A stretch of 64,000 bases of DNA from Congeria kusceri (Eukaryota > Mollusca > Bivalvia > Myida > Dreissenidae). Positions within the stretch are counted from its first letter, which is position 1; each line of letters opens with the position of its first letter. Under the pieces are notes generated by a model. It was not told the DNA's origin, searched no databases, and saw only the letters and a list, made by a program, of their open reading frames with translations. Where the stretch lies: assembly GCA_027627225.1 (NCBI GenBank), contig CM051028.1, positions 12,933,201 through 12,997,200 on the forward strand. Direction: 5' to 3'. This document shows positions 1 to 64,000 of this stretch, one piece after another. The position numbers and the translations under genes were made by a program.

Positions 1-555
1 ATTAAAATAAACAAAATCATATGGCATGACATGGCATGTTTGCTTAAAATATACCTGTATATGCATCATGTATGTTGAACCAATTATTATTTTAATTATT
101 AAATTCTGTTATTGACTCATTACAAAGAAATCTGACACTTTTGAATTATATAACTTTATTCAATCATTCCAGATCTAAGTTTGCCTGCAAAAACCATCAC
201 AGTTCTTACACAGAGCAGCGCAAAAAAAAAACAAAGAACATGATGGTATACCTGCTAACACCATAAGGTATACACAACTTAATACATATATCAATAATTA
301 AAGACTTAAAATAATTAAATTTTGTTTTCTTTAGCAATCTTAATAATATTATAATAAACATAGAATATATCAAAAGTTAAAAATACAAGTAATTCCCATA
401 ATTGAGTTGTAACACAAATATATAAATAATATAGAAATATAACATTTCTGACATCAGTTGCTTCTTAAATTTATTTAACAATAATGTTAAGCTGGATATT
501 TATAAGACATTATATATCTATGTCATTAATTTTAAATAAACTGTTTCAAATGTAG
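1..555. other. AT-rich non-coding stretch before a terminal exon
   Basis: No coding region is visible. From about 361 the sequence is also found from 12,779 on, so the left border of the tandem duplication lies here. The stretch ends in an acceptor (TGTAG) at 551-555 that opens the exon at 556, so at least its right part is intron of a gene whose upstream exons lie off the left edge. Confidence 0.5.
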
Positions 556-707
556 CAAAAAAAAAGAAGACCCTGAAGCAGCTACAAATAGAATATTATG
601 CTGGAGCCCTTGAAGTACAGCGACAGCAGCTTGAGTTGATGCAGACTCGAAGAGAATTTTTTTCTCAAGCAACTGTCATGTTGAAACTTGTTAAGGACAA
701 ACTTTAG
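556..707 (+). CDS. Terminal coding exon, coiled-coil tail of a probable Myb/SANT-like protein (unit A)
   Basis: The exon opens after TGTAG and ends at TAG 705-707. It encodes about 50 residues: a lysine run, then a helical Gln/Leu-rich segment (LKQLQIEYYAGALEVQ, RQQLELMQTRREFF) ending KLVKDKL. Such short helical C-termini close Myb/SANT-like proteins that accompany Harbinger transposons or were domesticated from them. The reading frame needs one base from an upstream exon (phase 1), which is off the left edge in this copy. No Myb domain is in the exon, so the family call is an inference from architecture and neighbouring Harbinger debris. Confidence 0.5.
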
Positions 708-1803
708 GTTACATGTTATTAATGTGCTTAATAACATGTTGAATTTAAAATTGTTTGTATTTTAAGAACATAACACAAAAGCAGTATATTCATAATTCAA
801 TGTTGCTCCATAATTTAAACATTTGTTATTCTGTCTTACTTTGATATAAATTATAATCACATGCGTCTATAAAGCAAATTATCTGCTAGATATTTTTTTC
901 TCTCGAGTTAACAAAATTTAATACTAGATATTTTTTTCTCTTGAGTTAACAAATTTAATACTTTTTATACTTAATACTTAAACCATTTTTTCCAGTCTTC
1001 ACTGTGCACTTTATCTGTACACTCTATGTAGAAGGCTGTATGCTTTCACCTGCAAAAAAGTGTTTGATAATTTCATTTTCAAGCATTTAATATAAAAAAA
1101 GTATGTAAGTTGAGTATGTACCATTAATACTGTTCATGTATATTATTAAGCGGAGGTGTTTAAGTCTGTAAACTATACTCGCTATTATGTTTAATTCACA
1201 AATATATTCTGAAATTAATAAATATTTATTATTACAGTTACGTCATGTTGTTACCTTTATTTATATGTGTATATTTAATTGTATATAAATTATAACATTA
1301 TGCATATCAGCGTTTTATTTCAGATTTAACAAGAAAAGTGTTTTTAACATGACAGTTAAGTGATTAATTCTCTCTTACACTGTTTTAATATTGATTTTTT
1401 AAGCTAATTACTTCACAGTGTTATGAGATAACTTTGCCATTGAATTTATAAAGCTTAAAAATTGTAAATGATATTGCATCAATTCAGTCAATTATTTTCA
1501 GTTTTGAATTGATTAAATGGACACATTTCCCTCATGATACTTTTGCCAGAATGACTGCTTTTACAGCACTTCTCTAATACTGCAATGTCTTCTTTCAAAT
1601 ATGTTTTTCTTTATACATTACCTTGAATACAAATACGGGTATAAATGTGATGTAATATAGATTAATTAGTGATGCCAATGATAAGTTTTGAATTAAATCC
1701 TATTACCGGAAATGTAATTGAATGTTGTGACATCATTCTTTTAACAGTGTTAAGTCTTCGTGTAATGTTATATATATTATTGAGCTTAAGTTGCCATATT
1801 ATT
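708..1803. other. Non-coding AT-rich stretch, no gene seen
   Basis: Probable 3' UTR and spacer after the terminal exon. It contains two near-identical 'ctagatattttttctct(c/t)gagttaacaaa' stretches at about 887-915 and 923-955 (a short direct repeat) and no ORF with recognisable content. The same stretch recurs at 13,124-14,220. Confidence 0.4.
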
Positions 1804-3452
1804 TAGGCCACAACAAATTGATCAGATGTTCGTCGGATTTGCCGCACCTTAAAATCGTAAATCGAAAAAAAAAAAAATTTTATTTTTATTTTGCGCCCGC
1901 ACCTACAAGTTTGCCCCGCATCCGATTTTTTTTCATGAAGTTTTCATTAATGAGTCTCATTTTACGTTAAACGCCGTCTTCGTGGTGTACCCAAATCATA
2001 ACAAGCAATTGGTACTGATATAGACGTGAATAAGGCACTTTGCGGCGACTGGTTAATGTCCAGATCACACAATTTATGACCCAGACCTTTAATCGCCAAC
2101 AGCCAGTCTGGCACAGCTGCCATGTGTATTTCACCTCGGCAATTTCTTATCATATTTCATCAAACTTGTGAAAACACAACGAGCTGTTTGTCAGCATTCG
2201 TTGCCTAATTAAAGATGAGTGCTAGCAAGCTCTCGTAATATCAGCAGTTAATTAACAGTTAATTAAAGGATTATCTTGTTGATAAAGGATGTGTGAAATT
2301 GGATGTCTGGATTATGTCAAATGGACTGATTATCGGGTAATGTTTACATTTCGGACAGTTTTTACCAGCGGTTTGTCCTTGATTTCTTACTTCTAATATC
2401 CACGCATATAAGTTGTTTCTGACATGTCCATTTTATAAATTCAACGTATCTGTTTGGTGTACATTTTGTTCAGCCTTTATATATTAAGGTACATTTAACA
2501 GGGCAAGCCAAGTCATTATGTTAGTTATTAATTTTAATTTATTTATGGATATAGTTTGTTAACATCTTGTAGATATTTTAAGAGTGTATGTTTAAATAAA
2601 AAATAATTATCCAAGTTTACTGCAATGAACAATTAAGAAAAATGTTAATATAAAAATCGAAGTATACTAATGCTTTTGTTAATGCCATAATTAATTAATA
2701 TAATACAGCACAGTGAAGTATAATTTTATAGCAATTAAAACAGTAAGATATAACTACTCCCTGACATGGAAACACGCAACGATGTTGCAAGTCGATAAAA
2801 AAAAATGGCTCAAGAAAAATAAGAGCCAGTGTGAGTCCTGGTTTACGGTTTTAAAAAATGGTGGCGTCCAGTTGTTTTGTTTCGTCGTGTCATTTAAAGA
2901 TACAGATCTTATACTAGTGATTCCTAAATTGTTTTGTGTTTATTGTATGACATTTCATATTCATGTTATTAAACTGTTGGTAGTGAATGACTTGGTGTAT
3001 CAAATATATATTTTGATAATGACAATTACCTTTTATAAGGTCTACTTTCTTATAGTTAAGATATGGCTATTTAGTATTTACTGCGGATCGTTAATTTAAT
3101 AGCAGAATCACTATTGAAGACTTGTTGCACAAAACCCTTTGCAGGACATGGTCAAAGAAGAAATGAAGTAATTAGTTGCTTAGTTTATTACATATATATT
3201 GATTTTGACAACAATTTATGGAACAGAGCAGATGAAGAAGAAATTATTGACAATATATCAAGTTATGATGGCGTTTGGGAGTAATTTTTAAACACTATGG
3301 GCATGATAGGATTTTTTTTTATTTTGCGCTTTTCGCTCGCCTCCGATTTTATCGAAAATGGAAAAAAAATATTTTTATTTTTATTTCGCTCGCTCGCTCC
3401 AATTTTTTTTGGACAAAATCCGTAGAACAACTGATCAATTTGTTGTGGCCTT
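1804..3452. mobile_element. Non-autonomous TIR DNA transposon (unit A copy)
   Basis: The left end 'taggccacaacaaattgatc' (from 1804) and the right end 'gatcaatttgttgtggcctt' (to 3452) are inverted repeats. Just inside both ends lie matching low-complexity blocks (poly-T with 'gcgc/cgctcgctcg' and a 'ccgatttt' motif). The interior has no transposase; the longest ORFs (for example 2713-3099) are AT-rich with hydrophobic filler composition. I recognise the ends as those of an element very common in bivalve DNA. The twin in unit B is 14,221-15,867. Confidence 0.65.
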
Positions 3453-3489
3453 ATCATTGTTTTAAAAATGAGTTCATTGACAACAACTT

Positions 3490-3714
3490 TCAAAAATGAT
3501 CACAAGGGCATACAAAATGAACTTTAAACCTGAAATAGTTCCTTGTTATCATATCCCTGACTGCCTGACCATCAGGGTTACCATCCATCTGTATCTCCAT
3601 CTGTGGTTGAGGATCGTCCTCTTCTGGAAATTCATCCCGCTCTCCAAATGCAGTAGCCAGATTGTGCAATACTGCACAGGCGACAATGACTTTTGACACC
3701 TTCCCTGGCTTCAT
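3490..3714 (-). pseudogene. Harbinger (PIF) transposase C-terminal remnant (unit A)
   Basis: The minus-strand ORF reads MKPGKVSKVIVACAVLHNLA followed by an acidic stretch and a C-terminal RDMITRNYFR. 'AC-x-vLHN' near the end is the hallmark C-terminus of Harbinger/HARBI1-type DDE transposases. No catalytic core lies next to it: upstream on the minus strand is non-coding sequence with a microsatellite. Read as a fragment or last exon of a dead element. The N-terminal exon of a Harbinger transposase lies at 35,390-35,816 in the same orientation. Duplicated at 15,905-16,129. Confidence 0.65.
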
Positions 3715-3825
3715 TCTGACCTACATTATTGCAAATATGATCTTCAATATTGAAATGATTGGGGTTGTTCTGAACTTTGGTTAAAAACCATTGCTAGATA
3801 ACACTGCTTAACATAAAAGTCTTGT

Positions 3826-3868
3826 ATATATATCTATCTATATATATATATATAGATAGATATATATA
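3826..3868. repeat. TA/TATC microsatellite, self-complementary
   Basis: Run of tatatatc/tatatata/gatagatatata that can fold back on itself. In unit B (16,241-16,273) the run stops abruptly and is joined to sequence that in unit A lies about 3 kb further on, marking the left breakpoint of the length difference between the units. Confidence 0.7.
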
Positions 3869-4692
3869 CATTGCTTGCTATTATGTCCGGCCCAGCATGC
3901 ATGTACACAAAAGGGAGAGGGGAGTAAAAGATATATTTAGATATATTTAAATTGTCACTAAACGTATTGATTAGTGACACAGCCAGTAATATACAATTGT
4001 AAAAAAATGTTAAACCCTCCAAATGCTCTACTGATCAATGTATATTTTTAGAAAAAAAATTCAATATTAAATACAATTAGGTTTGCGAACAGTAGTCTCC
4101 CATCATGGGATTACAGTGATGATTTACAGATAGATGAAGAATTTGTTTTGACTAGTGTTACCTCCATGTCATTAGGTTAAATAAGTAATTTCCCTATTGA
4201 TATGGGATTGTTATCTAAAAAAATATGTACCGTAATTCACCTAAATGTTCGGCCTAGCTAAATATTCGGACACCATATTTTTTATGTGCAAATAATTTAT
4301 TTTACGTATCTAAATCAGGACACTTAAATGAAAGTATTTTTTCTAAATATTCGTACATATAAATCTGTTACCTATATCACGAGTTTTTTTTTTAAATCCG
4401 TAAGTCAAATGAAAATTACGTCGCTTTGCCAACCCAACTAACACAACTTGCCACATTGTTGTATACTTATCAACAAAGCATGTACCACACAGCATGACAT
4501 CAGACTGCTTTCTATGCAATTTGAAAGCCTCAACTGGACTGTGTTAATTGGTAGATGTGTGATGTGTCAATCAAACTCGAGCTGAGTTCACTAGTTAATG
4601 CATAATTGGACAGTGGTTTATGCACAAATAAAAACTGCTTACATTTGTTTTACAGACTGCCAGTTTTTGACTGCCTTCAATTTTCAAAACCA

Positions 4693-5130
4693 GGCCCCGT
4701 GTTCACAAAACTTTGTATTGACATTGAAAATCAATTTAACTTGACGAAGAAAATTGATTTCCAGTGACATCGATGTCAAATTTGGTGTTCACAAACCATT
4801 TTAAAATCGATGATGCGTGACACTGAAAATCGATTTTTTATTGCTTGTTGTGAACGTAAGCGGTTTAGCGGAAACGGAAGTGTTAATGTTTACATTCGTC
4901 TGCTAGAATGTCTTGGTCAACATCCGAAAAAGCATTTGCAGTACAGCTGATCAACGATCGGTATGATCAGCTGTACTGCAAGTTTAAAGGAGCCACGCTG
5001 GGTGCGAAGAAGAAAAATCATGGGAGGAATTGGCAGAAACCTTCAACAGGTATTTCCTCATTTCTTAAGAACAATCAATTAGTTTTAGACTTTATTGTTG
5101 TGTGTCTGTGTGTATATCGATGTTTATGAG
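4693..5130 (+). mobile_element. Left end of a PIF/Harbinger element with TIR
   Basis: The terminal sequence 'ggccccgtgttcacaaaac' starts at 4693. It is the exact inverse of the right end at about 36,022-36,041. It is followed by subterminal 'atcgat/gacatcgatgtca' motifs that also crowd the right end. The segment carries the first exon of a Myb/SANT-like gene reading inward. It lies in the 3.07-kb part present only in unit A. Confidence 0.65.
4908..5050 (+). pseudogene. Myb/SANT-like DNA-binding protein, first exon (Harbinger-associated), frameshifted
   Basis: It starts ATG at 4908 and encodes MSWSTSEKAFAVQLI then a KFKGATLGAKKK motif. That is the opening helix and loop of the Myb/SANT-like domain (usual pattern W-S-x-x-E ... 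y-x-x-L-x-g-k-f-k-g ... K-K ... W). The expected W-E-E-L-A-E-x-F-N helix is present but in the next frame from about 5018, so a one-base lesion breaks the exon. A donor (ACAG|GTATTT) follows at 5050/5051. Harbinger elements carry exactly this type of partner gene. The helical terminal exon at 556/12,972 could be the other end of a related gene. Confidence 0.6.
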
Positions 5131-5289
5131 GCCCTTCCGCACCTGATGTGTGGACCCGGAGTGTGTCCCGTAATTCGTACCTAATTAACTTACTAGACAC
5201 TCACGAAAGTTTGGACGAATATTGAATCATAGCTGCAGTTTTTAGCTATTTGTTTTTTACTGAAATGTATTTTAATTTTGTTGTGGTCT

Positions 5290-5440
5290 TGTGCTGTGGG
5301 GGAAAACCGGAGTAACCGGAGGAAACCCCACCTGTCCGGTATGGTGACCAATTTCACGTGCCTGGAGTGGTCAGCAAACCCGGTACGCCTAGGTGAGAAG
5401 CGAGTGTACCAACCACTGCGCTTGCCGAACAGCCACTTTA
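5290..5440. repeat. SINE-like interspersed repeat fragment
   Basis: It contains 'gggggaaaaccggagtaacc' and the flanking 'aaccccacctgtccggtatg'. This resembles a conserved block I associate with short interspersed repeats in molluscs and other invertebrates. No Pol III boxes are clear here. The call is from memory only. Confidence 0.3.
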
Positions 5441-5933
5441 AATTTGTTTATGGTTAGTCATGACGATGTAATAAGTTATCACTTTACATCAATAACATAT
5501 GCAATGAAGGCAATCACAACAACAATATTTACATTATTAAATACATTTTTTTAGGAATAAACACTATTTAAACAGTCGTGAAATGATGAAAACAAAACTC
5601 ATCGTTTTTTATTTGTAAATAAACTAATGACAAGAAAAATATTACAGTTAAATCTAGATCTGTACACTGATTTGTACAAATTATAGTGTTTTGTAACCAT
5701 TTCTTTTTTGTTGTTGTTATTTTCAACCGAAAGTAAAAGGTCATGGTCACATGCCACATGTAAAACAAAACAAAATGGCCTAATGGTATTCTGCTGGAAA
5801 TAAGTCGGGATCATTTTGTAAAAAGGTACCCCTGTATAATATAGGTGTATATTAAGTTTATTGGTAGAAAGTATGTTATATTTTACGTATATTCAACATT
5901 TATTTTTGCATTAATTTGAAAATAAATATATGA

Positions 5934-6198
5934 GGCCTGTCGTGGGAAAACTGGGCTCAATGCAAGTGAGTAAAGTGTCGTCTCGGATCAGCCTGTGCAG
6001 TCCACAGAGGCTAATCCAGGACGGCACTTTCCGTCTACAGTGGAATTATGTTTAGAAGAGACTTGATAGAAACAGAAAATAAAATAAAAGCAGAAAGTGT
6101 CGTCCCGGATCAGCCTGTGCGGACTGCACCGGCTGCTGCGGGACAACACTTTACGCACATGCACATGCAATAAGGCCGGTTTTCCCATGGCGCGCCAC
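5934..6198. mobile_element. Fold-back MITE/SINE-like element
   Basis: The two ends are inverted ('gtgggaaaactgggctc' at about 5942 and 'ggccggttttcccat' at about 6174). The inner arms are inverted too: 'cggatcagcctgtgcagtcc' (5986 on) opposite 'ggactgcaccggct', with flanking 'aagtgtcgtc' and 'gacaacactt'. So most of the element can form a long imperfect hairpin. This family is very abundant in some bivalve genomes, to my knowledge. Present in unit A only. Confidence 0.6.
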
Positions 6199-6639
6199 AT
6201 GTATATAATTTTACTGAACATTGAATGTTTCCACATATATCCTATGAGGTGTGTTTATGTGATTACATAGCCGTTATTAGGTCTTATTCTCCAGCGTAAA
6301 AAGTATATTTTTTTGCACAAACCCAGTCCCGAGTTTCCCAGTTGATGGTTTGACTTGCATATGTTTGAATATAAGAGGCGTTCAGTTTAGAAATAAAGAC
6401 AGTTGATGTTGTAATAACCATTTTACTCATATACACGAATACATTTTATAGAATCAATAATATAGAATTGCAATTAGACAGAGTGCATTGCTTTTGAAGA
6501 TTTCAATAAGTCTGTAAAAAAAAATTGAGCATTAACCTTAAGTGCTTCTTCATTTGGATTCACTTAAGCTATCTGGCGTGAGGCGACACATCCGACTCGT
6601 GGAGTTCTAGTTGAAGATTTAATATCATACTAGCTGACA

Positions 6640-7036
6640 ATCCCCTGCGAAATGAAGTTCTTATGTCAAGAGCAGTTCAAGAACAGTTCTTAAAACTAAG
6701 TAAGAGTTCTTGACCTGTTCTTAGAGGATTTTAAGAACATTTGTACTAGAACTGTTCAAGAACTGCCTTCAGGAACAGTTCAAGAACTTTTTAAGGACCT
6801 TTCCTGTTCTTGAATTATTCTTAAACTATTCTTGAACACTTTAAGAACTTTTTTTGAACAACATATTTCCTTCTGATGTTCTTGAACAGTTCTTAACAAT
6901 GTTCTTGAACATATGAAGGACTTTTTAAGAACCCAATGTGTTCTTAAAACGTTCTGTCATTGTTCTTGAAGATATTTAAAGAACAGTTTAAGAAGGTTTT
7001 AAGAACATCTTATTTCAAGAACAGTTTAAGACGATA
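6640..7036. repeat. AAGAAC/GTTCTT palindrome-rich repeat (unit A)
   Basis: About 400 bp packed with degenerate AAGAACAGTTC / GTTCTTGAAC palindromes about every 15-25 bp. It starts with 'cccctgcgaaatgaagttct' at 6641, the inverse of the end of the related repeat at 26,867-26,880 ('ttttcgcagggga'), so the family has defined ends. No ORF. Unit B keeps only the right third (from about 16,274). Confidence 0.6.
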
Positions 7037-7442
7037 TCAAGAACAGTATTGTTTCAATAAATGGCCTTGAAAAGGTAATTAAGAATAAATCAGGAAGGAT
7101 ACAAGGACTGTACTGTAAGTTTTTGCTTATCAAATGAAGTCAAAGGAACTACACATGATCTGTTTATCTCTGTGTTGGGATTAGTCCCATTCTAAATCAC
7201 TTAAGGCTTAGCCATAACATTGAGGATGTTATACTTTTAAAATGTTTCCCAGATAAATTGTTGTTTTTAGAACTTATCACTACTTATACTACGACGGACA
7301 GACTGACAAATGACAAACATCAAGGTATCCCAAAATCACATCATTAGCAATTGTGCACTGGTAAGCTAACATGATGTGTTTCTGTATGCTTTTACATAAT
7401 GTGACAACAAAACTCAAATCCATACATGCACCATTCTTAATC

Positions 7443-9412
7443 TTATTTAAACAGAGCATGACAATATCTGTTCGGCATTGACACAACATATGCAATATTT
7501 TCGTTTTCAGAAGTTTTCAGGTATACCAGTTTTTGTTTAAGACTAACACCATCTATCACTGACAAAACATCTGTGCTTCGAACAGCAGAGTAATGATTAG
7601 CAACACGGGCTCCTGGAATCTGTATAGTTGGTATCTGTTGCATCTTTTGGATCACTGCATACACAACATTATCACACAATATGAAGTACTTAATGGAACC
7701 AACATCACTATTTCCATACATTACAACACTGCAAATTCTTTTCTGCATTCTGCTGTACTGTTGTGAATAAAATATTGTTTCATTAACAATGACTCTGTCA
7801 ACTTTTTTCAATTTGCTGACATCGTTGTGCACCATTTTTATTTGTTCAATCACCTCATTTTCAATTTGGTTTGGCTTCATAGGCTTAGCTGCTCCAACAA
7901 CATTACAGTTTGTAGCTTCATGTGTTATTTTTCTAATTACTGTCTTTTTCAAGTCTAGTCCTTTTCTGCGGATAAATGACTGAACCTGTCTATGTTTCAT
8001 AAGTTGTTTCAGAACAGTACCTGTTCCATGAACACCTTGAAGAAGTGCAGCATTAGCATCTTCAAAAGGGAAAGCACTCCAGTCCCAAAGTGGACCCCAA
8101 AGCCTAACATACTCTGACAAATGGTACCCAATATTGTGGACATTAAGACCACATGATCCGTCACCATATAACCTCTGGAAAGAAGCATAGAACTGATCTA
8201 ATAGATCTGTGGCTTCAGCAAGCTTTTCATGAGTGATGGCATCTCTCAATAGAATATGGACTGCTTCTAACAAGAGTGAAAGGTTTTCTAAGTACTCAGT
8301 CTTCAGAAAGTCTTTTACACATGGATATGCATAATACAAAAGCCAAGATTGTAATTCTGTTGCTTTGAAATGGGAGTAATGTTTTTCGAGGTCTCTTGGC
8401 AGTCTTTCTATTCCCTCCGGGGGTTTCAGATTTTTCATCATGTGAGAAATTTCTTTCAAATATTGTCCAATATAGTAGTCCTTTTTGCTCTCTGAAGCAG
8501 AAAACCATCTTGACAGTAATGTTTTTGTCACACCCAACAGTACACCATGCATGTACTCTGGAACTGATCCTGTCACAATGTTATAATTCTGAAGACTTGC
8601 AAGAGCTGAAATTCCCTTAAAGCCACAGGAACGCTTATTTGTAGTGCCTGATTGCATGTGATGCTTTACAGACTCCTCATTTCGAGTACTGCTTCGGGTG
8701 CCATGTACTTTGTAAGGGTAACATTTTGCACTTCCCTTACCCTGTTTCACTGTTATACCAGGTTCCTCGCATTTAATACATGCATATGGACCATTAAAGT
8801 ATGACATGTTTAATAACTCAGCCTTTGCTGGCAGATCAGCTATACAACACACCACTGATAGGCGAATGTTCAATGGTTCTTCATCAATCTGAATCTGAAT
8901 CCCATCTCTGTACGATGAATTCATCTGGTCTGCAAATACTTTAAAAAACTGACTGCATGGAGGTTTGCCTTTCCCCTGCCAAAGACCAGCGAGAATAATG
9001 TTTTCGCGTGCAAAACGTTTTGGAGGGCTTAGTTCATTTATGGCTAAAAAGATAGGCCATAAATCTGTTTTTGAAGATGTGAACAGATTTACTCCATCCG
9101 TATTGAAGATTGCTGTCAAATTGTGACTGGTCTTATTAAGAAAACCACCATCTACCATCATAGCTCTGTATGCAGACCCATCTGTTATATCGGTAAGAAC
9201 AGTTGATCCAGACTCCAACCTGTCAAATGCATCCTTTTTTTTTCTAGTATGTCCTTCCAGATACCTGAAGACAAACAAGAAGAGCATAAAAGAGTAGAAC
9301 ATATTGTCAAGTTCATGGTCATCAATTAACATAAATTTCTGGACACTAATGCCACCAGAAAAATTCTGATAAAAGCCCGCCAGCAGATTTGTCAACACAG
9401 ACGAAAGCCCCC
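7443..9412 (-). CDS. tnp2-like transposase core (exon 4, unit A)
   Basis: Exon 4 opens after the acceptor AG at 9,414-9,413, in phase with exon 3. It encodes about 655 residues to the stop at 7,443. Recognisable tnp2/Transposase_21 landmarks: 'NTDGVNLFTSSKTDLWPIFL', 'INEL', 'R-x-NIILAGLWQGKGKPP', then 'DLPAKAELLNM-x-x-FNGPYACIKCEEPG', and a later 'ALASL..VTGSVPEYMHG' segment. The catalytic acidic residues cannot be assigned safely by eye. The protein would cut and move an En/Spm-type element. This copy is open throughout, unlike unit B. It has no ATG of its own near the start, consistent with being an internal exon. Confidence 0.75.
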
Positions 9413-9914
9413 CTCACAGTTTGTTATAATCGGAAATAAGTCTTTTAATCTCAAATACAATTGGAATATATACATTAGGGAATAACAGTTTGCATCTTGA
9501 GCAAATACTGACATCTTTAATTTGCACATTTAATCGGGTTTTCACACCAAGTATCCGTCATTAACAATGTTTGAACATTTAATGATATAATTGATTTTCT
9601 TCGTGTTAATTTGCAAACAGTAACCAACATTATTTTTAGTAGTTGGGGTTTATTCCGGGCGGGGGGGCTTACATCCGGATACCACAAAAAAGTGACCTTT
9701 ACGAGTTCACACGCTGGTTTCATTCAATTAATTGAGGGAACTGATTTTTTACTAGTTAAACCACTTTTGAAATGCAAGATATCATTAAAATAAAAGTTCT
9801 GAGCAAGTTTCACAAAAATTGGACCAAAATTGTCACCTCTTCTAATTCTAAACATTCACCATTGACCTTAAAAAGGCAATAACATTTTCTACAATTTGTG
9901 TTTACACAACTTAC

Positions 9915-10762
9915 CTGGAGCTTCTAAGAGAGCAAGCAACTGTGCCTTTAGATCTGCAAATACAAAACTTTGAGCTGGCTGTCGAGATTTGTAAGTTTGA
10001 GCAGCTAATGACCCTTTATAACGAAGACCATTGCAGTTGGGACTCAGACAGTGGAAGACTTCTCTGTCCTCTGGAAATAGGGTGTGACAGTTACTGCAAT
10101 AATGAACCTCATGCAGTGGAGAAAATCAATTCGAGATATCATCTCATTATAGTTCAATGAAGTAATTTCTTCTGATGTAAAAATTCCCTTAAGCGTATCA
10201 ATGACATCTTTGCATGCACTATTTGAAAACTTGTTTCGTAAAAAACAAGACATCAGAGAAAGTGCTTGATAATCCTCTTTTGGTAAATCAGTAGGATTTG
10301 TGTTAGGGTCAGACACATTTTCATCTTCAGAGTCATTACTTTCTAAAGAAGTCAAACTACTTGAGCTGGTACTTTCATTATCTGTATCAGATAAACTATT
10401 GTCAGATGCAACTGAAATTGTTTGGTCATATTCATCATCAGATTGTATTTGAGTTTCACCATTAGAATGTTCACAGCAGTTTGAATGTTCAGAAGAGTTA
10501 TTTGCAGCAGAGAGGCAGCTTTCTGCTTCCATGGGTACCTTTGAAGTACAACAATGTACCGCATAGACCATATCAATTTTGTCAGCAGTATTTTCAATGT
10601 TAGATGTAGATGCGAAAGTGTTAGTAACATCCTGCAGCTCATGGTGCTGAAAGTTCTGAAGATTTTCAGATGTCTCTACTTTGTCTCTCAAGTCCCTCAT
10701 TGTGTTGCTGCTGTCTAGCTCATCGTATTCATGCCCTGTTGATGTTGATGGCAGATCCATAT
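9915..10762 (-). pseudogene. tnp2-type gene exon 3: acidic region and zinc knuckle, frameshifted (unit A)
   Basis: From the acceptor TTTTGTAG at 10,763 to the donor GTAAGT at 9,914. The N-terminal 200 residues are Ser/Asp/Glu-rich (DSEDENVSDPN). A knuckle follows (HYCSNCHTLFPED ... CLSPNCNG), then a Leu-rich segment. The frame is broken by a short A run at about 10,122. As read, the ORF ends at 10,044 and the knuckle is lost. Confidence 0.65.
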
Positions 10763-11389
10763 CTACAAAATAAATAGACAGCATTTAGCATGATTTTTTG
10801 GCATAATTATTAACACTTGTCATTTTTAACATTAGCATTTTGAACAGCCAGAGATAGTATTAAATTGTTGAATAAATTATATTATGCACGGTTAATGTGT
10901 CAAATCTTTCAAACACAACTGCAAACCAAGGAGAGTGAGCCAACCCTTTCTACTTGACCTCGTGACTTAGTTTTGAAACCGAGGTGACCCATTTCCAACT
11001 CAGGCCTAAAAAATAATAGTTTTCTGCTGAAAAGCAAAAAAATTGGGTTGGTAGGTAGTTTTTTTAGATATTGTTTTCTACTTCAAGAAGCTTAACTTTA
11101 AGTTAAGTATAGACATTGTGACTATATCAGCTTCTTGTTATGGTTTTTACATAATTCCCATGCATATCTTTGGAAATTATGTATATTATAATTGTTTAAA
11201 AATAGCACATGAATCATGCAATTTACCATCATCGAAAAAAAAAGTCAATAAAAAATAGGCCTCATTTAAGAAATCGATGAGATAAATGTTTGGCCAAAAA
11301 TGTGGTCTGTACAGTGCTTAAAAGGTAAATGTTGAAGGTGGAAGACGGACTAAAGACAATAACAAAATGTCAAAGCTAACCTGACTTAC

Positions 11390-11515
11390 CATGTGTATTA
11401 GAGTCAAATATCTGTGTAGTTTTTCTACGTTTAATCTGTCTCCAATAGTGCGTAGAACGTGGCACTGGAAGTGTTTCATCATCGAAATACAGTTTCTTCA
11501 CACGCTTCAGTGGAC
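11390..11515 (-). CDS. tnp2-type gene exon 2 (unit A)
   Basis: 126-nt exon between a CAG acceptor at 11,516 and a GTAAGT donor at 11,389. It continues the frame of exon 1 in phase 1 and encodes a basic linker (KRVKKLYFDDE ... WRQIKRRKT). No domain recognised. Confidence 0.65.
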
Positions 11516-11810
11516 CTGGCAATAAGACATATGAATGTATATTTTAGAAGTGAAAAAGAAACAAATATAAACTCATTAAGAGCATACATTAACAGGTTTA
11601 TAATTACAGAAACTTAATTAGGAAGCAAATGATTGTGGTTTCAAAAAATCAACATGTTCAAAAAAAAAAAAAATCATCATTTTCTGTACAAGCCAATGGA
11701 CCATTTATTAATTGCAATGATAGCTGTATTAGAGCTAGTTACAAAACAAAAGACAAGTGATTATCAGAATAAAGGACTAGTCTTCGACCCACAATAACAC
11801 GTTGACTTAC

Positions 11811-11937
11811 TTAACCCGTGTTTCGAATGCAGATGTGTAAGAACTCTCTGTCTGGTTGATAATTCTTTATCACATATCAAGCACTGGTATTTTCCATTTT
11901 CAGATACACGAAGATTGTTTTCCTTTCGATGTGCCAT
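11811..11937 (-). CDS. tnp2-type gene exon 1: C2H2 zinc finger (unit A)
   Basis: ATG at 11,937-11,935, then a hydrophilic start MAHRKENN and a single finger with the pattern YQCLICDKEL ... HLHSKHG. The exon ends at 11,811 before GTAAGT. It is short, so it is easy to miss. The finger probably adds DNA recognition to the transposase. The same exon occurs at 21,180-21,306 in unit B without damage. Confidence 0.7.
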
Positions 11938-12201
11938 TCAACTTAACATGAAGATTACAATTTACCAATGAGGGATTAATTTAAAGTTGGAAAATTAAAT
12001 TCCAAAGTTGATTTCAGCAACGCATCATACGGGTCTCTCAAAATTTACCCAGCCTAAACCCGAAATGTACGAGATCATTTCATTGGTCAATTTACGAATA
12101 GAGCCGATTGCCGACTGGTTTTTCTATTTTGTTAACGCAGACAAGCATCGTCACACCATGAACGATAACCAGTCAATTGCATTTTCGCGGTGTTTTTGAA
12201 A
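11938..12201. promoter_or_regulatory. Bidirectional promoter between tnp2-type gene and BEN-domain exon 1 (unit A)
   Basis: About 265 bp separate two divergent ATGs (11,937 minus and 12,202 plus). No strong TATA box is visible. There is no ORF across it on both strands. Duplicated with few changes at 21,307-21,570. Confidence 0.45.
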
Positions 12202-12376
12202 ATGGCAGACGAACCATGTTATTTTCTTGTTCAATGGGAGGATCGCTTTATGAGCGTTATCGAACCCAAAAATGTAGTCGCTCCCAAAACAGATGTTGTT
12301 CGCTACCAGGAGGGAGATCTCATCAAAGCCACTTACCAAAACCAAACATACGATGCGGTGATCAGTGAAATCCATC
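12202..12376 (+). CDS. Orphan first exon of the BEN-domain gene (unit A)
   Basis: ATG at 12,202 starts MADEPCYFLVQWEDRFM and the exon ends at a GTAAGT donor after 12,376. In unit B the same exon (21,571-21,745) is followed by the remaining exons. Here the next downstream sequence is the start of unit B. The first acceptor with matching phase is at 12,971, before the coiled-coil terminal exon 12,972-13,123. It is therefore either non-functional or the 5' end of a chimeric transcript. Confidence 0.6.
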
Positions 12377-12971
12377 GTAAGTAAATTCGAATTCGATTGG
12401 TACCAACACTTTTTCGTACCACTGCTAAGGGGTTCTTGTATCGGGTGAACGTTTTTTATGACTGAAAGCGTCAATCCCGCCTCGTCACTAGTGTTAATAA
12501 ATTTCTGCTGGAAAATACCGCATAACGATATTTCAGTTCGCGCAATGCGGACTTATTTGACGAGGCGGTGTCGCGGTAAACAATTTCCATATTTCAATCG
12601 CCGTAGAGCAAGTCTACTTTATTTACTGTTTATAACGATGTGTATTGATAACTAATAACACAAATTATTGAAATAAATCAATATTAAACAGCTCTTCCTG
12701 ATCGTTGTTAAACAATCAGTGGCAAATAGTACAGGTTCGGACATCCATATTTTCAGATAAAATATGTCAATAGTTTTTAGAATATATCAAAAGTTAAAAT
12801 ACAAGTAATTCCCATAATTGAGTTGTAACACAAATATATAAATAATATAGAAATATAACATTTCTGACATCAGTTGCTTCTTAAATTTATTTAACAATAA
12901 TGTTAAGCTGGATATTTATAAGACATTATATATCTATGTCATTAATTTTAAATAAACTGTTTCAAATGTAG

Positions 12972-13123
12972 CAAAAAAAAAGAAGACCCTGAAGCAGCTA
13001 CAAATAGAATATTATGCTGGAGCCCTTGAAGTACAGCGACAGCAGCTTGAGTTGATGCAGACTCGAAGAGAATTTTTTTCTCAAGCAACTGTCATGTTGA
13101 AACTTGTTAAGGACAAACTTTAG
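12972..13123 (+). CDS. Terminal coding exon, coiled-coil tail (unit B)
   Basis: Copy of 556-707, encoding the same roughly 50-residue Lys/Gln/Leu-rich helix and ending at TAG 13,121-13,123. It needs one base from an upstream exon. The BEN-domain first exon 600 bp upstream supplies exactly phase 1 on the same strand. Confidence 0.5.
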
Positions 13124-14220
13124 GTTACATGTTATTAATGTGCTTAATAACATGTTGAATTTAAAATTGTTTGTATTTTAAGAACATAACACAAAAGCAG
13201 TATATTCATAATTCAATGTTGCTCCATAATTTAAACATTTGTTATTCTGTCTTACTTTGATATAAATTATAATCACATGCGTCTATAAAGCAAATTATCT
13301 GCTAGATATTTTTTTCTCTCGAGTTAACAAAATTTAATACTAGATATTTTTTTTTCTTGAGTTAACAAATTTAATACTTTTTATACTTAATACTTAAACC
13401 ATTTTTTCCAGTCTTCACTGTGCACTTTATCTGTACACTCTATGTAGAAGGCTGTATGCTTTCACCTGCAAAAAAGTGTTTGATAATTTCATTTTCAAGC
13501 ATTTAATATAAAAAAAAGTATGTAAGTTGAGTATGTACCATTAATACTGTTCATGTATATTATTAAGCGGAGGTGTTTAAGTCTGTAAACTATACTCGCT
13601 ATTATGTTTAATTCACAAATATATTCTGAAATTAATAAATATTTATTATTACAGTTACGTCATGTTGTTACCTTTATTTATATGTGTATATTTAATTGTA
13701 TATAAATTATAACATTATGCATATCAGCGTTTTATTTCAGATTTAACAAGAAAAGTGTTTTTAACATGACAGTTAAGTGATTAATTCTCTCTTACACTGT
13801 TTTAATATTGATTTTTTAAGCTAATTACTTCACAGTGTTATGAGATAACTTTGCCATTGAATTTATAAAGCTTAAAAATTGTAAATGATATTGCATCAAT
13901 TCAGTCAATTATTTTCAGTTTTGAATTGATTAAATGGACACATTTCCCTCATGATACTTTTGCCAGAATGACTGCTTTTACAGCACTTCTCTAATACTGC
14001 AATGTCTTCTTTCAAATATGTTTTTCTTTATACATTACCTTGAATACAAATACGGGTATAAATGTGATGTAATATAGATTAATTAGTGATGCCAATGATA
14101 AGTTTTGAATTAAATCCTATTACCGGAAATGTAATTGAATGTTGTGACATCATTCTTTTAACAGTGTTAAGTCTTCGTGTAATGTTATATATATTATTGA
14201 GCTTAAGTTGCCATATTATT

Positions 14221-15867
14221 TAGGCCACAACAAATTGATCAGATGTTCGTCGGATTTGCCGCACCTTAAAATCGTAAATCGAAAAAAAAAAATTTTATTT
14301 TTATTTTGCGCCCGCACCTACAAGTTTGCCCCGCATCCGATTTTTTTTAATGAAGTTTTCATTAATGAGTCTCATTTTACGTTAAACGCCGTCTTCGTGG
14401 TGTACCCAAATCATAACAAGCAATTGGTACTGATATAGACGTGAATAAGGCACTTTGCGGCGACTGGTTAATGTCCAGATCACACAATTTATGACCCAGA
14501 CCTTTAATCGCCAACAGCCAGTCTGGCACAGCTGCCATGTGTATTTCACCTCGGCAATTTCTTATCATATTTCATCAAACTTGTGAAAACACAACGAGCT
14601 GTTTGTCAGCATTCGTTGCCTAATTAAAGATGAGTGCTAGCAAGCTCTCGTAATATCAGCAGTTAATTAACAGTTAATTAAAGGATTATCTTGTTGATAA
14701 AGGATGTGTGAAATTGGATGTCTGGATTATGTCAAATGGACTGATTATCGGGTAATGTTTACATTTCGGACAGTTTTTACCAGCGGTTTGTCCTTGATTT
14801 CTTACTTCTAATATCCACGCATATAAGTTGTTTCTGACATGTCCATTTTATAAATTCAACGTATCTGTTTGGTGTACATTTTGTTCAGCCTTTATATATT
14901 AAGGTACATTTAACAGGGCAAGCCAAGTCATTATGTTAGTTATTAATTTTAATTTATTTATGGATATAGTTTGTTAACATCTTGTAGATATTTTAAGAGT
15001 GTATGTTTAAATAAAAAATAATTATCCAAGTTTACTGCAATGAACAATTAAGAAAAATGTTAATATAAAAATCGAAGTATACTAATGCTTTTGTTAATGC
15101 CATAATTAATTAATATAATACAGCACAGTGAAGTATAATTTTATAGCAATTAAAACAGTAAGATATAACTACTCCCTGACATGGAAACACGCAACGATGT
15201 TGCAAGTCGATAAAAAAAAATGGCTCAAGAAAAATAAGAGCCAGTGTGAGTCCTGGTTTACGGTTTTAAAAAATGGTGGCGTCCAGTTGTTTTGTTTCGT
15301 CGTGTCATTTAAAGATACAGATCTTATACTAGTGATTCCTAAATTGTTTTGTGTTTATTGTATGACATTTCATATTCATGTTATTAAACTGTTGGTAGTG
15401 AATGACTTGGTGTATCAAATATATATTTTGATAATGACAATTACCTTTTATAAGGTCTACTTTCTTATAGTTAAGATATGGCTATTTAGTATTTACTGCG
15501 GATCGTTAATTTAATAGCAGAATCACTATTGAAGACTTGTTGCACAAAACCCTTTGCAGGACATGGTCAAAGAAGAAATGAAGTAATTAGTTGCTTAGTT
15601 TATTACATATATATTGATTTTGACAACAATTTATGGAACAGAGCAGATGAAGAAGAAATTATTGACAATATATCAAGTTATGATGGCGTTTGGGAGTAAT
15701 TTTTAAACACTATGGGCATGATAGGATTTTTTTTTATTTTGCGCTTTTCGCTCGCCTCCGATTTTATCGAAAATGGAAAAAAAATATTTTTATTTTTATT
15801 TCGCTCGCTCGCTCCAATTTTTTTTGGACAAAATCCGTAGAACAACTGATCAATTTGTTGTGGCCTT
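14221..15867. mobile_element. Non-autonomous TIR DNA transposon (unit B copy)
   Basis: Second copy of the element at 1804-3452, carried along by the tandem duplication, with the same terminal inverted repeats and the same internal low-complexity blocks. It differs by only a few bases and by poly-A/T lengths. No coding potential. Confidence 0.65.
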
Positions 15868-15904
15868 ATCATTGTTTTAAAAATGAGTTCATTGACAACA
15901 ACTT

Positions 15905-16129
15905 TCAAAAATGATCACAAGGGCATACAAAATGAACTTTAAACCTGAAATAGTTCCTTGTTATCATATCCCTGACTGCCTGACCATCAGGGTTACCATC
16001 CATCTGTATCTCCATCTGTGGTTGAGGATCGTCCTCTTCTGGAAATTCATCCCGCTCTCCAAATGCAGTAGCCAGATTGTGCAATACTGCACAGGCGACA
16101 ATGACTTTTGACACCTTCCCTGGCTTCAT
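15905..16129 (-). pseudogene. Harbinger (PIF) transposase C-terminal remnant (unit B)
   Basis: Copy of the 3490-3714 remnant with the same 'ACAVLHN' signature, acidic linker and C-terminus. It is followed by the TA microsatellite at which the 3.07-kb segment of unit A is missing. No catalytic residues of the DDE core are encoded nearby. Confidence 0.65.
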
Positions 16130-16273
16130 TCTGACCTACATTATTGCAAATATGATCTTCAATATTGAAATGATTGGGGTTGTTCTGAACTTTGGTTAAA
16201 AACCATTGCTAGATAACACTGCTTAACATAAAAGTCTTGTATATATATCTATCTATATATATATATATATATA

Positions 16274-16400
16274 GAACCCAATGTGTTCTTAAAACGTTCT
16301 GTCATTGTTCTTGAAGATATTTAAAGAACAGTTTAAGAAGGTTTTAAGAACATCTTATTTCAAGAACAGTTTAAGACGATATCAAGAACAGTATTGTTTC
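16274..16400. repeat. AAGAAC palindrome-rich repeat, truncated (unit B)
   Basis: Right-hand third of the repeat seen in full at 6640-7036. It begins abruptly at the end of the TA microsatellite, at the breakpoint of the 3.07-kb deletion. Confidence 0.6.
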
Positions 16401-16787
16401 AATAAATGGCCTTGAAAAGGTAATTAAGAATAAATCAGGAAGGATACAAGGACTGTACTGTAAGTTTTTGCTTATCAAATGAAGTCAAAGGAACTACACA
16501 TGATCTGTTTATCTCTGTGTTGGGATTAGTCCCATTCTAAATCACTTAAGGCTTAGCCATAACATTGATGATGTTATACTTTTAAAATGTTTCCGATATA
16601 AATTGTTGTTTTTAGAACTTATCACTACTTATACTACGACGGACAGACTGACAAATGACAAACATCAAGGTATCCCAAAATCACATCGTTAGCAATTGTG
16701 CACTGGTAAGCTAACATGATGAGTTTCTGTATGCTTTTATATAATGTGACAACAAAACTCAAATCCATACATGCACCATTCTTAATC

Positions 16788-19700
16788 TTATTTAAACAGA
16801 GCATGACAATATCTGTTCGGCATTGACACAACATATGCAATATTTTCGTTTTCAGACGTTTTCAGATATACCAGTTTTTGTTTAAGACTAACAACATCTA
16901 TCACTGACAAAACATCTGTGCTTCGAACAGCAGAGTAATGATTAGCAACACGGGCTCCTGGAATCTGTATAGTTGGTATCTGTTGCATCTTTTGGATCAC
17001 TGCATACACAACATTATCACACAATATGAAGTACTTAATGGAACCAACATCACTATTTCCATACATTACAACACTGCAAATTCTTTTCTGCATTCTGCTG
17101 TACTGTTGTGAATAAAATATTGTTTCATTAACAATGACTCTGTCAACTTTTTTCAATTTGCTGACATCGTTGTGCACCATTTTTATTTGTTCAATCACCT
17201 CATTTTCAATTTGGTTTGGCTTCATAGGCTTAGCTGCTCCAACAACATTACAGTTTGTAGCTTCATGTGTTATTTTTCTAATTACTGTCTTTTTCAAGTC
17301 TAGTCCTTTTCTGCGGATAAATGACTGAACCTGTCTATGTTTCATAAGTTGTTTCAGAACAGTACCTGTTCCATGAACACCTTGAAGAAGTGCAGCATTA
17401 GCATCTTCAAAAGGGAAAGCACTCCAGTCCCAAAGTGGACCCCAAAGCTTAACATACTCTGACAAATGGTACCCAATATTGTGGACATTAAGACCACATG
17501 ATCCGTCACCATATAACCTCTGGAAAGAAGCATAGAACTGATCTAATAGATCTGTGGCTTCAGCAAGCTTTTCATGAGTGATGGCATCTCTCAATAGAAT
17601 ATGGACTGCTTCTGACAAGAGTGAAAGGTTTTCTAAGTACTCAGTCTTCAGAAAGTCTTTTACACATGGATATGCATAATACAAAAGCCAAGATTGTAAT
17701 TCTGTTGCTTTGAAATGGGAGTAATGTTTTTTGAGGTCTCTTTGGCAGTCTTTCTATTCCCTCCGGGGGTTTCAGATTTTTCATCATGTGAGAAATTTCT
17801 TTCAAATATTGTCCAATATAGTAGTCCTTTTTGCTCTCTGAAGCAGAAAACAATCTTCACAGTAATGTTTTTGTCACACCCAACAGTACACCATGCATGT
17901 ACTCTGGAACTGATCCTGTCACAATGTTATAATTCTGAAGACTTGCAAGAGCTGAAATTCCCATAAAGCCACAGGAACGCTTATTTGTAGTGCCTGATTG
18001 CATGTGATGCTTTACAGACTCCTCATTTCGAGTACTGCTTCGGGTGCCATGTACTTTGTAAGGGTAACATTTTGCACTTCCCTTACCCTGTTTCACTGTT
18101 ATACCAGGTTCCTCGCATTTAATACATGCATATGGACCATTAAAGTATGACATGTTTAATAACTCAGCCTTTGCTGGCAGATCAGCTATACAACACACCA
18201 CTGATAGGCGAATGTTCAATGGTTCTTCATCAATCTGAATCTGAATCCCATCTCTGTACAATGAATTCATCTGGTCTGCAAATACTTTAAAAAACTGACT
18301 GCATGGAGGTTTGCCTTTCCCCTGCCAAAGACCAGCGAGAATAATGTTTTCGCGTGCAAAACGTTTTGGAGGGCTTAGTTCATTTATGGCTAAAAAGATA
18401 GGCCATAAATCTGTTTTTGAAGATGTGAACAGATTTACTCCATCCGTATTGAAGATTGCTGTCAAATTGTGACTGGTCTTATTAAGAAAACCACCATCTA
18501 CCATCATAGCTCTGTATGCAGACCCATCTGTTATATCGGTAAGAACAGTTGATCCAGACTCCAACCTGTCAAATGCATCCTTTTTTTTTTCTAGTATGTC
18601 CTTCCAGATACCTGAAGACAAACAAGAAGAGCATAAAAGAGTAGAACATATTGTCAAGTTCATGGTCATCAATTAACATAAAATTCTGGACACTAATGCC
18701 ACCAGAAAAATTCTGATAAAAGCCCGCCAGCAGATTTGTCAACACAGACGAAAGCCCCCCTCACAGTTTGTTATAATCGGAAATAAGTCTTTTACTCTCA
18801 AATACAATTGGAATATATACATTAGGGAATAACAGTTTGCATCTTGAGCAAATACTGACATCTTTAATTTGCACATTTAATCGGGTTTTCACACCAAGTA
18901 TCCGTCATTAACAATGTTTGAACATTTAATGATATAATTGATTTTCTTCGTGTTAATTTGCAAACAGTAACCAACATTATTTTTAGTAGTTGGGGTTTAT
19001 TCCGGGCGGGGGGGCTTACATCCGGATACCACAAAAAAGTGACCTTTACGAGTTCACACGCTGGTTTCATTCAATTAATTGAGGGAACTGATTTTTTACT
19101 AGTTAAACCACTTTTGAAATGCAAGATATCATTAAAATAAAAGTTCTGAGCAAGTTTCACAAAAATTGGACCAAAATTGTCACCTCTTCTAATTCTAAAC
19201 ATTCACCATTGACCTTAAAAAGGCAATAACATTTTCTACAATTTGTGTTTACACAACTTACCTGGAGCTTCTAAGAGAGCAAGCAACTGTGCCTTTAGAT
19301 CTGCAAATACAAAACTTTGAGCTGGCTGTCGAGATTTGTAAGTTTGAGCAGCTAATGATCCTTTATAACGAAGACCATTGCAGTTGGGACTCAGACAGTG
19401 GAAGACTTCTCTGTCCTCTGGAAATAGGGTGTGACAGTTACTGCAATAATGAACCTCATGCAGTGGAGAAAAATCAATTCGAGATATCATCTCATTATAG
19501 TTCAATGAAGTAATTTCTTCTGATGTAAAAATTCCCTTAAGCGTATCAATGACATCTTTGCATGCACTATTTGAAAACTTGTTTCGTAAAAAACAAGACA
19601 TCAGAGAAAGTGCTTGATAATCCTCTTTTGGTAAATCAGTAGGATTTGTGTTAGGGTCAGACACATTTTCATCTTCAGAGTCATTACTTTCTAAAGAAGT

Positions 19701-21306
19701 CAAACTACTTGAGCTGGTACTTTCATTATCTGTATCAGATAAACTATTGTCAGATGCAACTGAACTTGTTTGGTCATATTCATCATAAGATTGTATTTGA
19801 GTTTCACCATTAGAATGTTCACAGCAGTTTGAATGTTCAGAAGAGTTATTTGCAGCAGAGAGGCAGCTTTCTGCTTCCATGGGTACCTTTGAAGTACAAC
19901 AATGTACCGCATAGACCATATCAATTTTGTCAGCAGTATTTTCAATGTTAGATGTAGATGCGAAAGTGTTAGTAACATCCTGCAGCTCATGGTGCTGAAA
20001 GTTCTGAAGATTTTCAGATGTCTCTACTTTGTCTCTCAAGTCCCTCATTGTGTTGCTGCTGTCTAGCTCATCGTATTCATGCCCTGTTGATGTTGATGGC
20101 AGATCCATACCTACAAAATAAATAGACAGCATTTAGCATGATTTTTTGGCATAATTATTAACACTTGTCATTTTTAACATTAGCATTTTGAACAGCCAGA
20201 GATAGTATTAAATTGTTGTATAAATTATATTATGCACGGTTAATGTGTCAAATCTTTCAAACACAACTGCAAACCAAGGAGAGTGAGCCAACCCTTTCTA
20301 CTTGACCTCGTGACTTAGTTTTGAAACCGAGGTGACCCATTTCCAACTCAGGCCTAAAAAATAATAGTTTTCTGCTGAAAAGCAAAAAAATTGGGTTGGT
20401 AGGTAGTTTTTTTAGATATTGTTTTCTACTTCAAGAAGCTTAATTTTAAGTTAAGTATAGACATTGTGACTATATCAGCTTCTTGTTATGGTTTTTACAT
20501 AATTCCCATGCATATCTTTGGAAATTATGTATATTATAATTGTTTAAAAATAGCACATGAATCATGCAATTTACCATCATCGAAAAAAAAAGTCAATAAA
20601 AAATAGGCCTCATTTAAGAAATCGATGAGATAAATGTTATGAAAAAAATCATGAAGATTTGGCCAAAAATGTGGTCTGTACAGTGCTTAAAAGGTAAATG
20701 TTGAAGGTGGAAGACGGACTAAAGACAATAACAAAATGTCAAAGCTAACCTGACTTACCATGTGTATTAGAGTCAAATATCTGTGTAGTTTTTCTACGTT
20801 TAATCTGTCTCCAATAGTGCGTAGAACGTGGCACTGGAAGTGTTTCATCATCGAAATACAGTTTCTTCACACGCTTCAGTGGACCTGGCAATAAGACATA
20901 TGAATATATATTTTAGAAGTGAAAAGGAAACAAATATAAACTCATTAAGAGCATACATTAACAGGTTTATAATTACAGAAACTTAATTAGGAAGCAAATG
21001 ATTGTGGTTTCAAAAAATCAACATGTTCAAAAAAAAAAAAATTCTTCATTTTCTGTACAAGCCAATGGACCATTTATTAATTGCAATGATAGCTGTATTA
21101 GAGCTAGTTACAAAACAAAAGACAAGTGATTATCAGAAGAAAGGACTAGTCTTCGACCCACAATAACACGTTGACTTACTTAACCCGTGTTTCGAATGCA
21201 GATGTGTAAGAACTCTCTGTCTGGTTGATAATTCTTTATCACATATCAAGCACTGGTATTTTCCATTTTCAGATACACGAAGATTGTTTTCCTTTCGATG
21301 TGCCAT
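16788..21306 (-). pseudogene. En/Spm-type tnp2 transposase gene, unit B, broken in exon 4
   Basis: Exons: 21,306-21,180, 20,884-20,759, 20,110-19,262 and about 18,759-16,788. Exon 3 is intact here (the ORF runs through the acidic region and the CxxC knuckle to the donor). Exon 4 is broken three times relative to unit A: one extra T in the T run at about 18,582-18,591; a nonsense change at about 17,857 (ctgtga in place of ctgtca on the coding strand); and one extra T near 17,743. The surviving blocks are 18,672-17,857 (N-terminal core) and 17,684-16,788 (C-terminal core). The lesions are complementary to unit A, which is broken in exon 3 only. Confidence 0.7.
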
Positions 21307-21570
21307 TCAACTTAACATGAAGATTACAATTTACCAATGAGGGATTAATTTAAAGTTGGAAAATTAAATTCCAAAGTTGATTTCAGCAACGCATCATACG
21401 GGTCTCTCAAAATTTACCCAGCCTAAACCCGAAATGTACGAGATCATTTCATTGGTCAATTTACGAATAGAGCCGATTGCCGACTGGTTTTTCTATTTTG
21501 TTAACGCAGACAAGCATCGTCACACCATGAACGATAACCAGTCAATTGCATTTTCGCGGTGTTTTTGAAA
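21307..21570. promoter_or_regulatory. Bidirectional promoter of the BEN-domain gene (unit B)
   Basis: About 265 bp between the divergent ATGs at 21,306 (minus) and 21,571 (plus). Same sequence as 11,938-12,201. This is the copy linked to the complete BEN-domain gene. Confidence 0.45.
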
Positions 21571-24500
21571 ATGGCAGACGAACCATGTTATTTTCTTGTT
21601 CAATGGGAGGATCGCTTTATGAGCGTTATCGAACCCAAAAATGTAGTCGCTCCCAAAACAGATGTTGCTCACTACCAGGAGGGAGATCTCATCAAAGCCA
21701 CTTACCAAAACCAAACATACGATGCGGTGATCAGTGAAATCCATCGTAAGTAAATTCGAATTCGATTGGTACCAACACTTTTTCGTACCACTGCTAAGGG
21801 GTTCTTGTATCGGGTGAACGTTTTTTATGACTGAAAGCGTCAATCCCGCCTCGTCACTAGTGTTAATAAATTTCTGCTGGAAAATACCGCATAACGATAT
21901 TTCAGTTCGCGCAATGCGGACTTATTTGACGAGGCGGTGTCGCGGTAAACAATTTCCATATTTCAATCGCCGTAGAGCAAGTCTACTTTATTTACTGTTT
22001 ATAACGATGTGTATTGATAACTAATAACACAAATTATTGAAATAAATCAATATTAAACAGCTCTTCCTGATCGTTGTTAAACAATCAGTGGCAAATAGTA
22101 CAGGTTCGGACATCCATATTTTCAGATAAAATATGTCAATAGTTTTTTTGTAAATAACCATGCTTGTTTTTTGCCCTTTTCTGATTTAAAGTGAAATGAT
22201 ATTTATTTTTATTTTGAATTTTATAAGTTAAAAGTTAATTAAAACAAGCCTAATTACTTTCACAACTGTATATTTTCAGCATCAAATTGACATTCGACCA
22301 TCCGCATGGTTTTGAAAGTAGTTTTCATAAATCAGCGGACTTATTGACCTTGGCCTGTTGACAGGGGTCAGCAATATAGGGCCATCATGGCCCTCTTGTT
22401 GTTGTTCTGGGATAAAATACAAGTAAACAGGTCCGGATGTGAGCAGATTTTCTGCTTTGCATATATGTTTATGATTATATGGGCTTTCCTTTCCAGGCTG
22501 CATTCAATAATTATATTTAATTTTTAATATACTGTTGATTACAGATGACAGGAAGTTTCTCTTAAAGCAAGCAAAGCTACCACCTAAGCATGCTTTCGAG
22601 GCAACTAAAGATAGGAAAAAAACTAAAGGTGGGTATTATTTTCAAGGCATGTTCAGTGACAGGCAGGCATTCCAAAATTACAGGCCTTAATATTAATGAA
22701 TGTGAATTGGAAAATTGAATGAGACTCAAGAAACTCCATTTGCCTCCATTGAAGTAGCGTTATTTTAAGTATTTTTTGAGCAGTTGCAAGTGAAATAGAG
22801 GATTTGCAAGAAATTTGAGGTGAATCAAAAATCATAATGCCTAGAAATAAATCACATTTTTGATGAATCAACACTGCCTATAAATATATGACAATTTTGA
22901 CCAGATATTAATGAAACATGGACACAATGTTCACAGTTATCCAATTTCACACTCGCCCACTAGCCAGGGGCGAGTGAATTTATTATAAAAAACAATTCAG
23001 GTGAACAAACATGTGATAAAATTAGCTAATTGTTTGTATGGGTAACTAGCCAGACTGGCCAGTAATTTCAAAATGCGAAATTTGATGACTGTGTTCATGA
23101 TCACATGACACAATGTTAAAGTTTAGTTTTCACCACATTTTATAAATGATTTCAGAGCAAAGTGATCATACACCTACAGAGCCTCGTGATAAGTCGCCTG
23201 TAAAGAGGAGCCTGATCCCATCAGATGCCTCCGAAGAGATTGACCAGATGGACTATGCTGCAAAGCAGAAACCCAGTAGTATGTTTGTTGTCAAATACAG
23301 TAAATTTTTAAATCCCTGATAAACTAATGAAATCCAGTGTTTTATACGTTCAAAGCATTAACAACTGCAACAGTGTCTTGAAAATATTGCCTTCGTCTAT
23401 GTGTTTTAGTGCTGAATGTCAAATTGTGTTATCCACCACCAGTATACATACAAGGTTGCTGCATTGCAGCATTCTCAATTTGAAAATACTAATGTTGTGC
23501 TCAAATTTGTTTTATACACTGTTTGAATACTTTGATAATAAGTTCACTTAATACTGACTAAATAAATAGAATATGACAGTATCAGACCAAATTAATAGCC
23601 GACATTATGTCGTATATTTGTTAATACCATGCAGCTGGATCATTTGGTCCTCTTGTTTAAGTTAAGTTGTGACTACATTTGTAATCTAAATGATTTCAGA
23701 GCAAAGTGATCAAACACCTACAGAGCCTCGTGATAAGTTGCTTGTACAGAGGAGCCTGATCCCATCAGATGCCTCCGAAGAGATTGACCAGATGGACAAC
23801 GCTGCAAAGCAGAAACCCAGTAGTATGTTTTTTTGTTTTATACATTGTTTGCAGTAGAGTATAACAATTGTTCATTTTATACTGTCTTCTTAAGTACTTG
23901 CATTACTGTATCAGACCAAATTCATAGCAGTGCATTATGTGGTTCTTTCCTTTACCTTGAAGTCGGATCTTAAGCTGGAACATTCAAAGAAGCGTCCGTG
24001 TCACGTTTTAATTGTTGTCTTTTTGTTTCATATATTTGATTATTCAGTTTTCCAACAGTAAAAAGTCATACTATCTTTGGGGAGAACCGTTTCCTAATGT
24101 TTTATAACTTGTGGTTTAACCCATTTGCAATTACTTTAACTATGTCATGTTTATAACTTATCTATGTTCAAATGAAAAAAAAATGCAATAAAATACGTTT
24201 AAACTAAACTACTCAAGTTTTGTTGGACTCCTGTATTAAATGTCAACCATTTTGACAGAATTATGCCATTTTTGAACTTAATTTTTTTTCATTTAAAATT
24301 TCAAGAAAAGGTAAAAAATCTTGAAAATTGAAGATATTTACTGAGACTTTTCAGTACTTATCACTATCAAATATTTATCACACTATCTACACTGAGGACT
24401 GAGAATAGTAGAGCTCGCTGTTATGGGATAACCTTTGTTTTGAAGTTGAACTGAACACTGTTTGCTAAAATAAAGATTCACAAATGACAACTTTATTTCT

Positions 24501-25777
24501 GAATTATAAAAATTTCCTTACAATCTTACTTGATAGGTGAAAAACCTGTGGACAAGTCAGCAGAAGATTTATCAGTCTCAGACCAGCAAACAAACGTATC
24601 CACCTCCAACATTCCATCAAGGTAAGAAGTTTATTTTTTGGCCATTTTGGTATATGTCAATATGTTTCCATAGACATAGAGCAATGAAGTCTGCATTCTA
24701 ACAGTTTTCCACTCTCTCAAAAATGGTTGTGGATATGGATTTATCAGATTTTACAAAAGTTTTTTAAGAGACTGAAATCCATTCCTGTGTGCACAACTGC
24801 TGTTACCATTTAAAATTTAAATATGTTAATTCCCAATATAATTTAAGGTTATTAATTTAAATATTAAGTTAATGTTGCCATAAATACTCGATGTTTTTGT
24901 AAATTTTATTGGTTCACCAGTTGTCACTAAGATTTTCTGGGCTATGTCCCCTACCTGTTTCCAAATATTGTTTTGATCTTGCAGTAAACAAATGATCAAA
25001 TATACTTGAACAGTCATTACACACCCCTTCCTTTGTTCTCTATTGGTCTATAAAATTTCGAATCACCACGAGAACAATAGATCCTCGTGCGCTGGTCTGG
25101 CCCAGATCTATTTTAAAAAGACCGACCTGCACACGTGAAATACCGGACCTGGGAACAAAGGATCTATTGTTCTTACACGCCAATTTGAAATACAATGTAT
25201 TATACATGTAGAATATGTTGCAAATACTGGACATCGTTGCTGAAAATGATATTAACAAAATGAACGTTGTTTTCGATTAAACACTTAATTATCGCTTTAT
25301 GATATCATTTTCCCTTTTTTCAGCAAGAAAAGATCGATTGAAAAACGGCTTGATTTTTTGGAAAGAGAAGTTAAAGAACTTAGACGAGCATTGAAAAAAT
25401 CTATGAGGACAGAAAATGAAGAACCAAGTGCCAGCAGCACCATGGTGTCCAGCACAGAAAAATGGATAAACGAAATCTTACAATTCGTGAATCACTTGTC
25501 TCCTGGAACAAATGAAAAAGAAGTAAATGAGTGCTTGAAAAAGATGTGTTTTGCTATATTTAGCAAAGAAGAAATGGTAAATTGCTCCAGAACAGGGAAG
25601 AAGACCATACGGTCTCCAGGCGCTGAGGCAAGACCAGCTCTCGACAAACAGAAAATGGAAATTCTTGAAAAGGCAGTCCTTACAAAGTGCCCATCTCTGC
25701 ATACGGACGTATTGAAGAAGAAGATAGACAACATAATAAAGATGACCAGAAGGGATGCTATGAAAGAAAAACTCTAA
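21571..25777 (+). CDS. BEN-domain protein, BEND5-like, six exons
   Basis: Exons 21,571-21,745; 22,545-22,628; 23,156-23,278; 23,700-23,822; 24,537-24,621; 25,324-25,777. All have GT..AG borders and matching phases. Exon 1 gives an N-terminal module (FLVQWEDRF ... YQEGDLIKATYQ) like that of BEND5-type proteins. Exons 3 and 4 are near-identical copies. The last exon has a coiled coil (KRLDFLEREVKELRRALKK) and then a BEN domain of about 80 residues (VNECLKKMCFAIFSKEEM, LDKQKMEILEKAV, LKKKIDNIIKMTRRD). BEN domains bind DNA and recruit repressors; a nuclear repressor role is inferred. Stop TAA 25,775-25,777, AATAAA at 25,919. Intact in this window. Confidence 0.75.
22376..22425. repeat. Short bivalve repeat fragment in BEN-gene intron 1
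   Basis: 'agggccatcatggccctctt' is a perfect small palindrome with a trailing 'gttgttgttc'. It is the 3' end signature of the family seen in full at 60,446-60,892 and 62,826-63,250. Confidence 0.4.
23156..23822 (+). repeat. Tandem exon duplication inside the BEN-domain gene
   Basis: Exons 23,156-23,278 and 23,700-23,822 are both 123 nt. They share acceptor context (gatttcagagcaaagtga) and donor (CCCAGTA|GTATGTTT), and encode 41 residues that differ at only about six positions (for example RDKSPVKRSL versus RDKLLVQRSL). Both are phase 1-1, so either, both or neither can be included without a frame change. The duplicated block is about 544 bp, with the intron sequence largely diverged. Confidence 0.8.
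25070..25176. repeat. Fold-back element in the last BEN-gene intron
   Basis: 'gagaacaatagatcct' at 25,070 and 'aggatctattgttctt' at about 25,159 are inverted copies separated by about 75 bp. A nested partial inverse lies between them (gcgctggtctgg / gaccgacctgc). A hairpin or the ends of a very small MITE; no ORF. Confidence 0.45.
25324..25777 (+). CDS. BEN-domain gene, last exon (coiled coil plus BEN domain)
   Basis: It opens after TTTTTTCAG at 25,323 and encodes about 150 residues. Residues 1-35 are a charged coiled coil, followed by a Ser-rich linker and then the BEN domain up to the stop. Conserved-looking positions are the aliphatic/aromatic pattern 'MCFAIFSKEEM', the 'LD' that opens helix 3 and the closing basic 'MTRRD'. 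It is the longest exon and the one that defines the family. Confidence 0.75.
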
Positions 25778-25918
25778 ATGTGAACGTCTCATTTAGTGAC
25801 TTAGTGTAACAATATTTTGACTGTTTCAAGTTTCCAGTTTAACAGTTTCTGTGAGAGGATTTATTTGTTATAAAAATGTTTAACAATTGTTAATTGTGAG
25901 TCAAGTTAATTGTGAGTA

Positions 25919-25924
25919 AATAAA
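25919..25924 (+). terminator. Polyadenylation signal of the BEN-domain gene
   Basis: AATAAA about 140 nt after the stop at 25,777, followed by GT-rich sequence (cctttgtgagtaaacctttgtg), a classical cleavage context. Confidence 0.55.
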
Positions 25925-26066
25925 CCTTTGTGAGTAAACCTTTGTGCCTAGCTTTGGCCTCAGAATTGATCACTCCACACACTTCATTCATACCGATTTC
26001 ATGAATTTAATTTTGGTCACAATTAATCCATCAGTTTTATGAGTAACATAAAATTATGCTAATATT

Positions 26067-26208
26067 TTGGCAAACCCGACACCTTGTTGTGTAACAAAGC
26101 TGTAGGTGCCGGGCATCAGAGTGTACAGATTTCTAATTTGGCAAACCCGACACCTTGTTGTGTAACAAAGCTGTAGGTGCCGGGCATCAGAGTGAACAGA
26201 TTTCTAAT
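26067..26208. repeat. Two-copy 71-bp tandem repeat with an internal hairpin
   Basis: Two units of 71 bp, nearly identical (one base differs: gtgtacag/gtgaacag). Each contains 'acccgacacct' and 'aggtgccggg' about 18 nt apart, with an inner 'ttgt..acaa' pair. Each unit can form a stem of about 10 bp. Confidence 0.75.
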
Positions 26209-26218
26209 TTGTTATGAT

Positions 26219-26880
26219 ATACTTAAGAAATTCTTAGAGTTTCTGTTTCAACATTTACTGTCAAGAACTGTTAAAGAATCGATTTTCATGAATTGTACTT
26301 GAATTGTTCTTAAAGTTTCTAAGAACTGTTCAAGTATATTTTAAGAAATGTTATGAATTTTTCAAGAATATGAGTTCTTGAACAGGTCAAGAAGTGTTCT
26401 AGAATTGCACTAGAACTGTTCTTAAAAGTGTTCAAGAACTGTTCAAGTACATTTTAAGAAATGTTATGAATTTTTCAAGAATATGAGTCCTTGAACAGGT
26501 CAAGAAGTGTTCTAGAATTGCACTAGAACTGTTCTTAAAAGTGTTCAAGAACTGTTCAAGTACATTTTAGGAAATGTTAAATTGGACAAATTTTTACTGC
26601 AGATGGAGAAGTTCCTGTTCTTGAATAGTTCATGAACTGTTCAAGAATAAGAGTTCTTAAACTGTTCAAGAAAGAGTTCTTGAACTGTTCAAGAACTGTT
26701 TTTAAGGACTAATTTAAAGAACACTTGTTCTTATTAGATTTGTCCAATTTAACATTTCTTAAAATGTACTTGAACAGTTTTTGAACTCTTTAAGAGCTGT
26801 TCAAGTACAATTCATGAACACTGTTCTTGAACTGTGCAAGAACTTTTCTTGAACTGCTCTTGAAATTTTCGCAGGGGATA
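26219..26880. repeat. AAGAAC/GTTCTT palindrome-rich repeat, long copy
   Basis: About 660 bp of the family seen at 6640-7036, here in the opposite orientation and ending 'aaattttcgcagggga'. It includes an internal direct duplication of about 112 bp ('gttcaagtacattttaagaaatgtta' region, at about 26,328-26,440 and 26,440-26,560). No coding potential. It lies between the BEN-domain gene and the surviving exons of the Myb/SANT-like gene. Confidence 0.65.
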
Positions 26881-27006
26881 TTATACATCTCTTCAAAGGG
26901 TGAAATCATAAAACTTTATTTTGAAAGAATTCCAGATTCTTTTGGTCATTCAGCACTATTATTTCATTAAAATATTAAATGAATTTGAATACCGGCTTTA
27001 TTTCAG

Positions 27007-29150
27007 TTCCAGTGTTGCCCAGGCTGTAAGAACTGTCAGACAAATTAAGGATATGTATGCCCAGCTGAAGTGTAGAGGTATTTTCTAGATGTCAAACATT
27101 ATGTATTTCCAAATAATTTTACGGTCACTTTATTTAGTATTAATAACAGTCAGAATGAGTTTCATAATATATTTTTGGAAGGAATTGCCAATTCATGCAT
27201 AAACCATACAAGTACAGCAGTATTCACGAATAAATTTTGAAATCAGTTGACCATCGTCCACTAAGCCAGCTAGAAGGACTCGAATGGACTATAGGTTGTA
27301 GGTTTACTTCACGTTTTTTGAAATAATTTTAAAAAGTCATGATTGTAAGACTGTCTTTAAGATAATTTGTCTTTTTTAAAGTTTGATTTTCTTATTGACC
27401 TAAGGACATTCAATTGATGGACCATCGGTTCAGTTATCTTTTAATTCTTCAAGGACCAAGCAAAAATTTGATGGAAGCGGTCCATGCTTCACTATTTAAT
27501 CGATAAGACTGTTTCAAATTGCCTGAATCAACATGAAATTGTCGGAAATTTTGAAATAAAATTTAAACAAAGTACCTAATCACTTAAAATGATAATGTTG
27601 TAATATGGAAAATAAGTTAGCTAATTATAATTTAGTTCGAGACAAATATCTGGACAATGTATTTTTTTACTGCATAACTTTTCAATTTCAAAAGAACTAA
27701 ATTTTGCTTCATTTGCCTTTCATGCAGAGGGATCAGGTCATTTTAACTTGCCTGAAAATGTTTGTTTTTTCTTGTCATTGTCTTCGGGCGTGTGGATTAT
27801 TTCAAAGATTGTTAAATATCATTTAAAAATATATAATGTATACCGTTGTGTCCTGTAGTTTTGTGGCAACATGTTTTACTTAAGAGCATAAATAACTAAC
27901 ATGCTTTAAACATACTTACTTTTCAGCCAAAAAGAAAGAATCTGACAAGAAGGAAACTGGTGGGGGCCGTCCAGTGGTGATGCATGCTATTGATGAACTG
28001 GTTATAGACGGGATAAGGAATAAGCCACAGCTTATTGGCATTCCTGGTGGCATTGAATCAGGTAGTTTAAATACAAGTTTACAATTATCTCCATACTGTT
28101 ACTTTTGATATCAACGTAAATTTGTACTGTAATTAATTGTATGCTGTGTAAGTACTTAAAGCATGGTATTACTTTTAGCAGTCCAACAATTATTTAATTA
28201 TCTGCTTCTCTAGCTACTTGGGTGTTCGAAACCATTTGATATTTAAATTTTTTAGTTTTTATGTCGCCGAAGGAAACTTCGTGGCCATACAGTAATCACA
28301 TCGTCCATCCATCTGTCCGTCTGTATTGACCGCCAACTCGGTCAATAAGCAAACACTGGCTGAAATGACTTTTCCATCCAATGTTCATGCTTATATTTGA
28401 GTTGCTTTCCTTTAGGTGTTGTTGCAACCACTGATGAATTTGATGCCCCTGCTGAAATTGATGTCCCGCTTGATGAATCTGCGTCCGTAGTTTCTGCGAG
28501 ACCCCACAGTACTGCTACAACTACTGCTACAACTAGTCGTATTAGCTCAGTTAGTACTGGTATGTTATAAGCAGTATTTTATGTAGTTAAATTTGTATTA
28601 ATCGCTTGTGTATACTTGTGAAAAAATAGTATTACATTAACAAATTGGTAAATAAAAAGTGAAGTATTCAAACAGTGTTACACAGAATTATATGGAAGTT
28701 TTAAATATTACTTTAATTATTTAAAACAATGTTGCTGCATTTATGATTGCATTATAGTCTGTCATATTTTTTTTAAACAAGATGTATTAATTTCCTAAAA
28801 TTATTTTAAATATATGGTCGATATGAAGTACTGGATATGTCGATGAAGACAGGTTCACATTTCACTGTCTGCTGTTTGTTGTATTTGCAGTATCAGTGAA
28901 GAAGAGAATGCGTTCACACGTACAAGTAGCCGAGGAGGACTTATTCGAACTTGAAAAAAGGCGCGCACAAGCCGAAATTGATCTAATACTTCAGAGACAG
29001 ATGCAGGAGAAGCAGCTGCATGAAATTCGGGTTCAAATGCTGAAAGAAGCTGCTGAACAGGACCGGAGAATTTTCAATCTGAAGAAAGAGCTGTTGAGCA
29101 CTAATATCAAAACTGCTCTTGATCAGGGCCTTGTTTTGTATGAAACATGA
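27007..29150 (+). CDS. Myb/SANT-like protein, last four exons (5' end not found)
   Basis: Exons 27,007-27,077; 27,927-28,061; 28,416-28,559; 28,891-29,150, all joined in phase 1. The first visible exon continues a Myb/SANT-like domain (RTVRQIKDMYAQLK) and runs into 'KKKESDKKETGGG', the basic segment that ends this domain in Harbinger-partner and NAIF1-like proteins. Exon 2 has an acidic/hydrophobic segment, exon 3 is Ser/Thr-rich. The last exon gives a basic stretch (VKKRMRSH) and a long coiled coil. Stop TGA 29,148-29,150. The exon with helices 1-2 of the Myb domain was not found between the BEN gene and 27,007, so the gene is either truncated or its 5' part lies further away. A transposon sits 9 bp after the stop. 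Confidence 0.6.
28257..28380. repeat. Repeat fragment in a Myb/SANT-gene intron
   Basis: 'tttttatgtcgccgaaggaa' followed by 'cgtccatccatctgtccgtc', a family start I recognise from bivalve genomic sequence. It is non-coding and ends close to the acceptor at 28,415. Confidence 0.35.
28891..29150 (+). CDS. Myb/SANT-like gene, last exon (coiled-coil tail)
   Basis: It opens after TTTGCAG and has 86 codons to TGA. The content is a basic patch followed by a heptad-rich helix (LFELEKRRAQAEIDLILQR, EKQLHEIRVQMLKEAAEQ), as in the C-termini of SANT/Myb-like transposon-derived proteins. Function (dimerisation) is inferred. Confidence 0.6.
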
Positions 29151-29957
29151 GGAACATAATATCGTCGGCCTAATATCAAAACCTCGTATAGAGCCAATTT
29201 TCGGAAAATCACTTTTTAACACCGCGGGAATTTAAAAATACTAGCGCTTTTTCTGTCAAATTCTCGTACATCTAAGCCAATGGGAAAATGACAAAACAGT
29301 CATGTGTAAATTTGTCGTATATGGATTGGTTGAAATTTCCTAATATCAAAAAATCGTATATCACCAATGTGCTATGATTGTCTTGGATGAAAGGTTGTTA
29401 ATTGAGTGTTTTTCAATAATTACGTGGATTTTGGAAAAGAATGAGAGGTAAGAATATTCTTTTGTCTTTTTACATGTAAAGCATATTTGAAATATTGCTT
29501 TTTGTAGATTACAATATGATTGTATTGTTTGTTGATTTATAATCGAAATGAAAATACAATAGCGTAGCATTTTGTCAATGCATTTTAAAACTATAATGAA
29601 ACATATATCTTAAGTATTATAGTGGTAGAAATGTTTGTAGAGATGCTTTGTATTAAAACAATCAATTCTGAAGAATATTAAGTAATCAAATCAGTTACTG
29701 ATGTGGTAAATTTACATTTTGTACGAGGTTTTGACATTAGGAATGTGTGGTTTAATAGCAAGATGCATGGAAAGTATACGATATTTTGATTGAGGCACGC
29801 AATAGACAGACGTTGAATCCAAAATTTGTGTGAACAATTTTCATGTTAAATTAAGCTGTAATAATGAAACACTTGCTTGTGTATTTTCAGGATTTAAAGA
29901 CGTTGAAATTTGGAATCGTCGTTGTCAGAAACCTCGACAGAGAAAAATATTGCGAAG

Positions 29958-30200
29958 ATGAGTAGTAAATGGTTGCGATCAACGGAAGACATATATGAAA
30001 ATCAAAAGCTTTTGACTTGCTTGAGAATGAGAGAAATAGGCAATTACTCAGTGAAAGGAAAACAGTACAACTTTCTTAGTGACTGTTACTATTCCCTTTA
30101 CAGAGAAACAACTCCAAGATATATTGTGATTGAGAATATCAATGGAAAATATAGATGTTTGGAAATGAAATTTCATCCCAACTGCAAGAACGGTTGCTAA
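29958..30200 (+). CDS. Short ORF overlapping the start of the transposon's main ORF
   Basis: ATG at 29,958 (MSSKWLRSTEDIYENQKLL), 81 residues to the stop at 30,200. A good acceptor (TATTTTCAG) lies at 29,882-29,890. It overlaps the main ORF's first 46 nt in another frame, and a donor-like AG|GTATGG is at 30,205. It could be a 5' exon that splices into the main ORF, or an unrelated leader. No domain is recognised; it is Tyr-rich (CYYSLYRE). Confidence 0.35.
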   Translation: MSSKWLRSTEDIYENQKLLTCLRMREIGNYSVKGKQYNFLSDCYYSLYRETTPRYIVIENINGKYRCLEMKFHPNCKNGC

Positions 30201-32761
30201 GTACAGGTATGGGCAGTAGAGGAAAAGAAATAGTGCAATTGGCACTTGATAAACTGAAATCCCAGCGAAGTACTAACTGTGAATTATTAAAGGATAGAGA
30301 TTGCAAACAGAGAGAAAGTACATTTCTAGCTTGTGATGAGACATTGTCAACAGATAGTGAATATGGGCCCGAGGACACAGTGATAAGTGATGATAATAAC
30401 AATGAACAAGACTTCCAGATATTTGAAAACAATATCCAAGACAAGGCAAATAGTAGTGAAAGGGCTGTAGTTAAGAAAATCAGATATGAGAATATACATA
30501 GGACTTTTAATTTTGCTGATGCGTTACGTGGAGCTTGTAGTGATGAAGATGATGATCTTGATTTAGGTCAATATTTAGCAAAGCCTGAATATGTGCAAAC
30601 GAAGTTTGTAATCGAGTCATCAGACGAATTGGAAACCTTTCCCACTCAAATAAACACAGCTTGTAATACTGATCGATGTGATAATGGATATCACGATGGT
30701 GACAATATGTGTGTTATTGAGACTAGCAATGTTGGTGAAAGACAAGAGCACGTTGAGCGCATTGAAGATAAACCAGTTGACCATGTGGACAATGGTGAAC
30801 ATGAAAATTTTGATGTTACTGACGGAACGTCTGATGAAGAAGATTTAGACCTAGATGACTCCTTGGTAGATCCCGATTATGACCCATCAAAAGACAATGA
30901 CACTGAATCATCTGATAACGAAGCATTGATTGAAGACGAAGAACAAGAAATGCGCATAGATCTTGAAGAGGTTGTCAATGATGAACCCTTGATGAAAAGA
31001 AGAAAATTTAAATCACCAAAGGAATGGCAGAGAACAAAGCAAAGGGTTGCTAGAATGGAAGGAAATGAATATAAAGGGTTAAAGAAGGACCAAGAAGGGA
31101 AATGGAAGTTTAGTGAAGTGAAAAAAGAGAGAGAAATGAAACCTCGTGGTTGTTCAAGACAATGTGAAAGTTCTAAAGTAAAAAGTTTTCCGAAAATATC
31201 TGAGTCGGATAGAAAAGCAATATTTCGGCAGTTCTGGAAAGAGTTTAATTGGGACGAGAAGAAAGTGGCTGTTACAAACTTGATTGCAGAATCAGAAGTG
31301 AAGACAAAGAAGACAAAGGGAGCAGAGGCTTTAAGTGGTCGAAAGGGCAATACTTACACATATTTCCTGAGAGTCGGTGAAGAAAGATATTGTGTATGTA
31401 AACCTATGTTTCTGAACACGTTAGGGATCGGGGAGAAGACAGCATATGGTTGGAAACAGAAAGAAAACAAAACGGTTACAACTTCAAATGACAATAGTGA
31501 TGAAATAGTGGGCACTCTAGTACCTACGCCTACTACCAGTAGTTCAAAGGAGAGGAAAGATAAACCTCTGTCGGATGCACGGATCAGCGCACGTGACTTT
31601 CTTGAACAATTACCTAAAATGGAATCTCATTACTGCAGGTCAACAAGTTCTAAACACTATCTTGAACCACTGTTCACAACTAAGACTGATGTTTACAAAG
31701 TTTACAAAGATCACTGCAAAGAGCGTAACGTAAAGATTGCTTCGAACTGCCTGTTTGACAATGTATTTCAGGAATTGAACTTGTCACTATATAAGCCGAG
31801 AAAAGATCAATGTGACAAATGTTGCGAGTTTGAAGTTGGAAACATTTCTCAGAATGACTACAATGAACACGTGAGGTTGAAAGATGAGGCGAGAAAGTCC
31901 AAGTCAGACGATAAAGAGAGATGTATTAAAGACCCAACATTTAAGGTCCTAACAATGGACTTACAGGCTGTGCTTATCTGTCCACGTCTGCAAGCAAGTG
32001 CTCTTTATTATAAAACTAAACTTGCTTGTCACAACTTTACAGTGATGGACCTTGCCTTAAAAGATACAACATGTTATGTATGGAACGAGACTGAAGGAGA
32101 TCTGTCGGCAAGTACCTTTGCGACATGCATAAATTACTATATTGAGCACCTCATAACACAAAGCAATGACGTGAAAGAAGTTGTTATATACAGCGATGGC
32201 TGCAATTATCAAAATCGCAATGTTGTATTGTCAAACGCATTACTGAAGACTGCCTTTGACAAGAAGGTTACTATTATGCAAAAATACCTTGAAAAGGGTC
32301 ACACTCAAATGGAAGTAGACTCAATACACAGTCTTGTAGAACGGAAACTGAAAAGGAGGCCCATCTATGTACCTCAAAACTACGTAGAAGTAATAGCCTC
32401 CTGTAGGCCGAGTCAACCGCTGAATGTGAGATATGTGCTTCACACATTCTTCAAGGATATGAAACAATTGAACTTGTACAATTCAATCAGACCCGGAAAT
32501 AGAGTTGGTGACCCTACAGTCACAAACCTTCGGGTCTTGCGCTACAGTCCGGATGGGACAATTCAGTACAAACTTGCGTTCAATGACCAGTACCAGGATT
32601 TTCCGCGTAAAGCAAAGGTGCAAAACGAAGTTGGAATAGTCTCTCAGCTACATCGGAACAGGATCCCCATCAAGGCATCCAAGTTTAAGCACCTGCAGGA
32701 ACTCAAGAGTGTTGTTCCTTCAGATTACCATTCCTTTTATGACAGTTTGCCACATGAATAA
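30155..32761 (+). CDS. Transposase-like protein with a candidate RNase H-fold D-D-E/D core
   Basis: 868 codons from ATG 30,155. Residues about 50-285 are highly acidic with DEEDLDLDDS-type repeats. Residues about 330-470 form a basic and Cys-containing region. Residues about 500-570 have a 'KDQCDKCCEFE' cysteine cluster. The C-terminal core has 'VLTMDLQAVL' (D602), 'VIYSDGCNYQNRN' (D681) and 'GHTQMEVDSIHSLVER' (E720/D722). I recognise this core from large, poorly named proteins repeated in many invertebrate genomes; a DDE/RNase H-like transposase is my inference from the spacing of acidic residues and from the flanking TIRs. The ORF is intact, so the element may have been active recently. Start choice is uncertain because of the overlapping upstream ORF. 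Confidence 0.65.
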   Translation: MFGNEISSQLQERLLSTGMGSRGKEIVQLALDKLKSQRSTNCELLKDRDCKQRESTFLACDETLSTDSEYGPEDTVISDDNNNEQDFQIFENNIQDKANSSERAVVKKIRYENIHRTFNFADALRGACSDEDDDLDLGQYLAKPEYVQTKFVIESSDELETFPTQINTACNTDRCDNGYHDGDNMCVIETSNVGERQEHVERIEDKPVDHVDNGEHENFDVTDGTSDEEDLDLDDSLVDPDYDPSKDNDTESSDNEALIEDEEQEMRIDLEEVVNDEPLMKRRKFKSPKEWQRTKQRVARMEGNEYKGLKKDQEGKWKFSEVKKEREMKPRGCSRQCESSKVKSFPKISESDRKAIFRQFWKEFNWDEKKVAVTNLIAESEVKTKKTKGAEALSGRKGNTYTYFLRVGEERYCVCKPMFLNTLGIGEKTAYGWKQKENKTVTTSNDNSDEIVGTLVPTPTTSSSKERKDKPLSDARISARDFLEQLPKMESHYCRSTSSKHYLEPLFTTKTDVYKVYKDHCKERNVKIASNCLFDNVFQELNLSLYKPRKDQCDKCCEFEVGNISQNDYNEHVRLKDEARKSKSDDKERCIKDPTFKVLTMDLQAVLICPRLQASALYYKTKLACHNFTVMDLALKDTTCYVWNETEGDLSASTFATCINYYIEHLITQSNDVKEVVIYSDGCNYQNRNVVLSNALLKTAFDKKVTIMQKYLEKGHTQMEVDSIHSLVERKLKRRPIYVPQNYVEVIASCRPSQPLNVRYVLHTFFKDMKQLNLYNSIRPGNRVGDPTVTNLRVLRYSPDGTIQYKLAFNDQYQDFPRKAKVQNEVGIVSQLHRNRIPIKASKFKHLQELKSVVPSDYHSFYDSLPHE

Positions 32762-33764
32762 TATTTCTTTGGCAATTGATAGACGCAACAGAGACCTCTT
32801 ACTGTCGGACATGATACAATCTTTATTTTTCGAGTAAAACGTGTGTGAGCATGAATGTAAATAGTTATTTACTGGTTATTTTAGCGGCAACATTAAACAT
32901 TTTGTTGATGATATTGTTAGGATAGATTGCCAAGAGAATCGAAATTGATTACTTTTCACAATATAATGTTGTGACGAAAAAGATTCTATAGAATTTGCGT
33001 TTTAAGTGTTTACGACTAATGTCGTATTAATTTGAAATTTATGGGTTATTAGTTTCTTGTTCTACAAATTACAAATCATCTTTTGTGTCACGTCAAGTGT
33101 TTGATCAGAAATGTTATGTTAGTTTTAATCGATTTTGACAACATTTGTGTTAGTATCTAACTTGTTACTGTTTAAAACGTTCGTCATGATTAAGTTGTTA
33201 ATTTAATGTTGAAATGTTTTACTGTTCAAAATCAAAGCTGTTAGATTGTTTTCAAATAAAAAAAAAAAAAAAATTGAAAATGTTTATTGTTTGCAATACT
33301 ATTACAATACTAGTTACTTTGAGCTCAGAATGCTGATAAAAAATCATACATTTGAGATATTGATTATATATACTTATGGTTAAGTCCGTTTAATGGCTTA
33401 TGGTTATTTCATTTGCGTAGCGAAATGCTTATACAAACTTGACGTTCTGCCTTCTCACAACAAGTATTTGTGCATGTGACAGTCTTATTAGTACTGTTTA
33501 TTAGGATGCAAAATGTCGTATATGATTTTTAAAAAATGAAAAAAATGATCAAAATCTCGTATAATCCTAAACATGATAATTGTAAATAAACAGCATGACA
33601 AAACATGGTAAATCGCATTTGACATGTTAAATAATACAATTGTATCTAATTAGTTTAAGTTTAGTGAGATTTTAACAAGAAATAATTTTTTGAAACAAAA
33701 AAATGTTTCTCCTGTAAAATTTAAAAAAGTGCCGATACGAGGTTTTGATATTAGGCCGACGATA

Positions 33765-35389
33765 TATTACTTTATTGTATGTGTACTAAGGTGACTTATT
33801 TATAGATTTTTGTGTTTTTCAGAAATGTCTCAAATAGTTGAAGTGTTATAAATTTAAATACAGACTCATATATTTAATGTTTAAACTGTTGATGCTATAT
33901 TAGTTATACATGCACCTTAAAAATATCTAATGAAAAGCTTTTTTTTTCCCATTTCAATAGTTGTTTGTTCATTAGCGAGACATGTTTACACATTTTATTA
34001 GCGTGAAGAGAATATTTCAGTAATAAAGTGCATTTTTCTTTGTGGAAATTGTGACAAAAAAATGAACATTGTAAATTTGTCAGTCTGTGAAGTCCTTTTT
34101 AATGGGTTATTAATTAAATTTCATTTTGTTAACAATGTCATTAAATGTCCATGTGTTAACTGTGTTAATTAACATTAATTTTAATGTTAAATTATGAAAT
34201 TAGTTGCATTACAAACACTGTTAAATTTATGAAATTTAAATTGTGAACTAATACATTAAATGTATTTGTATCAAAGCAGTTTTGGTGTTCTTGTTCTACA
34301 GATTATATAAATTTGTAATGTATATTTTTTAAATGTGGCAGTTGTGAAACAATAAAAAAAAAACAACAGTGCAGATGTGAATACATGTTGTATGTCTAAT
34401 ACATTTGTCGCTGAGTGTGTACATTTTTTTACAAAACAAGTATTTACTTGTACATTAAATGGAAACATATGTTAAATATATGTAGAAATTCATTGAGATT
34501 ATTGATTTGATGGCTCTATACAAATCAATTCACAGTAGTTGATACATATGTAACATAAATTGAATTGGCTTCATGCAGTAGACCCTGATTTACTTCACTT
34601 GAAATAGATGTATGGTTTAAGTTCTATTAAATTAAAGTAAGTGAATTGAAATCTTATTTAACAGTAATTTGCATAAATTGCTATTTGAAATGTTAACATG
34701 TACTCATTTTTAGGTATATTGCTTGTTCAGTATTTTTTTTTTGCTCCCTTGCTGTTTGCATACAGACCATCTAATGGTTTCCATCAAGGAAACTAACATT
34801 GGAGGCATTTAATCATGAACATTTTATCTTACTTTGTTATGTTTTTATGCAATTTCCTTCGTTATTGAATCTCATCAACCACTTGCCAATCGTTAGTAAA
34901 AACTTTAAATTTAATCAGTTAGTGAACGATATGTATATGAAACAACACATGTTTCTATCGTTTTTCCCATTAAAGAGACAGTGTATTGGATTTATAAAAT
35001 TAATGTAGTTATACATTTTAATGTTCCGTACATGATTAAAATGCAGGCAAATGCTATATCAGTCATGTTGCAACTTTTGAGTTTAACATTTTTATTGACG
35101 CATGTGAACCGAGTATGACAAGTTCATATATCAAGACAGAAGACCTCGCAAAAACACCAAACTCTACATACCTAAAATGGGCTACGTGTACAATAAGGGA
35201 AAATGAATGCTGCACACATCAATATGATTGCATTATCGGTTAATCGGGCAATCTTTGGACCGTATTGAGCTAAGGCCGTCTCGACTGAGAAAATATTAAC
35301 TCCCTTGATTTGTGTACACCAGCAACCAATCAAATGCAAACCTCGTTTTTATTAAGCGTAGCAAATACTTGAAATTATTGAAAACGAAC
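33765..35389. other. AT-rich intergenic stretch, no gene seen
   Basis: No ORF with recognisable content and no paired repeats were seen. Composition is poly-T/TTAATT-rich. The right part adjoins a Harbinger fragment. Confidence 0.4.
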
Positions 35390-35816
35390 CTGCGATGTTA
35401 TAAAACTGTTTTTGTATTCTCTCCCGTGTTACGTCATCATCCAATACGCACACATAGTTGTTAAGCCGTTGGCAGATACTGTCAGTGAATTGTTTCACTG
35501 CTCTCGAAACACTGGATCTAGAAATCCCGTGAATACCGGCTGTCACAATATGATGAGTTCCAGTCGCCAAGAAGTGAAGCGCTACCAGTGAGGACATCAG
35601 TGGCGGAAGAGGACACGAACGAGCCGTAGCCCTCTCCAAATTTACAATATTAACAAGGAATAATACTGTCTCAGGAAAAAAACGATACCGCTCACGGACT
35701 TCCATACGTGTCAACGTCTCCAGCGGATTCGTTCGATCGCGAAAGACCCTTTTGTCGACGGGAATTCTGCTATGAGCATAACGAGCGCGACGAACTCGGC
35801 GTTCAATGTCGGCCAT
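35390..35816 (-). CDS. Harbinger (HARBI1-like) transposase, N-terminal exon
   Basis: ATG at 35,816. It encodes MADIERRVRRARYAH and a helical N-terminus with 'RYRFFPETVLFLVNI', 'LPPLMSSLVALHFLATGTH' and 'GISRSSVSRAVKQFTDSI', the typical HTH segment of PIF/Harbinger transposases. It then reaches 'QFYNIAG', where the catalytic domain normally begins. A donor AG|GTTCGT follows at 35,390/35,389. The exon is intact, but no catalytic exon follows to the left in the expected distance. The right TIR of the element is about 225 bp upstream. Confidence 0.7.
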
Positions 35817-36041
35817 GTTGTTATTATTTTACCATGTGATTGACATCGATTTTCATTTTGAAGACGCCCAAAATCGATTTCAATTTGTTGACATCGATTG
35901 CCAATTTAAAATTGATTTTCGATGTCAGTTGACATTGATTTTGTTTGTGAACACCAACTTCAAAAATCGATGTCAATATGTGAAAATCGATGTCATCTGA
36001 GATCGAAAATCGATGTCAGAAAGTTTTGTGAACACGGGGCC
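35390..36041 (-). mobile_element. Right end of a PIF/Harbinger element with TIR
   Basis: The outer end reads 'gttttgtgaacacggggcc' to 36,041, the inverse of the TIR at 4693. The 220 bp inside it hold about eight copies of 'atcgat(g/t)tca' style subterminal motifs. The transposase N-terminal exon reads inward. The pair with 4693 has the convergent Myb/transposase arrangement typical of Harbinger elements. Confidence 0.65.
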
Positions 36042-36059
36042 AGCCTGAATGGCAAAATT

Positions 36060-36400
36060 TTAATGACAAAATTAACACCAGAATGCATGCAAACAAACAA
36101 GAGGGCTGTAAGGCCTAGGTTGCTCACCTGAATGGCTAAGCAAGTTCCATGCTGATTGGTCAACAAATGTGACCTCTAGAGTGTTCACAAGCGTTTTCTT
36201 TATTTTGCCCCAGATCTAGTTTTTGACACCACATAACCAAGTTTCCAACTTGTCCGAGATAAAATTGGAACACATGTTCTGGGCAAATTTCATCAAGGTT
36301 GGGCAATAAATGTGGTCTATTGAGTGTTCACAAGCTAAATGTTGATGACAAACGACAGACAAAAGGTGGAATTTAGTAGAGTGTTAGCCATGGACCATTT
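36060..36400. repeat. Interspersed repeat fragment ('ggttgctcacctgaatggc' family)
   Basis: Starts with 'aaacaagagggctgtaaggc' and contains 'gtggtctattgagtgttcacaagc' twice in variant form. Non-coding and similar in style to the bivalve repeats at 60.4 and 62.8 kb. It directly abuts the Harbinger TIR. Confidence 0.4.
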
Positions 36401-36419
36401 CTGTAAAATAAATTTAAAA

Positions 36420-37160
36420 TCCAGCATGCGGTTTCTGACAAGAAGATTTTGTATAAATTCAATATAGCCATATAATGAAAACTCTCCCGCCCCCTAGCTG
36501 CCATGGTTTTAAACAAATCAAAATACCATTCAGAGAATTTGGTAGTCAGCCACGCAACATTTCTATGAAATTATTTTGAAATCCAGCAAGTGGTGTATGA
36601 CGAGAAGATTGTCACAGTTGCCTATACGGCCACATTTGGTCAATCTTCCACAACCACTTGCGGCAAATTTTTTTACGAATCAAAACTATTTTAAGGAATT
36701 TTGGAGAAGGGGGTCACAAAACAAACATTTCTGTGATATTATTTAGAAATCTGCCTAGTGCTTTTTGACACGAAGATAGTCAAAGGTGCCTATACAGCCA
36801 TATTTGGTCAAACTTCCCCATACCCTTATGGCCATGTTTTTAACAAATCAAAATTATTCCAAAGAATTTGGTAAAGGAAGACCCAAGAAACAAATCCATG
36901 ATTATTTTTCAAAATCCATTAAGTGGTTTGTTACAAGAAGATTGTCAAAGTTGCCTATGTGGCCCTATATGGTCAAACTTCCCCACACCATAGAGTCCAT
37001 GGTTTTTAACAAATAAAACTTATTTGAAGGATTTTGACAGAAAATCACCCAATCAACAGTTCTATGAAATTATTTTGTAACCAAGCGAGTGGTTTCCAAC
37101 GAGAAGATTGTGAAAGTTGACTTTACAGTCATATATAGTCAGAGTTATTAAACAACCCCT
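36420..37160. repeat. Diverged tandem repeat, period about 165 bp
   Basis: At least four clear units begin with 'gagaagattgtcaaagttgc' variants, at about 36,602, 36,772, 36,938 and 37,100. Each is followed by 'ctatacggccatatttggtc' and 'cttcccca..cc' and then 'ccatggtttttaacaaatca'. A more degenerate unit lies at about 36,440. No ORF spans the units. Confidence 0.7.
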
Positions 37161-37984
37161 GGCAGCCATTTCAGAGGCTCAGAATCAACATGGCGATGTT
37201 CTTGCAGGAACAGTTTTTTTTTGCCTTTTTATACTCTTTAATAGTGTGCTTTAATATTTTAATGCCATCCACTTTCTAGCCATATCAGTTAGAAAGTATT
37301 TAACGTTTGTTTCGTTTATGTCCTCGCCCTAGATCTTTACTTTACTCGGTGCACATTTTCTAAGCGGGTACTGTTTTCCATGTAATTTGTGATCGTTACA
37401 GGGTTTCACGTAGGAAATCCCTCTTAGCATGAAATTAGATAAACTGCAAAAACAAAAATGTGTTTGGAATATTCTTTGAATGTTTATAAATGGGTTTTGC
37501 TAGGGTCAGACATGTCAGAATTTTTTTTTCAACTTGTACACACCAAAAAAGTTGTATGATCTTAACGGGTCCCACATCTGATATGATCACAATGGGGTCC
37601 CGTTTTAAATTAGAAAACAGAGAAACTCATTTAAAGCTTTTTTGATCTAAATTGAAACTTGAAATCATGCTCTGGGCGAGGTATCTAATAACTAGGATGA
37701 GAACTGTCGAATCTAAACCAAATGAGAAGCAGGTGCTCTTTTGTAACATGAAAAGTGACATTTGATGTGTATGTCATTTCTTGTCATAATACCGCATATA
37801 CATAGTTTTAGAATTTAATTTGTTTGGGATTTTCCAGTGCTACATTGCATCACCAGATGACAAGCATTACTACTATACACAGTCCTGTGGTATGTAATAA
37901 CTTGATTAGCTTCCATGTAGGTTCCATTATTGCCGAGAACGAAAGAAGAAAGAAAATATAGTAGCAAAAATAATATATTATGAC

Positions 37985-38435
37985 ATGTGGCAAACACTTG
38001 AACAAATTGATGAAGCCTTGGAAAGAATACCATCTAAACAGGAAAAAAAAGAAGCTCTTCAGTGGCAGCTGAAGTTCAGAAAAATTATTCTGCAACAGAA
38101 TTACCACGACAAATCAGTTTACAACTTCAGTAGAAAAATTGACAAGAAGTATGTTGATACCGTTACTGAATTAGCAGACAACTTGAAAAAATTGGTAAGA
38201 TTCTTATAAAGGTCCTGTTGAAGAATTGTCGAAGAAAGGAGCTCCACTGCTTGTTGGGAAGTGTGTGCAGCATACATTTCATGATGGAACCTATGATGGG
38301 CATGTCATCTCAGTTGTACCAGGTTACCCAGACTGGTACAACATTGTGTACACTAATGACCCGGCAGTGTACACATACAGGCTCATGGATGACTATAAAC
38401 AGGGTGACCTTAAGATCGTGCCTCAGAGGACTTAA
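37985..38435 (+). pseudogene. Frameshifted ORF with a helical N-terminus and a Tudor-like C-terminal domain
   Basis: ATG 37,985 opens 74 helical residues (MWQTLEQIDEALERI ... LADNLKKL) ending at 38,209. From about 38,212 the +1 frame carries a compact beta-rich domain: 'LLVGKCVQHTFHDGTYDGHV', 'VPGYPDWYNIVYTND', 'YTYRLMDDYKQGDLKIVP', stop at 38,433. The pattern (G-K-x-I-x-H-x-F ... Y-x-G-x-V-I ... W-Y-x-I-x-Y ... L-x-x-D-x-x-x-G-D-L) resembles a Tudor/Spindlin-like barrel found in repeat-encoded proteins of invertebrates; this is from memory. The frame break could be an unrecognised mini-intron (GTAAGA at 38,197, TATAAAG at 38,212), but that intron would be implausibly short. Confidence 0.45.
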
Positions 38436-40460
38436 CATGAGGTATCGCAACCTGTTCCGAAAGTTATTCAAGTTGAAATACCCAGTTTATACCAGTTGCT
38501 TGTACAGATTGTTTCTGTTGTTTGCATGTGGCACTGTGTGTAAGTTGCAGTAGCCAGCTTATGATAGTTCATGTATTCCTAGTTGATGCTTCAATAAATT
38601 TCTATTTGCTTTCAGGTCCAGTGTATTTCAAAAATATGCATGCTTGGTTATTAGTAGTCAGTATTTGTTAATTTGTGCATAAGTTTATAGTTCTATTTAT
38701 TGTTTGCAGGAATTCTGGAGGTTCTTTAATTGTTGAACTATTACAAGTTATTTTTCAATGAAGTATAAAACTTCTCTATTTCTAGTAATTATAAGTAAAA
38801 GTGGAACATAAGCTTTTGTTAAACAAAAAAAAAACTTAAATGAGTAAACTTTACACAAAATAAAAATAATGTTCTATTACATGTTTTGTTTATTAAATTT
38901 GACTGGTATATTTTATTTTTGCATGTGACTTATGATCTGTTTGGTTCACTTCAGGTGGGGTCACTCAGCCAGTTTCACACTCCGGGTACTCCTGGGCCAC
39001 TCCGTGTTGCAGATTTGTGGATAACCATACCTGGTATGTAATAGATACAGTTAAGAGTCTATCTGTAACATTCAATGTCTTTATTTATTACATTTTATTG
39101 TCAACAATCAACTATTTTATAGAAATTGGAGGAATTTAACAGAAAATTAAATATACTGTGATGTGCCACGCCCATTTTCCAGTTGTGCCACACCCATTAT
39201 TATCTGAGCCTGTTCAATAAATTATCTGAGACTGTTCAATAAATTAGTTTTTTGTACTTTTAAATATTTCACAGTATGTTGAATTCAAATCTTTTTTTTT
39301 TTCTTGTATGTTTGTTAATTGTTTTAACTTTTTTCAGTCTGTGCTTCCAAGATCCATTGGGCGTCACACGAGAGCCTCACACACAGGATCCACCTCAGCT
39401 GCAATACCAGGAAATACTAAACAGTGTTAAAAGACATTTGAAATTACATGTAAACTTGACAATAAAGTCATTTAATTTGTTATTGCATGTATTATCAGTT
39501 ATAACATAGTGTTAGATGCATGTTGTATATAAAATTGGTCTCAAAAACATTAAGCTGACATGCCATAAACCAATGAAAAACATCTAAGTAAAACAGTCTT
39601 TAAAAAATGTATGGTTTTAAATTTGATAAAAGTCATAGAAATAATCAAATGATGGTGTGATATTTCAAAATTATTGATTTTTGAAACAAAAAATGCATGA
39701 GGTCATTTTTTCTCTGATTTTGCATTAAATTGGGATTGCTGTGTTCTGAACCCCCTACTACATCCAGTGCCACCAAAATTTTATTTTTGAATTTTTTGGA
39801 ATTATTATTTTTTTATTTTCATAATAAAACATAGAAGTCAACAATTAATCACTAGCTGTACCCATTTCCCAAGTAAAACAAGAAAGTGTAGCATTGCTAA
39901 CCCTGGTGCAGCATTAGGAAATACTTGACAAGATGCGTTGTCTACTGCAAAGCTACATAGCCACTGACTCATCTCTTATTCAAGATACTGCACAAATATA
40001 AGATGCCAGGTTTAAATAGTTGTGGGACTAAATATTTACAATGTGGTGGTAAATCAAATGTCTCAAAACAGTAATAGAACTAATTTAAAAGTACTCGCAA
40101 TGCATTGTAAAGAATGATGTTAAACTGTATGACAGAGTGATTTAAAGTGATCTATTAATATGAACAAGTTATACATTTACCATGTATATTAGTCAGCTTT
40201 TATTTTACTTTGTCTAGGTGAAAACATTATTTATCACTCATAATTTACACTTAAGGTATTAATAAACATATCCTCTATATATATGTATTTAAAGTACGTA
40301 TTTAGCTGTTTGTAAAAGGTATGGTTGCATATTGTGTTTAAGCAAAGTTGTATTTAAGCATTGCTATTGTCAATTTTGAGTAGTTGTACTCTCATGGCAT
40401 ATGCTAAATAACATTACATGTAGCATTATGTTTGGTTGTTTTTATGTATTTATTATAAGT
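38436..40460. other. Mostly non-coding; possible untranslated exons
   Basis: Two short segments are flanked by splice-like signals: 38,955-39,031 (CACTTCAG| ... CCTG|GTATGT) and from 39,339 (TTTTTCAG|TCTGTGC). Neither has a convincing reading frame. A direct repeat 'tta..tctgag.ctgttcaataaa' occurs at about 39,200-39,245. Otherwise AT-rich. Confidence 0.3.
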
Positions 40461-42130
40461 ACCGTATTCGTTCTAATAGACGCGCCGCGGCGCGATCATT
40501 TTGCCAAAGGTGCGCGGCAATTAGGGACTTAATTTTGACAAACAAAACATACCAAAAACATATTTTTTTGCCATCTGCATGTACAATTTCTTAATGATGT
40601 TATGTACATTGCTGATCCACTACATCGCAATCTGTTATTTGGCGTTGTCCAATTTATCCCGAATCGGCCGTCGACCGATGCACTTTAATTTTCTTTCTAT
40701 TATAATATCCGACTTTCATGACTAGCTCCTGTTTGGTCAGGGCTCAGGCAGCCAAGCACACCGTCCATACAACGGCGGGAAAATTTCCTCGTGCACTTCG
40801 TGCCTATACGCGTCAATTTTTGAAGACCCATTGTACAGAGGATATATTACTGCGGGAATGGGTTTACTATCTACACGTGGCTTTTGAAAATCTATAGATA
40901 CAGCATTATTTGTGTATAATTGAGAGAAATAGTATTTTCCAAGACCTGTATTTTGCGGAAACTAGCATCATTCCAAGACAAGGAACCATCATGAGTGAAC
41001 GTAAAAAGTCATACACAGCTGCATTTAAGCTAAATGTAGTCGCGTACACTGAACAGAATAGCAAACGTGAAACAGCTAGACATTTTAGAGTTGATCGACG
41101 TCGGGTGCAGGAGTGGTGTGCACAAAAAGAGCGGCTAGAAAGTCTACCGAAGACTCAAAAACGACTTGGTGGTGCAGGACGGCACGTTCGCTATGCAGAC
41201 ATCGAATTTAAATTGATCAAATGGTTCCAAGAGAGAAGGGAAAAGGGCGTTCGGGTGACGGGAAAGTCGCTTAAACAAGAAGCATTACGTCTACACAAAG
41301 AAAACGGTAGCCAGTCCTTTAAAGCTTCCTGCGGCTGGTTCCGAAAGTTTAAGAAAAGGAACAATATTTCTTTTCGACGCACCACACATATTGCGCAACA
41401 TGCGGCTGCCATCAGAGACGACCGCGTCGACTCATTTTTGAGATTCGTAATGCGTATGCGACGAATGAGGGAGTATAGTGATGGCGACATATTGAACATG
41501 GACGAGACACCGGTATGGTTCGAAATGCCAGGGAAAAGTACGCTGGCTGGCACGGGTGATAAAGAAGTATCGGTGTCATCAACAGGCCATGAAAAGGAGC
41601 GGATTACCGTCACCCTGGCAGCATATGCAGATGGAACGAAGTTGTCTCCTCTTGTCCATATGCCGGGAGTCCGCCTGTTGCCAAAGGAAGACATACCATC
41701 CGGAATCGTTATATACATGTGCGGTGCACGCCAGAAATCATGGGCTAACGAAGGCAGCATTATATTCTGGCTCACAAAACTATACGGTGTCAGAAACACT
41801 GCCCGTCGCTTGCTAGTTTGGGATGCGTTTCGAGCACACAAAACGCAAAAAGTGAAGGATCTTGTCAAAACCAAGTTTAACAGTGACACTTGTATGATCC
41901 CTGGTGGGTGTACCAGAAAGCTACAACCTGCCGATGTGTTTCATGGAATCGGCCCTTTAAGGCACGAATTGCCGAGTTGTACGACGACTACAGCCACTTT
42001 TTTTATTGCGCTCGTTTTTGTGGGGGTTCCGGGCTATAGTATATGCCTTAGAAAAATTCGTTGAGTTGGAAAAGGGGGGGGGCGGTGTTTTGAAAAAGAC
42101 CCCCCGCTAATTTGCCGGGTGTCGATTTTC
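40461..42130 (+). mobile_element. pogo/Tigger-type (Tc1-mariner superfamily) element, right end degraded
   Basis: The left end is 'taccgtattcgttctaatag' followed by GC-rich 'acgcgccgcggcgcg'. This 'TACCGTATT...ata' opening is typical of pogo-like elements in my experience. On the right, 'gaccccccgctaatttgccg' at about 42,105 weakly mirrors the left subterminal 'gcggcaattagggac'. No clean inverse of the terminal 20 bp was found, so the right TIR is missing or lies elsewhere. Confidence 0.55.
40991..42064 (+). pseudogene. pogo/Tigger-like DDE transposase, frameshifted near the C-terminus
   Basis: From ATG 40,991: an N-terminal HTH (SYTAAFKLNVVAYTEQNSKR), a CENP-B-type HTH ('VTGKSLKQEALRLHKE', 'ASCGWFRKFKKRNN'), then the DDE core with 'ILNMDETPVWFEMPGKST', 'RRLLVWDAFRAHKT' and 'MIPGGCTRKLQPADV'. 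The first and second Asp are present. The frame changes at about 41,938-41,942, directly after the PGG/LQP motif, so the third acidic region and the C-terminus are lost and an unrelated tail runs to 42,064. An in-frame ATG at 40,910 would add 27 residues; 40,991 fits the family start better. It adjoins the virus-like block. Confidence 0.75.
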
Positions 42131-42203
42131 TATCGGGAAAATTATTTCGTTTTTCAGCCATTTCAGGATATATACTGTCTCATTCAGCGTTAAACCGTTC
42201 AGT

Positions 42204-42870
42204 CGCAATGGGGATTTGTTTTGGCAGAATGGAAGAAGGATATGACAGTGAAAATAGCTAAATTCTTGACAATAATCGATGCGCTATCTGCAGATGGTTT
42301 CAAACAAATCATGACTACATCGATGAAGATGACTATGATGATTATTGTAGTGAGTTCGAAACAAACGAACCGAAAATCGTGAAAACAAGCTTTACAAATC
42401 GAATCAAAAACAAACTGCAAGGCAGCATCAAAAAGCTGTTAAAAAACGTAAGAGAAGACAACTATCGAAACGTAGAACAAAACTACGGAATGCCAAAAGA
42501 GACCAAAAGCACACACATTATCATGAAACAAACGATGATAGTGATTGCAGTATTGAAAATGATTCCAACAATCATGATAGAAACACGTGTTTGGATTGCA
42601 AATACAATGACATCGATGATATCGTAGAAAATATGTTTCTGGAATCATACAAACGTTTTTTGGATGAAAAGTATGAAGAAACCAACCGTATCTACTTTTC
42701 CGATGATGAGTCATTCGAAAGGTACTTGGAAAACAAATATGAAAACCAATATCGCTGAAACAACTATGGTAGTGTGGAAGAAGAATCTGACCAAAATGAA
42801 ACACGTGATTTCTGTGGTAGAACATCTCAAGAATGCTTGTCAATATGCCCACTTGTGATTGCTTTGGTTA
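42204..42870 (+). pseudogene. Decayed coding remnant at the left edge of the virus-like block
   Basis: Coding-like sequence rich in Asp/Glu/Asn and Lys codons, with repeated 'gatgatgactatgat'-type stretches, broken into at least three frames by stops and shifts between 42,260 and 42,760. A short CxxC-containing stretch lies near 42,285. A Lys-rich helical part lies near 42,379-42,480. No family recognised. It probably was one gene of about 200 codons. Confidence 0.4.
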
Positions 42871-43003
42871 GTTGCTAAGCTGAATGGTTGAAACAATTGC
42901 CAGAGACTGTTTTGCAAACATGTGGTATTGTTCGCAAGTAGATATTACAAAATTGTTGATATATATCAGCTAATCGTGCACATGTTAGACTCTGTTTGCA
43001 ATC

Positions 43004-43258
43004 ATGGCCTTTCCGTCTAGAGCCTTGTATTTCAAAAACCAAGATGTTAATCAGAGACTCAAAACATTTGATGATTTACAATATGAACCTAGCGACTCGA
43101 AGGAAGACATGGCTAGCCAAGGGTTCATTTATGACATTTTGTTCGACTGCATTCAGTGCGTGTTTTGCCATACGCATATCTGGGACATTGCAAAAGGCAG
43201 CGTGAAACATAGACATCGACAACTGTGTCCTGTATGTCCTTTCGTATTTGATTTGTGA
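43004..43258 (+). CDS. BIR-domain protein (IAP-type), small, virus-like block
   Basis: 84 residues from ATG 43,004. After about 17 residues it reads 'RLKTFDDL' (BIR start: R-x-x-T-F), 'MASQGFIYD' (A-x-x-G-F-x-Y) and then the zinc site C52-x2-C55-x15-H71-x6-C78 with W60, one residue shorter than the usual x16 spacing. BIR domains bind caspases or IAP antagonists, and viral IAPs block host apoptosis. The whole protein is one BIR with a tiny tail and no RING. It is unbroken. A second, fully canonical BIR protein lies at 54,701-55,093. Confidence 0.7.
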   Translation: MAFPSRALYFKNQDVNQRLKTFDDLQYEPSDSKEDMASQGFIYDILFDCIQCVFCHTHIWDIAKGSVKHRHRQLCPVCPFVFDL

Positions 43259-43340
43259 TTTTGAATAGAACTTATCAAAACGTATATATGCGTCGTTTTT
43301 TACTTTTTATGTCATACACCAAGAAACAAAACTGATTTCG

Positions 43341-43832
43341 CTAACAATACCAGTTTGACTGAGTATCAGACATAGAAATACTATTGGTATGTCCTGTCAT
43401 TGCGCTCATGCTGTACGTTTCACAAACATGCTCAGTGCCAAGAATTGACTTGACGGCCATTTGTGTTTTCTCAACGCCGTGGAAATCTATCACACCAATG
43501 ATCCAACTGTGGTTGTGCGTCCAACTGTACCGTAGGTCGAATTTGCACAAGCAAGCTTTTGTTTGTAACACGTTCATTGTATATTTCTTGCAATCAGTGA
43601 TCAGAAATGACCACACCGAAAAAGTATTTCTCGTGTTACAGCTGTTCATGAGGGCTTGTTGAATCTTGATTTTTCCAATATCAGTTTTTCTTAAAGTTTC
43701 CTCAACAATTTCGTCAAATAGTCTCATGATCGTTTTCGTTGGTTCTAATGCAGCCTTGCGAGTAGCATACATATGGACCTTATGCAAAACATCCTCATCT
43801 TGTATTGGGTTTGACAACAAACTACTTTCCAT
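43341..43832 (-). CDS. Unknown 163-residue protein, virus-like block
   Basis: ATG 43,832, stop at 43,341. No recognisable domain. The N-terminal half is helical (KAALEPTKTIMRLFDEIVEE). The middle has several Cys (TDCKKYT, TKACLCKF). A 'SWTHNHSWIIGVIDFHGVEK' stretch looks like a beta core. Transcribed divergently from the glycoprotein gene at 43,884, with 51 bp between the two ATGs. Confidence 0.55.
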   Translation of the reverse strand: MESSLLSNPIQDEDVLHKVHMYATRKAALEPTKTIMRLFDEIVEETLRKTDIGKIKIQQALMNSCNTRNTFSVWSFLITDCKKYTMNVLQTKACLCKFDLRYSWTHNHSWIIGVIDFHGVEKTQMAVKSILGTEHVCETYSMSAMTGHTNSISMSDTQSNWYC

Positions 43833-43883
43833 GTCGATAATTTGCAGAAGAATGTTGCAAACAGTGAATGATAAAAACTATAT
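43833..43883. promoter_or_regulatory. Shared divergent promoter with a near-palindromic TATA element
   Basis: 'aactatatatgg' at 43,876-43,887 reads as TATATA on both strands. It lies 0-40 bp from the glycoprotein start and about 45 bp from the minus-strand start at 43,832. If it is the TATA box of the plus gene, transcription would begin after 43,884, which favours the second in-frame ATG (43,917). Confidence 0.4.
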
Positions 43884-45965
43884 ATGGAGTTTTTTCTACT
43901 TGTGACAAAACATTTTATGTTCATTATGCATGCTTGTGAGTACTTTTGTGCACTTTTACTCGTTCTTGTGGTGCAAACAAATGCGTTAGGCGGTATTAAT
44001 CCGAACTTTTATGATTCGCAATGTTTTACGCCATTAAATGAAAAGTCGATCGATGTTACCAATGGTTCGTTTTACATTTTGATTAACGTAACATACGATT
44101 ATATTTCACTGTACGATGATATCAAACACAATTTACACTTTTTCAATCGATGGATTAGTAACCCAGAGCTGGGTTTCGAGGCTCACGAGTTAGAAGCGAG
44201 ATGCAAATCGATTGGCTTACCTAGATGTCCAAACAAGAGAGAAGCTTATTCGAAACCAGAATACCATGTGATTAACGGTTTTAGGTCGAACGGAATGTTC
44301 TTTGTATACGAATTACCCAGTCTTGCTGTAAAAATGGCAATTGAACCGAAAACGTACTCAATGAGCCAATTTGTAAAATCAGTGTATACCGAAATTTCGG
44401 CACACGCGTGGATACCATTGTTAACGTATAACTTTTCATTGACCTATAATGGGAGTAAGGTTTGTGCGAATGGTGTGTTGGGTCAGGCTAACATCCGATT
44501 TAACGGAAAATTGTGTTCATCGTTAGGTACTTGGTGCGATAAAGATATAAGTGGACAATGGGTCTTGGGATTAAATGAAGCGTTTACGGTCATAAAAGAA
44601 GCATACCTTACGCAAAGAGTGAATGATTTGGCACTCTATAATTACGTGAAAACTGTCGAGCTCGAAAGAAACCCTTACGAATACTCGGGTTTACGAGAAA
44701 ACATTCAACAAGTGAATCGCGAAATCGCAGACATAAGAAACGTGTTACAAAATCTGGAAAGCGATGACTATTCCGACGATGAGTATTACGATGATAATTT
44801 AGAGAACAAGAAGGCAGATGAAGATGTTCCTGTTTTCGAACACCCATGGGTCCGTAAAAGGAAAACAAATGATGATTTAGAGAAAAAGAAGGCCGATGAA
44901 ACTGTTCCTGTTTTGGAGCACCCATCGGGGAAAACAAACTTTACCGTTATAGCGATTCAGAAAAATATTGACCAACGATTGAACGCTATCAACGACACAA
45001 TCATAAAGCATAAAGCTGTTTCAAACAAGAACACAGTTGCTGAAACATCGACTTATGGTCTGCAAAACTGCTACTGTCTCACATGCAATCAATCTACTAC
45101 TGTCGGTAAAATGCACAACGGTCTGTGTTATTTCATCAACTTAGATCCAACGTTCAAGGTTCTAACAGCGAAACACACTTCGCCTTTCAAAGAATACGAA
45201 CCGTTGATTATCGACGAACAGTCAGATTCGCTCAGCGCGTTACATAAACAAGTGAGTAATGAAATTATTCTGTCCCAAAAGGCCTCATCATATCAACTCA
45301 TCGTGTACAGCACCAGAGATGGCAATTCCGTGGAAGCAAAATGTAAATCGTTGTTCAATAGAAAATACCAGGTAAGCGAATGCGATAGAAAGGCACACGC
45401 TGTACTTATAGCGAAAGAAGACCATTTCAAACAAGTTCAGCCGCTACCATGGCCCGAGTTTACATATTGTCATGTTGGTGCTGTTAAAGCGAGCAGCGGC
45501 AAATGTTTTCGAATTGATGCCAACTGTTCGATTGCAAATATTGCTAGCGTTAGCGACGTAGATGACGATGTGGTTTCATATTTAGTGAGCATTACTCAAA
45601 GCACTGCGCAAAATATGACTGAGGCCAAATTTCAGATCAAAAACATAGATGATGGCCTTGCAACAAGCGATCACTTTGTTGTATATTCAAGCAATGAAGC
45701 GACAGATCGCGGACAGAAATGCACTTACGTTGATATGAGAACTAAGACTATTGCAGTGGAAAAGTGCAAAAATCGTCCTATGCTTTGCGAGGTTATATTT
45801 GCCAAAACGACTACAGATATCAAACCGGGACTGAGAAAGCTAACATTTTGGGAAACCGTAGCTGTAAGAGTTGGTGGTTTTATTTTGCTTGTTGTGGCTG
45901 CAGTTGCCTTCATACTCGCCTTGCATAGCATAGCCCGAAAGAACGAAAATGTTATAAACGTTTGA
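43884..45965 (+). CDS. Large type I membrane glycoprotein, virus-like block
   Basis: 693 codons; ATG at 43,884 or, more likely, 43,917, which places a signal peptide (ALLLVLVVQTNALG) at the N-terminus. About nine N-x-S/T sites. Many Cys. Residues about 300-350 contain a duplicated acidic/basic segment ('KKADEDVPVFEHP' and 'KKADETVPVLEHP'). From about residue 390 a Cys-rich module begins ('YGLQNCYCLTCNQSTTVGK', 'LCYFINLD') that is shared with the broken gene at 49,872-50,889. One membrane helix near the end (FILLVVAAVAFILALHSIA) with a short basic tail. Role as an envelope/surface protein is inferred. Unbroken. No family recognised. Confidence 0.65.
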   Translation: MEFFLLVTKHFMFIMHACEYFCALLLVLVVQTNALGGINPNFYDSQCFTPLNEKSIDVTNGSFYILINVTYDYISLYDDIKHNLHFFNRWISNPELGFEAHELEARCKSIGLPRCPNKREAYSKPEYHVINGFRSNGMFFVYELPSLAVKMAIEPKTYSMSQFVKSVYTEISAHAWIPLLTYNFSLTYNGSKVCANGVLGQANIRFNGKLCSSLGTWCDKDISGQWVLGLNEAFTVIKEAYLTQRVNDLALYNYVKTVELERNPYEYSGLRENIQQVNREIADIRNVLQNLESDDYSDDEYYDDNLENKKADEDVPVFEHPWVRKRKTNDDLEKKKADETVPVLEHPSGKTNFTVIAIQKNIDQRLNAINDTIIKHKAVSNKNTVAETSTYGLQNCYCLTCNQSTTVGKMHNGLCYFINLDPTFKVLTAKHTSPFKEYEPLIIDEQSDSLSALHKQVSNEIILSQKASSYQLIVYSTRDGNSVEAKCKSLFNRKYQVSECDRKAHAVLIAKEDHFKQVQPLPWPEFTYCHVGAVKASSGKCFRIDANCSIANIASVSDVDDDVVSYLVSITQSTAQNMTEAKFQIKNIDDGLATSDHFVVYSSNEATDRGQKCTYVDMRTKTIAVEKCKNRPMLCEVIFAKTTTDIKPGLRKLTFWETVAVRVGGFILLVVAAVAFILALHSIARKNENVINV

Positions 45966-46022
45966 AACTATATACCTTGATGTTTGTTTCTATTTTGTCA
46001 CATCTCACAATGACTTCTTATC

Positions 46023-46214
46023 ATGATATGCAACGCCGACACGATGGAATTTGCGGTACAAATACGCAAAGATGTTAGCGTTTCGATAAATGAGCACGAA
46101 TTGCTCGAAAGTGTCTTCGAAACAATGTTTGACGATGTGGAAGACAAGAACATTTTCGAGTTTGATTTGACGGTGGAATTTTCATGTCGATATGTTAACG
46201 TGTTCGTGGTTTGA
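46023..46214 (+). CDS. Small acidic ORF, virus-like block
   Basis: 63 residues (MICNADTMEFAVQ ... SVFETMFDDVEDK) between the glycoprotein and the GIY-YIG gene. Acidic and helical, no domain recognised. It sits in the normal gene spacing of the block, hence kept, but it may be spurious. Confidence 0.35.
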   Translation: MICNADTMEFAVQIRKDVSVSINEHELLESVFETMFDDVEDKNIFEFDLTVEFSCRYVNVFVV

Positions 46215-46346
46215 CATTTTGTTTGCAATGGAAGAACAGGGAATTGTTTTCAGCTTGCCAGCTGACCTTCGTGTCTGGTTGTTAAAAATCCTATAAACGT
46301 TATTTCAAATAAACTGTTATCACCCTTATACTTCGTTTTTGTTGTT

Positions 46347-46760
46347 ATGGAATACAAGGTTCAACCATGCAACAGCGAGCGCTGCACTTTATGTTCTCAG
46401 CTAAAGAGTGGCAATAGTTTTCAGTTCAATTGCGGGTTTGTGTACATGGTGGAAGACGGAGAGAATCTATCTTGTAAGTCGAAAGACGTTATATATGTTT
46501 TGAAGTGCAACACTTGTAGTGGCGAGTACATTGGGGAAACTGTAAACCTGAGACGACGCATTCATATGCACAACTCTCACATTCGCACGGAGCAACACTT
46601 TTGTCGAGCGACTGATCATTTGATTGAGTGTGGGAAGCACTTGTGCGACGTGAAAGAGCGCTTTACTGTGTTTCTGTTGCAGACTGTGAGAGACAAGTAT
46701 GTATGTAAAGCAAAAGAGGCGTACTACATTAGGTTGTTCAGACCAATGATGAACAAGTGA
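46347..46760 (+). CDS. Stand-alone GIY-YIG nuclease, Penelope-type
   Basis: 137 residues. The N-terminal zinc-like motif C-x4-C-x2-C (CNSERCTLC) and 'C-x-S-K-D-V-I-Y-V-L-K-C-N-T-C' lead into the GIY-YIG core: 'VIYV' and 'EYIGET', then 'LRRRIHMHNSHI' (catalytic Arg and His region), a 'DHLIECGKH' segment and the metal-binding Glu in 'KAKEAYYIRLFRP'. This order matches the endonuclease domain at the C-terminus of Penelope-like retroelements, here without any reverse transcriptase. It would nick DNA; a role in viral recombination, host-DNA attack or integration is inference. Unbroken; own spacing and start. Confidence 0.75.
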   Translation: MEYKVQPCNSERCTLCSQLKSGNSFQFNCGFVYMVEDGENLSCKSKDVIYVLKCNTCSGEYIGETVNLRRRIHMHNSHIRTEQHFCRATDHLIECGKHLCDVKERFTVFLLQTVRDKYVCKAKEAYYIRLFRPMMNK

Positions 46761-46836
46761 ACTTGTTTTCTTATATTTTTTCGTATTTATATCTGAGTAT
46801 CTGTCATTTCAAGTACACTCACTCACTCTTACTACA

Positions 46837-47444
46837 ATGGCACGGCAACAGCTTACATCCAGTTACGGTAGGAAAATGCAAAACCGAGAACGTATTCAAG
46901 AATTCACTAACACAATACTTCAGCACGGCGTAAGAAGCAATATAGTTTCTGAGGTTGAGCCTGGTGTCTTCATGTCACCAGACGATACAATGAAGTTAGA
47001 CGACCTATCTGCCAAACTGAAACAGATCGATGCTAAACTCACTCAGTATAAAAACCTGAAAGTGAGAACACAGCATCTCATCAAGGGTATCAAGAAAACA
47101 AAAAATCTGCGTGATGATGTAGTGAAAACTGTAAGCGCTAACGTCTTCAATATGATTCCCATCGATGTGCTCAACGACATACTCGATTTTTACTCGAAAG
47201 CAGTTCGGGGGAAGATAAAGACATTTTTGCTTTAATCGAAAGAATAAAATCTACTAAGGTTCAGGAGAAGCGTAACTATGCTGACATCGATGTCTCAGAT
47301 ACAGAAATGTCGGATACGCTGAACGATGATGAACAGCAAATCATGAACGCTCTGGCTGCCAAACGAAAACGTAAAACTGGGGTGAAGAAAGCTGTCAAGA
47401 AACAGAAAAAAGAAACACCTATGCTCAGTGATTTGGACCAATGA
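46837..47444 (+). pseudogene. Basic coiled-coil nuclear protein, frameshifted
   Basis: The first part (46,837-47,235) encodes 132 residues with a helical middle (LDDLSAKLKQIDAKL). The reading frame then changes at a run of five G at about 47,208-47,212. The following frame is open to the stop at 47,442 and encodes an acidic stretch and a strong nuclear-localisation-like cluster (AAKRKRKTGVKKAVKKQKK). Both parts have the same codon style, so I read them as one gene broken by a homopolymer indel (or a sequencing error). No domain recognised. Confidence 0.5.
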
Positions 47445-47555
47445 CTACGTTTTTGCAATATTGTATGATAGATGCTTGTTCTGTATGGTGTTTTTTGGTA
47501 TATGTGGTAGAAATAAATTGTATACTTGAACTGTACTCTATTTGTTGCATTATCA

Positions 47556-48138
47556 ATGGATATCGAAGAGATTTTGATTGACGAAGACGAACAGTTAGCT
47601 CAAAACACATACTTGTTTTCACCCATGTATTCTTGCCAACACAAAGAATGTTCACTATGCATTTATCAGTACATAACAGAATACGAAGAGCAAATACGCA
47701 CTTTTGAAAACAAACTTGCAAACGTCAACTCTAAACTCGGTTGTGGTATTCAAACTTGTGTTACAATGGTCCTTAATGAGTTCAAAGACGACGAACGCAT
47801 GTCGCTGTTTAGGACATTGACACCGAGCGAGATTACAAGTCATTTCGATTCTGTGTTTGGGGATCCAATGTGTGGTTACAACAGATTGAAAGCTTACAAT
47901 TTCTTCTCTATTTGACGAAAGTACAGTTAACAATTCTGCATACATCAGCTTCATATATGATACGTATAAGCATTCGAGAAACACCTCGCTTTGTCCTTAC
48001 TCGCTTTTAGGCGTATACGTTTTCTTGGTCATGATAAATACTATCGGTGGTGATGCCCAATTGAAAAAGAAGCACGACTTTTTGTGGATGTTCAACTGTC
48101 TCTGTAATCATAAGATACGATTTGGCAAATTGCGTTAA
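47556..48138 (+). pseudogene. Unknown virus-like protein, frameshifted near the middle
   Basis: ATG 47,556 (MDIEEILIDEDEQL). An acidic start, then 'SCQHKECSLCIYQYI' (Cys cluster) and a helical part, with a stop at 47,915. A second frame is open from about 47,890 to TAA 48,136-48,138 with compatible composition (AYISFIYDTYKHS, YVFLVMINTIGG). So the original gene probably spanned about 190 codons. The end overlaps the promoter of the next gene by a few bases. No family recognised. Confidence 0.45.
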
Positions 48139-48150
48139 GGCAAAAATTTA

Positions 48151-48158
48151 TATAAAAG
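48151..48158 (+). promoter_or_regulatory. TATA box of the BTB-like gene
   Basis: TATAAAAG at 48,151-48,158, 41 bp before the ATG at 48,199, directly after the end of the preceding gene. Confidence 0.6.
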
Positions 48159-48198
48159 GCACATTTTGGGAAAAAATGTCAAACCAATCGCATAAACC

Positions 48199-48804
48199 AT
48201 GTCCACTGTAAACGTTAAAGATATTCATCGTGTCACTGACACCGAAGCTACGAATCGCTTGTTCACCAAACTCAAGTATGATGTTGGCATTCAAATCACT
48301 TCGAAGCTTATTAACTCGCTTAAACAAAGCAAGGACAGGGTTGTGTTCTATGTGGGCAAAGATCAAAGGTCTTATCCAGCAGCACTAGTTAAAATGTTCA
48401 CAAACGTTAAAACAAACCATGTCAAGATTACCAACTACAGTGTTCAAGAACTGATGAACGTTTTCGGAATTCTCATGAATCTAGCTGATTATCAATGTAA
48501 CGGTCTCACACAGGACTACACTAGTCTAGTTAATATGATTGAACTCGCCGAGTACCTCGGCATGACAGAAGTGGCTATGTTTCTTAAACGTATACCACAA
48601 CTGCTTACGTTTCACAACAAAAACGCGTATGATAACGAACTGCTTAGAAGAGAAAATGAGTCAAAAGAGAATCTACAACCTCAGTCCATCAACGAACCTA
48701 GCGAAAACGATGGTAAACGTGCAAGATCTAGGAAACGAAGCTTTACAAAGGTGTTCAGTAGAAGTCTGAGCCGTAAGCGCAGAGATGAAAATGTTATGTC
48801 ATGA
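48199..48804 (+). CDS. BTB/POZ-like protein with a basic C-terminal tail
   Basis: 201 residues. Residues about 30-135 follow a BTB-like course: 'KDRVVFYVGKDQRSYPAALV' (strand-strand-helix), 'TNHVKITNYSVQELMNVFGI' (helix before the usual 'YiYtg' region) and 'LVNMIELAEYLGMTEVAMFL' (the A-x-x-L-x-m-x-x-l helix that closes a BTB fold). The last 60 residues are Ser/Arg-rich (KRARSRKRSFTKVFSRSL), suggesting nuclear targeting. BTB proteins of DNA viruses redirect cullin ligases; that role is inference. The fold call is tentative; start supported by the TATA box. Confidence 0.5.
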   Translation: MSTVNVKDIHRVTDTEATNRLFTKLKYDVGIQITSKLINSLKQSKDRVVFYVGKDQRSYPAALVKMFTNVKTNHVKITNYSVQELMNVFGILMNLADYQCNGLTQDYTSLVNMIELAEYLGMTEVAMFLKRIPQLLTFHNKNAYDNELLRRENESKENLQPQSINEPSENDGKRARSRKRSFTKVFSRSLSRKRRDENVMS

Positions 48805-48937
48805 TTGTTGTATGTTATTGAATGTTCGAATAAACTTGATCAAACTGTAAATTACTGTGTTTGTTTTTTACTAGGTTACGATACAAAAACCCAACACATC
48901 AATACATTTTCATATATGTTTTATTGCTACAAACAGG

Positions 48938-49126
48938 TTATTGATCTACAATATCTGTTATGTCAATGTCAAATTTTACTGGTGGGCGATAGCAGCAGCC
49001 ATCCTCTCGAAATGCTACAATGATTTCTTCTACCGCTTCCTTGCACTCGTTCCGTATCTGTCTCGTTGATAACCACCAGTGAAGTTCTTGCAGATAGAAT
49101 AACGATATGAATGCCGTGATGATCAT
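48938..49126 (-). CDS. Small membrane-like protein overlapping its upstream neighbour
   Basis: 62 residues from ATG 49,126. The N-terminus (MIITAFISLFYLQEL) could be a signal or membrane segment. The rest is acidic with a Cys pair (GCCYRPP). Its ATG overlaps the stop of the preceding small ORF in the ATGA arrangement (49,126-49,123). Confidence 0.45.
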   Translation of the reverse strand: MIITAFISLFYLQELHWWLSTRQIRNECKEAVEEIIVAFREDGCCYRPPVKFDIDITDIVDQ

Positions 49127-49245
49127 GACTTCTTCTTCTTCTTATTGTCCACAGGACGTTTTAAACGGTCCCAAATTGGATCTGGTTTTCTTTCTTCGAG
49201 TATCGATTTGGTTAGTAATATGACGAGAAAGAGATTCACAAACAT
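49123..49245 (-). CDS. 40-residue ORF with an N-terminal hydrophobic segment
   Basis: ATG 49,245: MFVNLFLVILLTKSILEE, then a basic tail ending in KKKKKS and the stop at 49,123-49,125. A TATA-like element (CGTATATAAG, 49,301-49,310 on the minus strand) lies about 56 bp upstream. Too short for similarity. Kept because of promoter spacing and the ATGA coupling to the next ORF. Confidence 0.45.
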   Translation of the reverse strand: MFVNLFLVILLTKSILEERKPDPIWDRLKRPVDNKKKKKS

Positions 49246-49300
49246 GTGCAAACGTTTGAGTGGTCAGCGCAGATATGAGTGAGTGAAGCTGAACACGAAG

Positions 49301-49310
49301 CTTATATACG
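49301..49310 (-). promoter_or_regulatory. TATA box for the two small minus-strand ORFs
   Basis: CGTATATAAG on the minus strand, about 56 bp upstream of the ATG at 49,245. Confidence 0.45.
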
Positions 49311-49399
49311 CCAGTTTTATAACTAAAGCAATATAGTTAGTTTTCTGTTATAGCCAACTAGAAAGTGAAAAACTCATTTGGTTTGTTTTGTCTTTTTAT

Positions 49400-49822
49400 T
49401 CAACTATGCATACAATAATCAACAAGTGAATTCCAATGACCAGATTGTTTTGCAACCCAATCAGAAAACCTATACATTTGAAACATATCTTGAACCTTCA
49501 CCAAATGATAGTAGCTTTCTGCATTGTATTTCGATAGTTCGCGTACAATTGCAGATAACATGACAAACACAGTCAAAAATGCATTCCAACTCAAACCATA
49601 TTTCAGTTTTTGCATCAGCAATTCAGAAAAATACTCGACATCAAACATAGCCATCTCTAACTCATATCTTGTAAGCACATGCTGTATTACAGTTCTGTCT
49701 ACATGCATTGTCACACATTCAACAATGTCACAAAGTGTTTCAGTCGTATCATCAAACTGCCTTTCTTGCAAGTAGTTGGCTACCATCGCAGCTATAAATT
49801 CGCAGCTGAACATTGTTCGCAT
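49400..49822 (-). CDS. Bcl-2-like protein, virus-like block
   Basis: About 140 residues from ATG 49,822. It is predicted all-helical. 'KYGLSWNAFLTVFVMLSAIV' lies where Bcl-2 proteins have BH1 (usual n-W-G-R-v-v-a-l-f), with Asn in place of the usual Gly after Trp. 'DWVAKQSGHWNSLVDYC' lies about 30 residues later and matches BH2 (W-i-x-x-n-G-G-W-x-x-f-v). Helices before BH1 ('TLCDIVECVTMHV', 'ELEMAMFDVEYFSELL') fit alpha2-alpha4; a BH3 motif is not obvious and there is no C-terminal membrane anchor. Length suits a viral Bcl-2 homologue. Blocking of mitochondrial apoptosis is inferred. Unbroken. The BH1/BH2 spacing is the main support; a structure prediction would settle it. Confidence 0.6.
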   Translation of the reverse strand: MRTMFSCEFIAAMVANYLQERQFDDTTETLCDIVECVTMHVDRTVIQHVLTRYELEMAMFDVEYFSELLMQKLKYGLSWNAFLTVFVMLSAIVRELSKYNAESYYHLVKVQDMFQMYRFSDWVAKQSGHWNSLVDYCMHS

Positions 49823-49871
49823 AATGTACAAACTAACTGAAAACAGGTATGATGTTGAATATTATACTAAC

Positions 49872-50889
49872 TTAAGCGCTCTCTGGTGGAACACGGTTTT
49901 GTACACGACGATTATGAAATCCTTGTAGAGCAAACACAATAACTATAACAATAACCAAAGAAACAATCACACACGCAAACGCAGCAAACACTAGCCAAAC
50001 GCTGTTGGGTCGAGATTCATCCAAACTAGGTACACTGGGCTGCTTCTTATCGGGTTGTTGAATGATTTGACAGAGGGTTTGTTTTGTTGTACAATTCTGG
50101 TAGGATATCGCTTTTACAGCCACATCGATGTACAAGCAACTTCTATTCTCGTTAAATGACACTCGCGAAAACACCAAGGCGTAGTAGTTCAAGTGAAGCG
50201 TTTCGTTTAGATCGCCAATTGTGAACATCAAGTCTCTAGACAACACATCGACTGAAGTGTCTTGAGTTCTACTTATAAGATAGTCAAATGCGTTAATAAA
50301 ATCGGCTTCTGTTTCTAGCGTCGCTGGAGAACATTGGCGATGTTATAGATGCAGCTGCGTTCTTATGAAATGCACATTCCCTGTACGAAGGTGTTTCAAA
50401 TGGTGGTAGTGTAGCAAACTCTCCTTCAGTAGCTTGTAACAACGCTACAATAGTTGAGTCGCATGAAATGAGCATATATTTTCGCTTGAACAAATGAACG
50501 CATTTAGCTTCATTTTGATCAAAGAACAGAGCCATTTTGATAGAACGTTCAACGTTTGTCAAGACCAGTTCATTGCTGACTTGATTGAAAATTGTTTGTA
50601 AATGAGCGTCTCCGTCTCCAAAAATGACCAAATCGTACTCGTTATAGTCAGTGCTGTTGTCGCTTTCACCAACCTTTACTGGCGATGAATATGTTTTACT
50701 GACTACAAATTGCTGTTCCGTACTGAGAAAGTAGCAAGCGCCATCGTATATTTTACCAATGGTTTTACTTGGGTCGCAGTTATTACAGTAACAATTTTGT
50801 AGACCGTACGAAGAAACCATTTGAACCCTTGAGTCAGCGCTAGCAACTATGAACAGACATACAATGATAAACAACCGCATGCTTGCCAT
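49872..50889 (-). pseudogene. Type I membrane glycoprotein, paralogue of the 43.9-kb gene, frameshifted
   Basis: ATG 50,889 opens a signal peptide (MASMRLFIIVCLFIVASA), then the same Cys-rich module as in the 43.9-kb protein ('YGLQNCYCNNCDPSKTIGK', 'ACYFLSTE'). The frame ends at 50,293 after a shift at about 50,310-50,330. The next frame (50,246-49,872) continues with matching content ('NRSCLYIDVAVKAISYQNC', 'KQTLCQI') and a membrane helix (VWLVFAAFACVIVSLVIVIV) with a short basic tail. The intact relative has the same module order, so this is one broken gene. Confidence 0.6.
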
Positions 50890-50924
50890 GAAAAGAATCC
50901 AGATACACTCATTTTTATATGTCT

Positions 50925-51655
50925 CTAACAGTAATTTTCGTTACGTCGCTCTTTGATCACTTTTGTCACAAATGCTACCAAACCTAGTACTATAGCAAAA
51001 AATGCGAGTATGCCAAACACAGCTTCTGTAACAACAACGACCGAGACTTTTTCATCATCCTCAGCATTGACATTTGTGCTATTAGATCCATGTGTAGAGT
51101 TAGTTTCGAGAGTAGTGTCATTTATTGCATTGTTTGCCAATGTTGTGTTATCAAGGTCATGTGGCGAAACGTTTTCATCGTTTGCTAATGTTGTGCTCTC
51201 AGGGTCATTTGGCGAAATGTGATCGCTGTCATTAGTATGCGTACCATCGGCACTGCGCTTTTTGAGGTGGATCAAAACCTCATCTGGTACTATTAATCGC
51301 ATATGCTGAGTAGTGTTTAGCTTCATGCATATGTTTTCAGTAAGATATAGGAACAGTTTGCCTTTGGTGCGAAAACAAAAACGATTCCCATAATTTTGAA
51401 TGGTCAAATAATTGTCACTCACGCCCAGTGACTTTATTGTCACCATTCTAATTGCCTCAAGATCATCATATTGAGTACGATACGTTTTCTCGGGAATATT
51501 TGCAATTTTGTTGATTTTGCCTAACGTGTCATCGAAAGATACAATGGTAAATGCGCCATTGGATATACCAAGGTCGCGTTTGGCGACTTGTCAAAGCAGT
51601 TATCATTACAGCTACACAGAGAAACAAACAAAGCTAGTAGTGTGAAACGCAACAT
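50925..51655 (-). pseudogene. Third membrane glycoprotein, Ser/Thr/Asn-rich stalk, frameshifted after its signal peptide
   Basis: ATG 51,655 starts a signal peptide (MLRFTLLALFVSLCSC) in one frame. After a shift at about 51,570-51,600 the next frame runs on to 50,925. That part has a short ectodomain, then a low-complexity stalk with repeated 'SPNDPESTTLANDENVSPHD'-like units and several N-x-T/S sites, and a membrane helix (VFGILAFFAIVLGLVAFV) with a basic tail. Mucin-like stalks of this kind occur in viral surface proteins. No family recognised. Confidence 0.5.
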
Positions 51656-51718
51656 TACTGGTTTTTATTCAGCAAAACACATTGTGTACGTATATAACAA
51701 ATTTCATTGCAAAACTAT

Positions 51719-53047
51719 CTACAATGCAAAAGTGTCAGGAATGTACAAAATAAGACCGTTGGTCAACAACTCCTTCTGTACACAAAATGTTCGAAAGTGA
51801 GGTGGAACGTAAATGTTGGGTATGCACGTACGAACCGCTTGAGAGAGTAAGTCTTCTTGTCCATCGTTTGCCGACTCTGTTATAAAGTACACTTTACACG
51901 GGTTTTCTGGTAAGACGTCGCTTGTTTGATCCTCCTGTACTGGTTCTGGGCTGGTCGTTTCAACAATTTCTTCTTTCACGACTCGCAGATCGGGCATGCT
52001 GATAATCTCTTTCTGCTCTGGAAACAAGTCCGAAACTGCCTTCTGAACATGACCAAGTATTTCTGTCCACTGTTTGTCTTCTGTCTGACCAAGCATCTTT
52101 TTTGACAGACGAGATTGATCTTTTGAGTTTTCGGCAAATTTGCGCTTGCGATTAGGAATGGCATTGCTGAGTCTTCCTTTTCCACCGTCGATGATCTCAG
52201 TTTTCACTTCAAGACTGTTAATGTACAGAGGATGCATTGTGAACAAAAACTCTAACGCTTGACACAAGTTCGAATTCGGATATCCATATTTTGGTTTCAT
52301 TGCAGCAAACCCCAGCTCCTGCTCTGCCAGTTCGATGCTCGGTCTCAACGCTTCATATATTCCACCACAGCTTTTCACAATCTTGAGACCGATGGTGAGC
52401 TCTTTCTGAGTGCTGATCAGCTTAAAATGTGAACTCGGCAGTACTCCTTTTCTCACCAATATTTCTATAAGGTCGCTTTCTGAACAACCTAGCAATGTCA
52501 TGACTGCTCGAAAGTAGCTGTTCAGTTTCAATCGTATCTGCGTTCTTTCTAGAGACAGGTTAGTAGACTTCACGGTGTAACATTTGCTGTATTCTTCGAT
52601 ACCGTGCAACTCAAGCACTGGTATAATGCATATCGGCAGTTTGTAGTTGTCGGTTGGAGACGACTGCATGTATCTGCCCTTCTTAATGCGATCATGTAGA
52701 GTTGTTAATTGTTCAGGTATCAGCGTTTTCAATATTTTGAAGTAGCACATGTCATTCTTGTCGTCTGGTGAAAACATCAGATCGACAATTCGTTCAAACG
52801 CAGCCAGCGTTGGTTCATCGAGAAACACATGGTCTAGCGTTGGCTTGTAGTTCAAGTCGTCGTATGGACTGTTCGTTATAGCTATGAAACGCAGTCCCTC
52901 TGCATCAGCGAAAGGACATGTCACGCTAAACATGTACTTCTTCTGGTGACCGCTGGCATTGAAGTTTCTTTTCTCACGAATGAATTCCTCGCATAGTATT
53001 CTGAGATACATGTTGTCGCTTCGGTTGTCAGATCGCAAATGAGACAA
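51719..53047 (-). CDS. Unknown 442-residue protein, virus-like block
   Basis: Longest intact minus-strand gene of the block. The N-terminal two thirds look globular (FSVTCPFADAEGLRFIAIT ... ). A basic stretch 'IPNRKRKFAENSK' near residue 300 may be a nuclear signal. The C-terminal part has an acidic Pro/Glu-rich linker and then 'CIPNIYVPPHF'. No domain recognised. The TATA element (53,066-53,076) is so close to the first ATG (53,047) that the in-frame ATG at 53,011 is the likelier start. The first 12 codons plus promoter are repeated in inverted orientation before the spliced gene at 53,878. Confidence 0.55.
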   Translation of the reverse strand: MSHLRSDNRSDNMYLRILCEEFIREKRNFNASGHQKKYMFSVTCPFADAEGLRFIAITNSPYDDLNYKPTLDHVFLDEPTLAAFERIVDLMFSPDDKNDMCYFKILKTLIPEQLTTLHDRIKKGRYMQSSPTDNYKLPICIIPVLELHGIEEYSKCYTVKSTNLSLERTQIRLKLNSYFRAVMTLLGCSESDLIEILVRKGVLPSSHFKLISTQKELTIGLKIVKSCGGIYEALRPSIELAEQELGFAAMKPKYGYPNSNLCQALEFLFTMHPLYINSLEVKTEIIDGGKGRLSNAIPNRKRKFAENSKDQSRLSKKMLGQTEDKQWTEILGHVQKAVSDLFPEQKEIISMPDLRVVKEEIVETTSPEPVQEDQTSDVLPENPCKVYFITESANDGQEDLLSQAVRTCIPNIYVPPHFRTFCVQKELLTNGLILYIPDTFAL

Positions 53048-53137
53048 AGTCTGTTGGTCGCACCGCTATTTATACCAGTCGTCGCATTATTAAGATTGCC
53101 TTATATGCCAACATACTGTTGACTGTCTAGTACAGAG
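53048..53137. promoter_or_regulatory. Divergent promoter between two unknown genes
   Basis: 90 bp between the ATGs at 53,047 (minus) and 53,138 (plus). GGTATAAATAG on the minus strand at 53,066-53,076 is a clear TATA box. 'cttatatgcc' at 53,100-53,109 may serve the plus gene. Confidence 0.5.
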
Positions 53138-53872
53138 ATGGCTCGATGCAGAGACAGCAAGAGCAAATGTGAACTGCACTCACTCATTAACAATAAACAT
53201 TTACCAAACAAGCCTGAGTTGTTAGCTGCCTATCTGAATAGAAATTATGACTTTAGCGCCTCATGCTATATCGCTATAGATTTCACACAACATGACATTG
53301 AACAGGTTTTCATTCACTGCTCGAGATCTGAGTACATTCAGTATGTCAAACTAAGGTTTACAAACTCAAAAAGCGATGGTGTTGACTTTCTACTATGCGA
53401 GCAAACTAATTACGAAGACATTTTTGGTAACGAGGTACACCAGTGCCATATTTACTTTTCCAATGCATGCACCAAAGATATGGCAGCTACAAGTTACCAC
53501 TTGATATACGCTTTTGCGTTAACCGGAGTACTGAAATTCTCAAAGCATACAGTAGAAAAACTAGCATCGTGTTTGGTAAAACGATATGGTCAAACGCTAG
53601 TACCCAAGTGTGTTACTGAGTTTTGGAACAAAAAACTTGAATACTTTCGACTGAAATGCATTCGCGACAAAACAGACCTACTCTCACAACAAGATGACTC
53701 AATCACGCTTCGGAGAGAAATTGAGCTCTTGGAGCAATCAAAGTACAAATTCGTGAGTGTAGAATACCACTCTGTCAGCAAAACTGTCAAGATTCTGTTT
53801 ACCTACTCGTGTGACAATAGCTTCGGTTTACTGTCTCTCACCCAGCGACTGGGTATAAAAAGGGCTGAGTGA
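53138..53872 (+). CDS. Unknown 244-residue protein, virus-like block
   Basis: ATG 53,138 (MARCRDSKSKCELH). No family recognised. A beta-rich N-terminal half with 'ASCYIAIDFTQHDIEQVFIH', several Cys/His, and a helical C-terminal half ('ITLRREIELLEQSKYKFV'). The last 20 codons contain the TATA box and leader of the next gene, a compact viral-style overlap. Unbroken. Confidence 0.5.
   Translation: MARCRDSKSKCELHSLINNKHLPNKPELLAAYLNRNYDFSASCYIAIDFTQHDIEQVFIHCSRSEYIQYVKLRFTNSKSDGVDFLLCEQTNYEDIFGNEVHQCHIYFSNACTKDMAATSYHLIYAFALTGVLKFSKHTVEKLASCLVKRYGQTLVPKCVTEFWNKKLEYFRLKCIRDKTDLLSQQDDSITLRREIELLEQSKYKFVSVEYHSVSKTVKILFTYSCDNSFGLLSLTQRLGIKRAE
53854..53860 (+). promoter_or_regulatory. TATA box inside the end of the preceding gene
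   Basis: TATAAAA at 53,854-53,860 in the context 'gcgactgggtataaaaaggg'. The same context occurs inverted before the 53,047 minus gene ('gcgacgactggtataaatag'). The first ATG (53,878) is too close, which favours 53,917. Confidence 0.55.
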
Positions 53873-53877
53873 CTGTC

Positions 53878-54296
53878 ATGTCATGTCATTTGCAATCTGA
53901 CAACCGAAGCAACAACATGTCTAACTACAGCTCTAGCTCATTCAAAGTGCCAGTTACAGAGGACTGGGACGCTGAAATCGCACAGACGCAGACTCAGCAA
54001 AGTAAGTGTTATGCATTTAGTGGCGCTTATTTCACAGGTTGTTGTAGCATTTGACTGTTATTTACCATGATATTGATTTGTTGAAATAACATTGATTTGC
54101 GTTTTGTGTTTCAGAACAAACAAGCATCAAGTCAGTTTCCACACCATCTGAGGACTGGGACGCTGAAATCGCTGTGGCGAAGAGGCCAGCTTTCAACATC
54201 AGCCTGCCGAAATGTACACAGAGGCAGCTTAACATACTGCACAGATGTTGGACGTGTCGATGTGTGCCAGTCAATTGCACATGTAGAAAACGCTAA
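53878..54296 (+). CDS. Spliced small gene with a repeated EDWDAEIA motif
   Basis: Exon 1 (53,878 or 53,917 to 54,001) ends at GTAAGTG. Exon 2 (54,115-54,296) opens after TGTTTCAG. The 113-nt intron keeps the frame. Each exon contains one 'EDWDAEIA' motif, so the exon pair looks like an internal duplication. The C-terminus is Cys-rich and basic (HRCWTCRCVPVNC, CRKR). The stop TAA at 54,294-54,296 is followed at once by an AATAAA. It is the only clear intron in the virus-like block. No family recognised. Confidence 0.55.
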
Positions 54297-54485
54297 ATAA
54301 ATCTGTTGAACTGTTAACAGTTGTTTGTTGTGTATGATGGCAAAAAAATGTTATATAGGTTGTAAAATGAAAAATCATGTGGTGCGCACCACAAAAACAC
54401 AATGCTAGCAGTCGAACTAAAAGATCTGAGCTTTTTTCGCCACATGCTACACTTAAATCTTGAATAGTGGAATAGCGCTGTTGAC

Positions 54486-54758
54486 ATGTATCTGAAAGAC
54501 ATATACCCCGACATTGAGTTTTCATTTTCGCAAAGAGATCAATGCTGGAAGAAAACAAATTCAGACGTGGTGTACTATGTTGATGTTGAACTAATTTTGA
54601 CAAGCCCGAAATATGGTTTCTGCTGGACAGACCAAAATCAGATTAGGCGAATTCATACGGTTAACAGCGTTTTGTTGCAATCGAAAGCAGAGGGCAAAAC
54701 ATGTATCGTTTGGTCAAGAGCATTTTTGACAGAAAAATGTATTTGGTGGCTAAAATGA
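54486..54758 (+). CDS. Unknown 90-residue protein overlapping the BIR gene
   Basis: ATG 54,486 (MYLKDIYPDIEFSFSQ). A beta-rich, Trp-rich protein, no domain recognised. Its end (to 54,758) overlaps the first 58 nt of the BIR ORF in another frame. It could be an independent small gene or the first part of a longer gene disrupted before the BIR region. Confidence 0.4.
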   Translation: MYLKDIYPDIEFSFSQRDQCWKKTNSDVVYYVDVELILTSPKYGFCWTDQNQIRRIHTVNSVLLQSKAEGKTCIVWSRAFLTEKCIWWLK

Positions 54759-55093
54759 TAGCTTGTTTGTTAAACAAATATTTCTCAAAACACATGGATG
54801 AAACTGACGCTATGTGCACATTTCAGTCACACAGATACATGGAAACCTATATAGAGAGACTTAAAACATTTGAGTACTGGTCTCCACAAATCATTCCAAA
54901 CAAATATCAACTTGCTTCGTGTGGTCTGTATTACTTGGGTCAACACGATCGCTGCAAATGTTTTCGATGCGGTGTTGAGCTATACAACTGGAAATCATCC
55001 GACGACCCATGGCTAGAGCACCACAAGCACTCGCCAAACTGCCAGTTTTTGCGTATGGTGGGACCAGGGACAAGATTGTTACTGAACAAATGA
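54701..55093 (+). CDS. BIR-domain protein (IAP-type), canonical zinc site
   Basis: 130 residues; start at 54,701 or at the later in-frame ATG near 54,794 (MDETDAMC). BIR at about residues 52-118: 'RLKTFEYW', 'LASCGLYYLGQHDRCKCFRC' with C87-x2-C90, W97, 'SSDDPWLEHHKHSPNC' giving H107 and C114 (C-x2-C-x16-H-x6-C, the standard pattern). No RING or CARD. An AATAAA follows at about 55,126. Viral IAPs of this single-BIR form occur in several invertebrate DNA viruses; caspase or antagonist binding is inferred. Unbroken. Confidence 0.8.
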   Translation: MYRLVKSIFDRKMYLVAKMIACLLNKYFSKHMDETDAMCTFQSHRYMETYIERLKTFEYWSPQIIPNKYQLASCGLYYLGQHDRCKCFRCGVELYNWKSSDDPWLEHHKHSPNCQFLRMVGPGTRLLLNK

Positions 55094-55394
55094 GTTGTAT
55101 AATCTGTACGATTGAACGTGTTTCAATAAAAACGTTTGAAAAGAAATTTTGATTGTGTTCGGTTATTCAGCTATATTTTACTTGGTTCCCTATTATACGA
55201 TAAGCAAAACTATGAATGTGTGCACTAACTGTTAGCTAACGAAAATGTTATAGACCGACACTACAATTCTAAATAAATACGAACAACACATAAGTGTAAG
55301 GTTTTAAACGGATTTATTTTGATACCAGCATGTTTTCAAAAATCTGGTTATAGCTACAGTTCATTGTCAATCAAATTCATTGTCATTTCACATG

Positions 55395-55745
55395 CTACAA
55401 CTGCATATGTCTTGCACCACGGTGTAACGTATAGCCTTGAATTTCCCCACACCATCTGCATCGGTCGTCTATCTTCGTACACTTCACACAGAACAGTCCT
55501 TCACATTTGCGACAGAAATTCACTGCGCCTGAGATGTCTTGGCATATTTCACACTGCAAAATCAATGTAGTGTCAACTACTGTTGGTAGAATTGTCCGCA
55601 TGGTTTCCAACCATCTGTGGCAGGCGACTCTGTCGTTTCCATTTGTATGTTGGTCGGTACTGTTCTGTCTCTCCAACCATGCTCGAAAACTGCCACTTTC
55701 TTCAACCTTTGCCATCCATTGTTTGCATGCGTTTTTGTCAGTCAT
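55395..55745 (-). CDS. RING-like all-cysteine zinc protein
   Basis: 116 residues from ATG 55,745 (MTDKNACKQWM). The C-terminal half has eight Cys in four CxxC pairs: C65/C68, C78/C81, C86/C89, C96/C99 (spacings 9, 4, 6). That is the cross-brace order of a RING finger with Cys where His is usual. The N-terminal half has two similar 'AC-x2-W-(M/L)' helices. RING proteins act as E3 ubiquitin ligases; a binuclear FYVE/PHD-like fold is the alternative. TATAAAAG lies about 56 bp upstream. Unbroken. It faces the BIR gene tail to tail. Confidence 0.6.
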   Translation of the reverse strand: MTDKNACKQWMAKVEESGSFRAWLERQNSTDQHTNGNDRVACHRWLETMRTILPTVVDTTLILQCEICQDISGAVNFCRKCEGLFCVKCTKIDDRCRWCGEIQGYTLHRGARHMQL

Positions 55746-55800
55746 GTTGATTGTGTTATTTCGAATAGCGAAATGAATCAAGCATACACAAACTTGCCCT

Positions 55801-55808
55801 TTTATAGG
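55801..55808 (-). promoter_or_regulatory. TATA box of the RING-like gene
   Basis: CTATAAAAGGG on the minus strand (about 55,798-55,808), 55-60 bp before the ATG at 55,745. It rules out the longer reading that starts with a non-ATG codon at 55,781. Confidence 0.6.
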
Positions 55809-56073
55809 CGAGCTACAGCTAGACTACGTACTCAACTTGTTAGCTCACCACATCTGTATACAGTATACTATGGCAATGAAACCCTACAATTCAACATTTC
55901 TACTCATATTAGACTTGATTTAACTTACACTCACATAACCCAAAAATCAAACTAACAACAAATCAACCATTTCAATGCGATTCGTGTTTTCTGCGCAGTA
56001 AACGACAAGGCCTGGTGTTACACTGGTAATCGTTCGGACCGCACTTTGCACTCACTTTGTTTTTGTTGATCAA

Positions 56074-56390
56074 AATGGAGTCCAGCAGTAGTGTTTGTTT
56101 GCGTGGTTATTTTGATTTGTATTCGCTTCAATTTTGTGATTTTTGTGCGGATTTCGGTGTGATTCAATGAAGGATATATTCATCTACGTGGAAAGTACTA
56201 CAAATTTGTGTTTTTTCTTGCGTTTGGTGAAAAATCAACTTGTCGTTGTCCAGCCTGTGTGATTCATCCGAAATAAATGGAACAGTTTGTCTCTGTCAAA
56301 ATGCAGTTTGGAGGTTTTTTTGTTGAATTGTGTGTGCATATCGAGGGTTGCACGCAAGACTGTCGTAACTGCCATTTTTACAGAAATTGA
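56074..56390 (+). other. Short Cys-rich ORFs at the right edge of the virus-like block
   Basis: An ORF from ATG 56,074 (31 codons, 'QFCDFCADFG') is followed in another frame by a stretch ending 'STCRCPACVIHPK' with AATAAA at about 56,270. A separate 29-codon ORF at 56,301 ends 'CTQDCRNCHFY'. They may be the last decayed genes of the block, or chance. After about 56,400 the sequence returns to AT-rich genomic style. Confidence 0.25.
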
Positions 56391-56740
56391 CTTTTTGTTA
56401 TTTTTTTGTGTATTTTTTTCTATTACATTTACTCGTTTAATCTGTACTGTTATATTCCAGAAATGAGCAGAAATATTTGATAAATGTTATAATGTATTAA
56501 CTCAGAATGTCTAAATAATTTCCTGCAATACAGTAGTAACTTGAGTTACAACTGTCTTGCATGCAAAATCTTTGCAACTGGTAATTAATACTGTTCTGCA
56601 ATACTGTAGTAAGTCACTGAATATTATCAATGACATCACATAAATATGATGACATCATATATGTATGATGTCATCATATTCAAAAATTTATGACCTCACA
56701 TTTAGCTTTGCTATCTGAAGAAAACAACAGAACTTCAAGT

Positions 56741-57209
56741 CTTAAAGGGACTTGTTCACAGTTTGGCAAAATGACAATTTTCAAAAAAATTGTCATAGAT
56801 TCAAAAAAGAATGTATGCATTATATTCACACAAGCAAAATAACACTCCTGACTAAGAAAAATGTTAAAAAGATATGTTCGTTTATTTATAATCATCAATC
56901 GAAATTGGAAAAATAATAAAGCGTTTGTAACGCTTTTCATAGATAATTTAGCAAAAACGTGTATTACCGACATAGCGTTTAAACTGCCATCCAAAATCAA
57001 AAGCCTGCGTGGTGTAGTGGTAGCGCGTTAGATTTTGCTTCTAGGGGGGTCCCGGGTTCGAACCCCAGGGCAGGCACATTTTTTATTTTTATCTTTTTCC
57101 TTGTTATTATAATTATTTAAAACTATTCCAGATATGACAGTTTTGTAAGTAAATTCATTTAATGACATTTTTCAAAAATACGAAAATCTGTGAACAAGTC
57201 CCTTTAAGG
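56741..57209. mobile_element. TIR element carrying a tRNA-like module
   Basis: Ends: 'cttaaagggacttgttcaca' at 56,741 and 'tgtgaacaagtccctttaag' ending 57,209, perfect inverse repeats. The interior has further inverted 'gacaattttcaaaaa / tttttcaaaaatac'-type sequence and a tRNA-like segment at 57,003-57,076. No protein. The terminal sequence is one I associate with abundant short elements of bivalves. Confidence 0.65.
57003..57076 (+). tRNA. tRNA-like gene, possibly tRNA-Gln (anticodon UUG) or a SINE head
   Basis: 74 nt fold as a cloverleaf: acceptor GCCTGCG with GGCAGGC (one mismatch at the seventh pair), a D-arm around 'agtggtag' with an A-box-like 'tggtgtagtgg', anticodon arm 'ttaga-ttttgct-tctag' giving loop anticodon TTG, and a T-arm with 'ggttcgaacc' (B box), four of five pairs. 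It has both internal Pol III promoters, but weak pairing and a position inside a transposable element, so I judge it a tRNA-derived repeat module rather than a cellular tRNA gene. Confidence 0.45.
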
Positions 57210-57581
57210 ATGTACGATCGTTTCCACTTTATGTTACTTTGTCGTAAAAATACAAGACGCATAAATATAAATAATATTTAAAATAACAAATATATTTGTA
57301 AAGATAACATGCTTTTTTCTGCCTCTTATCGTGTTTTAATGTAATTCGATCTTTTATTTATGTTTTAAGTTTTACGACGACGAAAACAAACACGCGACAG
57401 ATTGACGATAATTTACGATCCCGATCATTCGAACGCTTAGTATCACTCTTACTGTAATTTTATAGGCGAAATCAAGCGTCTGAAAAACAACCAAACGACA
57501 AAATGTAAACAATAAATGTAAACTTATGTATCATGTTTTTATCTTCCTAATAACGATATGACAACTAGTTTTTAATTCAAA

Positions 57582-58037
57582 ATGTCTAAGTTGGAAACAT
57601 TCCGAAACTCCAAACGAAATGTAAATTTGCCAAAAAAAAAAAGGAGAACTTTGAAACTAATGAAATTGAAAATCGTCCTAATTATGAACATGATCACGAT
57701 GGTTCTAGTCATATAATTGAAATCAAATCTATTCCTGTGGATCATTTATATTCCGTTGATGCATCTGACAGTGGAACCTGCACACTGGAAGTTTATGAGA
57801 CAGACCCCAATTGGCAAATTGGTCGTCGTGTTGTAGAACTTGACACTCTTGCCGCAGCCCTGAAGGCTTGCACTGCTTGTGGCTCCTCTTTACAATTGCA
57901 CAATACAGTGGCATGTAGAACTTTTGGTCTAGCCTGTGTTCTTGATATTCCGTGTATTAACTGTGGTAACATTAACACGGTACATACTGGACGGAAGCAT
58001 GGCCGGGTGTACGACATGAACACAAAGCTTGCATTGG
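57582..58037 (+). CDS. Mutator-like gene, first exon with zinc-binding module
   Basis: Coding on to 58,037 (TTGG|GTAAGG). The module 'LKACTACGSSLQLH' plus 'CVLDIPCINCGNIN' fits the zinc region that opens Mutator-family proteins of animals. The ATG at 57,582 leads into the 11-A tract, after which the correct frame is the other one. Either the A run is mis-sequenced or translation begins further down. Confidence 0.55.
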
Positions 58038-61000
58038 GTAAGGCTTCATGTGTCGTTAGTGTATATTCTCTATATTAAAATATATGTATTTTTAGTGAGT
58101 ATAAATATATAGTAGTTACTCAGAAATGAATCTAACACAAATTAACAGATGGGTCTATAATGATCAATTGGTAAAAAATGTTTGCATGTTATCGATAAGG
58201 ACATCTGTAAATTTATGTACTGATTTTCATACATGTTGTTAAATTTTTTAATTATAAATATTGACATACACTATTACATAGTTCATATGTTGTTAATATT
58301 TCATCGAGTGTACACATAATATTTGGTTTGATGTGATTTTAATTTTACAAACACAAATCATACTATAAAAAATTAATAATTATGTTTGTTATTGTAATTG
58401 ACAATTTCATGTTATTTTTACAGCCATGGTTCATGCCGGAGTTGGCCTTCGACAAATTAACAGTATTCTTACCACATTGAACATCCCGGCGGTCAACCAT
58501 ACCATGCTTGTTAGAAGGTGTGTCTAGATTTGAAATTGAATAACAATATTGTTTTTTCGATATTTATTGTATACTCTGGGTTAATTTCTAACACTATATA
58601 TAAATAATATTTGAGACATGTGATGTAATTTTCTACAAATGATAGTTTAAATGATAATTAAAAGTTTAATATACGGTATATCATGTGGTTGCGACCACCT
58701 GCATTAAACAACCATTACTAATGAAATTTCGATTAAAAACAACTTCAATTATCGACCACCTCTATTCTGAAAACCAACGACCACATGAAGTAGTCCAAAT
58801 TGACCTTTGTTAAGATATGAAGCGACCAAGTGTCAGTGCCACAGCAACTTTGCTAAGCAACTGTCCAATTTCTGCAAAGGTGTGAAGACATGAATTTTCA
58901 AGCCCATTGTAATCTGATAATTGTAATAAATGACGTCCTTTGTTGTGTGGTAGATCAACATGAGTGTTGTTTTGATCGCTTAATATATTTTGGTATAGAA
59001 TCTCGGCCCAACTTTTATTTATCTTAGAGTATTTCCTTGGTTAATTTGCCCTAAAATGCTCTGCGTTATTGCTCTGTGTTTAATATTGTACAGTAGGGCA
59101 TTATATTTCAAAAGCACGTACCATGACGTCATGAAACTGTGTGTAAACATTGTTTGACATAATTATGGTGGGTGGAAAATGTTCAGAAATGCAGCAGTGT
59201 AATCGTGATCTGAAAATACAATTTTTATGTAAGCTAAGAATTTTATTTCTTATGTTTGCAATAATTTATAGGCAATAAACACCTTATAGTGACAGTATAA
59301 ATCACATGCAAATTCATCAGTTGAAAATAACTTGTAACAACAAACATTTCAAGATGGTTTAATATCTGTTTCAATCTTTAGAAATGTTATTATATTTTCT
59401 AAGTAAATTTAATTAAAAGCATTATGCAATATATGTTATAGCATTACCTGTTTACAAAGTAACATACATACATGTCCAACAAGAGACCAGTTGCCTTCAT
59501 AACCATTACTGTGAATTATGTGATATTGTGACATATTGGTTGTGTTAAAATACGCATAGTATGACAATAATTACAATTCAGGCATATGTTATTTCACCAA
59601 TAGACGGAATGAGGCTGGACATGCAGTAGAAGATGTCGCAAAATCTAGTGCAGAGACTTCCCTACAAGAAGAGGTACAGCTAAACGAACTGTAAGTTTAT
59701 TTGTACCTTAAACTTTTGTGTTCTTTTTTAATAGATACACTAACAGTAAAATAAATTCATGATATTCATTCAAATGTCAATTTGTGGGTCCTATAAAAAT
59801 AAAACAATTTGCCGATTTTAAAAAACAAATGTTTTGTGTCTGTTGTTCAAATCAATGTTTGTTTAATGGAAACCGATTACATTTATAGATGATATAAGCA
59901 AAGGTCCACTAAAATGTTTTTGGCTAATTTATTTTCTGTGTGATCTCATCTGTCTCATGTCTCTTTATAACACAAAATTTTGAAGCAAGGTCTGTGATTA
60001 TCTCGTATTGCATTATATTCAACAGGCAGACGAATGAGATTGATGTTAGCGTGGATGCAGGTTGGCAGAAAAGAGGCAGTGGAAAGGCTTATGATAGTTT
60101 ATCAGGTATTTATTGTTGATTACAGTCTAATAATCAAGGATCATATTATTTTGGAAAGTAGATCAGTCCTGAGGACTGACGAGCACACTTATTTTTTCAT
60201 CCCAATTGTGTATTAGAAAATGGTTCATGTCTGAAAATGTGTGTTTTAATGTTTTAGTAATAATTTTGAAGTGTTAACATCTCAAATACCCATTAATTCA
60301 TTGAAATATACTAAGAGTATTTTAAATGTACCATATTTCAGCTGCTCAAATACAGTGGGCACCATGTTCAATTTCATTAGGCATTATACAACAAAATCAG
60401 TCAACATAACTGTGCAAATAATACAAAATCTCAGTCTGTAGTTTTTAGCTCACCTGAGCACGAAGTGCTCATGGTGAGCTATTGTGGTCACTCTATGTCC
60501 GGCGTAAGTCGTCGTACGTCGTGTGTCGTCCGTCGTCAACTTTTAGCTCGTTACCACTCTAGAGGCCATATTTTTCATTCAATCTTGATGAAACTTGGTC
60601 ACAATGTTTATCTTGACAATATCTAGGCCAAGTTCGAATCTGGGTCACATGCGTCCAAAAACTAGGTCACCAGGTCAAATCTTAGAAAAACCTTGTTACC
60701 ACTCTAGAAGCCATATTTATGACTCAATCATGATAAAACATAGTCAGAATGTTTTTCTTGACAAAATCAAGGCCATGTTTAAATATGGGTCAAGTATAGT
60801 AAAAAACTAGGTCACCAGGTCAAGTGTTTGACAATTGGTGTACCTTGAACTCAGATGAGCGTTTAAGGGCCATCATTTCCCTCTTGTTTATTTAAATCAG
60901 TAAACCAAATGTAATTACCATACTATTTTATCTAGCCTATTAAACATGTTCAAGCTATCACACATTGGCTACATTAAGAACATTTACATTTTCACATTAT

Positions 61001-64000
61001 AGGACATTGCTCTATGATTGGTCTCAAGACGGGAAAAGTCCTATCGTATGCAGTGAGGAGCAAAACCTGCCGGGTGTGCAACCAGCACAGGAAGAAAACA
61101 AAAGGTAATAGCCCCTGCAAGCCTCATGACTGTAGGAAAAATTGGAGTGGATCATCTAAAGCCATGGAACCCGACATGGTCACTGAAATGATCACAGAAA
61201 CAGTCGAAAAAGGCATAATGGTTACAGGGGTTGTGGGTGATGATGATACCACAACAGCTGCAAGATTAAAAACAAGTCTGCCTTATACTATCGAGAAAAG
61301 GTCCGACAAAAATCATGTGAAAAAAAATCTGGCCAACTGTCTGTATGGAATGCAAAAGAGCTTTCCCATGTTAAGTACAAAAATCATAAACTACTTGTTG
61401 AAATTATTCAACTACAGTATTTCTCAGAATAAACACAATCCTGTAGGCATATCTCAGGGCATGGATGCTGTTGTTGGTCACGTGTTTGGCGACCATTCGT
61501 TCTGTGAGGATGTCTGGTACAGGTTTAGAAATAACACTGCTGCTAAATACTCATCATTACCATATGGACGGCCACTGACAAATCCTGCACTGAAAGCTGC
61601 ACTGCTTGATGTTTTTGGTGCTTACAAAAAAATAGCCACCAAATTAAGCACGTTGGGCAGTACTCAGGCTAACGAGAGCCTGAACAAGTCTATAGCCAGC
61701 AAAGCTCCCAAACAGCTTCATCTTTCTGGCTCAGCTAATTTGAATTTTAGGACAGCTGCTGGAGTGGCCCAGAAAAACCTTGGAAATAGTTACATCACAA
61801 ACGTAATATATCGGAAGTTATTTTACATAAATTTTGATTTATAATTGGAAATGTTTGACTTTTCTTATTTATGTTTAATTTCAAATTTAAAAGCAGTTAA
61901 ATAGAGACAGTTGAGCACATTTTTTGGAAATACAAGAAAGTCAGACTTTTCTGCAGTTTTTTTATTTTCATTTTCTGCATGACTACATGTTAATTGTACT
62001 TTCTGCTTTGCATTATTATTTTATTTATTTTAATACACATGGCAAAATGATGCGAGTGGCACTGTCGGATTTCCATTTCTGCTAAAGTTATTTGAATGTT
62101 AGATGTTATGATTAATAATAATAAAGTATACCCACCTCACTTTGACATTCAGCTACTAGTATTATGAACATAGAAACATTCTAATGGTTTTTACAGCATT
62201 ATTATTTATTAATTCATTATTGATGTGAATATTTTGTATGAATTTTTAAATTTAAATTTTGATTTACTGTATGTATTAAAATTATCACAAAATCATAACA
62301 ATCAGGCAAAGATCATAATTTTTTTCTATTCAATTATTTTTTTTGACAACTAAGCTTTTTTGTCAGTCAACAACTTTGTAAGTATTATATGTCGGTTATT
62401 TCACAAAATTATTTTTTGAGCAGTTTGCATTGTTATCAACATAATCACATTCTTTATTCTTTTTCAGGTGAATAAAAAGTTGGGTGTTTCGCCTGGTACA
62501 TTCACATCTACGTTGGCCCTTCTCCGTGACCTACAGCACAGGAAGAGAAAAGCTATAGCGACTACCAGAGCAGCCAAACAGCGGCGTATCAGACTCAAAC
62601 TTGAACGGTTAGTGCACACAAAATATATTATAACACATGGTTGTATATTTTATCTAAGTGAGTCTAACAGGTCAATTGTTTGTATGTAATAAATAATGAT
62701 TACGTTTAAAGTAACTCATTTAAATTATATGTTAAATTGATGAAAATTATTTAATGAAATTGTATTACTGTATACTGTGTATTACACTCTTTATGTTTAC
62801 AATAAACATTTCAAATGGCCCATGTTTAGCTCACCTGAGCACAAAATGACCATGATAAGCTATTGTGGTCAGTCAATTTCCGGCGTAGTGCATCATGTGT
62901 CGTATATCGTGTGTCGTCAACTTTTAACTGGTTATCACTCTGGAGGTCAATTTTTTATCCAATCTTGATGAAACTTGGTCAAAATGTTTATCTTGACAAT
63001 ATCTAGGACGAGTTTGAAACAGGGTCATATGCGTACAGAAAAAAGCCACCAGGTCAAATCTTAGAAAAACCTTGTTACCACTCTAGAGGCCACATTTATG
63101 ACTCAATCTTGATGAAACTTTGTTAAAATTTTGATCTTGACAATATCTAGTCCGAGTTCAAATCTGGGTCATGTGCGTCTAAAAACTAAGTCACCAGGTC
63201 AAATCTGAGAAAAACCTTGTTACCACTCTAAAGACAACATTTATGACCTTCTTGTTTGTAAATTTCAGCCATTCAAAGGAATCGGTACAAGAAGTGCGTG
63301 AGGGACCAACGTATGCGTGTAATGTAGGTGACCAGGATGTAGATCTCACCACTATTCCCCCACCTGTACCGAAGCCTGGTCCAGCAGGTCTCGAGACCAC
63401 TGGGAAAGGATTTGTTTTCTTTGATCTGGAAACAACAGGGTTAGGTAAGGCATCTTTTTAATCATCATTTTCATTTATCGATTACATTATAACTTTCAAA
63501 ATATTATACATTACAAACCTTTGTGGGAAATCAAATATGAAAGTAATTTTGCACAAAAAGCTATTTTTCATCATCCAGTTTTGATGTACGATAATTGTAC
63601 AACTAGTATGTAATTGAATTATAAACCCAAATGCAGATTTACATATTTCTAATGTGACTAGACATTGTCAACTTTTCATGTAACTATCAAGCGGCTTTCA
63701 AAATAATACACACGATAGTACACTGTCTAACTTGAAAGGGACTTAAAATAACATAAAAGATGTTTCACTGTTTCAATGGAGGGAATTGTGTATGAATATC
63801 TAATGATTATATCGATATGCAATCAGACAAAATGATTGTAATCATTTTTTAATAAAATGTATGTTGTATTTTTTTCTAGAGCGTACTTCTCATATTGTCC
63901 AGATTGCTGCCGTTCATGAAACTGGGCAGTTTTCAACCCATGTTATGCCAGTTAAGAAGATGTCCGCAAAAGCGTCCGAAGTTACCGGATTGACGATTGT
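57582..64000 (+). CDS. Mutator-like transposase fused to a DEDD 3'-5' exonuclease, multi-exon, 3' end off window
   Basis: Exons joined by GT..AG and phase: start uncertain to 58,037; 58,424-58,517; 59,604-59,690; 60,026-60,105; 61,003-61,802; 62,468-62,607; 63,269-63,444; from 63,880. The first exon has a CxxC..CxxC module (KACTACGS ... CINCGN). Then come the transposase motifs 'DVSVDAGWQKRG' (first D), 'KTCRVCNQHRKK', 'VVGDDDTT' (second D) and 'GSTQANESLNKSI' (E). The last exons encode 'FVFFDLETTGLG' and 'SHIVQIAAV ... VTGL', the ExoI/II region of DnaQ/TREX-like nucleases. A start at 57,582 (MSKLETFRNSKRN) is out of frame with the rest because of an 11-A run at 57,632. It may be an active gene or a transposon relic. 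Confidence 0.7.
60446..60892. repeat. Bivalve interspersed repeat in intron 4 of the Mutator-like gene
   Basis: Begins 'tagctcacctgagcacgaag', with an inverted echo 'gctcatggtgagcta'. It then has two variant units of 'ccttgttaccactctagaggccatatt...gaaacttggtcacaatg...ctaggtcaccaggtcaaatc' and ends 'gggccatcatttccctcttg'. Related copy at 62,826-63,250. Confidence 0.65.
61003..61802 (+). CDS. Mutator-like gene, main catalytic exon
   Basis: 800-nt exon. It starts in frame with the previous exon after ATTATAG. It contains 'GKVLSYAVRSKTCRVCNQ', a downstream H..C pair (KPHDCRKNWSGSS), 'VVGDDDTTTAARL', 'KNHVKKNLANCLY' and 'GSTQANESLNKSI', the order expected for MULE-type cores (D, zinc Cys/His, D, then E). 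The donor AAC|GTAATA lies at 61,803. The exon has no internal stop. Confidence 0.7.
62826..63250. repeat. Bivalve interspersed repeat in intron 6 of the Mutator-like gene
   Basis: Same family and orientation as 60,446-60,892, opening 'tagctcacctgagcacaaaa', with three variant 'ttaccactcta.agg.ca' units. It stops 18 bp before the acceptor of the next exon and lacks the 'ccctcttg' end. Confidence 0.65.
63269..64000 (+). CDS. Mutator-like gene, exonuclease exons (63,269-63,444 and from 63,880)
   Basis: After a Pro-rich linker (IPPPVPKPGPAG) the protein enters an RNase H-like DEDD exonuclease: 'FVFFDLETTG' supplies the first D and E. The next exon gives 'ERTSHIVQIAAVHETGQF' and 'SEVTGLTI'. The second and third Asp would lie beyond 64,000. 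The family includes DnaQ epsilon and TREX1/2. No stop or intron anomaly separates it from the transposase part. Confidence 0.7.

What the first reader, a model, noticed from the sequence alone, without database searches (positions are those of the whole stretch)
42199..56290. Compact virus-like gene block inside an intron-rich, transposon-laden host region
The gene style changes abruptly: short ORFs on both strands, tiny gaps, TATA boxes near starts, an ATGA overlap, AATAAA right after stops, only one intron. Contents (two BIR, RING-like, Bcl-2-like, BTB-like, GIY-YIG, glycoproteins) are the accessory set of a large animal DNA virus. Flanks are ordinary repeats and a pogo element on the left and a TIR element on the right. 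The source could be an unknown relative of malacoherpesviruses or another invertebrate dsDNA virus.
Basis: partly seen in the sequence, partly recalled or inferred. Interest (0 to 1): 0.95.

Follow-up and report, generated by a model that had tools for sequence, protein, structure and literature searches.

The report
Fossil end-piece of an endogenous herpesvirus
The odd gene block is the broken end of an old herpesvirus genome that was inserted into the host's DNA, and the same host genome also carries about 25 younger, near-identical and largely intact relatives of that virus scattered over its chromosomes.

Summary
The block is real (41988-56341): ORFs cover 70% of it, 24% and 11% of the flanks, 3% of shuffles. 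It is one end of an endogenous herpesvirus. The host assembly holds 25 copies of a herpes-type terminase, 23 with the full 702-aa frame, and a B-family DNA polymerase near all 25 (21 with a 1283-aa frame). Relatives (79%) of the block's 430-aa gene flank 21 of 25 terminases on both sides, 115-135 kb apart, and 4 on one side: the block's genes lie in a long terminal direct repeat (DR). All 16 block ORFs tested have relatives in one such DR. DR ~38 kb and total ~158 kb are inferred. The window copy starts at the exact viral terminus inside a pogo element, is cut after 14.4 kb, has broken genes, and belongs to an older subfamily (23 copies, none near a terminase). No terminal inverted repeats; no target-site duplication at the one locus with both ends read, unlike Teratorn. 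BTB unsupported, Bcl-2 weak. Viral family, capsid gene and host species remain untested.

The parts
41988..56341 (+). Truncated copy of the terminal direct repeat (DR) of an endogenous herpesvirus, 14.4 of about 38 kb (DR length inferred)
   Evidence: blastn against other copies: C246 w41987-56341, C4 provirus DRs from w41973/41987
41988..42010 (+). Left genome terminus C[TC]ACAGCCACTTTTTT; host pogo sequence ends at 41987
   Evidence: same start in C246 and in both DRs of the C4 provirus and in 15 of 20 further copies examined
42208..42758 (+). First gene, broken: in-frame stop (read by eye) and a change of reading frame
   Evidence: sequence, codon-model scan
43004..43258 (+). Single-BIR protein, 84 aa
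   Evidence: Pfam PF00653 E 8.8e-10; relative 70-71% in the C4 DRs; dN/dS 0.20
43341..43832 (-). Unknown protein, 163 aa
   Evidence: relatives 65-97%; dN/dS 0.26
43884..45965 (+). Glycoprotein GP1, 693 aa: signal-like N-terminus, Cys-rich domains, C-terminal membrane span (topology by eye)
   Evidence: paralog of GP2; short motif shared with a 543-aa glycoprotein-like protein encoded near the terminase (E 0.001); dN/dS 0.22
46347..46760 (+). GIY-YIG nuclease, 137 aa
   Evidence: PF01541 E 1.7e-9; 90-91% identical in the C4 DRs, dN/dS 0.06
46837..47235 (+). Unknown protein, shortened: 132 aa against 199-203 aa in the four relatives examined; frame changes afterwards, coding signal runs on towards 47444
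47556..47915 (+). Cys-rich protein ('RING-like'), shortened: 119 aa against 193-195 aa in the four relatives examined
   Evidence: no model over its cut-off
48199..48804 (+). Conserved 201-aa protein with basic tail; 'BTB' not supported
   Evidence: dN/dS 0.06
49400..49822 (-). Bcl-2-like protein, 140 aa
   Evidence: Pfam E 0.0067, relative E 6.2e-4, PDB Mcl-1 E 0.0044; profile of 5 copies only E 0.095
49872..50246 (-). C-terminal piece of glycoprotein GP2, in another frame than the N-terminal piece
   Evidence: one 346-aa frame in both C4 DRs
50293..50889 (-). N-terminal piece of glycoprotein GP2
   Evidence: 33% to GP1, E 7e-28
50925..51446 (-). Membrane-type protein, 173 aa; 259 aa in C246, 173 in the C5:12.14 copy, 137 in the C4 DRs
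51719..53011 (-). 430-aa protein (p430), used as marker gene of the DR
   Evidence: 98 of 98 scored copies match (167 candidates) in the assembly; dN/dS 0.19
53008..53042 (-). 35-nt leader/start region shared (94%) with 53886-53920 of the spliced gene
53138..53872 (+). Unknown protein, 244 aa
53917..54296 (+). Small gene with the intron (54002-54114, GT..AG), exons carrying the repeats TEDWDAEI and SEDWDAEI
   Evidence: exons read by eye; not among the 16 ORFs compared
54486..54758 (+). Unknown protein, 90 aa, overlapping the next gene by ATGA
54755..55093 (+). Single-BIR protein
   Evidence: PF00653 E 1.9e-21; PDB BIR domains to E 6.9e-31; dN/dS 0.06
55395..55745 (-). Cys-rich zinc-binding-type protein (B-box-like, below cut-off)
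40460..41987 (+). Host pogo/Tc5-type transposon, 5' TIR at 40460, transposase cut off at the viral junction, no 3' TIR in the window at up to 3 mismatches
   Evidence: PF03221 E 5e-16, PF03184 E 5e-5; TIR search
56342..64000 (+). DNA right of the block (inverted-repeat element 56741-57208 with tRNA-Gln 57003-57077; Mutator-like transposase)
   Evidence: no match to any fetched locus

Best explanation
The block is the left-terminal piece of an endogenous herpesvirus genome of the form DR-U-DR. The virus packs linear genomes with fixed termini. Such linear genomes were inserted end to end into germline chromosomes, most likely by end joining at chance breaks (inferred). A first wave (subfamily A, which includes the window) is old: genes broken, no terminase nearby, here cut down to 14.4 kb. 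A second wave (subfamily B, about 21% different in p430) is young: 25 terminase-bearing copies, 21 with the DR marker on both sides, mostly with open terminase and polymerase frames, plus DR copies without a terminase nearby, as expected if recombination between the two DRs removes the unique part (solo DRs, as in HHV-6). The DR genes are host-interaction genes kept in two doses per genome: two single-BIR proteins and a Bcl-2-like protein to block apoptosis, two related envelope-type glycoproteins, a GIY-YIG nuclease and small Cys-rich regulators (functions inferred from domains). Shown: linkage of the block's gene families to herpes terminase and polymerase, DR geometry, exact left terminus, two age classes, constraint on the genes. 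Inferred: end joining, solo-DR formation, DR length, protein functions.
For: Herpes terminase: 25 matches among 27 candidates, 0 of 14 control genomes positive (the controls that names are prokaryotes, so this is a mild control); 23 of 25 with the full 702-aa frame, 99-100% identical proteins. It also matches PF02500 (E 6.7e-8) and the solved tripartite terminase subunit 3 (E 1.4e-13). The four loci compared as DNA differ by 2-8 substitutions in 4077 bases. DNA polymerase B near all 25, about 10 kb away, 21 with a 1283-aa frame. p430 relatives on both sides of 21 of 25 terminases, on one side of 4, on the opposite strand at 25 of 25, spacing 115-135 kb. All 16 block ORFs tested (two are pieces of GP2) have relatives in the DR of the C4 provirus. 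dN/dS between the window and that DR is 0.06-0.26 for 11 of 11 genes measured. Exact left end in the window, in C246, in both C4 DRs and in 15 of 20 other copies. Tandem DR junction on C8 and outer right end on C12 agree. Broken genes in the window.
Against: The DR length of 38 kb rests on C8 spacing, the C8 junction and one outer end (C12); the two places predicted for the C5 copy did not show the terminus (L081, L083). The two DRs of the C4 provirus differ by 1.7-2.8%, more than expected for one fresh insertion, while 801 bases of the C5 copy's DRs are identical. No subfamily A copy lies within 100 kb of one of the 25 terminases, so A's full form was not seen; one decayed terminase (C1) might belong to it. 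5 of 20 copies gave no left terminus where expected. dS is near saturation in several genes, so dN/dS is rough. About 60 of the ~82 kb of unique region were not read, so a transposase or integrase there is not excluded. Capsid gene not tested. The block is cut inside the DR, so solo DR and truncated provirus cannot be told apart here.
Confidence: 0.85

Rival explanations
1. A Teratorn-like giant transposon: the herpesvirus genome moves by a captured transposase.
For: 25 dispersed, very similar copies, not far from Teratorn's ~40 (passages of PMC10175614). A pogo element adjoins the window block.
Against: The termini at the C8 junction are not inverted repeats (best match 7 nt) and no target-site duplication is seen at C12. 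The pogo 5' TIR has no partner in the window, and C246 has the same viral terminus with another flank, so pogo is target, not vehicle. No transposase among the 12 ORFs scanned from ~20 kb around the terminase.
Confidence: 0.15
2. Copies spread mainly by host segmental or tandem duplication rather than by repeated insertion.
For: Window and C5:12.13 Mb share flank and block; C234/C288 copies are 99.95-100% identical over 20 kb; C8 carries tandem DRs.
Against: The 15 left junctions found among 20 copies have different 40-base flanks (compared by eye) cut at the same viral base.
Confidence: 0.06
3. Another large DNA virus (adintovirus, nudivirus, nimavirus, NCLDV) donated the block.
For: BIR, Bcl-2-like and GIY-YIG genes occur in several virus groups (general knowledge). 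GIY-YIG had 0 mentions in one malacoherpesvirus paper.
Against: Relatives of the block genes sit at fixed distance from herpes-type terminase.
Confidence: 0.02
4. A cluster of host genes, or a domesticated viral island kept for host use.
For: Low dN/dS between copies.
Against: At least four genes in the window are split or shorter than their relatives. The selection signal is between A and B lineages, i.e. most likely in the virus before insertion.
Confidence: 0.04
5. Young B copies are reads of an active infection mis-assembled into chromosomes.
For: Near-identity and open frames; no reads were available to check.
Against: Different flanks at the same viral base, many on contigs of 47-115 Mb; DR copies without terminase and tandem DRs; the window copy is decayed and duplicated with its flank.
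Confidence: 0.04

Closest known systems
Inherited chromosomally integrated HHV-6 and its solo-DR form (PMC7444522, passages read)
   Same: DR-U-DR genome in germline chromosomes; copies consisting of the DR only, explained there by recombination between DRs.
   Different: HHV-6 integrates into telomeres through telomere repeats. Here interior sites on many contigs, dozens of copies, and no telomere repeats at the junctions read (by eye).
Teratorn of medaka (PMC5601938 and PMC10175614, passages read)
   Same: Multi-copy endogenous herpesvirus with intact genes and two subtypes; Teratorn also carries an Mcl1-like gene.
   Different: Teratorn is a piggyBac fusion with TIRs and TSDs. Here direct repeats, no TIR, no TSD at the one locus with both ends read, no transposase found in the part examined.
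Endogenous malacoherpesviruses of lancelets, BelcheriHV-1 and AaHV-1 (PMC12373286, PMC2994540, passages read)
   Same: Integrated herpesvirus (149,856 bp for BelcheriHV-1), repeat-rich flanks, compact genes. BIR is called common to all Malacoherpesviridae in PMC5552708, though the same paper calls it absent in AbHV-1-TAI (passages).
   Different: [quoted passage not shown] no DR scars in the passages read. Kinship to this virus not tested.
Acipenserid herpesvirus 3 in lake sturgeon (PMC12031113, passages read)
   Same: Germline-integrated herpesvirus with terminal repeat regions; ten host junctions; apparent purifying selection.
   Different: Telomere-like terminal repeats; fish alloherpesvirus; no chromosome-level map.

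Membership tests
Herpesvirales | Herpes-type terminase ATPase/nuclease | tested here: met
   PF02499 E to 8e-14, PF02500 E 6.7e-8, PDB terminase subunit 3 E 1.4e-13; found in the B proviruses, not in the window block itself
Herpesvirales | B-family DNA polymerase in the same genome | tested here: met
   near 25 of 25 terminases, 21 with a 1283-aa frame; which polymerase subfamily was not tested
Herpesvirales | HK97-type major capsid protein and capsid protease | not tested
   PF03122 search unanswered three times
Herpesvirales | Linear genome of 124-295 kb with defined termini | tested here: met
   left terminus in many copies, right terminus in two places; ~158 kb is inferred from spacing, and the C5 prediction failed; size range from a passage
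Malacoherpesviridae | Terminase/polymerase cluster with OsHV-1 and HaHV-1 in a tree | not testable with these tools
   no reference proteins within reach; protein database switched off
Malacoherpesviridae | BIR-domain genes | tested here: met
   two BIR genes; called common to the family in PMC5552708, with an exception named there; also found in other viruses
Teratorn-like elements | Terminal inverted repeats | tested here: not met
   longest match 7 nt between the 100-nt termini at the C8 junction
Teratorn-like elements | Target-site duplication | tested here: inconclusive
   none at C12, but that is the only locus with both ends read
Teratorn-like elements | Encoded transposase | tested here: inconclusive
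   none among 12 ORFs from ~20 kb of the unique part; most of it unread
HHV-6-type integration | Terminal direct repeats | tested here: met
   p430 relatives in the same orientation on both sides of 21 of 25 terminases; DR alignments
HHV-6-type integration | Telomeric target through telomere repeats | tested here: not met
   interior positions; no telomere repeats by eye in the 40-base flanks of the 15 left junctions found
HHV-6-type integration | Solo-DR scars | tested here: inconclusive
   24 of 70 B p430 copies have no terminase at 45-75 kb, but some lie on short contigs or in tandem, and no solo candidate was read at both ends

The most novel reading that the evidence does not exclude
A herpesvirus lineage that behaves like a giant retroelement without an integrase: full ~158-kb linear genomes insert by their packaging termini at many interior chromosome sites, in at least two waves, and recombination between the long direct repeats leaves solo DRs, the DNA-virus counterpart of solo LTRs. 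The window block would be a fossil of the first wave.
Probability: 0.4. Interest if true: 0.93.

Novelty: new variant of a known kind. Interest (0 to 1): 0.86.

Why it matters
Endogenous herpesviruses are rare. The two routes described in the papers seen are telomere targeting (HHV-6) and fusion with a transposon (Teratorn). Here many copies, young and old, lie in one genome at interior sites with exact viral termini and so far no sign of either route. That makes the questions of how a herpesvirus gets into the germline without a transposase, how often its unique part is lost again, and how its accessory genes evolve directly testable by comparing copies. It also gives a set of likely host-interaction genes (two BIR, one Bcl-2-like, glycoproteins) with evidence of constraint.

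Tried and rejected
Viral-contig scans with six block proteins and the terminase found no relative; they reach close relatives only. AlphaFold2 models of p430 (pLDDT 33) and the 201-aa protein (pLDDT 44) from single sequences were useless, and no fold search was made. BTB was looked for by Pfam, PDB and a three-sequence profile: nothing. Pogo as vehicle was rejected: no 3' TIR in the window and another flank in C246. My first reading that the DR is 14.8 kb was wrong: the outer right end of that C4 copy is itself cut, and other copies run on. The C6 spacing of 19.2 kb as DR length was tested and failed. PHROGs gave nothing useful beyond homing-endonuclease matches of the GIY-YIG protein. The host species was not identified.


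Full report
OBSERVATION. The block differs sharply from its surroundings. ATG-ORFs of at least 100 aa cover 70% of 42199-55800 against 24% and 11% of the flanks; 50 shuffles of the block average 3%, the highest 10.5%. GC is 0.392 against 0.339/0.333 and CpG observed/expected 1.01 against 0.62/0.69. A codon-model scan gives a good frame (score >8) in 27% of block windows, 7% on the left and 3% on the right; the model was trained on block ORFs, so this leans towards the block. Pfam finds two BIR domains (E 8.8e-10, 1.9e-21) and a GIY-YIG domain (E 1.7e-9). Bcl-2 is weak in the window (E 0.0067; PDB Mcl-1 E 0.0044), better in a relative (E 6.2e-4), weaker again with a five-sequence profile (E 0.095); I hold it as likely. 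BTB and RING are not supported at any curated cut-off.

SURROUNDINGS. Left: pogo/Tc5-type transposase with a 5' TIR at 40460 and no 3' TIR in the window, and further left two nearly identical copies, about 9.3 kb apart, of a tnp2-type element. Right: an inverted-repeat element with a tRNA-Gln and a Mutator-like transposase.

THE KEY TEST. The window lies at C5:12933201-12997200 of a 1.549-Gb assembly in 1071 contigs; C5 is 94 Mb long. A search with the herpesvirus terminase family gave 25 matches among 27 candidates and none in 14 control genomes. With the 702-aa protein as query, 23 of the 25 have the full frame, two (C2, C3) are split or shortened, and a 26th, decayed one lies on C1. The protein matches PF02500 and the solved tripartite terminase subunit 3. 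The four loci compared over 4077 bases differ by 2-8 substitutions. A B-family DNA polymerase lies about 10 kb from each of the 25; 21 have a 1283-aa frame, four a shorter one, one of these with stops. The same family also hits other places (C1, C4, C6, C11) that look like exons of host polymerases or, on C11, an older relic.

THE LINK TO THE BLOCK. The 430-aa gene of the block has 98 scored copies (of 167 candidates; 98 match). I sorted them into 23 of the block's own kind (A, 88-100% identity), 70 at about 79% (B) and 5 others (75-81%). B copies stand on both sides of 21 of the 25 terminases, on one side of 4, on the opposite strand at 25 of 25, 115-135 kb apart. 24 B copies and all 23 A copies have none of these terminases nearby. 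So the gene lies in a direct repeat at both ends of the provirus. All 16 block ORFs tested (two are pieces of GP2; the first gene and the spliced gene were not in that test) have relatives in the DR of the C4 provirus (44-91% identity), among them longer frames for GP2, the 132-aa and the 119-aa protein. The first gene's DNA aligns there too (78%). dN/dS between window and that DR is 0.06-0.26 in 11 of 11 genes measured, with dS near saturation in several: these genes evolved under constraint, most likely before insertion. The 543-aa glycoprotein-like protein near the terminase shares a short Cys motif (29 residues) with the block's glycoproteins (E 4e-6 and 0.001 as single comparisons).

ENDS. 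The viral left terminus C[TC]ACAGCCACTTTTTT is the same in the window (41988), in C246 and in both DRs of the C4 provirus, and in 15 of 20 further copies (8 of 10 with a terminase, 7 of 10 without). The other 5 gave no left end where expected. By eye the 15 flanks are different, and 13 of 15 have an A just before the terminus. For the right end I first took 14.8 kb; that was wrong, since other copies continue. On C8 three copies of the gene follow each other at 38.2 and 37.9 kb, and the DR-DR junction predicted from that lies within 10 bases of the expected place. The outer right end of the full C12 copy shows the same last bases and then other DNA (98.2% over 168 bases). At C5 neither predicted place showed it. 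So: DR ~38 kb, unique part ~82 kb, whole ~158 kb, inferred. Left start and right end are not inverted repeats, and C12, the only locus with both ends read, has no target-site duplication. A G-rich/C-rich stretch (around 42075-42110) just inside the left terminus recalls herpesvirus pac signals; that is from memory, not tested.

THE WINDOW COPY. It runs from the exact left terminus to 56341, where C246 and C3 go on: 14.4 of ~38 kb. The first gene has an in-frame stop (by eye) and a frame change. Glycoprotein GP2 is in two frames. Two more proteins are shorter than in the four copies compared (132 against 199-203, 119 against 193-195 aa); a third has 173 aa against 259 in C246 but 173 and 137 elsewhere. 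The locus with its pogo flank recurs at C5:12.13 Mb: 1.36% substitutions in the flank, 1.27 and 0.55% in two block stretches. Hence insertion came before that duplication, and the junction is unlikely to be an assembly slip.

WORKING. Shown: a herpesvirus genome with terminal direct repeats was inserted many times, in two age classes, with an exact left terminus at interior sites. Inferred: linear, packaged-type genomes are joined into breaks; recombination between DRs removes the unique part; old copies erode. Against a simple picture: the two DRs of the C4 provirus differ by 1.7-2.8%, while 801 bases of the C5 copy's DRs are identical. Likely roles of the DR genes: block of apoptosis (BIR, Bcl-2-like), envelope glycoproteins, a nuclease, small Cys-rich regulators.

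KNOWN THINGS. Papers were read as passages only: HHV-6 solo-DR (PMC7444522), Teratorn (PMC5601938; PMC10175614), lancelet malacoherpesviruses (PMC12373286; PMC2994540), malacoherpesvirus domains (PMC5552708), sturgeon AciHV-3 (PMC12031113). Answered searches of the open library listed no paper whose title or abstract start reports a multi-copy endogenous herpesvirus of a mollusc or other invertebrate; subscription papers are not covered, and one paper on invertebrate herpesviruses that would matter (10.3389/fmars.2023.1159754) is not held.

VERDICT. The fragment is ordinary decay; what it belongs to is not: a many-copy endogenous herpesvirus with long terminal direct repeats and so far no sign of telomere or transposon targeting.

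Noticed in passing
53008-53042 and 53886-53920: Two divergent genes share a 35-nt leader and start region (94%), suggesting a duplicated promoter/leader within the viral repeat.
   Followed up: partly
53959-53981 and 54150-54172: The exons on both sides of the intron repeat 23 identical bases coding EDWDAEI, an acidic-Trp motif; role unknown.
   Followed up: no
44791-44928: 60-nt unit duplicated (87%) in the linker of GP1.
   Followed up: no
49127-49245 (-) and neighbour: By eye, two further small membrane-type ORFs on the minus strand that overlap by ATGA.
   Followed up: no
46347-46760: The GIY-YIG protein has the Cys-rich lead-in typical (from memory) of Penelope-like retroelements, a possible origin; AciHV-3 insertions were also reported beside Penelope-like elements (passage).
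   Followed up: no
L007:739-1422, L007:1918-3957: Near the proviral terminase: a RING protein (E 2e-11) and an OTU-protease-like protein (E 3e-7).
   Followed up: partly
L071, L072, L074, L076-L079 (C5, C7, C16, C12, C17): A stretch of the DR about 4.4 kb past the marker point varies strongly between copies that are otherwise close (82-100%), as if shuffled or fast evolving.
   Followed up: partly
L019-L024 (C234, C288): Subfamily A copies on two smaller contigs 99.95-100% identical over 20 kb and 124-155 kb apart: large recent duplications, alternative haplotypes or A proviruses without terminase.
   Followed up: partly
373-20950: Left part of the window holds two nearly identical copies of a tnp2-type transposon region.
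   Followed up: no
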